The notes below the pieces were generated by a model, which saw nothing but the letters and a program-made list of their open reading frames with translations, ran no database searches and was not told the origin of the DNA. Shown here piece by piece: positions 1 to 37,937 of a stretch of 37,937 nucleotides of DNA (the first letter of the stretch is position 1; each line of letters starts with the position of its first letter). The DNA lies in NCBI GenBank assembly GCA_036524115.1, contig DATDCY010000208.1, positions 1-37,937 on the forward strand, given 5' to 3'. The position numbers and the translations under genes were made by a program. Source of the DNA: a bacterium. GTDB lineage: Bacteria > JAUVQV01 > DATDCY01.

Positions 1-1092
1 GAGCGCACCTGGCGCGGCTCGGCGGTCGAGATGGGCCTCGGCGCCGCCGTCGGGACCGACGGCAGCCTCGTCGTCGTCGGAATTCGCGCGACGTCCTTCG
101 ACGACAACGCGTGGCTGACCGGGAACATCCGGAAGCTCGACGGGGCCGGGACGCCGCTCTGGGGCAAGGCGCTCCGCTTCGCCGCCGCCGGCGTCGCCCT
201 GGCGCCCGACGGCGCGATCTACGCAGCCGGCACGCGCGTGACGACGTCGGGGGTGCCGATCGCGGTCCTTGCGAAGATGAAGCCGGACGGCAGCCCGCTC
301 TGGCAGCGCGATCTCCCCCCAGCCGGCGGAAACGGCGCATCCCGGGGACTCGCGGTCGTCGTTGCCCCGGCTGGGAACGTCGTCTGGGTCGGGGGGAGCG
401 AGCGCACCGACACTGGCTGGGACGTGCGCCTCGCCAAGTACACCGCCGCCGGGCAGCATGCCCGGTCGGTCAGGTACCGTCCCCCGTTCGGGACCGAGAG
501 CGCGGCCCTCGGGATCGACCTCGACGGTTCGGGCAACGTGTATGTGGCCGGGGAATCCGACGAGATCGCCCCGGGGTTCGACTATGTCTCGCACAGCCGT
601 TCCCTTGTCGCGAAATTCAGCCGCACCGGCGCCCTTGTCTGGGCGCGGTATCTCCCGGTCGGGCCAGACGGCTACGACGGGGCCAGCGACGTCGCCGTGG
701 GCCCGGGCGACGCGCTGTACGTTGCCGCGGGGCGCGGCGCCGCCGATTACGACGGCGTGCTCTGGAAGCTCGCGGCGCAGACCGGAGCGGTCGGGTGGAG
801 GCGGATCATCGACTCGGGTGCGAACGACAACCTCGTCAGCGTCGCCGTTCGTCCAGGCGCTGGCGACGTCTGTGGCGTCGGCGGGACTGACGATTACGCC
901 TCGGCATTCGTCGTCTGCTACTCGTCGGAAGGCGTCCGGCTGTGGCAGCAGGCCGCGCCGTCTCACGCCCCGGGAATTGCGATCGGGGAGTCTCTCGCGC
1001 TCACCGCGGATGGGTCGACCTATGTCACTGGGGCGACGACGACGAGCGCGGCGGCTGCCGGGATCGATCTCTGGGTCGCGCAGTACCGCTGA
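1..1092 (+). CDS. Secreted beta-propeller-like repeat protein (5' end outside window)
   Basis: The reading frame is open from the first base of the window to the TGA at 1090-1092, so the N-terminus lies upstream; an internal ATG at 31 has no clear ribosome binding site. The protein consists of repeated blades of about 50-60 residues with the pattern D-G-S/A-Y-V-A-G followed by a W-rich strand (for example the GIYVAG-like and W-x-R/K-x-L segments). This resembles delta-60/SBBP or PQQ-like beta-propeller proteins, which are usually exported and of unknown ligand. It has no evident functional link to the tetrapyrrole genes that follow 15 nt downstream, although co-transcription is possible. The family assignment rests on repeat appearance only. 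Confidence 0.7.
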   Translation, partial: ERTWRGSAVEMGLGAAVGTDGSLVVVGIRATSFDDNAWLTGNIRKLDGAGTPLWGKALRFAAAGVALAPDGAIYAAGTRVTTSGVPIAVLAKMKPDGSPLWQRDLPPAGGNGASRGLAVVVAPAGNVVWVGGSERTDTGWDVRLAKYTAAGQHARSVRYRPPFGTESAALGIDLDGSGNVYVAGESDEIAPGFDYVSHSRSLVAKFSRTGALVWARYLPVGPDGYDGASDVAVGPGDALYVAAGRGAADYDGVLWKLAAQTGAVGWRRIIDSGANDNLVSVAVRPGAGDVCGVGGTDDYASAFVVCYSSEGVRLWQQAAPSHAPGIAIGESLALTADGSTYVTGATTTSAAAAGIDLWVAQYR

Positions 1093-1107
1093 GAAGCGCC
1101 GCCGACG

Positions 1108-1746
1108 ATGAAGTACTACCCGCTGTTCATGGACCTGGCCGGCCGCGAGTGCCTCGTCGTCGGCGCGGGGACGGTCGCGGCGCGCAAAGTGCGCTCGCTC
1201 CTCGCCTGCGGGGCGGCCGTGACGGTCGTCGGTGAGCGGCCGGCCGCCGCGTTCCGCGCGCTTGAGCGCCGCGGGGTACGGCTGCGGCCGCGGCGGTTCC
1301 GCGCCAGTGACGTCGGCGGGCAGGCGCTTGTCATCGCGGCGACGGACGACCGGTCCGTGAACGCCTCGGTGGCGGCCGCGGCCCGGCGCCGCGGGATCCC
1401 CGTCAACGCGGTCGACGACCCGCCGAACTGCACGTTCATCGTGCCCGCCGTCGTGCGGCGCGGCGCCCTGACGGTGGCCGTGTCCACGGGCGGGAAGAGC
1501 CCTGCCGTCGCGCGCTTCGTCAAGGAGCGGATCGAGGCGCTGCTCGGGGCGGAGCACGCCGCGCTCGTGCGCCTGCTCGGCGCGCACCGCGAGCGGATGA
1601 AGGCGACCGTGCCGGGGCAGAGCGCCCGCGCGAAGGCCTGGAAGAGGATGCTGAATGAAGGCGTGCTGGACTCCCTCCGGAAGCGGGAGCGGGTCGCGGC
1701 AACGGAAACCGTGCGCCGGTGTCTGAAGGAAGCGGGGAGGAAGTAG
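1108..1746 (+). CDS. Precorrin-2 dehydrogenase / sirohydrochlorin ferrochelatase-like (CysG N-domain)
   Basis: This 212-residue protein should oxidise precorrin-2 to sirohydrochlorin with NAD+, feeding sirohaem or anaerobic cobalamin synthesis. The N-terminus has the Rossmann motif VVGAGTVAARK (residues about 14-24). Around residue 110 it has the family segment NCTFIVPAVVRRG, followed by STGGKSPAVARFVKERIE, as in CysG-N, Met8p and SirC. The length matches stand-alone enzymes (about 200-220 residues). The ATG at 1108 lies 15 nt after the preceding stop without a strong Shine-Dalgarno. The stop is 3 nt before the uroporphyrinogen methyltransferase start, so the two genes are certainly coupled. 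Whether it also chelates iron cannot be told from sequence. Confidence 0.92.
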   Translation: MKYYPLFMDLAGRECLVVGAGTVAARKVRSLLACGAAVTVVGERPAAAFRALERRGVRLRPRRFRASDVGGQALVIAATDDRSVNASVAAAARRRGIPVNAVDDPPNCTFIVPAVVRRGALTVAVSTGGKSPAVARFVKERIEALLGAEHAALVRLLGAHRERMKATVPGQSARAKAWKRMLNEGVLDSLRKRERVAATETVRRCLKEAGRK

Positions 1747-1749
1747 CAC

Positions 1750-2535
1750 ATGCACAAGGGCAAGGTCTACATCGTCGGCGCGGGGCCCGGCGACCCGGGG
1801 CTGCTGACGCTGCGTGCCGTCGAGCTGCTGCGCGCGGCCGACGTCATCTTCTACGACTATCTCTGCGGCGACGGCTTCATGGCGCACCGCAACCCGGAGG
1901 CCGAGTGCGTCTACATCGGCAAGCGCGGCCACCGCCACCACACCCCCCAGGCGCAGATCAACCGGCTGCTCGTCGAGGCGCACCGCGCCGGCAAGTGCGT
2001 CGTGCGCCTCAAGGGGGGCGACCCCTTCGTCTTCGGCCGCGGCGGCGAAGAGGCGGAGTTCCTGGCCGAGCACGGCATCCCCTTCGAAGTGGTGCCGGGG
2101 GTCACCTCCGCCGTCGCCGCCCCCGCGTACGCCGGCATCCCCGTGACGCACCGCACGTGCGCCGCCTCGGTCGCCTTCGTCACCGGCCACCGCCAGGCCG
2201 AGGGCGGGGAGGAAGAGATCCAGGTGCCCGACGCCGACACCCTGGTCTACCTCATGGGCGTCTCGCACATCCGGGCCATCGTCGAGAAGCTGCTGGCCAG
2301 CGGCCGGGACGCCCAGACGCCGGCGGCCGTCGTGATGTGGGGGACCCGCCCGACGCAGCGCACGGTGACCGGGACTCTCGCCACGATCGTCGACACCGTG
2401 GAGCGCGCCCGCATCCACCCCCCGGCCGTGCTGGTCGTCGGCGAAGTTGTGCGCCTGCGCTGGAAGCTCAACTGGTACGAGCGGGCGCGCGACGGGGAGC
2501 CGCCTCCGGGCGACGCGGGCGGGGGGGAGCCCTGA
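1750..2535 (+). CDS. cobA: Uroporphyrinogen-III C-methyltransferase (SUMT)
   Basis: This 261-residue enzyme transfers two methyl groups from SAM to uroporphyrinogen III, giving precorrin-2, the substrate of the preceding gene product. Family landmarks are VYIVGAGPGDPGLLTLRA near residue 5, the middle block VVRLKGGDPFVFGRGGEE, PGVTSAVAAPAYAGIPVTHR around residue 120, and a C-terminal TGTLATIV followed by PAVLVVGEVVRLR. This is the stand-alone CobA/SumT form, and its partner oxidase is encoded separately just upstream. The ATG at 1750 is preceded by GGAGGAAG. The gene ends with a Gly/Pro-rich tail, and the next gene begins 33 nt later. Confidence 0.95.
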   Translation: MHKGKVYIVGAGPGDPGLLTLRAVELLRAADVIFYDYLCGDGFMAHRNPEAECVYIGKRGHRHHTPQAQINRLLVEAHRAGKCVVRLKGGDPFVFGRGGEEAEFLAEHGIPFEVVPGVTSAVAAPAYAGIPVTHRTCAASVAFVTGHRQAEGGEEEIQVPDADTLVYLMGVSHIRAIVEKLLASGRDAQTPAAVVMWGTRPTQRTVTGTLATIVDTVERARIHPPAVLVVGEVVRLRWKLNWYERARDGEPPPGDAGGGEP

Positions 2536-2567
2536 GCGCGGGCACCGAGGGCGGCCGCCCGGGCCTG

Positions 2568-3935
2568 ATGGTCGCCGCCCCCTCGCGGGGCTCGGGCAAG
2601 AGCACCGTCACCATCGGCCTCGCGGCGGCGCTGCGCGCCCGCGGCCGCGTGGTGCAGCCCTTCAAGAAGGGGCCGGACTTCATCGACCCGATGTGGCTCT
2701 CGGCCGCGGCCGGGCGCGCCTGCCGCAACCTGGACTTCTTCATGATGGGACGCGAGCGCATCGCGGCGACCTTCCCCGCCCGCGCGGCCGGCGCCGACCT
2801 GGCCCTCGTCGAGGCGAACCATGGCCTCCACGATGGCCCGGACCCTGCCGGCGCGGACAGCGGCGCGGCGCTGGCGACGCTCCTCGGGCTGCCCGTCGTC
2901 CTCGTGGTGAACGCGCAGCGGCTCGGCCGCGGCGTGGCGGCGCTGGTCCAGGGGCAGGTGGCCTTCGACCCGGCCGTCCGCGTCGGTGGGGTGGTGCTCA
3001 ACCGCGTGCGCGGCGCGCGCCACGAGGGCAAGCTGCGCGACGCGGTGGAGCGCTACTGCCGGGTCGAGGTCCTCGGCGTGCTGCCGGACCTTCCGGAGCT
3101 GTCGATTGCCGAGCGTCACCTCGGCCTGACGCCGCTGGCCGAGGCCCCGGAGCTCAACCCGCTGGTGGAGAGCATCGGGCGCGCCGTCGCGCAGCACGTC
3201 GATCTCGATCGCATCGAGTCCATGGCGCGGACGGCTGCGGCACCCACGGACGCACGTACCCCCGCAGAGACCCCGTCGCACGACAACCATGTGAAGCGGG
3301 TCCGCATCGGCGTCGCGGTGGACCGCGCCTTCTGCTTCTACTACCCCGAGAACCTCGAGGCACTGCTCGCGGCCGGCGCCGAGCTGGTCCCCTTCTCGCC
3401 CCTGGACGACCCGCGCCTGCCTCCCGTCGGCGGTCTGTATCTCGGCGGCGGGTTTCCGGAAGTGTTCATGGAGCGGCTCGAGGCCAACGCCGGCATGCGC
3501 GAGGACGTCCGCCGCGCCGTGGAGGCGGGGGTCCCCGCGTGGGCGGAGTGCGGCGGGCTGATGTACCTCTCGCGCGGCATCGCCTGGGGCGCGCGCCGCG
3601 CCGCCATGGCCGGGGCCCTGCCCTGCGCGGTCTCCATGGACGAGCGGCCCGCAGGCCACGGGTACGTCCTGTTGGAGGAGACCGGCCGCTCGAGCTGGCG
3701 GCAGGCCGGCCGGCGGCTGCGCGGGCACGAGTTCCACCACTCGCACCTCGTCGGCCTGGATCCGGGAGCCGTCTTCGCGTACCGGACCCTGCGGGGCGCC
3801 GGCGCGGCGCGCGGCTTCGACGGGATCGTGAGGGGCGCCTGCGTCGCCGGCTACACGCACCTGCACGCCGACGGCGCACCCTTCTGGGCGCCGGAGTTCG
3901 TGGCGCTGGTGCGGGAGAAGGGCCTCTCGACCTGA
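2568..3935 (+). CDS. cbiA: Cobyrinate a,c-diamide synthase
   Basis: This 455-residue protein should amidate the a and c side chains of (cob)yrinate using ATP and glutamine. The N-terminal dethiobiotin-synthetase-like domain opens with the P-loop APSRGSGKST (about residues 4-13) and KKGPDFIDPMWL. The C-terminal class-I glutamine amidotransferase-like domain contains YLGGGFPEVF and the nucleophile motif AECGGLMYL (Cys about 328), and ends with HxxxHLVG and YTHLHA segments. The start was set at ATG 2568 because translation from there gives the usual family length and puts the P-loop at the N-terminus; no strong Shine-Dalgarno is seen. The Ni-sirohydrochlorin enzyme CfbB is homologous. The other corrin-ring genes are not in this window, so the final product is inferred. 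Confidence 0.9.
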   Translation: MVAAPSRGSGKSTVTIGLAAALRARGRVVQPFKKGPDFIDPMWLSAAAGRACRNLDFFMMGRERIAATFPARAAGADLALVEANHGLHDGPDPAGADSGAALATLLGLPVVLVVNAQRLGRGVAALVQGQVAFDPAVRVGGVVLNRVRGARHEGKLRDAVERYCRVEVLGVLPDLPELSIAERHLGLTPLAEAPELNPLVESIGRAVAQHVDLDRIESMARTAAAPTDARTPAETPSHDNHVKRVRIGVAVDRAFCFYYPENLEALLAAGAELVPFSPLDDPRLPPVGGLYLGGGFPEVFMERLEANAGMREDVRRAVEAGVPAWAECGGLMYLSRGIAWGARRAAMAGALPCAVSMDERPAGHGYVLLEETGRSSWRQAGRRLRGHEFHHSHLVGLDPGAVFAYRTLRGAGAARGFDGIVRGACVAGYTHLHADGAPFWAPEFVALVREKGLST

Positions 3936-3945
3936 GGGCGGACCG

Positions 3946-4518
3946 TTACCGCGACGCTGCGGGAGGCAGCGAGCGCACCAGCTTCTCGAGGCGCTCGTGG
4001 AACCCCGGGTCGCGCAGCGCCGGCACGCCGCGCACGATCTCCAGGATCTTCAGGTCCGGACCGATCACGACGCTCGTCGGCAACTGGCGGACATAGTAGG
4101 CGGAACGCACCCGGCGCTCCGGATCGACGAGGATCTTCTGGCCGGTGCTGCAGCGCTTGAGCAGCCCGGCGTAATTGTCGGCCGCGAGCCCCGGGGGGAT
4201 CTCCTCGCAGACGGTGGGCGCGACGAGGCCGAGCGGCCCGAGCTTCGCCAGCAGCTCCTCGAAGACGTTCACGGTCGTGAAGCAGGTGTCCGTGTAGCAG
4301 GACCAGAAGGTCAGGAGGATGGCCCGGCCGGCGAAGTCGCCGAGCCGCACCTGCGCCCCCGTCGTGTCGGGGAGCGTGAAGTCGGGCGCGGTGGCGCCGA
4401 TTTCGACGGGACTGACGGTCTCGAGCTGGGCGGCGGCGGGGGCTGCCGCGAGGAGCACCGCCGCGGCCAGCGCGGCCGCCCGGCGGCGGGCCGCGAACAG
4501 GGACGACCGGCCGCGCAC
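3946..4518 (-). CDS. Exported thioredoxin-like/redoxin protein with CX4C motif
   Basis: The GTG start at 4518 follows AGGGGA with a 7-nt spacer and lies 11 nt after the stop of the zinc-ribbon gene, so the two are probably one operon. The 190-residue product has a basic, Ala-rich signal peptide ending near AAPAAAQ, then the TlpA/AhpC-type segment IGATAPDFTLPDTTGAQVRL. The active-site region reads FWSCYTDTC: two cysteines four residues apart, not the CxxC of TlpA/ResA or the CxxxC of SCO proteins. Two further cysteines lie in PTVCEE and KRCSTG. The QLPTSVVIGPDL segment carries the cis-Pro expected in thioredoxin folds. It is probably a periplasmic redox protein; its substrate is unknown. It is convergent with cbiA, with a gap of 10 nt. 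Confidence 0.78.
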   Translation of the reverse strand: MRGRSSLFAARRRAAALAAAVLLAAAPAAAQLETVSPVEIGATAPDFTLPDTTGAQVRLGDFAGRAILLTFWSCYTDTCFTTVNVFEELLAKLGPLGLVAPTVCEEIPPGLAADNYAGLLKRCSTGQKILVDPERRVRSAYYVRQLPTSVVIGPDLKILEIVRGVPALRDPGFHERLEKLVRSLPPAASR

Positions 4519-4529
4519 GGACAGGTCCC

Positions 4530-4985
4530 CTATTTCTTGAAGAGCTTCTCGAGCGCCGCCCGGGCCTCGTTGGCCGGCTGCGTCGCGGGCGCGGCCGGGG
4601 CCATCAGGGGCGCCGCCGCCGCCTGGCCCAGCTCCTTGACGACGATCGTCCGGGCCGTGAAGAACGTGCAGCGGTTGGCCGCCCCCTTGCTGCGCACGCG
4701 CTCCTTGATCGGCTGGGAGCACTCGAACCGCGCCGCCGTGTCGAAATGGCGGCAGTTGCGGCAGGTGTGCAGGTCGGCGCCGCACTTGGGGCAGCGGCTC
4801 TCGAGCTGGATGTCGAAAGCGGTGGAGAGGTCCTGGCCGCACTCCGCGCAGCGCACGGTCTCCTTGTAGGCGGTGATGACGGGGATCCGCCGGCCCTCGG
4901 GGGTGAGGCCCTGCGCCGGCGGCCGGGAGGGTCGCTGATCGTGCTCCTGGTAGCCGCGCTGCTTGTACCTGCGGTCGTCGGACAT
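4530..4985 (-). CDS. Zinc-ribbon protein, unknown function
   Basis: This 151-residue protein has a basic, disordered N-terminus (MSDDRRYKQRGYQEHDQ) followed by ITAYKETVRCAECGQDL, SRCPKCGADLHTCRNCRHFD, FECSQPIKERV and NRCTFF. The three CxxC pairs plus two single Cys suggest at least two zinc sites. The C-terminal third is Ala/Pro-rich and low complexity. I recognise it only as a member of the small bacterial zinc-ribbon proteins with a CRNCxHFD block; function is unknown. The ATG at 4985 has no Shine-Dalgarno but a promoter ends only about 7 nt upstream of it, so the message may be leaderless. The redoxin gene follows directly. Confidence 0.75.
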   Translation of the reverse strand: MSDDRRYKQRGYQEHDQRPSRPPAQGLTPEGRRIPVITAYKETVRCAECGQDLSTAFDIQLESRCPKCGADLHTCRNCRHFDTAARFECSQPIKERVRSKGAANRCTFFTARTIVVKELGQAAAAPLMAPAAPATQPANEARAALEKLFKK

Positions 4986-4998
4986 GGGATTCACTCGC

Positions 4999-5027
4999 AC
5001 TATACTGCTTCGGCGCCGTCCCTGCAA
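4999..5027 (-). promoter_or_regulatory. Sigma-70-type promoter of the zinc-ribbon gene
   Basis: On the minus strand TTGCAG (5022-5027) and TATAGT (4999-5004) are separated by 17 nt. The expected transcription start is near 4992, only about 7 nt before the ATG at 4985. Confidence 0.55.
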
Positions 5028-5086
5028 CCCCGTCAGCGCCGGGCAACGGGCGTGACTGGCAACGCACCCTGGCCGGCGCTTCCATG

Positions 5087-5103
5087 GGGGGGCTCCGCCC
5101 CCC
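5087..5103. terminator. GC-rich hairpin downstream of phoU
   Basis: GGGGGGC-TCC-GCCCCCC forms a perfect 7-bp stem with a 3-nt loop in the gap between phoU and the zinc-ribbon gene. There is no U-tract. It could support termination on either strand, with palindrome A as the phoU-proximal structure. Confidence 0.4.
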
Positions 5104-5162
5104 TCTGGCGCGGCTGACGCCGCTGTCACCCCCCCCCAAGAAGGCACGGGTGAATGTTCGGT

Positions 5163-5287
5163 AGCGGCCGCTCAGACGGGGTCAGATGCTAGGAGGACGA
5201 TGATCCGGCGACTGAGGCGACCTCGTGGTCGCCGCAGGGAGACGGGAGGAGACCGACGCCGCAGATGGCCCCGTATCAGCGGCCGCT
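5163..5287 (-). repeat. Stop-anchored palindrome A (3' of phoU)
   Basis: This 125-nt imperfect palindrome has terminal arms AGCGGCCGCT at both ends (5163-5172 and 5278-5287), continuing as CAGACGGGGTCAGATGC against the inverted partner GATACGGGGCCATCTGC. An apical hairpin, GGCGACC-TCGT-GGTCGCC (5216-5233), sits exactly at the centre. Read in the phoU sense the element starts on the last base of the phoU TGA stop codon. It shares CTGCGGCG, TGCGG(C/T)G and CGCCTCA blocks with copies B-E, while its outer arms are different in sequence but still paired. The rest of the gap 4986-5162 holds a promoter and a GC hairpin and no gene. Confidence 0.85.
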
Positions 5288-6003
5288 CATGCGCGGCCGT
5301 CCCCCATGTGGCGGATGTCCTTGCCCTTGACCATGAAGATCACCATCTCCGCGATGTTCGTCGCGTGGTCCGCGATGCGCTCCAGGTTCTTGCCGACGAA
5401 GATCAGTCGCGTCGCCCGGGTGATCGTCTTGGGCTCCTCCATCATGAAGGTCAGCAGCTCGCGGAAAATCTGCGAGTTGAGCTGGTCGATGTAGTCGTCC
5501 CGGCGGGTGACCGCCGCCGCGAGCTCGGCGTCGCCGCGCAGGAAGGCCTCGAGGGCGTCGACGATCATCCCCTCTGCGGCCTCGGCCATCTTCGGCAGGT
5601 CGATGTAGGGCTTGAGCTGCGGCTCCTCGTTGAGCTCGAGCGTGCGCTCGGCGATGTTCACGCACAGATCGCCGATGCGCTCCAGGTCAGTCGAGACCTT
5701 GAGCGCAAGCGTGATGAACCGCAGGTCGCTCGCCGCCGGCTGGCGCAGCGCGATGATGTTCAGCGACAGCTCGTCGATCATCACCTCCTGGCGGTTGATC
5801 TCGTGGTCGTACTCGATCATCCGCCGCGCGGCGTCCGAGTCGCGCTCGATGAGCGCGCGCATCGTCTCCTTGATCATCCCCACGAGGTTCCCGCCCATCG
5901 CGAGGATGCGCTCGCGCAGCTGCTCGAGCTCCTGGTCGTAGCGGCGGCTGATGTGCACCGCGTCCGCGGCGTGGCCCGGCTGCTGTCCCGACGGCGTCTC
6001 CAT
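5287..6003 (-). CDS. phoU: Phosphate transport system regulatory protein PhoU
   Basis: This 238-residue, all-helical protein belongs to the PhoU family, which negatively modulates Pst uptake and PhoR signalling at the inner membrane. The family repeat is visible twice: SDLRFITLALKVSTDLERIGDLCVNIAE (around residue 100) and TRATRLIFVGKNLERIADHATNIAE (around 200). Both contain the E-RI-D motif that binds metal clusters in PhoU structures. The ATG at 6003 is preceded by AAGGAGAG with a 5-nt spacer. It is the last gene of the pst operon, 32 nt after pstB1. The stop codon coincides with the start of palindrome A. Confidence 0.95.
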   Translation of the reverse strand: METPSGQQPGHAADAVHISRRYDQELEQLRERILAMGGNLVGMIKETMRALIERDSDAARRMIEYDHEINRQEVMIDELSLNIIALRQPAASDLRFITLALKVSTDLERIGDLCVNIAERTLELNEEPQLKPYIDLPKMAEAAEGMIVDALEAFLRGDAELAAAVTRRDDYIDQLNSQIFRELLTFMMEEPKTITRATRLIFVGKNLERIADHATNIAEMVIFMVKGKDIRHMGDGRA

Positions 6004-6035
6004 GGTGTCTCTCCTTCGTCCTCCCGGCCCGCCGC

Positions 6036-6797
6036 TCACCCGAAGCGGCCCGTGATGTAGTCCTCGGTCTGCCGCTCGGCCGGCGCCGTGAACAGCGCCG
6101 GCGTGCGATTGTACTCGACGAGGCGGCCGAGGTAGAAGAAGCCGCACTCGTCCGAGATCCGCGCCGCCTGCTGCATGTTGTGCGTCACGATGACGATGGT
6201 GTACCGCTGCTTGAGCTCCAGCATCAGCTCCTCGACGCGCATCGTCGAGATCGGGTCGAGCGCCGAGCAGGGCTCGTCCATGAGCAGCACCTCCGGCTCG
6301 ACCGCGACGAGCCGCGCGATGCACAGCCGCTGCTGCTGCTCGGTCGGCAGCGCCAGGGCGTTCTCGCGCAGGCGGTCCTTGAGCGCCTCCCAGAGGTTCA
6401 CGGCGCGCAGGCTCTTCTCGACCGCCGCCTCGAGCACCTCGCGCCGGCTCTCGCCGTGCACGCGGGGTCCGTAGGTGACGTTGTCGTGGATCGAGAGCGG
6501 GAAGGGGTTGGGACGCTGGAAGACCATGCCGACGCGCTTGCGCAGCAGCACCAGGCTCTGCTCGGGGCGGTAGATGTCCTCGCCGTCGAGGAGCACGCGG
6601 CCGGAGACGCGCGCGTTCTCGACGAGGTCGATCATGCGGTCGAACGTCTTGAGCAGCGTCGTCTTGCCGCACCCGGAGGGGCCGATGAAGGCCGTGATCC
6701 GGTTGGGCGCGATCGTCAGGGAGACGTCGTGCAGGGCCTGGAAGGCCCCGTACCAGAGGTTGAGCCCCTGGACGTCGAGCTTGCCGCCGCCGTCCAT
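6036..6797 (-). CDS. pstB: Phosphate ABC transporter ATPase, PstB1 (degenerate signature LPTEQ)
   Basis: This 253-residue nucleotide-binding subunit has Walker A GPSGCGKTT (about residues 40-48), a canonical Q-loop VFQRPNPFP, Walker B LLMDEPCSALDP and the switch-His motif VTHNMQQAARI, as expected for PstB. The ABC signature, normally LSGGQ, reads LPTEQ (residues 150-154, forward bases 6336-6350), followed by the usual QQRLCIAR. The second ATPase of the operon has the reverse pattern of defects, which suggests the two form an asymmetric heterodimer. Its start lies 3 nt after the pstB2 stop (6801-6803), so translation is coupled. Related PstB forms with LPxEQQQ may occur in other bacteria; I have only a vague memory of this. 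Confidence 0.93.
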   Translation of the reverse strand: MDGGGKLDVQGLNLWYGAFQALHDVSLTIAPNRITAFIGPSGCGKTTLLKTFDRMIDLVENARVSGRVLLDGEDIYRPEQSLVLLRKRVGMVFQRPNPFPLSIHDNVTYGPRVHGESRREVLEAAVEKSLRAVNLWEALKDRLRENALALPTEQQQRLCIARLVAVEPEVLLMDEPCSALDPISTMRVEELMLELKQRYTIVIVTHNMQQAARISDECGFFYLGRLVEYNRTPALFTAPAERQTEDYITGRFG

Positions 6798-6800
6798 GGC

Positions 6801-7616
6801 CTACCCGAACCTCCCGGAGATATAGTCGTCGGTGCGCTTGTCGCGCGGCACCGTGAAGATCTGCCGCGCCTCGCCGTACTCGACCAGTTCGCCCATGAGG
6901 AAGAAGCCGACCTCGTCGGAGACGCGCGCCGCCTGCTTCGTGTTGTTCGTGACGAGCACGATGCTGTAGCGCGCCTTGAGCTCGGCGAGCGCCTCCTCGA
7001 CCTTGAGCGTCGAGATCGGGTCGAGGCCCGAGCACGGCTCGTCGAGCAGGATCACCTCCGGGTCGAGCGCGATCGTGCGCGCGATGCACAGCCGCTGCTG
7101 CTGCCCCCCGGAGAGGCGCAGCGCCGAGGTGCCGAGCCGGTCCTTGACCTCGTCCCAGAGGATCGCCGCCTTGAGCGCCGATTCCACGATCGCGTCGAGG
7201 CGCCCCCGGTCGCGCTCGCCCTTGAGCCGCTGGCCGTAGGCGACGTTCTCGTAGATGCTGCGCGGCAGCGGCACCGGCGTGTCGAAGACCATGCCGACGC
7301 GCCGGCGGATGTCGACCGCGTCGAGCCCGCCCGCGTGGATGTCCGCGCCGTCGAGGAGGATGCGGCCTTCCCGCCGCGCCCCGGCGATGAGGTCGGCCAT
7401 CCGGTTCAGGCACCGCAGGAGCGTGCTCTTGCCGCTGGAGGCGGGACCGACGAGCCCGAGGATGCGGTTGGCCGGCACGTCCAGGGTCACGTCGCGCAGC
7501 GCGGCCTGGCCCCCCGGGTAGAAGAAGGAGAGGCGCTCGACGCGCATCTTCGCGCAGGTGGCGGCGCCCGGGCCGCCGGGCGGGGCCGCGGGCAGGGGGC
7601 AGGCGGGGAGCGTCAC
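6801..7616 (-). CDS. Phosphate ABC transporter ATPase paralogue, PstB2 (no Q-loop Gln, no switch His)
   Basis: This protein is homologous to PstB throughout: Walker A GPASSGKST, signature LSGGQQQRLCIAR (about residue 168), Walker B LLDEPCSGLDPIST, and a C-terminus YISGRFG very like that of PstB1. The Q-loop reads VFDTPVPLP, with Asp in place of Gln (codon 7281-7283). The switch region reads VTNNTKQAARV, with Asn in place of the catalytic His (codon 6945-6947). Start: the GTG at 7616 overlaps the pstA stop by GTGA and has GGAGG five bases upstream, giving 271 residues. The ATG at 7547 would give 248 residues, closer to the usual PstB length, and is a real alternative. Its location in the middle of pst argues for a subunit of the same transporter. 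Confidence 0.9.
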   Translation of the reverse strand: MTLPACPLPAAPPGGPGAATCAKMRVERLSFFYPGGQAALRDVTLDVPANRILGLVGPASSGKSTLLRCLNRMADLIAGARREGRILLDGADIHAGGLDAVDIRRRVGMVFDTPVPLPRSIYENVAYGQRLKGERDRGRLDAIVESALKAAILWDEVKDRLGTSALRLSGGQQQRLCIARTIALDPEVILLDEPCSGLDPISTLKVEEALAELKARYSIVLVTNNTKQAARVSDEVGFFLMGELVEYGEARQIFTVPRDKRTDDYISGRFG

Positions 7617-8455
7617 GAGAACCTCCGCACGATGCGGTGCATCAGCCAGTAGGCCGAGACGTTGATCGCCAGGATCGCGATCATGAGCACCGCGGCGGTG
7701 CCGTAGGCCATCTCCGCGGAAATCCCCTCGCGCGCGAGGATGTAGAAGTGCACGGCGAGCGTGCGCCCCGAGTCGAGCATCGTCGCCGGCGTCATCAGGC
7801 TCGAGCCGGCGGTGAAGATCACCGCGGCGGTCTCGCCGATGCAGCGGCCGAAGCTGAGCATCACCCCGGTCACGATGCCGGGCAGCGCCCCGGGAAGCAC
7901 GACCCGGGTCACGGTCTGCCAGCGCGTCCCGCCGAGCGAGAAGCTGACCTCGCGCTGGGCCCGCGGCACCGCGAGGATCGCCTCCTCGCTCGTGCGGATG
8001 ATCGTCGGCAGCACCATGATCGCCAGCGTCAGCCCGCCGGAGAGCACCGACCAGCCCAGCTTCAGGTAGAGCACGAAGGAAACGAAGCCGAAGAGCCCGA
8101 GGATGATCGAAGGCACGCCGGCGAGGCACTCGGCGGCGAAGCGGATGATCCGCGTCAGCCGGTTCTCGCGCGTGTACTCCGTGAGGTAGATCGCGGTGCC
8201 CACCCCCAGGGGCGTGGCGACGACCAGGGCGACCGCGGAGAGGAAGACCGTGCTGACGATGAAGGGGAAGATGCCCCCGGAGCGACCCATGTCGATCGCG
8301 TGCCCCGTGAAGAAGCGCGCCGAGAAGACCGGGAGCCCCTTGAGCAGCAGGTAGCCGATGATGAAGATCAGCACCGAGAGCGTCAGCGCGGTCAGCAGCA
8401 CGAGCAGGGCCTTGATCAGCCGCTGCGCGAGGTCGGGGTGGATGAGCCGCTTCAC
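7613..8455 (-). CDS. pstA: Phosphate ABC transporter permease PstA
   Basis: This 280-residue inner-membrane protein has about six hydrophobic segments, the first at residues 15-40. It contains the binding-protein-dependent transport signature around LGGTRWQTVTRVVLPGALPGIVTGVMLSFGRCIGETAAVIFTAG, with the EAA-type loop that docks to PstB. It pairs with PstC to form the phosphate channel. The GTG start at 8455 overlaps the pstC stop by GTGA, and its own stop overlaps the pstB2 GTG in the same manner. Confidence 0.95.
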   Translation of the reverse strand: MKRLIHPDLAQRLIKALLVLLTALTLSVLIFIIGYLLLKGLPVFSARFFTGHAIDMGRSGGIFPFIVSTVFLSAVALVVATPLGVGTAIYLTEYTRENRLTRIIRFAAECLAGVPSIILGLFGFVSFVLYLKLGWSVLSGGLTLAIMVLPTIIRTSEEAILAVPRAQREVSFSLGGTRWQTVTRVVLPGALPGIVTGVMLSFGRCIGETAAVIFTAGSSLMTPATMLDSGRTLAVHFYILAREGISAEMAYGTAAVLMIAILAINVSAYWLMHRIVRRFS

Positions 8456-9312
8456 CGCCGCGCCCGCCTGCGGGAGGTCGCCGTGGCGATGAGGTTGAGG
8501 ATCATGATCATCACGAAGAGAATGACCCCGGTCGCGAAGAGCGCCTGCTGGTGCTTGCCCGCGGCGTACCCGAGCTCGAGCGCGATGTTCGAGGTCAGCG
8601 TGCGGATCGGGTCCAGCGGCGAGCGCGGCAGGTCCAGCGCGTTGCCGGTGACCATGATCACGGCCATGGTCTCGCCGATCGCGCGCCCCATGCCGAGGAC
8701 CACGGCCGTGACGATCCCCGAGCGCGCCGCCGGCAGCACCACCTTGTTGACCGTCTGGGCCGTCGTGGCGCCGAGCGCCAGCGATCCCTCGCGGTAGGAG
8801 CGCGGCACGGCCTCGAGCGCGTCCATCGAGATGCTGATGACCGTCGGCAGGATCATGACGCCGAGGATCAGCGCGCCGGCCAGCAGCGAGAGCCCCGGCC
8901 CGCCGAGCTGCGTGCGGATCAGCGGCACCAGGAAGACGACGCCGAGGAAGCCGTAGACGACCGACGGGATGCCGGCGAGCAGCTCGATCGCCGGCTTGAG
9001 CACCCGTCGCACCCGCGGCTTCGAGAACTCGACGAGGAAGATGGCGCAGGAGAGTCCCAGCGGCACGCCGAGCGCCAGCGCCCCTCCGGTGACCAGCAGC
9101 GAGCCCACGATCATCGGCAGCAGGCCGAACCGGCCCTTGGTCGGCGCCCAGTCGAGCGAGCCGAGCATCTTGCCCGGCCCGACCTCGAGGATGAACGGCA
9201 GCCCCTCCTTGAAGATGAAGAACGTGATGACGAAGAGGATCGCGATCGAGGACACCGCGATCAGCGTCAGCGTCAGTTCGATGGCCTTGCGGCCGCCGCG
9301 GTTGGCGCTCAC
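8452..9312 (-). CDS. pstC: Phosphate ABC transporter permease PstC
   Basis: This 286-residue permease opens with ANRGGRKAIELTLTLIAVSS and has about six transmembrane segments. It contains ELLAGIPSVVYGFLGVVFLVP and the EAA-like segment LGATTAQTVNKVVLPAARSGIVTAVVLGMGRAIGETMAVIMV, typical of PstC. It forms the inner-membrane translocation pore with PstA. The GTG start at 9312 was chosen because it overlaps the pstS stop by GTGA, the pattern used at the next two junctions of this operon, and because the frame upstream is not PstC-like. Confidence 0.95.
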   Translation of the reverse strand: MSANRGGRKAIELTLTLIAVSSIAILFVITFFIFKEGLPFILEVGPGKMLGSLDWAPTKGRFGLLPMIVGSLLVTGGALALGVPLGLSCAIFLVEFSKPRVRRVLKPAIELLAGIPSVVYGFLGVVFLVPLIRTQLGGPGLSLLAGALILGVMILPTVISISMDALEAVPRSYREGSLALGATTAQTVNKVVLPAARSGIVTAVVLGMGRAIGETMAVIMVTGNALDLPRSPLDPIRTLTSNIALELGYAAGKHQQALFATGVILFVMIMILNLIATATSRRRARR

Positions 9313-10160
9313 GGCTGCCCCACCGGGACCAGGCCCTCGAGGCCGAGCAGTCGCTGCGCCTCCGGTCCGAGAACGTAGTCGATGAATGCCCGAGCGTTGC
9401 CGGCGGGCTCCTCGCGCGTGAGGAAGAGGAACGGCCGGACGACGGCGTAGCGCTTCGCGAGGATCTCGGCGCGCGACGGCAGGACGCCGTCCACGGCCAG
9501 GGCCTTCACGCGCCGGTCGACCAGGCCGAGCGAGATGTAGCCGAGGGCGTCGGGGTCGCTGGCGACGATCTCGCGCACCGCGCCGTTGGAGTCCTGCACG
9601 AGCGCCCGCGGCGCGATCTGGCGCTTGCCCATGACCATCTCCTCGAACGCCCCGCGCGTGCCCGAGCCCTCCTCGCGGGTGACGAAATGAATTGGGCGGT
9701 CGGGCCCGCCGACGGCGCTCCAGCGGCCGACCTCGCCGGTGAAGATCGCGGCTACCTGTTCGCGGGTCAGGCCGGCGACCGGGTTGGCGGCGTTGACGAT
9801 GATGGCGATGCCGTCGAGCGCGATGGTGACCTGGTGCAGCATCTCCTCGGACTCCTTGAGGTGGCGCGAGGACATGCCGATGGCGGCGGCGCCGGTCTCG
9901 GCCGCCCGGATGCCGGCGGTGGACCCGCCGCCCTGGACGTTGATTGCGCAGCCCGGGTGCGTCGCCATGAAGGTCTCCGCGAGCTTCTCGGCAAAGGGCT
10001 GCACCGAGGTCGACCCGGCCACGGTCAGGGTTGACGTGGCGCCGTCGGCCGCCGGGCGACATGCTCCGGCGAGCACCAAAAAACCAGCCAAAACAAGCAG
10101 GACGGGCCACAGTGGCCCGCGCGTTGCCCGTCGGAGGCGACCGCTCGCTGTCACGACCAT
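9309..10160 (-). CDS. pstS: Phosphate-binding protein PstS (probable lipoprotein)
   Basis: This 283-residue periplasmic phosphate-binding protein has a basic N-terminus, a hydrophobic stretch LLVLAGFLVLAGAC with a lipobox-like AGAC (Cys about 34), then LTVAGSTSVQPFAEKLAE and REEGSGTRGAFEE. The latter two supply the phosphate-binding Ser/Thr/Arg/Gly residues in the PstS family. The C-terminal part LGYISLGLVDRRVKALAVDG matches the family. It is the first gene of the operon. The ATG at 10160 lacks a Shine-Dalgarno and lies about 7 nt from the predicted transcription start; GTG codons two and three residues in are possible alternatives. No two-repeat Pho box is clear, but a TTGACA dyad lies just upstream. 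Confidence 0.93.
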   Translation of the reverse strand: MVVTASGRLRRATRGPLWPVLLVLAGFLVLAGACRPAADGATSTLTVAGSTSVQPFAEKLAETFMATHPGCAINVQGGGSTAGIRAAETGAAAIGMSSRHLKESEEMLHQVTIALDGIAIIVNAANPVAGLTREQVAAIFTGEVGRWSAVGGPDRPIHFVTREEGSGTRGAFEEMVMGKRQIAPRALVQDSNGAVREIVASDPDALGYISLGLVDRRVKALAVDGVLPSRAEILAKRYAVVRPFLFLTREEPAGNARAFIDYVLGPEAQRLLGLEGLVPVGQP

Positions 10161-10173
10161 GACGCGGGGCGGG

Positions 10174-10203
10174 ATGCTACCATCACCTTCGCGACGTTGT
10201 CAA
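10174..10203 (-). promoter_or_regulatory. pstS promoter
   Basis: On the minus strand a consensus TTGACA (10198-10203) and TAGCAT (10174-10179) are separated by 18 nt. Transcription would start near 10167, only about 7 nt before the pstS ATG, so the mRNA may be almost leaderless. Confidence 0.5.
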
Positions 10204-10226
10204 AAGACGCCGCACGCGTCTTGACA
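10198..10226. promoter_or_regulatory. Inverted repeat containing both divergent -35 boxes
   Basis: TGTCAAAAGACGC (10198-10210) and GCGTCTTGACA (10216-10226) are inverted copies apart from two extra A residues in the left arm. Each arm contains a consensus TTGACA hexamer, one for pstS and one for the divergent secreted-protein gene, so one factor bound here could control both. Confidence 0.5.
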
Positions 10227-10249
10227 GCGCCGGGGGGCGCTCCGAGAAT
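10221..10249 (+). promoter_or_regulatory. Promoter of the secreted-protein gene at 10341
   Basis: TTGACA (10221-10226) is followed after 17 nt by GAGAAT (10244-10249). The spacer contains a small dyad GCGCC-GGGG-GGCGC (10227-10240). Confidence 0.45.
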
Positions 10250-10340
10250 CGTTCCCGACTGGCGCGCACGACCGGCGTGGGATCGGGCCGCGCGCCCTCG
10301 GGGCACCGCGTGCCGCACCGGCGGCGAGGAGGGTTGGGAG

Positions 10341-11516
10341 ATGAGTCATCGGACGGGAGTGTTCCTCTGCTGCATCCTCGCCGCGCTGCTCGCGGCCGGC
10401 GCCGCGGGCGCGCAGGCGGCCCCGGTGGTCCGGGTGACCCTCGGCCAGGGGAGTGTCTACGGCGAGGGGTGGCCGGCGTTCACGGAGATTGAGGCGACGC
10501 TCAGGGACGCGGGCGGCGCCGTCAAGGGCGCGTGCCTGGTGCAGACGGACACCGGCGGCAACTTCCTGTGCTCCTGGGGCCAGTCGTCGTTCGGGATCGC
10601 GTCGCTGCTCCCGCCCGCAGTCAACCTGCCCGGTGATTCGCTGAGCGTCGAACAGGGCGGGGCGACCTATGCCAGCGGCCCCTTCCCCGTCGTCCGCATC
10701 ACCGACCTGGACCCGGCAACCGACCGGGTGGCCGGCACGATCACGCCGCGCCGGGCGACTGCTCGCATCCGCTTCATGCGCTCCCCGCGCCTGACCTCGA
10801 CCGGCTACGTCATTCCGGCCATTCTCACGGCGTCGGTGACCACCGGCGCCGACGGGGCCTTCGCCGTCGACCTGACCTCGCTGGGGAACGCGATTCGCAA
10901 CGACCGGCTCTTCGTCTCGCAGGTCCAGGGGCGCTTCGAGATCGGGGTGAACGCCAGCTTCCCGGGGCTGAACGTCCAGAAGGACGGGAGCGCCGGCTTT
11001 CTCAGCGGCGTCCCGGACAGCGTCCACACCGTGCGGCTCTTCAGCGCGGCCGGCGCGCTCAAGAGCGTGGCGACGGTCACCGTGGGCGGCGGCGGCGCCG
11101 GGCCGGCCGCCCTCGCGCGGGGTGAGGGCGCGACGACGGAGCTGATGGCCATCGGCGTCACCGGCTACTTCTCGTTCAAGGACGCCGCGGGCCGGCCCGT
11201 GCGCATCGTCGAGGGGGACCTCATCGCGGTCGGAGCCCCGCTCGCCTTCGGCTTCCGGGTCCCGAAGCTCTCGCCCGGCATGAGCGCGGAGCGCTTCACC
11301 GTGCGCACGCTGCCCAACCGCCCGCTCTATTTCTCCGGCCAGATCTTCGCCGGTCCGGGCGTCACGCCGATCTATCTCAGCGCCTACGGGCAGAGCAACT
11401 CGACGGGCTACTACCAGTACAACCCGGTCCAGACGATCACGTCATTCAGCTCCTGCTCCTTCTCGATCGTGGTCGACGGCAACTACGTCTCGACCTCGCG
11501 GATGCTGGCGCCCTAG
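10341..11516 (+). CDS. Secreted protein of unknown function
   Basis: The 391-residue product starts with a signal peptide (MSHRTGVFLCCILAALLAAGAAGAQA, cleavage near residue 26). It continues with beta-strand-rich sequence: VVRVTLGQGSVYGEGWPAF, then ACLVQTDTGGNFLCSWG, then FPVVRITDLDPATDRVAGTITP. The C-terminal 150 residues are also strand-like with Tyr/Ser-rich turns, ending in a short Cys-containing segment (SSCSFSIVVDG). I do not recognise a family. ATG 10341 is preceded by AGGAGGG with a 7-nt spacer, which decides the start over a longer upstream frame. It is divergent from pst with closely packed promoters, so regulation by phosphate is possible but unproven. Confidence 0.8.
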   Translation: MSHRTGVFLCCILAALLAAGAAGAQAAPVVRVTLGQGSVYGEGWPAFTEIEATLRDAGGAVKGACLVQTDTGGNFLCSWGQSSFGIASLLPPAVNLPGDSLSVEQGGATYASGPFPVVRITDLDPATDRVAGTITPRRATARIRFMRSPRLTSTGYVIPAILTASVTTGADGAFAVDLTSLGNAIRNDRLFVSQVQGRFEIGVNASFPGLNVQKDGSAGFLSGVPDSVHTVRLFSAAGALKSVATVTVGGGGAGPAALARGEGATTELMAIGVTGYFSFKDAAGRPVRIVEGDLIAVGAPLAFGFRVPKLSPGMSAERFTVRTLPNRPLYFSGQIFAGPGVTPIYLSAYGQSNSTGYYQYNPVQTITSFSSCSFSIVVDGNYVSTSRMLAP

Positions 11517-11527
11517 GCCGTCGGCCC

Positions 11528-11552
11528 CCGGGGGCGCAGCCGGCGCCCCCGG
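11528..11552 (+). terminator. Strong GC hairpin after the secreted-protein gene
   Basis: CCGGGGGCGC-AGCCG-GCGCCCCCGG forms a perfect 10-bp stem 11 nt after the stop codon. There is no U-tract, but no other termination structure is present before the next gene. Confidence 0.6.
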
Positions 11553-11611
11553 CCGAACGGTCGGCTTGACACCACGCGGCGGCGTCGGCGATCATCTGCG
11601 ACGAGTCCCTC

Positions 11612-12874
11612 ATGGAAATGCCTGCAACCACCGGGGTCTACGTGGCGGCGCTGGCCGTCTGCCTCGCGCTGTCGGCCTTCTTCAACGCCGCCGAGACGTC
11701 GCTGCTCTCCCTCGGCAAGGTGCGTCTGCGCCGTCTCAAGGAACGGCATCCGCGCACCGGCGCGCTCATCGAACGGCTCACCGGGAACCCGGACCGGCTC
11801 CTGAGCACGCTGCTGATCGGCAACAACCTCGCGAACACGGCCGCCTCGGCGGCGGGCACCGCGCTGGCGATCGAGTTCACGCCCGGGCATCCGGTGCTGG
11901 CCGCGACCGTGGCCGTCACCGTCATCCTGCTGCTGGTCGCCGAGGTCACGCCGAAGGTGCTTGCTGCCGCCTACGCCGAACCGGTGGCGCTCGCGGTGGC
12001 GCGCCCGCTGGACCTGCTCGCCCGGCTCGCCACCCCGCTCATCAAGGTCCTCGCGGCCGCGCCGCAGCTGCTGCTCTGGGTCTTCGGGGCGCCCCGCGGC
12101 GGGGGCGGGGCGACGACCTCCGAGGACATCAAGACCATGGCGGTGCTCGGGCGCGAGGCGGGGATCATCGGGCAGGACGAGCAGGAGATCATCCACGGCG
12201 CGGTCGAGTACGGCACCCTCACGGCGCAGCAGGTGATGGTCTCGCGCGTCGACATCCAGAGCCTGGACCTGACCCTGCCGCTCGAGGAGGCGGTGGACCT
12301 CGTCCTCGGGAGCGGTCACTCGCGCATCCCGGTGTACCGCGGCACCAAGGACCACATCGACGGGGTGCTGCAGGCGCGTGACTTCCTCGTCGCCTGGCGC
12401 CGGGGCGAGGCCGGCAGCGTCGAGCCCTTCGTGCGGCCGCCGCTGCTCATCCCCGAGTCGATGCGCATCAGCGCGCTGCTGCGGGAGTTCAAGGCCCGCG
12501 GCGAGCGGATGGCGATCGTCGTCGACGAGTACGGCGGCACCGCGGGGATCGTGACGCTCGAGGACGTCCTCGGCGAGATCGTCGGCGAGGTGGTCGAGGA
12601 GGACCGCGACGTGACCCTGCTGGCGACGCGGCGTGACGGCACGGTCACCGTCAGCGGCCAGATCGCGCTCGACGACCTCAACGCGAAGACCGGGCTGGCG
12701 CTGCCGGACGAGGAGTACCAGACCCTGAGCGGGTTGCTCGTCAGCCAGCTCGGCCGCGTGCCCTACGCGGGCGAGGAGATCGAGCTGCCGGGCGTGGTCT
12801 TCCACGTCCTCGACGCCGATCACCGCCGCATCTACAGGCTCGCGATGAAATTGGAGCGCAAGGAGGGAAGGTAG
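11612..12874 (+). CDS. CNNM (DUF21)/CBS/CorC-domain membrane protein
   Basis: This 420-residue protein of the HlyC/CorC (UPF0053) family is thought to take part in Mg2+/Co2+ or related ion export. The N-terminal CNNM domain has three to four hydrophobic segments (residues about 8-150) with FFNAAETSLLSLGKVRLRRL and LLIGNNLANTAASAAGTALA. A CBS pair follows (about 195-330: VMVSRVDIQSLD; GHSRIPVYRGTKDHIDGVLQARD; MAIVVDEYGGTAGIVTLEDVLGEIVGE), then the CorC_HlyC C-terminal domain ending near residue 418. A TTGACA lies at 11566-11571, but the -10 is weak. No Shine-Dalgarno is evident before ATG 11612; ATG 11618 is an alternative. Confidence 0.92.
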   Translation: MEMPATTGVYVAALAVCLALSAFFNAAETSLLSLGKVRLRRLKERHPRTGALIERLTGNPDRLLSTLLIGNNLANTAASAAGTALAIEFTPGHPVLAATVAVTVILLLVAEVTPKVLAAAYAEPVALAVARPLDLLARLATPLIKVLAAAPQLLLWVFGAPRGGGGATTSEDIKTMAVLGREAGIIGQDEQEIIHGAVEYGTLTAQQVMVSRVDIQSLDLTLPLEEAVDLVLGSGHSRIPVYRGTKDHIDGVLQARDFLVAWRRGEAGSVEPFVRPPLLIPESMRISALLREFKARGERMAIVVDEYGGTAGIVTLEDVLGEIVGEVVEEDRDVTLLATRRDGTVTVSGQIALDDLNAKTGLALPDEEYQTLSGLLVSQLGRVPYAGEEIELPGVVFHVLDADHRRIYRLAMKLERKEGR

Positions 12875-12894
12875 CCGGAGGTCCCGACCTCCGG
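12875..12894. terminator. Hairpin between convergent genes
   Basis: CCGGAGGT-CCCG-ACCTCCGG is a perfect 8-bp stem with a 4-nt loop, starting directly after the CorC-family stop codon and 36 nt from the stop of the convergent kinase gene. It may act in both directions. There is no U-tract. Confidence 0.6.
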
Positions 12895-12929
12895 GCTCAT
12901 GTCCGATTCCCCCATCGGTGGGGCCGGGG

Positions 12930-14537
12930 CTACAACGGATAGGCGCGCTCGGCGATCCTCGCGAGGCACTCCTCGAGCGGGCGGGTCGTGTCCACGCGGA
13001 CGGCGTCGGGGCCGAACGGCTGAAAGACGAGGCGCATGGCGCGGCGGACTTCCCAGCCCGCGTCCGACGGCCCGGCGTACCCGGGGCGCGAGCGCGAGCT
13101 CAGCCGCCGGCGAGCGACGGCATCCGGGCAGCGGCACTCCACCGGCACGAGGATGCCGCCGACCGCGCGCGCCAGCCTGGCGGCGCGCCGGCGCTCCACC
13201 GCGCGGGCGAAGCTGGCGTCGAGCACGACGCTGCGGCCGGCGCGCAGCTGGCGTTCGGCTCGCAGGAGCAGTTCGCGATAGGTCAGCGCCGTCAGGGCGG
13301 GCCGGTAGATGCCCGCGCCGATCGGCGCAGCGAGCCGGGCCCCCGGCTCGGCGCCTGACAACTCCTTGCGCAGCACGTCGGACGCAAGGACGTCCGCGCC
13401 GATGCGCCCCGCGAGGCTCCCGGCGACCGTGCTCTTGCCGCTGCCCGGAAGGCCGCCGACCAGGATCAGGCGCGGTCGCGCGTCGCGGCGCGCCAGCTCG
13501 CGGGCCAGGCGAAAGTACCCTGCGGCCCGGCGCGCGGCCGCCCGCTTGCGCGCGGCCGTGATGCCCGGGTCGGCGAGCCGAAGGCTCTCGACCTTCTCGC
13601 GGACCACCGCGCGATAGCACGCGTAGAACGGCACGAGCAGGCGCACCTCCCAGTCGCCGGTGCGCCGCAGGTACTCCTTCATCAGCGCGGCCGCCAGGTC
13701 GGACCTGCGGTGGTGGAGCAGGTCCATGTAGAGGAAGGCGATGTCCGACGCCACGTCCCCCTGGCGAATGCGGTCGGAGAACTCGATGCAGTCGTAGGCG
13801 AGCACCGCGCCCCGACCGATCCAGACGTGCTCCGCGTGCAGGTCGCCGTGCCCGTCGCGGATGCGCCCGCTCCGCGCGCGCCGCTCCAGCAGCGCGCGCC
13901 GGCGCTCGAGGAAGTCGTGGTTGTAGTCCCAGACGAGCAGGTAGTCCCCGCCGCTCACGGTGCGGCCGAGGAAGGGGACGGTCTGCCGGAAGTTCTCCTG
14001 CAGGTTCTCCTCCAGGACCGCCACGCGCCTCAGGCGGGGCGCTGCCGGAGCGGCCGTCGCGTGGAAGGCGGCGATCCGCCGCGCGACGCGCCGGATCACG
14101 GCGGCGGTGGCCGCACGATGCGCCAGCAGCGTCGAGAGAAGACGGTCCGGCGGGAGCCTCCGCATCACCACGGCATGCTCGATCACGCGGCCGGGGGGGG
14201 AGAGGGAAAATCCCCCTCGTCCGGGGGCAGATTTCGAATCTGTCCCCTCTGCGTAGATGGGAACAACGTCGAGGTAGACGCCGGGCGCCAGCCGCCGGTT
14301 GAGCTCGACCTCCCGCCGGCAGGCGCGGGCCCGCCGCGCAGGCGTCGAGAAGTCGAGGAAGCCGAAGTCCACCGGTTTCTTGAGCTTGTAGACGCGCTCG
14401 CCCGCGATGAAGACCCACGACGCGTGCGTCTGGACGAGTTGCACCCGGGCGGGGCGATGCGGGTAGAACGACGGCCGCAGCATCGCCCGCACAAGGGGCG
14501 GGAGCGGCGCCGCGGGACGTGCCGGCCTGTGAGCCAC
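12930..14537 (-). CDS. Fused APH-like kinase / AAA (zeta-toxin-like) ATPase
   Basis: This 535-residue protein has two parts. Residues about 1-330 resemble aminoglycoside-phosphotransferase-type kinases (VYKLKKPVDFGFLDFST; catalytic loop HGDLHAEHVW at about residue 230; DCIEFSDRIRQGDVASDIAFL). Residues about 350-535 form a P-loop kinase domain with GGLPGSGKSTVAG (Walker A about 361) and FDVL-type VLASDVLRKEL. Such gluconokinase-like fusions are common in Proteobacteria and their substrate is unknown. The GTG start at 14537 is preceded by AGGGAG with a 5-nt spacer. An inserted palindrome (14223-14247) encodes GTDSKSAP in the loop between VVPIYAE and the next strand. It is convergent with the CorC-family gene. 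Confidence 0.85.
   Translation of the reverse strand: MAHRPARPAAPLPPLVRAMLRPSFYPHRPARVQLVQTHASWVFIAGERVYKLKKPVDFGFLDFSTPARRARACRREVELNRRLAPGVYLDVVPIYAEGTDSKSAPGRGGFSLSPPGRVIEHAVVMRRLPPDRLLSTLLAHRAATAAVIRRVARRIAAFHATAAPAAPRLRRVAVLEENLQENFRQTVPFLGRTVSGGDYLLVWDYNHDFLERRRALLERRARSGRIRDGHGDLHAEHVWIGRGAVLAYDCIEFSDRIRQGDVASDIAFLYMDLLHHRRSDLAAALMKEYLRRTGDWEVRLLVPFYACYRAVVREKVESLRLADPGITAARKRAAARRAAGYFRLARELARRDARPRLILVGGLPGSGKSTVAGSLAGRIGADVLASDVLRKELSGAEPGARLAAPIGAGIYRPALTALTYRELLLRAERQLRAGRSVVLDASFARAVERRRAARLARAVGGILVPVECRCPDAVARRRLSSRSRPGYAGPSDAGWEVRRAMRLVFQPFGPDAVRVDTTRPLEECLARIAERAYPL
14223..14247. repeat. REP-like palindrome inserted in-frame in a coding sequence
   Basis: GGGGGCAGATT-TCG-AATCTGTCCCC is a 25-nt near-perfect palindrome (one mismatched pair) lying inside the kinase gene. 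It is read in frame as GTDSKSAP on the minus strand. It looks like an intergenic REP-type or transposon-end palindrome rather than ordinary coding sequence. It is flanked by a G-run and a short GAGGGAAAATCCCC hairpin at about 14190-14215. Confidence 0.6.
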
Positions 14538-14603
14538 GGATTCTCCCTGGCGAGCCTGTTTGTGATAGATTATACAACACACCCCTCGAGGGAGGGCGCA
14601 GCC

Positions 14604-14771
14604 ATGACGCTCGTCAAGAAGTCCCAGCCGAAGGAGATCCTCTGCATCGTTTGTGGCAAGCCGGCGACCCAGTCCATCTGCATCACCTGCGAGGCCCGCA
14701 TCCAGGGGGAGGCCATCGAGAAGAAGACGGAGATCGAGAAGAAGGGCCGCACCGAGGCTGGGCGGCAATAG
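14604..14771 (+). CDS. Small zinc-ribbon protein (55 aa)
   Basis: This 55-residue protein reads MTLVKKSQPKEILCIVCG, then KPATQSICITCEARIQGEAI, then a charged helical tail rich in Lys and Glu. The two CxxC pairs (CIVC and CITC) 12 residues apart form a minimal zinc ribbon. Function is unknown; comparable small proteins occur widely in anaerobic Proteobacteria. ATG 14604 is preceded by GGAGGG with a 7-nt spacer, which together with the Cys pairs makes it convincing despite its size. The 66-nt gap to the divergent kinase gene is AT-rich; it holds TATACA (14571-14576) for this strand and TATAAT (14569-14574) on the opposite strand. Confidence 0.8.
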   Translation: MTLVKKSQPKEILCIVCGKPATQSICITCEARIQGEAIEKKTEIEKKGRTEAGRQ

Positions 14772-14801
14772 TTGCACACCACTTCTGCAAAGTTTGCACA
14801 C
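14772..14801 (+). promoter_or_regulatory. Repeated TTGCACAC sites, possible enhancer
   Basis: TTGCACAC occurs at 14772-14779 and again at 14794-14801, exactly 22 nt (two helical turns) apart. Between them lies the perfect palindrome TGCAAA-G-TTTGCA (14786-14798). The cluster sits about 230 nt upstream of a sigma-54-like promoter, a suitable place for an enhancer-binding protein. The region between it and 15001 contains no recognisable gene. Confidence 0.45.
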
Positions 14802-15001
14802 ATTCCCCGTGCCCGCGATGTGCGCCGGGCCCGTCCGACCGTGTTCTCGACAAAGGAGATTCGCGTCGAGGCTGGCGTCTGCCGTCGAGTCCGGTGTGCA
14901 TGATGCTCCTGGTTTATCAATGAGTTGACTGACGATGGCCCGCCCAGCAGCGTCCCGCTCCGCCGCCGGCGCATCGCAGCGGCCCGGGGGGTGGAGGATC
15001 A

Positions 15002-15017
15002 TGGCACGGGAAGTGCA
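15002..15017 (+). promoter_or_regulatory. Sigma-54-type promoter of the pseudopilin operon
   Basis: TGGCACGGGAAGTGCA matches the sigma-54 consensus TGGCACG-N4-TTGCA at all but one position, with the GG and GC doublets 12 nt apart as required. Transcription would start near 15028, leaving an 18-nt leader with a GGGA(G)-type ribosome site before ATG 15046. Confidence 0.7.
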
Positions 15018-15045
15018 GGATAACGGGCGGGGGAGGGACAGGGAG

Positions 15046-15573
15046 ATGCGAAAGAGGCTGGGGCACGCTGGCTTCACGATGGTCGAGCTGTCCGTCACCC
15101 TCGCGATCATCGGCATCCTGGCGGCGATCGCCGTCCCGTCGTTCGTCAACATGATGCCGCGGTTCAGGCTGGGCACCGCGACGCAGACGCTCTCCAACGA
15201 ACTGGCGATGGCGCGCATGGCCGCGATCGCCCGCAGCGTCGACGCCGAGGTCGTCATCAACAAGGACACCGAGACGTACACGCTCGCCAGGACCGTCGGC
15301 GGCGCGCCGTACTCGCGCACGACCCTCGGCTCGTCGGTGAGCATCGAGAGTTTGACCTTCGGGGACGAGACCGGCGCGGGCACGAATGCGCCCTCGCCGT
15401 TCACGCTGCAGCTCAACGCGAACGGGACGACGAACGTCGGGCTCCAGCAGATGGCACTGCGCATCACGCTCGCGACCGACGACGGCGCCCACAAGCGCCG
15501 CGTCCTCGTCTGGGCGACCGGCCGCATCCACAGCCAGAAGTGGGCCGGCGGGAACTCCTGGGTCGCGGACTAG
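15046..15573 (+). CDS. Type IV pseudopilin, GspH/FimT family
   Basis: This 175-residue protein starts with a class III (prepilin) signal: MRKRLGHAG, then the hydrophobic stretch FTMVELSVTLAIIGILAAIA, with Gly at -1, Phe at +1 and Glu at +5. The prepilin peptidase PilD would cleave after Gly9. The globular part has NELAMARMAAIARSVDAEVVI, characteristic of the GspH/FimT family, and ends GRIHSQKWAGGNSW. It is the first of four genes encoding minor pilins that prime or tip a type IV pilus or a type II secretion pseudopilus. The start ATG 15046 was chosen for its ribosome site and because it puts the prepilin signal at the N-terminus. Confidence 0.88.
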   Translation: MRKRLGHAGFTMVELSVTLAIIGILAAIAVPSFVNMMPRFRLGTATQTLSNELAMARMAAIARSVDAEVVINKDTETYTLARTVGGAPYSRTTLGSSVSIESLTFGDETGAGTNAPSPFTLQLNANGTTNVGLQQMALRITLATDDGAHKRRVLVWATGRIHSQKWAGGNSWVAD

Positions 15574-15593
15574 ACGGCGGGGAGACGACGACG

Positions 15594-16103
15594 ATGGCCA
15601 GGACGCGCGTTGCGGGGGGAGCGGCAGGCTTCACGCTCATCGAGGTCATGATCTCCATGTTCTTTCTGGCCTTCATCGTCGGCGAGATGGCGATGATCTC
15701 GACCTACGCGCGGCGCTCGACGGCGTTCGCGCAGCGGCTGACGGAGGCCAACATGTTCGCCGAGGCGGTGCTCGAGAAGTCGCGCAATACGGCCTGGAAC
15801 AACCTCGCCACCCGCTTCAGCGCCCTGGACACCCCGCCGGACCCCATCGTCTTCGACCTGAACAAGGACGGCGTGGTGGAGAGCTACAACGAGACCTGCG
15901 TGGCCGGCGGCACGGTGACCACCTGCACCGCCGTCGCCGGCGCGTACACCATCGAGCGGACCGTGACCCAGTACCTGCCCACAGCGGGCGCGGCGTTCAC
16001 CTCGGCGACGACGGCGGCGGACCTCGGTGTCACGGTGCGCTGGACGGACGCCAAGGGTGTCGCCCAGCAGGTCAGGGTCGCCACGGTGCGGGCGAAATTC
16101 TAG
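15594..16103 (+). CDS. Type IV minor pilin, PilV/GspI-like
   Basis: This 169-residue protein has the prepilin signal MARTRVAGGAAG, then FTLIEVMISMFFLAFIVGEM (cleavage after Gly12, Glu at +5). The remainder, with TEANMFAEAVLEKSRNTAWNNL and a C-terminal VTVRWTDAKGVAQQVRVATVRAKF strand pair, fits PilV-type minor pilins. A segment DLNKDGVVE resembles an EF-hand-like Ca2+ loop. A spacer of 20 nt separates it from the GspH-like gene. The ATG at 15594 has only a weak GGGGAG-type site 9 nt upstream. Confidence 0.85.
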   Translation: MARTRVAGGAAGFTLIEVMISMFFLAFIVGEMAMISTYARRSTAFAQRLTEANMFAEAVLEKSRNTAWNNLATRFSALDTPPDPIVFDLNKDGVVESYNETCVAGGTVTTCTAVAGAYTIERTVTQYLPTAGAAFTSATTAADLGVTVRWTDAKGVAQQVRVATVRAKF

Positions 16104-16138
16104 GGCCGGGCGCTGTGCAGCGCGGGGAGGATCGCGGC

Positions 16139-19100
16139 ATGGACGTGAGGGGGCGGGAGACGGGCCGGCGGGTGATCCTGGGCTCCGGGGGGTACTCGCT
16201 CGTCGAGATGATGATCGCGATCGGCATGGCCGTGGTCGTCGGGGCGGGGCTCTACTTCGTCTTCACCGCGCAGCAGCGCTCCTCGCGCTCGCAGAAGACC
16301 TACAACGACCTGCAGACGACCTGCTCGTTTGCGCTGGACACCATCAAGAACGACCTGCTCCTCGCCGGCTACCGCGCGAAGAACGTCACGGAACCGATCA
16401 GCGCCGCCGGCGCGACGGCGGTGACCTTCGAGTTCTGGGACGACAGGGCCAGCTTCGAGCCTCCCTACGACGACATCACACAGTTCACCAACCACACGCA
16501 GGTCACCTACGGGCTCACGGGCGGCAACCTCACGAAGACGATCCGCCGCTGGCACACCCCGGGCGCGGGCGCCTACGACACCCCGCTGACCTTCACGCTC
16601 GCACCGAACGTCTCGGGCCTCGAGTTCCAGTACCTCAAGGAGGACAACCAGCCCTGGACGTCGGCCGAGCCGAAGAACCTCATCCGCAGCGTTCGCGTCT
16701 CGCTCCAGTGCCGGGCGGCGCAGCGGGACGCGAACTTCATCACGGCGAACATCGACAAGTTCCAGACGATCTCCCTCACCGCCGAGGTGCGCCCGCGTAA
16801 CATCGCCGTCTCGGAGAACCCCGAGGACAAGACGCCGCCCGCGGTGCCGCTGAGCCAGCCGGGCTCGATCTTCAAGGCCTGGGACGAGGGGCAGTGCGGC
16901 TGCCTGCAGCTGAAGTGGACGCCGAACGCCGACAGCGACATCGCGGGCTACACCGTCTACTACGGCTTTGCCGCGGGGAGCTACATCGGCCGCGCCCGCG
17001 TCGTGCACCAGGACGCCGCCTACCAGTACTTCACGCTGCGCAACCTCGCGGCCGCCAACGTCCCCTACTACATCGCGCTCGCCGCCTACGACAAGTCCGG
17101 CAACCAGAGCGCCCTGTGCACCCCGATCTCGGCGAACCCGAACCCGAGCGTGCGCACGGAGGCCGGCTCGGGCAGCGACACGACGATAACCCCGCTGCCG
17201 CCCGCGGCGCCCGGCGCGCCCTCGGTGGCGACCCCGGCCGACAACCAGCTCCAGGTCAGCTGGACGAAGACCTACTCGGACTGCATGACCGCCCCGGTCT
17301 TCGGCTACCGCGTCTACCGCAGCGCAAATCCCACGTTCACCCCCCAGGGGACCGCGGCGGGCCTCGGCAACTGCATCGCCGACGAGCGGACCCTGGGGCC
17401 CGACGCGACGAGCTACCTCGACACCGGCGCCGACACGCCGGCGGGGTACCTGGTCGGCTGCGTGCCCTACTACTACAAGATCGCGACGGTCAACTGCGAT
17501 CCGGCCCAGCTCTCCAACTACACGGACCCGGGGGCCGGGACCACGACGACCTACACCGCGGCCCAGTTCGCCTCGATCAGCGGCTCGCCGACCGACGGCA
17601 CGCGCACCTCCTCCCCGGTCCTGAACTCCAAGGCCGGGTATCGCCGCATCATCCTCTCGGTCACGAACCCGTCGCGCGCCGCCGGGCAGTTCCCTGACTT
17701 CACATTCACGCGGATCTACTTCAGCACCGCCGGCTCCCCGCAGCTCAGCGAGACGCGCGATGCAGAAGGGTACAACGTCGTCACCGACCCGGGCGGCGGC
17801 CCGGCGCGCCTGATTCCCGACGGGGGCGGCATCGTCGCCGGCGGCGGCGGCCCGTACACGATCAACTTCGACGACGAGGACTCGGAGATCCCGAACGGGT
17901 CGCCGGCGGGGATCGGCAACCCGCAGCTGAACAAGGACGCGACCTACTACTTCCTCGCGGTGGCCTATGACCGCTGCAAGAACCACAGCGAGGACACCGC
18001 GGAGGCGCGTTCCACGGCCGAGCAGTGCAGCGACTGTCTCGTCGGCGAGGTGTGCCGCGACGCGCCCCCGCCCGCCATGGACCTGCGCGTCACCCAGGGA
18101 TGCAACGGGGCGCCCCTGCGCCTGGAGTGGAACTACGACGCGGGCAACTACATCACGAACCCGGACTTCCAGGGCTTCCGCGTGGTGCGCTGCCAGGGCG
18201 CCGGCTGCGTGCCGCTGGACCCGGCGCTGGGCGGCGGCGGGACCGTCCTCGGGGGCACCTACCTCTCGCCGGACACCTACCTGCTGGACGACAGCGTCGT
18301 GGACGGCCAGATCTACAACTACCGCGTCTACGCGGGCGACTGCTACTACCAGCGCTGGCTCGAGGGTCAGGCGATCGACCCCGCCAACGACCCGACGAAC
18401 AACGCGGCCTCGACCAGCATCTCGGGCATCGCCCTCGGCTTCTTCGATCGTGCCCACGTCGTCGGCGACCTCGAGACGACGCTGACCGCCGACATTGACT
18501 CGGTGCAGAACACGATCCCCGTCGCCTCGACCGTCGGCTGGACGCACCGGCAGATCCAGATCAACTCCGAGGTCATCGAATGCAACGGGGTGACGCCGAC
18601 CGAGTTCACGGACTGCTGGTGGCGCGGGGCCGAGGGGACGGTGGCCATCTCGCACACCGCGGGCACGCCGGTGCGCAGCTACCCGCCCGCACCCGCGCGC
18701 GCGGCCGTGACCGGCGACCTCTCGCTGGTGCCGCCGACGTTCCTCCACAACTTCGTCCTGGTCGGCGCGCGCAACACCTCGGCGGGCCAGCTCCGCCTCA
18801 CCGAGCTGGAAAGCTCCTGGGAGGACCCGGCCGCCTTCTTCACGCGCCTGCTCTACTACGACCAGGCCGGCACCGCCACGGTCCTGATGGAGGATACCGT
18901 CCCGTTCCAGCACGGCTCCTCCGGCAGCATCGCCGTCCTGCAGCCGGTGGACGTCGACCCGCAGCTGGACAACATCCCGCTGAAGCTGACCTTCCTCAAG
19001 GCCGACGGGACGGCGGACAGCTCACTGGACCTGCGCGAGGAGCCCATCGACCTGCGCTGGCACTATCGCAACAACGCCACGGGGATCGACACCTGCATGC

Positions 19101-20953
19101 GCGCGTGGGCGCCGCCGGCGCCCGAGGGCATCATCGCACCGCAGGGCCCCACGATCATGGGCACGACGCAGAGCGCCCCGACGTGGGGGACGGTCGCCTG
19201 GCCGGTGCCGGGGCTGCAGAACAACCCCCCGGACGCCGTCGTCGTGCCGAGCGGCTCCTGGAACTTCGTCCAGACGAACGTGCACGACACCTCGGGGACG
19301 GGCATCGCGTCGGTGCGCCTCTACTACACGACGACCGACCCCGGCGTCGACGTCGCGCCGGCGGTCAGCGGCGCCTACCCGGGCTGCGACCCCTACACCA
19401 TGGTCGAGCTGACCAACTGGGCCGGCACCGAGATCTGGTCCGGGTCGTTCCCGGCCTGGCCGATCCAGCCGTCTTCGCTCGACGGCCGGAACGTCTGGTT
19501 CTTCGTCGTCGCGGTGGACAACGAGGGGAACTTCGACCGCGAGCCGGAGGTCAACCAGGGCGCCTTCCAGTACTTCCAGCAGCCCGAGGACCCCTGCCTG
19601 AACACGCCGCGGGCGCCCGAGCTGACCGGGACGTCGGACGCCTCGAGCGTCAGGCTCGACTGGTCCGGCTCGTGGTGGGGGCCGCCGCCGACCTACTACA
19701 ACACGAACTGGTCGGTCTGCACCGATCTGGCCGGCTTCCGGGTCTACCACCAGATCGGCCAGCGCTCCTGGAACGAGGTGGCCGGCTCGCCCTTCCCGGC
19801 GACGACGCAGAACTACACGAAGACCTTCACGATCGCGGTCGCGACGCTGGCCGGTGCGGTCGGCCTCGCCGACAGCACGCTGCCGGTGAACAGCACCGCC
19901 GGCTTCCTCCCGAGCGGCGGGAAGGTCAGGATCGACACCGAAATCATCAACTGCACCGGGGTCACCGTGGACAGCTTCACCGGCTGCACCCGTGCGGTCG
20001 ACGGGACGACCGCGGCCACCCACGCGCCGGGCGCCGGCGTGACGCAGGACCTGATCGCGCTGTATGCCAACTCCTTCTTCGTCCGCGCCTTCGATACCTG
20101 CGGCACGGGGGTGAAATTCTCGGATTCGGCGATCTTCACCGAGGGCTTCTGCTCGCCGCGCTGCCAGATGCAGGTCTGGCCCTCCGGGACGAGCATCCAG
20201 CCAGGCGACACGGTCTGGGTCCAGATCCAGGCCTGCGAGAAGGCCGGCAACGGCTCGGCCGACACGATCTACGTGCACACGTGCTCCTCGGTCGAGGGCG
20301 ATGACTTCGCCCTCACGGAGAGCGGGGACAGCGGCTGGTTCTCGGGGAGCTTCTCGACGCAGCTGGCCAACTCGGCTGGGGGCGGCAACGCGGTCCTGAT
20401 GGTGCGCGCCGACGACACGATCACGATCGGCGGGTTCGAGTCGGGCCCCAGCGGCTTCGGGAACCTCGACGTCTGCACCGGGCACACCTACAGCTGCGGC
20501 GCGGCGCAGACCGTCACGGTCCACACCCTGGGCGCGGACGTCTGCGCGGACGACCACACGCCGCCGGTGCCGAGCGGGGTGAGCACGACGAAGGTCGGCA
20601 GCTGCTCGACCGAGTCGGTGCTGCCCAACAACACCAAGCAGCTCACCGTGAGCTGGAGCAAGGTCTCGCCGCCGCCCGGTTGCACGCGGATGTACTACCG
20701 CGGCTACCAGTGCGAGACGGCCGGGTGCACGCCCTCGACCCCGATCAACGGCTTCTTCGCCTCGGAAGCGGGCAATTGCCCTGGTGGCACGACCTGCACC
20801 AGCAACCAGATCGCGGAGGCCTCCAAGCTCGATTCTAAGGTGTACCGCTTCGCCGTCTCCGCGGTCTGCGAGATCGACAATTGCTCGACGGCGCCGACGA
20901 TCCGGACGTGGGAGAGCGCCGTGAGCGGCGTCGCCGACGACCCCTGCCCGTGA
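16139..20953 (+). CDS. Giant PilW-like pseudopilin fused to a FN3/beta-rich adhesin region (1604 aa)
   Basis: Residues 1-225 are PilW-like: prepilin signal ending GSGG, then YSLVEMMIAIGMAVVVGAGL (Glu at +5), then TYNDLQTTCSFALDTIKNDLLLAGYR. Ordinary PilW proteins end near residue 300. Here about 1,370 further residues follow: FN3-like modules at about 230-335 (LQLKWTPNADSDIAGYTVYYG), 354-465 (QVSWTKTYSDCMTAPVFGYR) and 640-755, others near 1160-1225, and many cysteines. A module of about 70 residues occurs twice (about 779-849 and 1233-1303), with consensus PVxSTxG(F/W), then x-I-x-(T/S)E-(V/I)-I-x-C-x-G-V-T, then GTxAxxHxxGxxV. ATG 16139 follows GGGGAGG. It is in one operon with PilV- and PilX-like genes; there is no PilY1, whose tip-adhesin role it may fill. 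Confidence 0.85.
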   Translation: MDVRGRETGRRVILGSGGYSLVEMMIAIGMAVVVGAGLYFVFTAQQRSSRSQKTYNDLQTTCSFALDTIKNDLLLAGYRAKNVTEPISAAGATAVTFEFWDDRASFEPPYDDITQFTNHTQVTYGLTGGNLTKTIRRWHTPGAGAYDTPLTFTLAPNVSGLEFQYLKEDNQPWTSAEPKNLIRSVRVSLQCRAAQRDANFITANIDKFQTISLTAEVRPRNIAVSENPEDKTPPAVPLSQPGSIFKAWDEGQCGCLQLKWTPNADSDIAGYTVYYGFAAGSYIGRARVVHQDAAYQYFTLRNLAAANVPYYIALAAYDKSGNQSALCTPISANPNPSVRTEAGSGSDTTITPLPPAAPGAPSVATPADNQLQVSWTKTYSDCMTAPVFGYRVYRSANPTFTPQGTAAGLGNCIADERTLGPDATSYLDTGADTPAGYLVGCVPYYYKIATVNCDPAQLSNYTDPGAGTTTTYTAAQFASISGSPTDGTRTSSPVLNSKAGYRRIILSVTNPSRAAGQFPDFTFTRIYFSTAGSPQLSETRDAEGYNVVTDPGGGPARLIPDGGGIVAGGGGPYTINFDDEDSEIPNGSPAGIGNPQLNKDATYYFLAVAYDRCKNHSEDTAEARSTAEQCSDCLVGEVCRDAPPPAMDLRVTQGCNGAPLRLEWNYDAGNYITNPDFQGFRVVRCQGAGCVPLDPALGGGGTVLGGTYLSPDTYLLDDSVVDGQIYNYRVYAGDCYYQRWLEGQAIDPANDPTNNAASTSISGIALGFFDRAHVVGDLETTLTADIDSVQNTIPVASTVGWTHRQIQINSEVIECNGVTPTEFTDCWWRGAEGTVAISHTAGTPVRSYPPAPARAAVTGDLSLVPPTFLHNFVLVGARNTSAGQLRLTELESSWEDPAAFFTRLLYYDQAGTATVLMEDTVPFQHGSSGSIAVLQPVDVDPQLDNIPLKLTFLKADGTADSSLDLREEPIDLRWHYRNNATGIDTCMRAWAPPAPEGIIAPQGPTIMGTTQSAPTWGTVAWPVPGLQNNPPDAVVVPSGSWNFVQTNVHDTSGTGIASVRLYYTTTDPGVDVAPAVSGAYPGCDPYTMVELTNWAGTEIWSGSFPAWPIQPSSLDGRNVWFFVVAVDNEGNFDREPEVNQGAFQYFQQPEDPCLNTPRAPELTGTSDASSVRLDWSGSWWGPPPTYYNTNWSVCTDLAGFRVYHQIGQRSWNEVAGSPFPATTQNYTKTFTIAVATLAGAVGLADSTLPVNSTAGFLPSGGKVRIDTEIINCTGVTVDSFTGCTRAVDGTTAATHAPGAGVTQDLIALYANSFFVRAFDTCGTGVKFSDSAIFTEGFCSPRCQMQVWPSGTSIQPGDTVWVQIQACEKAGNGSADTIYVHTCSSVEGDDFALTESGDSGWFSGSFSTQLANSAGGGNAVLMVRADDTITIGGFESGPSGFGNLDVCTGHTYSCGAAQTVTVHTLGADVCADDHTPPVPSGVSTTKVGSCSTESVLPNNTKQLTVSWSKVSPPPGCTRMYYRGYQCETAGCTPSTPINGFFASEAGNCPGGTTCTSNQIAEASKLDSKVYRFAVSAVCEIDNCSTAPTIRTWESAVSGVADDPCP

Positions 20954-20978
20954 CGCGGACGTGAACGAGGACACGACA

Positions 20979-22412
20979 ATGAAGGCGCACATGGCGACGA
21001 AGAAGCGGCAGGGCCTGCGCCCCTCGCCGCTGGCGAACGAGCGCGGGATGCTCCTGGTGATCACGATGGTCATCCTGCTCGTGGTCTCGACGCTGGCGGC
21101 GGCGAACCTCATCAACGCCTTCCTCGAGCGCAGCCTCGCGAAGAACCAGAACAACGCGACAGTCGCGCTCAATGCGGCCGACGGCGGCGTCCAGGACGGG
21201 CTGACGTGGCTCAACAACGACGTGAACCTGCCGACCATCCCCACGGCGACGAACCCCTGGACGCGCCCCGGCGACCCGGTGACGCGCGCCGGTCTCTCGA
21301 GCGGCGCGACCTACACCGTGAACCTCTCGTTCAAGCGGGACGCCGAGGACCAGGACTGCGACGGCCGCACCGACGACATCGTGGTCTTCAACAAGGGGGG
21401 GCTGGCCCTCGCCTGTCCCCACGACGGGTACTTTCCATTCCCCGGGGCGTACTTTTCGGGAGCGGCGGGGGACGAGGGCTACCCCGTGATCACGATCAAC
21501 TCCAAGGGCTACCTCGGGACCCTCGCCAGCAACCGCGGCTACCGTGAGATCGAGATGGACGTCGCGCGCAACAAGCTTCAGGCGCAGGTGGAGGGCGCGT
21601 TCACGGCGCGGGCCGGGGTCACGACCTCCGGCTCCGCGCACACCGACGGGCGCAACCACGATCTCACGGGGGGCCTCGTCGGCGGTGGCACCGGGTGCAT
21701 GGGCGACAAGCCGGGCATCACGTACGACGCCGGACTGGCGCTGACCGAGACCTGTCCCAACGCGAACATCGACGGCAATCCCTGTGTGGCCAACTACGAC
21801 CCGAGCGCCCACGGCGGCGAGCCCATCAAGAAGACTCCCTGGGGGGTGCTCGGACTCTCGCAGGCTGACTTCGCCTCGATGTTCATCAAGAAGAACAAGC
21901 CCTCCCCGCCCTTCGCGCCGAACACGCCGCAGGACCAGCTGGACATGACCGAGTGCTACCCGAAGCAGCAGTACGTCTGGTTCTACAGCGACTTCACGAC
22001 GCCCGGCAGCAACGTCCAGTACACGACGTCCTCGCCCTGCAACAATTACGGGGGCATCCTGGTGATCCACAACGAGAACTTCGATCCCGATCAATGGGAG
22101 GCGCGCTGCTTTGCCGGCTCCACCGACGCCTACTGCAGCGCCGACGCCGACGCCGACGGACGGCCGGACAATGCCCCGGCGGTCTTCAGCATGCAGGGCA
22201 ACGTCCAGTGGACCGGGATCGTCATCGCGGACCAGGTCGTCAAGGTCACCGGCACGCCGACGATCCTGGGCGGCGTCATTTCGCTCGCATCAGGCGGCGT
22301 CATCGAGTCGGACATCACCGGCGACATCGACATCCAGTACAGCTGCGAGGCGATCAGCGGGGCCACCAACCAGGGCTACAAGACCCGCCTCGGCTGGCGC
22401 CGGCTGCGGTAG
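20979..22412 (+). CDS. PilX-like type IV pilus assembly protein
   Basis: The 477-residue protein has the PilX N-terminal pattern: a basic stretch, NERGMLLVITMVILLVVSTL (hydrophobic helix from about residue 24), then AFLERSLAKNQNNATVALNAADGGVQDGLTWL. It lacks the Glu+5 of true prepilins, as PilX-type members often do. The C-terminal half is beta-rich with polar repeats (GGILVIHNENF, GNVQWTGIVIADQVVKVTGTPTILGGVIS). Two Ca2+-loop-like motifs DQDCDGRTDD and DADADGRPDN are present. The start ATG 20979 follows GAGG with an 8-nt spacer; an in-frame GTG at 20961 is less likely. It is the last gene of the pilin operon, 25 nt after PilW. Confidence 0.82.
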   Translation: MKAHMATKKRQGLRPSPLANERGMLLVITMVILLVVSTLAAANLINAFLERSLAKNQNNATVALNAADGGVQDGLTWLNNDVNLPTIPTATNPWTRPGDPVTRAGLSSGATYTVNLSFKRDAEDQDCDGRTDDIVVFNKGGLALACPHDGYFPFPGAYFSGAAGDEGYPVITINSKGYLGTLASNRGYREIEMDVARNKLQAQVEGAFTARAGVTTSGSAHTDGRNHDLTGGLVGGGTGCMGDKPGITYDAGLALTETCPNANIDGNPCVANYDPSAHGGEPIKKTPWGVLGLSQADFASMFIKKNKPSPPFAPNTPQDQLDMTECYPKQQYVWFYSDFTTPGSNVQYTTSSPCNNYGGILVIHNENFDPDQWEARCFAGSTDAYCSADADADGRPDNAPAVFSMQGNVQWTGIVIADQVVKVTGTPTILGGVISLASGGVIESDITGDIDIQYSCEAISGATNQGYKTRLGWRRLR

Positions 22413-22432
22413 CCGCGGGCGTCAGATTCCTC

Positions 22433-22459
22433 GGCCCGGGGGGAGCTTCCTCCCGGGCC
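22433..22459. terminator. Bidirectional hairpin between pilin operon and cytochrome gene
   Basis: GGCCCGGGGGG-AGCTT-CCTCCCGGGCC forms an 11-bp stem (one G-T wobble) between the PilX-like stop at 22412 and the stop of the convergent cytochrome gene at 22470. On the plus strand it is followed by a short T-containing run (GTGTTCTT). Confidence 0.7.
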
Positions 22460-22469
22460 GCCGTGTTCT

Positions 22470-24521
22470 TCAGCGTCCGGCGGCAGGCAAGTACGATTTC
22501 GTGACGTGGCAGCCGCCGACGCACCGGCCCCCGGCCCCGACCTTGTGGAACTCGAGCTGGAGGCAGGGCACGCCGTTGCAGTCGAGCACGCGCCGGACCA
22601 GACGGGGGCCCTCGGTGGCGTGCGGGTCGTGGCAGTTGCGGCAGGTCACGCCGGGCTGGACGCGGGTGCCGACCTCGTTCTTCGAGACCCGGTCGCGCAG
22701 GTGCAGGGCATGGAGGTTGCTCTCACCGTCGGCGAAGCCCGTGTCCGCCGCGCGGGAGGGATCGGTGAGCGCCCCCTCGTCGTGGCACTCCCAGCACAGG
22801 CCGAAGCGGCCCGGGTCGAACGGCAGGTACTGCTCGAGGGGGTAGGGGCGCACCAGCAGTCCCGGCGCGGCCGCGTCATGCGGCGGGTGGCAGGCGGCGC
22901 AGTCCCCTGAACTCACGGGGTCGTGGACCGCCTCCCCTGCGAAGCGCTCGCGCTTGTGGCACTCGAAGCAGAGGGCCGCGCGCGGTTCGCGCAGCAGCCT
23001 GGTCTCGCGGGCCGCGTGGGCGCGGTGGCAGCCGAGGCACCCCTTCCCCGCGAGCGCGCCGTGGCGGTACGCACCGCGGCCGACGTCGTCGTGGCACTGG
23101 CGGCACGTGTCCGCGGCCGTGCCCTCGATGCGCCAGCCCTTCGCCGGGTCCCCGTGGCAGGCGCCGCAGTCCCGCTCCTCGAAGGGGGGATGGCGCCGCG
23201 CGTAGATGAAGCCGGGGGAGTCGCCGCCGTGGGGGTCGTGGCACTCGGTGCAGCGGCTCCCGGCGAGCGCGAAGCCGCCGTGGCCCGCCGCTGCCGCCGC
23301 CGCGCGCAGGTCGTGGCAGCGGGAACAGACCCTGTCCTCCGGCCCGAGCAGCACCAGGCGGTTCTCCGGCCCGTGGTCGAGATGGCAGGCGCTGCAGGCG
23401 CCCGAGCGTACCGGGTCGTGCGGGCGTCCCTGCGAGAAGCGGCGGACGTCCTTCTCGTGGCAGCCCACGCAGCGGCGGTTGATGCTCTCCTCGAGGGGGG
23501 TGGGGTTGGCGAGCGCCCCGCGCGCGCTCCGGAACGCAACGGGGGGCGGAGGCTCGCGCAGCAACTCCTGCACCGCCTGCGGCAGGGCCTCGGCGCCGCG
23601 CGAGAAGGCGTAGGACTGGGCGGTGTGGCACCCCGAGAGGCACTGCCCGCCGAGATCGGTGCGCTCGTAGTCCAGCTTCAGGCACGGGATGCCGTCGCAG
23701 TCGAGGTCGCGCCGCACGAGCCGGGGGCTGTCCGAGGTGTGGACCTCGTGGCAGGCGCGGCAGGACACCGCGCGGGGCGCCGCCCCCGGGGCGCCGTTGC
23801 GCAGGTGGAGGGCGTGGTAGTTGCGCCCGTTCCCCCGGAAGAGCGTCCGCTCGGCGTCGGCCGTGAAGAACGACTCGCGCGCGTGGCACCCCAGGCAGAG
23901 AGCCGCGTCGCGCTCGCCACCGGCGGTGCGCCCGAGCGCATAGCGCGCCGTGAGCAGGAAGGGCTCGCGCGAGGCGTGCGGATCGTGGCAGGAGAGGCAT
24001 TGCCCCTGCCTGACCGGGGCGTGCTGGATGCGCCGAGCGAATTCCTCCCCGCCGTGGCAGCCGAGGCACAGTTCCCTGACCGGCTTCACCAGCCGGCCGT
24101 CGTAGCGGTGGCACTGGTCGCAGCGTCCGAAGGCGAGTGGCCGGTGGCGGTTCGGCACCAGCAGGTGCTCCTCGGCCGAACGGTGGGGGTCGTGGCACGA
24201 CACGCACCGGGCCTTGGGGCCCCGGATCTCGCGGTGAGCCTTCAGGAACGCGCGCTCGCCGGTGTCGTGGCAGCCGTCGCATACGGCGTTGCCGTCGGCG
24301 GTGAGCACCAGCCGCTCGTCGGCGCCGTGGTCCGCATGGCAGGCGTCGCATTCATCGTCCTGGAACGGCGGGTGAGTGCTGCGGCTGCCGGCGCCGACGT
24401 CCTTCTTGTCGTGGCATTCGAGACACCCATCAGAGGCCCCGACGGGCGGCGGCGCGAGGATGAGCACGAGTGCCGTCAGGAAGGCTGCCGGAGCGGCTGA
24501 GCGCAGGCGTCGCAAGGGCAT
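22470..24521 (-). CDS. Multihaem c-type cytochrome, about 22 haem motifs (two duplicated halves)
   Basis: The 683-residue exported protein has a signal peptide (LRRLRSAAPAAFLTALVLIL, cleavage near ASDG) followed at once by CLECH. I count 20 CxxCH motifs and two CxxxCH motifs (CLSGCH about residue 293, CVGGCH about 667), giving about 22 haems. Many occur as pairs of the doubled-CXXCH kind. Each CxxxCH ends a matching 70-75-residue module with HALHLR, then CRxCHxxH, then PRLVRRxLDC(D/N)G(I/V)PCL and LGGQC- or GAGGRC-like cysteines, so the protein looks like a duplicated half. It is probably periplasmic or outer-surface electron-transfer. Start ATG 24521 sits right after AGGGGAA; an in-frame GTG at 24539 is possible. 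A TTGAAG-N17-CTATCT promoter ends at the ATG. Confidence 0.88.
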   Translation of the reverse strand: MPLRRLRSAAPAAFLTALVLILAPPPVGASDGCLECHDKKDVGAGSRSTHPPFQDDECDACHADHGADERLVLTADGNAVCDGCHDTGERAFLKAHREIRGPKARCVSCHDPHRSAEEHLLVPNRHRPLAFGRCDQCHRYDGRLVKPVRELCLGCHGGEEFARRIQHAPVRQGQCLSCHDPHASREPFLLTARYALGRTAGGERDAALCLGCHARESFFTADAERTLFRGNGRNYHALHLRNGAPGAAPRAVSCRACHEVHTSDSPRLVRRDLDCDGIPCLKLDYERTDLGGQCLSGCHTAQSYAFSRGAEALPQAVQELLREPPPPVAFRSARGALANPTPLEESINRRCVGCHEKDVRRFSQGRPHDPVRSGACSACHLDHGPENRLVLLGPEDRVCSRCHDLRAAAAAAGHGGFALAGSRCTECHDPHGGDSPGFIYARRHPPFEERDCGACHGDPAKGWRIEGTAADTCRQCHDDVGRGAYRHGALAGKGCLGCHRAHAARETRLLREPRAALCFECHKRERFAGEAVHDPVSSGDCAACHPPHDAAAPGLLVRPYPLEQYLPFDPGRFGLCWECHDEGALTDPSRAADTGFADGESNLHALHLRDRVSKNEVGTRVQPGVTCRNCHDPHATEGPRLVRRVLDCNGVPCLQLEFHKVGAGGRCVGGCHVTKSYLPAAGR

Positions 24522-24623
24522 TTCCCCTAGATAGCACACATGGAGTCCGTCCTTCAAGAAGCCGCAGCGCGGGGACGGCGCGTGGACCCTGCCATCGATC
24601 GGAGCAGCGCGTCGAGGAAGAAA

Positions 24624-24639
24624 TGTGACTTGCATCACA
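24624..24639. promoter_or_regulatory. CRP/FNR-family operator (TGTGA-N6-TCACA)
   Basis: TGTGACTTGCATCACA is a perfect match to the CRP-type consensus. It lies in the divergent region between the cytochrome gene (start 24521) and the surface-protein gene (start 24833). For the likely plus-strand promoter (-35 TTGCAT 24630-24635, -10 TATTAT 24652-24657) it overlaps the -35 box, so repression or promoter remodelling fits better than class II activation. Confidence 0.55.
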
Positions 24640-24832
24640 CAGAAAAGTATATATTATGTTAGCAGAGCCGCTGAAAGCGGCATTCATGAAGCACTCCGGG
24701 GCGAGGAGGTGGAAACCCATTTTATCCCGGAGGGCATGGGGTCCGGCATGCAATTGAGACAGCCGCGCAAGCCGGTGAGGGCAACCAGAGGGCATTGTAC
24801 TCAATGTAATCGAGTACGTTCCGGGAGGGATT
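24640..24832 (+). ncRNA. Long structured 5' leader of the surface-protein gene, unrecognised
   Basis: The leader is about 170-190 nt. Hairpins are GCCGC-TGAAA-GCGGC (24667-24681), CTCCGGG pairing with CCCGGAG (24694-24700 with 24726-24732) around a GGTGG-AAACCC segment, and GTACTC with GAGTAC (24797-24802 with 24812-24817) just before the ribosome site GGGAGGGA (24823-24830). It does not match the cobalamin, c-di-GMP-I, SAM or TPP patterns I can recall. The whole 24522-24832 gap contains no coding sequence. Confidence 0.35.
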
Positions 24833-27259
24833 ATGGGCAGCTCATCGAAAAGGGGGTGGAATTCCCCGCGATCTTGGGTAGTGTCCTGCGCACTGGTCTG
24901 CCTGTTCGCGGCCGCTGGCATCCTGGGCGGGGCGCAGGCCGGTCTGGCGGCGGGTGACTTTCCCCTGAGGCCGTTGCCCGGGGCCCCTGTCTTCAGCTCG
25001 ACCCCCGGCCCGTACAAGCTTGCGTATCAGGGCACGGGCACCTTCGACGGGGGGAGCGCCGCGTTGAGCCTGACCCTCGACGGTGCGCCCGTGGGTGCCT
25101 ACCTGTACCTCGCCGGCACGGACGACAACCGTCCGGGCGGCGATCCGAACGTGCGCGTGGCGATCACGAACGGGAGCGGGACGACCCGCGTCATCAACGT
25201 GGTGCCGGTTGTCTACGCCACCCCAACCGTTCCCGCCCAGTACGTCAGCCGGGTCGAGATCACCCGCTACCTCTCCCGGGGGAAGAACACGCTGGCGATC
25301 TCGGGGTACGACCTCGAGACCCCGGACGCCGCGTTCGTCTTCGCCGTATTCGACGGCGGCGCCGACGCATCGCTGAAGTACATCCTGGTCCGCGACGGCG
25401 CGGACATCGGCTGGTACCCGGAACTGCCGCCGCTCGGGCCTGACAGCGAGGCCGTGAGCTTCCGGTTCGCTCCGGCCGTCACGGGGCGACAGGGGAGCGT
25501 GCTGCTGGCAATCACGGACGGCGATTCCGGTCGCGGCGACGAGGTCCTCGGGTTCACCGGGACGGGATTCCCATCCGACCAGCTGACCGACACCGATGCC
25601 GACGGGCGCCTCGACATCGTCAACCGCCGGGTGGCGTTGACGGCAGTCGACACCCCGCCGCGGGGGAACGATCCGGCGAACGCCGGGGGGACGCTCGAGG
25701 CGAGGCGCGGGGCGTTCAGCCTCGAGGAGGACTGCCTCGGCGAGCCGGTCGCCACCGGCGGGTGCGCGATCGGCCCGAACTTCGGCCTCGTGAGCGGGCG
25801 GTACCCGATCCCGCCGGGGCACCGGCACGCGGAATTCCAGATCCAGTCCGAGGACCCGGAAGACGGCGACAGTTTCATGCTGTTCTTCGCCCTCGCCGTG
25901 GTGCCGTACAATGAGACGGTCGACCCGCTTCCCGACATCCAGGTGGTCAAGAACGTGACGCCGACGGTGATGCCGGAGCCGGGCGGCCCTGCTGACTTCG
26001 AGGTGATCGTCACCATCCCCGTCTGGTCCGAGGAGAGCGTGTGGGTCACCTCGCTCGTCGATGACGTGTTCGGCAACCTCACGGGCAGAGGGACGTGTCT
26101 CCTGCCGCGGTCGCTGCCGCGGGGCGGCTCGTACCGCTGCACCTTCACGGCGCCGGTCAGCGGGACCGTGGAGCGGCGCCACCGCGATGTGGTGACCGTC
26201 TCCGGCGTGGGGATGATCTCCCGCGCGCCCGTGAGCGCCAGCGACGATGCGATCGTGAACTTCACCCGTGACATGCCCGGCAGGATCATCGTGCAGAAGG
26301 TGACGGTGCCCGAGGGGGCGCCGGCGCTGCAGTTCGGCTTCACGGCCAGCTACAACGCGGCCGGGTTCCAGCTGGCCAACGGCCAGAGCAACGACAGCGG
26401 GGATCTGGTGGCCGGGACGTACAGCGTCGCCGAGACGATGCCGCTGCCGGCCAACTGGACGCTGGAGTCGGCGGTGTGCGACGACCAGAGCCCGGTGGGT
26501 GCGATCTCGCTGCAGGCGGGCGAGACGGTGACGTGCGTCTTCACGAACCGGTACACGCCCACGCCCGGCATCCGCATCGACAAGACGGCCTCGCCCCTCG
26601 AGGTCTACCCGGGCGACCCGGTCACGTACACCTACACGGTGACCAACACCGGCAGTGTGGTCCTTGTTGACATCACGGTCACGGACGACCGCATCGCCGG
26701 CCAGATTGCGGCGGTTCCCAGGCTCGAGCCAGGAGAGAGCTTCACGGTGACGAGGACCGTTGTGGCACCGGCTTGCGGCCAGGCAGGAACGACATCTACT
26801 CCGTGCAGTCAGCTGCCTACGTCACTATTTGGCCCTGTCCCGGAGCCGCATCTCGTGACCTGCTATCTTCGCAACATTGCGACAGTTGAAGCCTACGAGC
26901 CAGCGCTGAGGATCATGGCGACGGATTCCGATGACGCCTGTATCAAGATTCTGCCGTTCAGTGCCGTTGGCAACCGCGTCTGGGAGGACCTTGGCAACCT
27001 GGGGATCAGAGACGCCGGCGAGCCGGGCATCAGGGGAGTGAGAATATCGCTGCTCAAGGATGGCGTCGTGATAGCGAGAACGGTCACAGACGACCTGGGC
27101 CGGTATTCCTTCGAGAACCTCAGGGCCGGTACATACGTTGTCGACCCGGATGACGTTCCGGGATATCGGCTGACGACGGGGAACGACCCGTTGCCGGTGA
27201 CCCTGCATGTTGGCGAGTACTTTACACTCGCCAATTTCGGCTTCCAGTTGTTGCCCTGA
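24833..27259 (+). CDS. Secreted surface protein with DUF11-like and SdrD_B/Cna-B-like domains
   Basis: The 808-residue protein has a signal peptide (SWVVSCALVCLFAAAGILGG, cleavage near GLAAG). Residues about 30-360 are beta-rich and unassigned. From about 365 there is a DUF11-like domain (IQVVKNVTPTVMPEPGGPADFEVIVTIP). About 485-575 is a prealbumin-like/Cna-type domain (IIVQKVTVPEGAPALQFGFTAS; AGTYSVAETMPLPANWTLES; GETVTCVFTNRY). About 580-670 is a DUF11/DUF7507-like repeat (IDKTASPLEVYPGDPVTYTYTVTNTG). About 706-805 is an SdrD_B domain (VGNRVWEDLGNLGIRDAGEPGIRGVRISLL, DDLGRYSFENL). No LPXTG or PEP-CTERM signal is seen. The last 600 bases have visibly lower G+C than the rest. A CRP-like site and long leader precede it. 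Confidence 0.83.
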   Translation: MGSSSKRGWNSPRSWVVSCALVCLFAAAGILGGAQAGLAAGDFPLRPLPGAPVFSSTPGPYKLAYQGTGTFDGGSAALSLTLDGAPVGAYLYLAGTDDNRPGGDPNVRVAITNGSGTTRVINVVPVVYATPTVPAQYVSRVEITRYLSRGKNTLAISGYDLETPDAAFVFAVFDGGADASLKYILVRDGADIGWYPELPPLGPDSEAVSFRFAPAVTGRQGSVLLAITDGDSGRGDEVLGFTGTGFPSDQLTDTDADGRLDIVNRRVALTAVDTPPRGNDPANAGGTLEARRGAFSLEEDCLGEPVATGGCAIGPNFGLVSGRYPIPPGHRHAEFQIQSEDPEDGDSFMLFFALAVVPYNETVDPLPDIQVVKNVTPTVMPEPGGPADFEVIVTIPVWSEESVWVTSLVDDVFGNLTGRGTCLLPRSLPRGGSYRCTFTAPVSGTVERRHRDVVTVSGVGMISRAPVSASDDAIVNFTRDMPGRIIVQKVTVPEGAPALQFGFTASYNAAGFQLANGQSNDSGDLVAGTYSVAETMPLPANWTLESAVCDDQSPVGAISLQAGETVTCVFTNRYTPTPGIRIDKTASPLEVYPGDPVTYTYTVTNTGSVVLVDITVTDDRIAGQIAAVPRLEPGESFTVTRTVVAPACGQAGTTSTPCSQLPTSLFGPVPEPHLVTCYLRNIATVEAYEPALRIMATDSDDACIKILPFSAVGNRVWEDLGNLGIRDAGEPGIRGVRISLLKDGVVIARTVTDDLGRYSFENLRAGTYVVDPDDVPGYRLTTGNDPLPVTLHVGEYFTLANFGFQLLP

Positions 27260-27284
27260 CTGGATAGCGGCAACCTGCGCTGCA

Positions 27285-27315
27285 CGGGCCCGGGGGCGGT
27301 TAGCCTCCGGGCCCG
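27285..27315 (+). terminator. Hairpin after the DUF11/SdrD_B protein gene
   Basis: CGGGCCCGGGGG-CGGTTAG-CCTCCGGGCCCG forms a 12-bp stem (one G-T wobble), followed by ATGTTCTGCTCC. It sits 26 nt after the stop codon. Confidence 0.7.
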
Positions 27316-27384
27316 ATGTTCTGCTCCTTAAGTCGTACGGCTGGCGCGCATACACAGAAGCCAGGAGGCGAATCCCACCCTATC

Positions 27385-28095
27385 CTACCGCTCGCTCAAC
27401 CGGAACGGGTTGTAGCTGATTCCGACGTCGAAAGTGTCGATTCCCTCCGTCGCCTTGAGCCGGTTCACGGCGAGGTACGTTAGCGGGGTGGCAGCGGCCT
27501 CGAAGCCGACCTTGAAGACGTAGTTCGAGACGGCGACCGACCAGAGCAGCGGCCCGGGCAGGACGCCCGCGAACGCCACGAGAACGAAGATCGCGGTGTC
27601 GAGCCCCTCGCCCACCAGCGTCGAGCCGATCGTGCGGGTGAAGAGCCAGCGCCCCCCGGTGAGCACCTTCATCCGGGAGAGCACCCAGGAGTTGGAGAAT
27701 TCACCGGCGAAGTAGGCGAGCAGACTCGCGAGAACGATGCGGGGCGTCTGGCCGAGGATCGCGACATACGCGTCCTGGTTCGGCCAGTCGGCCGCCGGCG
27801 GGAGCGCGCCGACGAGCGCGAGCGTCGCCGCCATGAGGCCGGTGGCCGCGAAACCCGCCCAGATCACCCGCCGCGAGCGGCGGTAGCCGTAGACCTCCGT
27901 CAGGATGTCCCCGAAGATGTAGCTGGCCGGAAAGAGGATCGTCCCGCCGTCGAACGTGAACGGCCCCAGCACGAGGATCTTCGTCGAGGCGACGTTCGAG
28001 ATGAGCAGCACGGCCACGAAGGCGGCCAGGACGAGGTCGTAGGCCCTGCCGGCGGGCGCCCCGCATGCCCCGCCGCGATCGCGCACGGTTTCCAT
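27385..28095 (-). CDS. VUT/YhhQ-family queuosine-precursor transporter
   Basis: The 236-residue polytopic membrane protein has six or so hydrophobic segments and the family hallmarks LLISNVASTKI, TILFPASYIFGDILTEVYGYRRSRRVIW and EGLDTAIFVLVAFAG. Its length matches YhhQ/QueV-type transporters, which import 7-deazaguanine precursors (preQ0/preQ1) for queuosine. The start ATG at 28095 is preceded by no obvious ribosome site. It is divergent from greA, with about 75 nt between starts. Whether the cargo is preQ0 or another precursor cannot be told from sequence. Confidence 0.9.
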   Translation of the reverse strand: METVRDRGGACGAPAGRAYDLVLAAFVAVLLISNVASTKILVLGPFTFDGGTILFPASYIFGDILTEVYGYRRSRRVIWAGFAATGLMAATLALVGALPPAADWPNQDAYVAILGQTPRIVLASLLAYFAGEFSNSWVLSRMKVLTGGRWLFTRTIGSTLVGEGLDTAIFVLVAFAGVLPGPLLWSVAVSNYVFKVGFEAAATPLTYLAVNRLKATEGIDTFDVGISYNPFRLSER

Positions 28096-28134
28096 AGGCC
28101 GCGGATTATGCCACAGGCCGGCCGGCCCCGACGG

Positions 28135-28164
28135 TTGACAGTGCCGCGAGCGCGCCCCTACAAT
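28135..28164 (+). promoter_or_regulatory. Consensus promoter of greA, leaderless
   Basis: TTGACA (28135-28140) and TACAAT (28159-28164) are 18 nt apart. Transcription should start near 28171, about 2 nt before the ATG at 28173, and no Shine-Dalgarno is present. Confidence 0.65.
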
Positions 28165-28172
28165 CCCGCTCC

Positions 28173-28649
28173 ATGGCCGAGCTGCCGATCGTCAAGAAGC
28201 TCGAGGAGGAGGTCGCCGCCCTCGACCGGGAGTGCCGCATCACGCTGCCGCGCCTGATCCGCGAGGCGGCGGCGCAGGGCGACATCTCGGACAACGCGGA
28301 GTACCGCGCGGCCAAGCAGCGCCAGGAGTTCGTCCAGGCGCGCATCGGCCACCTCAAGCAGCGACTGGCGAGCCTGGCGCTCATCAACCCGGCGAGCATA
28401 CCGCGCGACCGGGTGGGCTTCGGCACCACGGTGACGCTCGAGGACGCCGACAGCGGCGAGGAGAAGGTCTACCGCATCGTGCACCCCGAGGAGGTCGACG
28501 CCGGCCAGGGGATGATCTCGCTGCTCTCGCCGGTCGGGCAGGCGCTGCGCGGCAAGCAGGAGAACGACGAGGTCGTCATCCGCACGCCGACCGCCACGCG
28601 CACCTACCTCGTCACCCGCCTCCGCACCCTCCACGACGCCGACGACTAG
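28173..28649 (+). CDS. greA: Transcription elongation factor GreA/GreB family
   Basis: The 158-residue protein fits the Gre factor pattern. The N-terminal coiled coil (residues about 6-75) carries the tip motif GDISDNAEY (usually GDLSENAEY), whose acidic pair positions Mg2+ in the RNA polymerase secondary channel. The C-terminal FKBP-like domain includes VGFGTTVTLEDADSGEEKVYRIVHPEE and ISLLSPVGQALRGKQENDEV. It rescues backtracked polymerase by stimulating transcript cleavage. The length matches the family. The start ATG lies about 2 nt from the predicted transcription start. Confidence 0.93.
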   Translation: MAELPIVKKLEEEVAALDRECRITLPRLIREAAAQGDISDNAEYRAAKQRQEFVQARIGHLKQRLASLALINPASIPRDRVGFGTTVTLEDADSGEEKVYRIVHPEEVDAGQGMISLLSPVGQALRGKQENDEVVIRTPTATRTYLVTRLRTLHDADD

Positions 28650-28673
28650 CAGGCCGCCGCGCCCGGCAGGGGC

Positions 28674-28687
28674 GTGACCGCGGTCAC
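28674..28687. promoter_or_regulatory. Perfect palindrome upstream of the IgGFc/DUF11-type gene
   Basis: GTGACCGCGGTCAC is a 14-nt perfect palindrome 64 nt upstream of the start of the large secreted protein and 25 nt after the greA stop. It could be an operator or part of the greA terminator; there is no further evidence. Confidence 0.35.
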
Positions 28688-28751
28688 AGCCTGCGGCCTT
28701 GCGCCGGGGCTACCTTCGCAGGCGACAATCACCGTACGGGAGGGGTGTCGC

Positions 28752-31700
28752 ATGCGCGCTGTGGTCGGATGCCTGGCTCTCTTCGCTGTCATGGCGGTCA
28801 GTCTCCCGCCGGCCCCGGCGGCCGCCGGTTCCGTCGCGCAGGTCTACTACGTGCCGCTGCCGGAGGACCAGATCCACGTCGCGCTCACGGGCATCTTCCC
28901 CGGTCCCGCGGCCTGTGGTGCCAGCCAGGGCCTGGGGGTCGGCGACGCCATCGTGACGTATCTCTCCCTGACGCCGGTGGCCGAGGGGACGGTCATCACC
29001 TACGACCACTGGGAGGACGGGTACGAGGCCGACATCGCCCGCCCGTCGCAGGCGAGCACGGAGGTCTGGGGCGACGGCGACCCGGCAAACGGGTCCGCGC
29101 CCGGCTTCCCCGACGACCGGATCGGCGCCGGCGGCGTCATCGTGCTGCACAACGAAGTCCCCGCTGCCGGCCGCGGCGCGATCCTCGACTACGACGGCGG
29201 CGACAAGCTGGCGGCGAGCCTGCCGATCGCCGTGACGCGCGCGGCGTGGGGGACGGGGACCGGCACCCAGCTGGCGGGCGCGCTGGAGATGCGCGAGCTC
29301 AGGCAGTGGGGGCGCCTCTTCCGGGCGCCCGTCGGGCAGGACGTCCCCGGGACGCAGATGTTCCAGCTCACGTCGCTGCTCGTCATGGCCTCGCGCAACG
29401 GCACGAGCGTTGCCATCGACGCGAACGCGGACGGGACGCCGGAGACCTTCGCGACCCTCGACGAGGGCCAGAGCTACCAGGTGCCTCGCGGTGTGCTCGC
29501 GGGCGCCTCGGTCGCGGCGTCGGCGCCAGTCCAGGCCGCCCTGATCACGGGTGACGTCTGCGCCACCTACCAGTCGCGTTGGTTCTCCCTCGAGCCGGAG
29601 GGGCATTGGGGCCCGAGCGCCTGGGCGCCGGTGGGCACGGGCGCCGGTCATCCGACCGCCGTCTACGTCTTCAACCCTGGCCACGCCCCCGTTGCCGTGG
29701 TCCGCGAGACGCTCGCCGGGCGCGACGCGGGCGTCGTGGTCGCCCCCCGGTCGGTGCGTGCCTTCGCGGTGCCCGAGGCGTCCGGCGCCCGCTTCGCGTC
29801 GGCCGGCGGCGAGCCGATCCTTGCGGTCGGGACCGTCGACGCCGGCGGCAGCGCGTACGAGTGGAGCTTCTCCCTCATCCAGGAGTCGCTCCTCACCCCG
29901 CAGGCCCTCGTCGGCTGGGGGGCCGGGCGCGACCCGCTCAGCGACGTCAAGCCCGACGAGAACGGCAGCCCGGTCTGGGTGACGCCCGTCCTTCCCGGAG
30001 GGCGCCGCGGCAACGTGTTGGTCTGCGTCGACTACAACGGCGACAATGTCGGCGATCTCGGCGGCGCGGGCTGCCGCTACGACCGGCAGCTCGATCTGCG
30101 GACGTTCGAGAGCTTCCGGGTCTACGATCCCGACGGCGACCAGACGGGGATGATCCTCTACGTCTGCGACGACAGCGGCGCGCGCCTCGCCGTCGCCTGG
30201 GGACAGGACCCATCGGCGGCTTCCACGCCGCAGCCCGGGCTCGACCTCGGCACCACCGTCCCCCCGCTCCCGGCGATGGCGGCGCTGAAGGAGGTCGAAC
30301 TGGCGCTGGATGCCGACGGCGACGGGTTGCCTGGTGCCGGCGACACCCTGCGCTACACTATCCGCGTCCGCAATGTCAGCCGCAGGCCGGTCACGAATCT
30401 CGTGGTCAGCGACGAGCTGCCCCTGCACACGAACTACGTCGACGGCAGCACGACGGTCGACGCCGGCGGCGGCCCGGTCGCGCTTCCGGACGCGGGGCTC
30501 ACGCCGTTCCCGCTCGACGAGGGCGGGGCGAGCCTCGGGACCCTTGACGTGGGGGGCGCTGTCGCCGTCGTCTTCCTCGCGGTGATCGACGACCCTCTCC
30601 CCGCGGACGTGCGCACGGTTCTCAACGTGGCGGTCGCGCGCAGCGACCTGGACGAGATCGAGGCGCAGGTGGAACTGCCGCTCGCACCCTGGCGGCCGCG
30701 CCCGTCCCTCGCGCTTGCCAAGACCGCCGTCGTCGAGACCGTCGGCTCCGCCGGCACCGGCACCATCGGCTACTGGAAGAACCACCCGGAGGCCTGGCCC
30801 GTCGAGGCGATCACGGCGGGCGGGCGTTCCTACCCGCGCGACGAGGCGATCCGGCTCATGTCGAGGCCCGGGGGTGGCGACAAGACCTACGATCTGTTCC
30901 GCCAGTTCGTGGCGGCGACGCTCAATGGGTTCGTCGGCAACGACACCTCGTGCATCACGGCCGTGCTCGCGGCGGCAGACCGCTGGCTCGCCGCGCATCC
31001 GCCCGGGAGCGGCGTGCGGGCGGACGATGCGGCCTGGACGGGGGCCGGGGCGGCGCTGCACGCGACGTTGGACGCCTACAACAACGGACTGCTCTGCGCC
31101 CCGCACCGGGACGCCGCGGGCGCGGGCGGGCTGCGGCGGGACGTGGTCTTCACCGTCACCGTGACCAACGACGGCAACGTCGACCTGGACGGCGTCGCCG
31201 TGCAGGACGCGGCGATGCCCGCCTGCAGTGCCCTGGTCGGCACGCTGCCGGCATTCGGCGGGAGCGCGATCACCACGTGCCGCGCCGAGGGGGTCGTGGC
31301 GGATCTGACCAACGTCGCCCTCGCCGTCGGCACCGCGCCGGACGGCAGCCGCGTCTCGGCCCGGGCGGAGGTCTTCGTGGACCTGCCGGATGGCGCTCCC
31401 ACCCCCACGCGCGGCGTTCGGACGCTGGCCTTCTGGCGACGGTACCCGGAGCGCTGGCCGGTTCTGAAGGTGGCCCTTGGCGCCGGCGCCATCACCCGCG
31501 AGGGGGTCCTCCGCACGCTTGCGGGGTGCGCCCCGGGGGACGTGTCGTGCGCTCTCTACGGCCAACTCGCCGCGGCGCGCCTGAACCTGCTGGCGGGGGC
31601 GGCGGCCTCCTGCATCACACGGCCGGTTGCCGCGGCGGACGCCTGGCTCGCGGCGCATCCGCCGGGTGGCGGTACCCGCGCGTCGAGCGTCGCCTGGCGT

Positions 31701-31778
31701 ACCGGCGGGAGGCGGCAGTACGATCTGCTGCGCCGCTACAACGAGGGCGGGCTCTGCGCGCCGCCGGCGTCCCCCTGA
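28752..31778 (+). CDS. Large secreted surface protein: IgGFc-like N-part, DUF11, two GYWKNHP modules
   Basis: The 1008-residue protein has a signal peptide (RAVVGCLALFAVMAVSLPPA, cleavage near AAAG). Residues about 27-530 resemble bacterial IgGFc-binding/choice-of-anchor-like domains (VYYVPLPEDQIHVALTGIFPG; VITYDHWEDGYEAD; TEVWGDGDPANG). A DUF11 domain follows at about 545-640 (TLRYTIRVRNVSRRPVTNLVVSDELP). The module TIGYWKNHPEAWPVEAI (about 671-790) ends in SCITAVLAAADRWLAAHPPGSG and a LCAPH tail. A second DUF11-like segment follows, then a degenerate copy of the module, AFWRRYPERWPVLKV (about 886-1005), ending in SCITRPVAAADAWLAAHPPGGG and LCAPP. ATG 28752 is preceded by GGGAGGGG. Its role is unknown, possibly cell-surface structural. 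Confidence 0.85.
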   Translation: MRAVVGCLALFAVMAVSLPPAPAAAGSVAQVYYVPLPEDQIHVALTGIFPGPAACGASQGLGVGDAIVTYLSLTPVAEGTVITYDHWEDGYEADIARPSQASTEVWGDGDPANGSAPGFPDDRIGAGGVIVLHNEVPAAGRGAILDYDGGDKLAASLPIAVTRAAWGTGTGTQLAGALEMRELRQWGRLFRAPVGQDVPGTQMFQLTSLLVMASRNGTSVAIDANADGTPETFATLDEGQSYQVPRGVLAGASVAASAPVQAALITGDVCATYQSRWFSLEPEGHWGPSAWAPVGTGAGHPTAVYVFNPGHAPVAVVRETLAGRDAGVVVAPRSVRAFAVPEASGARFASAGGEPILAVGTVDAGGSAYEWSFSLIQESLLTPQALVGWGAGRDPLSDVKPDENGSPVWVTPVLPGGRRGNVLVCVDYNGDNVGDLGGAGCRYDRQLDLRTFESFRVYDPDGDQTGMILYVCDDSGARLAVAWGQDPSAASTPQPGLDLGTTVPPLPAMAALKEVELALDADGDGLPGAGDTLRYTIRVRNVSRRPVTNLVVSDELPLHTNYVDGSTTVDAGGGPVALPDAGLTPFPLDEGGASLGTLDVGGAVAVVFLAVIDDPLPADVRTVLNVAVARSDLDEIEAQVELPLAPWRPRPSLALAKTAVVETVGSAGTGTIGYWKNHPEAWPVEAITAGGRSYPRDEAIRLMSRPGGGDKTYDLFRQFVAATLNGFVGNDTSCITAVLAAADRWLAAHPPGSGVRADDAAWTGAGAALHATLDAYNNGLLCAPHRDAAGAGGLRRDVVFTVTVTNDGNVDLDGVAVQDAAMPACSALVGTLPAFGGSAITTCRAEGVVADLTNVALAVGTAPDGSRVSARAEVFVDLPDGAPTPTRGVRTLAFWRRYPERWPVLKVALGAGAITREGVLRTLAGCAPGDVSCALYGQLAAARLNLLAGAAASCITRPVAAADAWLAAHPPGGGTRASSVAWRTGGRRQYDLLRRYNEGGLCAPPASP

Positions 31779-31973
31779 TCCCGCGGGGTACCCGGGCGTA
31801 ATGGAGCGTTCGGGCGCATCCCGACGAGGTGGCGGCGAGCGGGTGCAGCGGGGAGGTCGCGGATTCGTGACGCCGCGACCACCGTCGCTTCGATCGGCCG
31901 CCAAAGACCCTCTTTCCGCGCACCACCTTCCCGTCGCAGCAGTGTTGCTGTGGTCGGATGTACGTGCTTGGGT
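31779..31973. other. Non-coding gap between surface-protein gene and palindrome E
   Basis: No gene is supported here. The main structure is GGTCGCGG-ATTCGTGACG-CCGCGACC (31855-31880), an 8-bp stem 76 nt after the surface-protein stop, a possible terminator. The rest shows no recognised motif. Confidence 0.5.
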
Positions 31974-32112
31974 GCCCGAGTCGGCAGGAGCGTCCTGGTG
32001 CGTCCCTGCGAGGCAGCGACAAGCCCGCGCGGAGGCGGGCTGGTGCCCGCCGCACAAGCGAGGCGAGGAGCAACGCGGCAGGGGCGCGGCAGGGCCTCCT
32101 GCCGCCCCGGGC
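31974..32112 (-). repeat. Stop-anchored palindrome E (3' of the Nramp-like gene)
   Basis: This 139-nt imperfect palindrome reads, in the transporter sense, from GCCCGGGGCGGCAGGAG at the first base after the TA of the TAG stop, to its inverted partner GCCCGAGTCGGCAGGAG at 31974-31990. The apical hairpin GGCGGGC-ACCA-GCCCGCC (32034-32051) is exactly central. It shares TGTGCGGCG, CGCCTC, CGGGCTTG and CCAGGACG-type blocks, and the ACCA loop, with copy D. Confidence 0.8.
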
Positions 32113-33392
32113 TACGAGAACAAGGGCGAGAAGACGAGGAAGAGGCTGAGGAGAACGAGGAGCGCCACGCACGCGATCCCGGCGACGTTGGCCCACCGGC
32201 CATTGGCGTACGTGCCCATCAGGTCCCGGTCGTTCACGAGCACGAGCATGAAGATGAGGATGAACGGCAGCACGAGCCCGTTGAGCACCTGCGAGAGGAA
32301 CATGATCTTGATCAGCGGCATCCCGGGGAGCAGGATCGCGCCGGCGGCAAAGAGGATGATCAGCGAGTAGAGGCCGTAGAACTGCGGCGCCTCGGCGAAC
32401 TTCCTGTCGACGCCGACCTCCCAGCCCATCCCCTCGCAGACCGTGTACGCCGTCGACAGCGGCAGGATCGAGGCCGCGAAGAGGCTCGCGTTGAGCAGGC
32501 CGAGGGCGAAGAGGTAGGCGTTGTACTTCCCCGCGATCGGCGCCAGCGCGAGCGCCGCGTCCTTGGCCGTCTCGATGCGGACGTTGCCGCGGTAGAGCGT
32601 CTCGGCGCAGGTGACGATGATGAAGAAGGCGACGACGGTGACCATCACCGACCCGAGGATCACGTCCCAGCGCGAGTAGCGGTACTCCTCGATCCGCACG
32701 CCCTTTTCCACGATCGACGCCTGCTGGTAGAACTGCATCCAGGGGGCGATCGTCGTGCCGACCAGGGCCGTGAGCATGACGAGGTACTCGGTGGAGAGCG
32801 TCCCCTGCGGCCGCACGACCTCGCGCAGCAGGCTCGGCCAGTGCGGCGCGACCTTGACCCCGGCGACGATGTAGGCGATGTAGAAGACGCAGGCGCCGAG
32901 GAAGATCTTCTCGACGCGGCTGTACGTCCCCTTGACGACGACCCACCAGACGAAGAAGGCCGCGATGGGCACCGCGAGCGCGCGGCCGATGCCGAAGATC
33001 TCCATCGCGGAGGCGATCCCGGCGAACTCCGCGACCGCGTTGCCGAAGTTGGTCACCACGAGACAGAGCATGAGGTAGAACGTGACCCGCACGCCGAAGC
33101 GCTCGCGGATCAGGTCGGCGAGCCCCTGGCCGGTGACCACGCCGAGCCGCGAGGTCATCTCCTGCACCAGGACGAGCGCGATGGCGATCGGCACCAGCGA
33201 CCAGAGCAGTGTCTGCCCGAAGTGCGCGCCCGCGAGCGAATACGTCGTGATGCCGCCGGCGTCGTTGTCGACGTTGGCCGTGATGATCCCCGGGCCGACC
33301 ACCGAGAGGAAGATGAGCAGCCCCTTCCAGCGGGCCTGCAGCCAGGAGCGCGCGGCCGCCGGCCGGGGGAGGACGGTTCGCGGCGCGCTCAC
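32112..33392 (-). CDS. Nramp-like divalent metal transporter with altered metal site
   Basis: The 426-residue protein has about 11 hydrophobic segments and Nramp features such as the N-terminal GPGIITAN and EFAGIASAMEIFG. The first unwound helix, normally DPGN, reads VDNDAGG (residues 41-47). The sixth, normally MPH, reads TTIAPWMQFYQQ, with Ala216 at the place of the metal-binding Met. In the NRMT branch a similar Met-to-Ala change goes with Mg2+ transport, but the TM1 change here is different, so specificity is uncertain. It starts at GTG 33392, overlapping by GTGA the stop of a PRC/MgtE_N/CBS protein. That partner suggests Mg2+-gated transport. The stop codon is followed at once by palindrome E. 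Confidence 0.87.
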   Translation of the reverse strand: MSAPRTVLPRPAAARSWLQARWKGLLIFLSVVGPGIITANVDNDAGGITTYSLAGAHFGQTLLWSLVPIAIALVLVQEMTSRLGVVTGQGLADLIRERFGVRVTFYLMLCLVVTNFGNAVAEFAGIASAMEIFGIGRALAVPIAAFFVWWVVVKGTYSRVEKIFLGACVFYIAYIVAGVKVAPHWPSLLREVVRPQGTLSTEYLVMLTALVGTTIAPWMQFYQQASIVEKGVRIEEYRYSRWDVILGSVMVTVVAFFIIVTCAETLYRGNVRIETAKDAALALAPIAGKYNAYLFALGLLNASLFAASILPLSTAYTVCEGMGWEVGVDRKFAEAPQFYGLYSLIILFAAGAILLPGMPLIKIMFLSQVLNGLVLPFILIFMLVLVNDRDLMGTYANGRWANVAGIACVALLVLLSLFLVFSPLFS

Positions 33393-34639
33393 CGGGCCAG
33401 CTCCGGCGCCACGTCCTCGAGGACGTCGTCGACGGTGATGATGCCCTTCATGACGCCCTCGCCGTCGACGACGGGCAGGGCGCGGAAGCGGTACTTCGCG
33501 AACAGTTCGGCCGCCTCGCCCTTGTGCTCGTCCACCGTCACCGAGACGACGCGCGTGCTCATCAGCTCGTCGAGGCGCCGCTCCGGGCTGGCGACGATGA
33601 GGCCGCGCAGCGTGACGACCCCCACCAGGTGGCCGAGCTCGTCGAGGACGTAGAGGTAGTAGATGCTCTCGGCGTCGCGCGCCTCCTGGCGCAGCACGGC
33701 GATCGTCTGGTCGACCGTGTAGCCCGTCTTGAGCGCGATGAAGTCCGTGGTCATGAGCGAGCCGGCGGTGTCCTCCTCGTGCGCCAGCAGCTCGCGCACC
33801 TCAACCGAGCGCTCGGCCTCCATGCCCTCGAGGATGGTCTCGGCCTTCTCCTCCTCCAGCTCGCTGAGCAGGTCCGCGGCCTCGTCGGCGGCCATCTCCT
33901 CGACGACGCGCGTCGCGCGCTCCTCGCCCATCCCCTCGATGAGGTCGACCTGCGTCTCGGTGTCCATCTGCTCGAGGGCGTCGGCGGCGACCTCGGGGCC
34001 GAGGGCCTCGAGGACGGCCTGCTGCTTGTGCATGTCGAGGTCCTCGAGGATCTCGGCCAGCTCCGCCGGGTGCAACCCGGCCAGCGGCTGGCGCTTCTCG
34101 GAGAGGCGCAGCACCTGTCGGGCGCCGTCGCGGTGGAAGTGCCCGAGCGGCTGCACGTACTTCCAGGCGATGAGGTGCTCCTGCAGGCGGTAGTCGAAGA
34201 GCGCGCCCGCCAGCGCGTTCACCGCGGGGAGCCACCCGAGACGCCGGAAGAGGCCGCTGGCACCGACGTCGACGTGGATCAGCCGCAGGTCGTTGTCCAT
34301 GCGCAGCAGGTGCAGGTCGTTGACGCGCACGACGCGCGCCCCGAAGGTGTCGATGATCTGGCGGTCGAGGACGTGCCGGCGCGCGTGCAGGGCGCCCTCG
34401 GGAGGTGCCGCGCCGGAGGCGGCCGCGCCGGCCGCGACGACGATCTCGCCCTTGAGGGAGGTGACGCTCCACCAGGGCACGTAAAACGGCGGCCTGCGGC
34501 CGCGGCGCACCATCATCCCGACCACCGGGGGGTAGAGCTCCTCGGCGTTCGCGATCAGGTCGACGGGCCGGCCGAGCACCTGGCCGTCGCCGGCGTCCCG
34601 CACCCGCATCGCGAACAGCTCGGTGAGATAGACGAACAC
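33389..34639 (-). CDS. PRC-barrel / MgtE_N / CBS-pair regulatory protein
   Basis: The 416-residue protein has no membrane segments. Residues about 1-160 contain two PRC-barrel-like parts (LFAMRVRDAGDGQVLGRPVDLI; HARRHVLDRQIIDTFGARVV). About 185-285 is the MgtE N-terminal superhelix (PAELAEILEDLDMHKQQAVLE; ERATRVVEEMAADEAADLLSEL). About 290-416 is a CBS pair (DTAGSLMTTDFIALKTGYTV; LDELMSTRVVSVTVDEHKGE; FRALPVVDGEGVMKGIITVDDV). In MgtE these domains sense cytosolic Mg2+ and gate the channel; here they are in a separate protein overlapping the Nramp-like transporter by GTGA. Start GTG 34639 follows GGGAGG with an 8-nt spacer. A TTGCGT-N16-CATAAT promoter lies just upstream. Confidence 0.88.
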   Translation of the reverse strand: MFVYLTELFAMRVRDAGDGQVLGRPVDLIANAEELYPPVVGMMVRRGRRPPFYVPWWSVTSLKGEIVVAAGAAASGAAPPEGALHARRHVLDRQIIDTFGARVVRVNDLHLLRMDNDLRLIHVDVGASGLFRRLGWLPAVNALAGALFDYRLQEHLIAWKYVQPLGHFHRDGARQVLRLSEKRQPLAGLHPAELAEILEDLDMHKQQAVLEALGPEVAADALEQMDTETQVDLIEGMGEERATRVVEEMAADEAADLLSELEEEKAETILEGMEAERSVEVRELLAHEEDTAGSLMTTDFIALKTGYTVDQTIAVLRQEARDAESIYYLYVLDELGHLVGVVTLRGLIVASPERRLDELMSTRVVSVTVDEHKGEAAELFAKYRFRALPVVDGEGVMKGIITVDDVLEDVAPELAR

Positions 34640-34829
34640 TTCTCGCGCCTCCCGTTTCGCGCCGATTATGGCCAACCGCCGGGCGAACGCAAGGCAATTC
34701 GACCGCGGCGCACCGCCCCGAACGCGAGACGCACGCCGCCGGGCCGCGGCCCGCTTGCGCGCGGGGGTGCCGGCGCGCGAGAATGTCGCGGGCGGATGGC
34801 CGCGGCCATCCTTCACGAGGAGGAGACAC

Positions 34830-35423
34830 ATGCCACTGACGCGGCTGACATCGGGGCAGGGCAGAACTTTCGCGACATCGGTCATCGCGGCGGCGCTCGC
34901 GTCTCTGGCGCTTCTCGCGGTCGCCGCGCCGGCCGGTGCAGCGGACCTGGGCCTGCGACTCGGCTACTACGCGGGAAAGGATGCCGACGAGCCGGTCCCC
35001 GTGATCGGCGCCTACGGCCGCGTGGACGTCCCCGGGCCGGTCAACCTCGAACTCTCGGCGGACTACCGGAGCGAGTCGTTGCTCGACGGCGCGCTGGAGG
35101 CGAAGGTGGTGCCGGTGCGGGCCTCCGCGGTCCTGAACCCGTTCCCCGTCGTCGGTCCCTACCTGCTGGCGGGCGTCGGCGCGGACTTCACGTCGATCAG
35201 CTTCCACCAGAGGCTGGCGGCGCAAGGCGACGAGTCGGCCCTGGCGCTCGAGCTGCACGCTGGCGGCGGTCTCGAGTTGAGCCTCGGCCTGGTGAGCGTC
35301 GCCGCCGAGCTGCGCTACTGCGCGGTGGAGCGCGTCTCGAACGACCCGGTCGAGGCCGCCCTCGGGCACGCCTACGACCCGAGCGGCTGGTACGCCTCCC
35401 TTTCCGCCGCCATATCATTCTAG
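34830..35423 (+). CDS. Small outer-membrane beta-barrel protein
   Basis: The 197-residue product has a signal peptide (RTFATSVIAAALASLALLAV, cleavage near GAADL). The rest is amphipathic strands ending in ISF, a C-terminal aromatic residue typical of outer-membrane barrels. Strands include LGLRLGYYAG, NLELSADYRS, VGPYLLAGVGADF and YASLSAAISF, consistent with an 8-stranded OmpW/OmpA-like barrel. ATG 34830 is preceded by GAGGAGG. It is divergent from the MgtE_N/CBS gene. Palindrome D begins on the last base of its TAG stop codon. Ligand and function are unknown. Confidence 0.8.
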   Translation: MPLTRLTSGQGRTFATSVIAAALASLALLAVAAPAGAADLGLRLGYYAGKDADEPVPVIGAYGRVDVPGPVNLELSADYRSESLLDGALEAKVVPVRASAVLNPFPVVGPYLLAGVGADFTSISFHQRLAAQGDESALALELHAGGGLELSLGLVSVAAELRYCAVERVSNDPVEAALGHAYDPSGWYASLSAAISF

Positions 35424-35564
35424 CGCCGGGCTTCCGGAGGCCCTTTTCCGCCCTGGCGGCGTCGGCCGCTCGCTCCGCTCGTGCGGCGACCACCAGGTCG
35501 CCTCCTCGCGAGCTTGCGGCCTTCCTTGCCAGGACGAAAAATGGCGCTCCGGCAGCGCCGGCGC
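35423..35564 (+). repeat. Stop-anchored palindrome D (3' of the outer-membrane barrel gene)
   Basis: This 142-nt imperfect palindrome has arms starting GCGCCGG at the last base of the stop codon (35423-35429) and ending CCGGCGC (35558-35564), with continued pairing through TCCGGAG-type and CCTGGC segments. The apical hairpin GGCGACC-ACCA-GGTCGCC (35485-35502) is exactly central. It is arranged head-on with copy B across a 43-nt gap, each serving one of the two convergent genes. Confidence 0.8.
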
Positions 35565-35607
35565 AGCCAGGGCTCTTCCAGGATGGAGATCTTGTCCAAG
35601 CTGCACG

Positions 35608-35731
35608 GCCGGGCGCCGAGAAGGGTCCAGATGCAAGGCGCGCGACGAACCGGCGACTGAGGTGGCCTTGTGGCCACCGCAGGGAGGCGGGAGGCGCGCA
35701 ACGCCGCAGATGGGCCCTTATCGGCGCCCGG

Positions 35732-35732
<1 letters not shown>
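35608..35732 (-). repeat. Stop-anchored palindrome B (3' of the cysteine synthase gene)
   Basis: This 125-nt imperfect palindrome has terminal arms GCCGGGCGCCGA at both ends in inverted orientation. These continue as GATAAGGGCCCATCTGC against GAGAAGGGTCCAGATGC, so the outer stem is about 25 bp. The apical hairpin GGTGGCC-TTGT-GGCCACC (35661-35678) is central. Compared with copy A, two apical pairs have changed together (C-G to T-A and A-T to G-C). In the gene sense it starts on the last base of the TAG stop. Confidence 0.88.
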
Positions 35733-36640
<908 letters not shown>

Positions 36641-36670
36641 GGTCCCTCCGGGGTCAGGCCGCGTCGCGCC

Positions 36671-36700
36671 TTGCCAAGGCGGCGGCGGCACACCTATAAT
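36671..36700 (+). promoter_or_regulatory. Promoter of the small membrane-anchored protein gene
   Basis: TTGCCA (36671-36676) and a perfect TATAAT (36695-36700) are separated by 18 nt. The transcript would start near 36707 with a leader of about 46 nt that contains AAGGAG. Confidence 0.65.
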
Positions 36701-36752
36701 CCGTGAAAACCGGCGCCGGGACGGCGGTCCCGGACGAAAGGAGCGGCAAGGC

Positions 36753-37115
36753 ATGCGTAGACGGAGGCTCGACCAGCGCGGTGCGGGAGGCATCGGCTGC
36801 CTGTTCATCATCGCGGTGGCGGCCGCCGGGATCTACGCCGGCCTCGAGCTCGGCCTGCCGGAGCTGCGCAATCGTTCCTTCGAGGACCGGCTGAACGAGT
36901 CCTACTCCTTCTTCGCGCGCCAGTCCGACAAGTACATCCGCGAGCGCATCATCCAGATCGCCTCGGAGTTCCATATCGACCTCAAGCCCGAGCAGGTGAA
37001 CGTCGTGATCGAGGGCGACCACCTGACCATCGACATCGACTATCAGAAGATCGCCGACCTCAAGTTCGAGCAGAAGGTCCTCGCCTACCACATCCACCGC
37101 TCCGGCCCCTACTAG
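36753..37115 (+). CDS. Small membrane-anchored protein (DUF4845-like)
   Basis: The 120-residue product has a basic N-terminus (MRRRRLDQRG), one transmembrane helix GGIGCLFIIAVAAAGIYAGLELG (residues about 12-34) and a charged alpha/beta domain, with SFFARQSDKYIRERIIQIASEFHIDL and VVIEGDHLTIDIDYQKIADL. It resembles the DUF4845-type small envelope proteins; function is unknown. ATG 36753 is preceded by AAGGAG with a 9-nt spacer and a good TATAAT promoter. The TAG stop is itself part of palindrome C. Confidence 0.75.
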   Translation: MRRRRLDQRGAGGIGCLFIIAVAAAGIYAGLELGLPELRNRSFEDRLNESYSFFARQSDKYIRERIIQIASEFHIDLKPEQVNVVIEGDHLTIDIDYQKIADLKFEQKVLAYHIHRSGPY

Positions 37116-37236
37116 GACGTCGATAAGGGCCCGCCTGCGGCGTCGGTCTTCGCCCTTCGTCACTGCGGCGTACTGCTCGTACGCCTCATTCCTCAGGGCT
37201 CGTCCTCCTTGCATCCGGACCCTTCTCGACGCCCTA
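37113..37236 (+). repeat. Stop-anchored palindrome C (3' of the small membrane protein gene)
   Basis: This 124-nt imperfect palindrome starts with the stop codon itself (TAGGACGTCGATAAGGG) and ends with the inverted form CCCTTCTCGACGCCCTA. The apical hairpin GGCGTAC-TGCTC-GTACGCC (37167-37185) is central. Inner blocks CTGCGGCGTCGGTC, TGCGGCG, CGCCTCA and TTGCATCCGGACCC match copies A and B. The TAG is mirrored by CTA at the far end, so the element may have supplied the stop codon. Confidence 0.83.
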
Positions 37237-37255
37237 GTGTGCTTCGTCCCAGGGC

Positions 37256-37687
37256 TCAGAGCCCCATGTCCACGTCGGCGGGCTTCCAGGTCAGCACGAC
37301 CGTGCGCTGCCTGCCCTTGCCGAGCTTCACGCCCTTGGCCGTCCGGGTCGCCCCGTCCTGCACCGCGGTGATGTCGTAGGTGCCGGGGGGCACGTCCACG
37401 ACCAGCCACGGGCCGTGCTCCGCGCGGCCGCGGAAGACGGTCTTGCCGCCCGTGGCGATCGTCACGTCGGCGTTGCAGAGCAGGTTGCCGGCGTCCGTCC
37501 GGAAGACGACCTTCAACGGGTAGAGCTGCGGGACCTGCTTGCGCTCCTCGACGCCGACACCGGCGCTGTAGTAACGGACGGACTCGTACTGCTGGACGGG
37601 AACGGGAAGCTCCGCGGCCGCGGCGGCGGCCACCGCGGGCACGCCGGCGACCAGCGCGACGAGCGCTGCACCCAGGCTCCTCTTCAT
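37256..37687 (-). CDS. Exported carboxypeptidase-regulatory-like beta-sandwich protein
   Basis: The 143-residue product has a signal peptide (MKRSLGAALVALVAGVPAVAAAAAAE). A VRYYSAGVGVEERKQVPQLYPLKVVFRT segment is followed by a beta-sandwich with NADVTIATGGKTVFRGRAEHGPWLVVDVPPGTYDITAVQDG. The PPGTYDITA turn is typical of carboxypeptidase-regulatory-like/transthyretin-like modules. Start ATG 37687 is preceded by AAAGGGGGC; a longer frame upstream would hide the signal peptide. It is probably periplasmic or surface, of unknown role. It is convergent with the small membrane-protein gene; palindrome C lies between them. Confidence 0.78.
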   Translation of the reverse strand: MKRSLGAALVALVAGVPAVAAAAAAELPVPVQQYESVRYYSAGVGVEERKQVPQLYPLKVVFRTDAGNLLCNADVTIATGGKTVFRGRAEHGPWLVVDVPPGTYDITAVQDGATRTAKGVKLGKGRQRTVVLTWKPADVDMGL

Positions 37688-37757
37688 GGCTGACGGCCCC
37701 CTTTCGCTGCAGTTGCGCACTCCGGTCCGCCGAATATACCCGAGGAGGCCGCTATTC

Positions 37758-37937
37758 TCAATGAACGCGCTCGAAGAGCGCCACCGTCTCGACGTGCGCC
37801 GTCTGCGGGAACAGGTCCAGGGCGCGCGCGGCCGCGAGACGGTGGCCGCCCGCGGCGAGCACGGCCGCGTCGCGGGCGAGCGTCGCCGGGTCGCAGGAGA
37901 CGACGACGACGCGGGCGGGGCCGAGGGCCGCGAGCGC
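37758..37937 (-). CDS. TrmA/RlmD-family RNA m5U methyltransferase, C-terminal fragment (5' part outside window)
   Basis: Minus-strand translation of the last 180 bases gives [20 protein letters not shown], then [11 protein letters not shown], then a segment ending [21 protein letters not shown] and a TGA stop (37758-37760). [11 protein letters not shown] contains the nucleophilic Cys of SAM-dependent RNA uracil-5-methyltransferases, and [10 protein letters not shown] with its Glu is the family C-terminal motif. The N-terminal part, including TRAM and SAM-binding domains, lies beyond the window. It could be RlmC/RlmD-like or TrmA-like; the fragment cannot decide. Confidence 0.88.

Follow-up and report, generated by a model that had tools for sequence, protein, structure and literature searches.

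Introduction

The minor-pilin operon studied here raises the question of what a PilW-type subunit of 1,604 residues does in a gene set without PilY1. PilY1 is treated as the standard tip effector of diderm type IVa pili, and modular pilins are thought to fill this role in monoderms. The preliminary description of the locus suggested that the long PilW may itself be the tip adhesin. This suggestion was followed up in the window (the whole analysed stretch of DNA, 37,937 nucleotides), in the genome to which it belongs and in genomes containing related proteins.

Modular pilins, those with FN3 modules included, are an established class, comprising more than 1,200 proteins with 264 architectures; the FN3 entry IPR003961 is among the 15 commonest extra domains (PMC8179133). 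PilB from Streptococcus sanguinis is a demonstrated adhesin (PMC8179133), and the effector role in those monoderm pili that have no PilY1 is played by modular pilins (PMC9934059). FimU/T, PilV, PilW and PilX start pilus assembly and are found at the tip together with PilY1 (PMC7541494). No paper linking PilW with FN3 was found in the collection of literature searched.

The operon and its promoter

The gene order is fimT–pilV–long pilW–pilX, the long pilW being the third gene. The following elements were identified:

15002..15017, plus strand: sigma-54 (−24/−12) promoter-like element TGGCACGGGAAGTGCA, 28 bases upstream of the fimT start, 10 of 11 consensus positions
15046..15573, plus strand: FimT/GspH-like minor pilin gene; N_methyl 26.2 bits (cut-off 21.2), GspH-type matches
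15594..16103, plus strand: PilV-like minor pilin gene; TIGR02523 PilV E 1.5e-5, under cut-off; N_methyl
16139..20953, plus strand: long modular pilW gene encoding 1,604 aa (about 169 kDa after maturation), with full-length relatives
20979..22412, plus strand: PilX/GspK-like minor pilin gene; PilX_N 21.1 bits (cut-off 25.5), same place in relatives
22432..22460, plus strand: strong intrinsic terminator with a 13-pair stem, closing the operon

The start of the fimT-like gene is better set at 15046 than at 14935, with the sigma-54-type element at 15002–15017. This element is the sole match with at most one mismatch in the window, where 0.56 are expected by chance. Elements of this type, matching 9–11 of the 11 positions, lie 13–53 bases upstream of fimT at all 11 loci inspected, that of the window included. 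Shuffled sequences reach the score of the element in less than 1% of cases at nine of these loci, and in 5% and 10% of cases at the other two. The position of the element upstream of fimT fits control by PilSR-type regulators, which are encoded beside the operon in relatives. The presence of PilV-, PilW- and PilX-like genes without PilY1 in the operon, noted in the preliminary description, was confirmed. The operon contains no gene for a CofJ-like secreted partner.

The prepilin leader and the pilin module

The N-terminal part of the protein is encoded by two segments:

16139..16192, plus strand: prepilin leader, residues 1–18; cleavage predicted after G18
16193..16822, plus strand: PilW/GspJ-type pilin module, residues 19–228; family profile, structural model, Foldseek match to the XcpGHIJK pseudopilus

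The G+C content of the ORF at 16139–20953 by codon position is 0.58/0.53/0.97, which is of the coding type and similar to that of the operon neighbours. The leader ends with ...LGSGG18, and the predicted mature chain (pI 4.5, 42 cysteines) starts with YSLVE23MMIAIGMAVVVGAGLYFVF. G18 (position −1) and E23 (mature position +5), as in type IV prepilins, are invariant across all 11 aligned sequences.

On the protein from the window, N_methyl and fn3 yielded 13 and 22.3 bits, respectively, both below the cut-offs; among the 11 family members, N_methyl matched 10 and fn3 matched six (best E 1.5e-17), and relatives exceeded the cut-offs of both models. No curated PilW or GspJ model scored above its cut-off for the window protein: Pfam and NCBIfam yielded no PilW model at E 0.1, and PRK10557 gave 16 bits against a cut-off of 120. 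The profile of the long-PilW family matched ordinary PilW proteins (about 200–400 residues) from many genomes, with E down to 5.9e-39, over positions ~20–227 only. Since ordinary PilW aligns to the first ~230 profile positions only, the limits of the pilin module were set accordingly, and the assignment as PilW follows from the profile relation and the operon place, not from a curated model.

AlphaFold models were built from 3–4 sequences and had poor mean pLDDT (42 and 39); only the pilin part and the FN3 matches were used. The model of residues 1–775 contains a 55-residue α1 helix (21–75) and a beta sheet (94–217), with confidence of 60–79 in most blocks of the pilin part. A Foldseek search, which covered the low-confidence model of the N-terminal half, returned FN3 tandems and a chain of the XcpGHIJK pseudopilus of the type II secretion system (T2SS). 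Structure prediction, proposed earlier as a check, was informative for the pilin part and the FN3 matches; the overall confidence of the models was low.

Together with the invariant G18 and E23 and the profile relation, the predicted α1 helix and beta sheet bear out the prepilin signal and the PilW-type domain reported in the preliminary description. The protein combines a class III (prepilin) signal, G−1, a hydrophobic α1 and E5 with C-terminal extra modules that are not pilus-specific, as modular pilins do; its relation to ordinary PilW, the fimT–pilV–pilW–pilX slot and the machine genes in the genome characterize it as a PilW of the type IVa system.

The domain chain of the arm

The pilin module is followed by an arm of ~1,376 residues, in agreement with the very long beta-rich extension initially claimed for the 1,604-residue protein. 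FN3-type modules were detected by mutual cross-matches of HMMs built from segments of the alignment (best E 4e-21). The arm consists of about ten small beta domains, at least six of them FN3-type modules:

16844..17158, plus strand: FN3-type module 1, residues 236–340; fn3 22.3 bits, cross-matches with other modules
17192..17563, plus strand: FN3-type module 2, residues 352–475; cross-matches modules 1, 4, 5 and 6
17588..18034, plus strand: FN3-type module 3 (divergent), residues 484–632; weak cross-matches
18056..18373, plus strand: FN3-type module 4, residues 640–745; cross-matches with modules 2 and 6, down to E 2e-9 for each
18479..18673, plus strand: 65–70-residue module, copy A, residues 781–845; 37% identity to copy B, E 1e-12
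18716..19168, plus strand: central beta domain, residues 860–1010; conserved columns, beta strands modelled with moderate confidence
19172..19603, plus strand: Ig-like beta domain, residues 1012–1155; nearly invariant columns, ending in the conserved motif GNFDRxPE..QGAF.Y
19616..20263, plus strand: FN3-type module 5, residues 1160–1375; cross-matches module 6 to E 4e-21, split by copy B
19844..20041, plus strand: 65–70-residue module, copy B, residues 1236–1301; inside FN3-type module 5
20270..20563, plus strand: beta domain, residues 1378–1475; conserved among most relatives, missing from the 1,017-aa relative
20564..20950, plus strand: FN3-type module 6, residues 1476–1604; HMM cross-matches

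The 1,017-aa relative, from Deltaproteobacteria C24 bin.90, stops at the end of the Ig-like domain. The full family profile also matches solved structures, both of pilins (Geobacter geopilin and a PilA) and of FN3 domains from fibronectin, DCC and chitinase A1. Thus the FN3-like and other beta modules ascribed to the arm earlier were recovered and supplemented with a module present in two copies. No ligand-binding signature and no catalytic or lectin domain was found in the arm by domain-model searches. If extended, six FN3 domains and several other beta domains would span approximately 30 nm.

The 65–70-residue module, with a consensus like TLPV.STAGF...E.I.CTGVT..SFTGC.R...GT..TH..G..V, is unnamed by Pfam and occurs also in large proteins of other genomes (loci L006 and L010).

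The pilus machine and other pilin sets of the genome

The genome is a draft with 95% completeness. PilB (787 bits, cut-off 676), PilT (484, cut-off 319) and PilM (299, cut-off 133) score above the curated cut-offs, and for PilC the top-scoring model reaches 563 bits, short of its cut-off of 700. One contig (C140) carries pilB–pilT–pilC together with genes for a sensor kinase and for a response regulator of the sigma-54 type, and pilM–pilN–pilO are located at the end of another (C358). PilP and PilQ were not seen in this draft, and no major pilin gene was clearly recognised among the prepilin-motif matches of the assembly; the latter was probably lost in assembly gaps or is divergent.

A second minor-pilin set, fimT–pilV–short pilW–pilX, is encoded on contig C38 beside radC (locus L037, 5400–8073), without an adjoining PilY1; a canonical pilY1 in a further pilin operon, named as a refuting result in the preliminary description, was looked for and not found at this set. 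Its counterpart in the other genome of the order (G001, contig C250; locus L040, 8667–11425) also contains a short PilW and no PilY1. The genome also encodes a T2SS (contigs C306 and C58), whose own GspI, GspJ and GspK are on C58.

Relatives with a long PilW

A scan of genome contigs with the single protein found no relatives, and the family was recovered by an alignment-based search, in which most of the remaining matches were FN3 domains alone, in ORFs lacking a prepilin motif. The long PilW architecture is present in 12 genomes, this one included, with a length of ~1,017–1,642 residues where intact. A second genome of the order, deposited under the name Candidatus Rokuibacteriota CSMAG_2148, has a syntenic long PilW that is cut by the contig end. 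The protein of C24 bin.90 (1,017 aa) is encoded downstream of pilD–pilS–pilR, and that of GWB2_55_19 has 1,472 aa. A search of 395 genomes from the phylum to which GWB2_55_19 belongs added eight more, seven of them intact (~1,385–1,642 aa) and one in two pieces.

Long PilW forms a rare family, and its position within the pilus operon is retained across several groups of bacteria. Among the 12 genomes, pilR lies beside the long pilW in seven, and pilM–Q genes in six. The order in GWB2_55_19 and its nearer relatives is pilD–pilS–pilR–fimT–pilV–long pilW–pilX–pilM–pilN–pilO–pilP–pilQ–aroC, and in three genomes (G073, G147 and G111) the operon follows a kinase and an NtrC-type regulator, with pilM not adjoining. 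No relatives were found on plasmids. The spread of long PilW, proposed as a check in the preliminary description, thus extends to 12 genomes, and conserved columns occur over the entire length of the protein; as judged from these sequences, the architecture is inherited, not accidental. In a quick tree of pilin modules every long PilW falls on one side of a branch, whose low support (71) makes a single origin compatible with the tree, not proven by it.

The gap of 500–600 bases between pilX and pilM, which recurs at three loci (L189, L190 and L191), contains a small helix-turn-helix ORF in L191 (13456–13653). No Rfam or tRNA match was obtained in the L191 gap upstream of pilM.

Distribution of PilY1

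The search for pilY1 elsewhere in this genome, also proposed in the preliminary description, gave no match to PF05567. Nor was a C-terminal PF05567 beta-propeller found in the long PilW itself. Among the 12 long-PilW genomes this domain scores above the cut-off only in G179 and G257; there was no match in G000 (the genome studied here), G001, G060 and six further genomes, and the best match in G058 was sub-threshold (11.8 bits, E 0.79). In G179 and G257 PilY1 belongs to a second operon, pilV–short pilW–pilX–pilY1, 2.9 kb from the short PilW, and the long PilW lies 740 kb away or on another contig.

PilY1 is encoded in 2 of the 12 genomes with long PilW versus 39 of the 51 with short PilW only (Fisher p 2e-4), in a comparison with genomes picked from the best PilW matches, not at random. 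It lies within 7 kb of none of the 11 long PilW genes versus 34 of the 57 short ones (p 4e-4); distances were computed for eight of the 11, and for G000, G058 (where the contig ends soon after pilX) and G363 the absence follows from genome searches and reading of the loci. The p-values ignore shared ancestry, the genomes are drafts, and only about four long-PilW lineages are represented; therefore this contrast is suggestive, not proven.

Proposed role of the long PilW

The neighbourhood of PilY1, often encoded beside short PilW, never beside long PilW and kept apart from it in the two genomes having both, lends support to the tip-adhesin idea of the preliminary description. The PilW slot, the absence of PilY1 from the operon and from detection in the genome, and the similar state of relatives agree with it; the replacement is not universal, as two relatives still encode PilY1 in a different operon, and the tip position and the binding are our reading of these data. 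By the same logic as for tip minor pilins and modular pilins, the effector arm is most likely carried to the tip by the long PilW itself. This protein probably replaces PilY1 as the effector at the tip of the pilus.

In this scheme PilD would remove the leader, and the pilin module would assemble with FimT, PilV and PilX into the complex from which the filament starts and which hence forms its tip. The slender FN3-like chain would pass the PilQ secretin, be displayed at or beside the tip, and bind surfaces or other cells there, so that the long PilW would assume in this operon the effector role held by PilY1 in other diderm type IVa pili. When PilW3 of Myxococcus xanthus carried a bulky sfGFP at its C-terminus, the machine was jammed (PMC7541494); therefore either a slim arm or an adapted machine is required. 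Published models place PilW below PilV, PilX and PilY1 (PMC13190605). Given this placement and the block caused by the C-terminal fusion, the arm may project sideways. We consider this explanation as a whole, a type IVa PilW acting as a modular pilin with its arm at or near the tip in the effector role of PilY1, somewhat more probable than all others taken together. The broader proposition, that in several diderm lineages PilY1 of type IVa pili was replaced by a giant PilW, priming pilin and adhesin forming one covalent chain, and that some species keep both as interchangeable sets, is plausible but falls slightly short of an even chance.

The main competitor, which we hold to be rather unlikely, is a mechanical or structural arm (a stalk, a spacer, a secretin plug or a carrier of an unlinked adhesin) that itself binds nothing. 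Tandems of FN3 and Ig-like domains commonly serve as spacers, and the lack of a recognisable catalytic or lectin domain agrees with such a use. CofB, the carrier of the secreted adhesin CofJ, sets a precedent for an adapter (PMC8179133), but no partner of this kind is encoded in the operon; moreover, the conserved cysteines and the conserved non-repetitive middle and Ig-like parts suggest more than a spacer. Another reading, in which a canonical but divergent PilY1 from elsewhere in the genome serves this pilin set and the long arm is an additional module, is improbable. PilY1 N-termini vary widely, the genome is an incomplete draft, and G179 and G257 encode both proteins; yet PF05567 recognises PilY1 in most comparison genomes while leaving nine long-PilW genomes blank, and in G179 and G257 it is the short PilW, not the distant long one, that has PilY1 ~3 kb away.

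Since PilW and GspJ are homologous, the protein might also be a GspJ-like minor pseudopilin whose arm recruits secreted substrates; the XcpGHIJK filament match and the T2SS of the genome are in line with that. This reading was rejected as very improbable: the T2SS has separate GspI, GspJ and GspK genes, and synteny disfavours it, the long-PilW operon of relatives adjoining pilD, pilS, pilR and pilMNOPQ. Finally, an ordinary PilW could have been joined to an unrelated adhesin ORF by chance fusion or misassembly, the window being a draft metagenome contig. The same architecture in 11 relatives, with columns conserved over the whole length, makes such an artefact extremely improbable, and it was also rejected.

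Comparison with known systems

PilB (vWA) and PilC (lectin module) from S. sanguinis resemble the favoured reading of the long PilW as a tip effector: they combine an N-terminal pilin with C-terminal modules and are presumed tip effectors of pili without PilY1 (PMC8179133, PMC9934059). Unlike them, the long PilW is a PilW subunit of a diderm type IVa system, with a contrast in PilY1 within its clade. The most extreme multi-domain protein in the survey of modular pilins has 860 residues (PMC8179133), versus 1,017–1,642 residues with many modules in the long PilW. The FimU/T–PilV–PilW–PilX–PilY1 priming complex of M. xanthus and Pseudomonas has the same operon slot and pilin module (PMC7541494, PMC13190605), but its PilW is of ordinary size and its effector is a separate PilY1. 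The PilY1/PilC tip adhesin, a large beta-rich protein shown at the type IVa tip, shares the proposed role; it has the PF05567 beta-propeller, whereas the long PilW, a pilin in its own right, has none. Large minor pilins that bear C-terminal domains and are located at the tip also include CofB and TcpB (type IVb), ComZ (Thermus) and KilN/TadG (Tad pili) (PMC8179133, PMC12075869), but these belong to other pilus classes and their extra domains are unrelated to those considered here.

New here is a conserved giant-PilW family in diderm type IVa operons, tied to the pilus machine by linkage and promoter and never found beside PilY1. A diderm family with a giant PilW and no PilY1 in its pil operon would connect the diderm and monoderm solutions and would allow the need for PilY1 to be tested in a natural setting. 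In the tip that it would provide, the adhesive part could not come off the priming pilin. The family also sets a test of the size of a folded arm able to pass the PilQ secretin.

Other genes in the window

The minus-strand gene at 22470–24638, facing the pilin operon, encodes a multihaem c-type cytochrome of 722 aa, which contains 20 CXXCH motifs and matches the doubled CXXCH / decahaem families. On the plus strand, 24833–27259 and 28674–31778 encode two large secreted proteins, possibly further surface proteins, in which SdrD_B, SpaA-like, DUF11 and DUF7507 domains were recognised. As read from the translations, a phosphate uptake cluster (PhoU, PstB, PstA, PstC) occupies ~5300–10110 on the minus strand.
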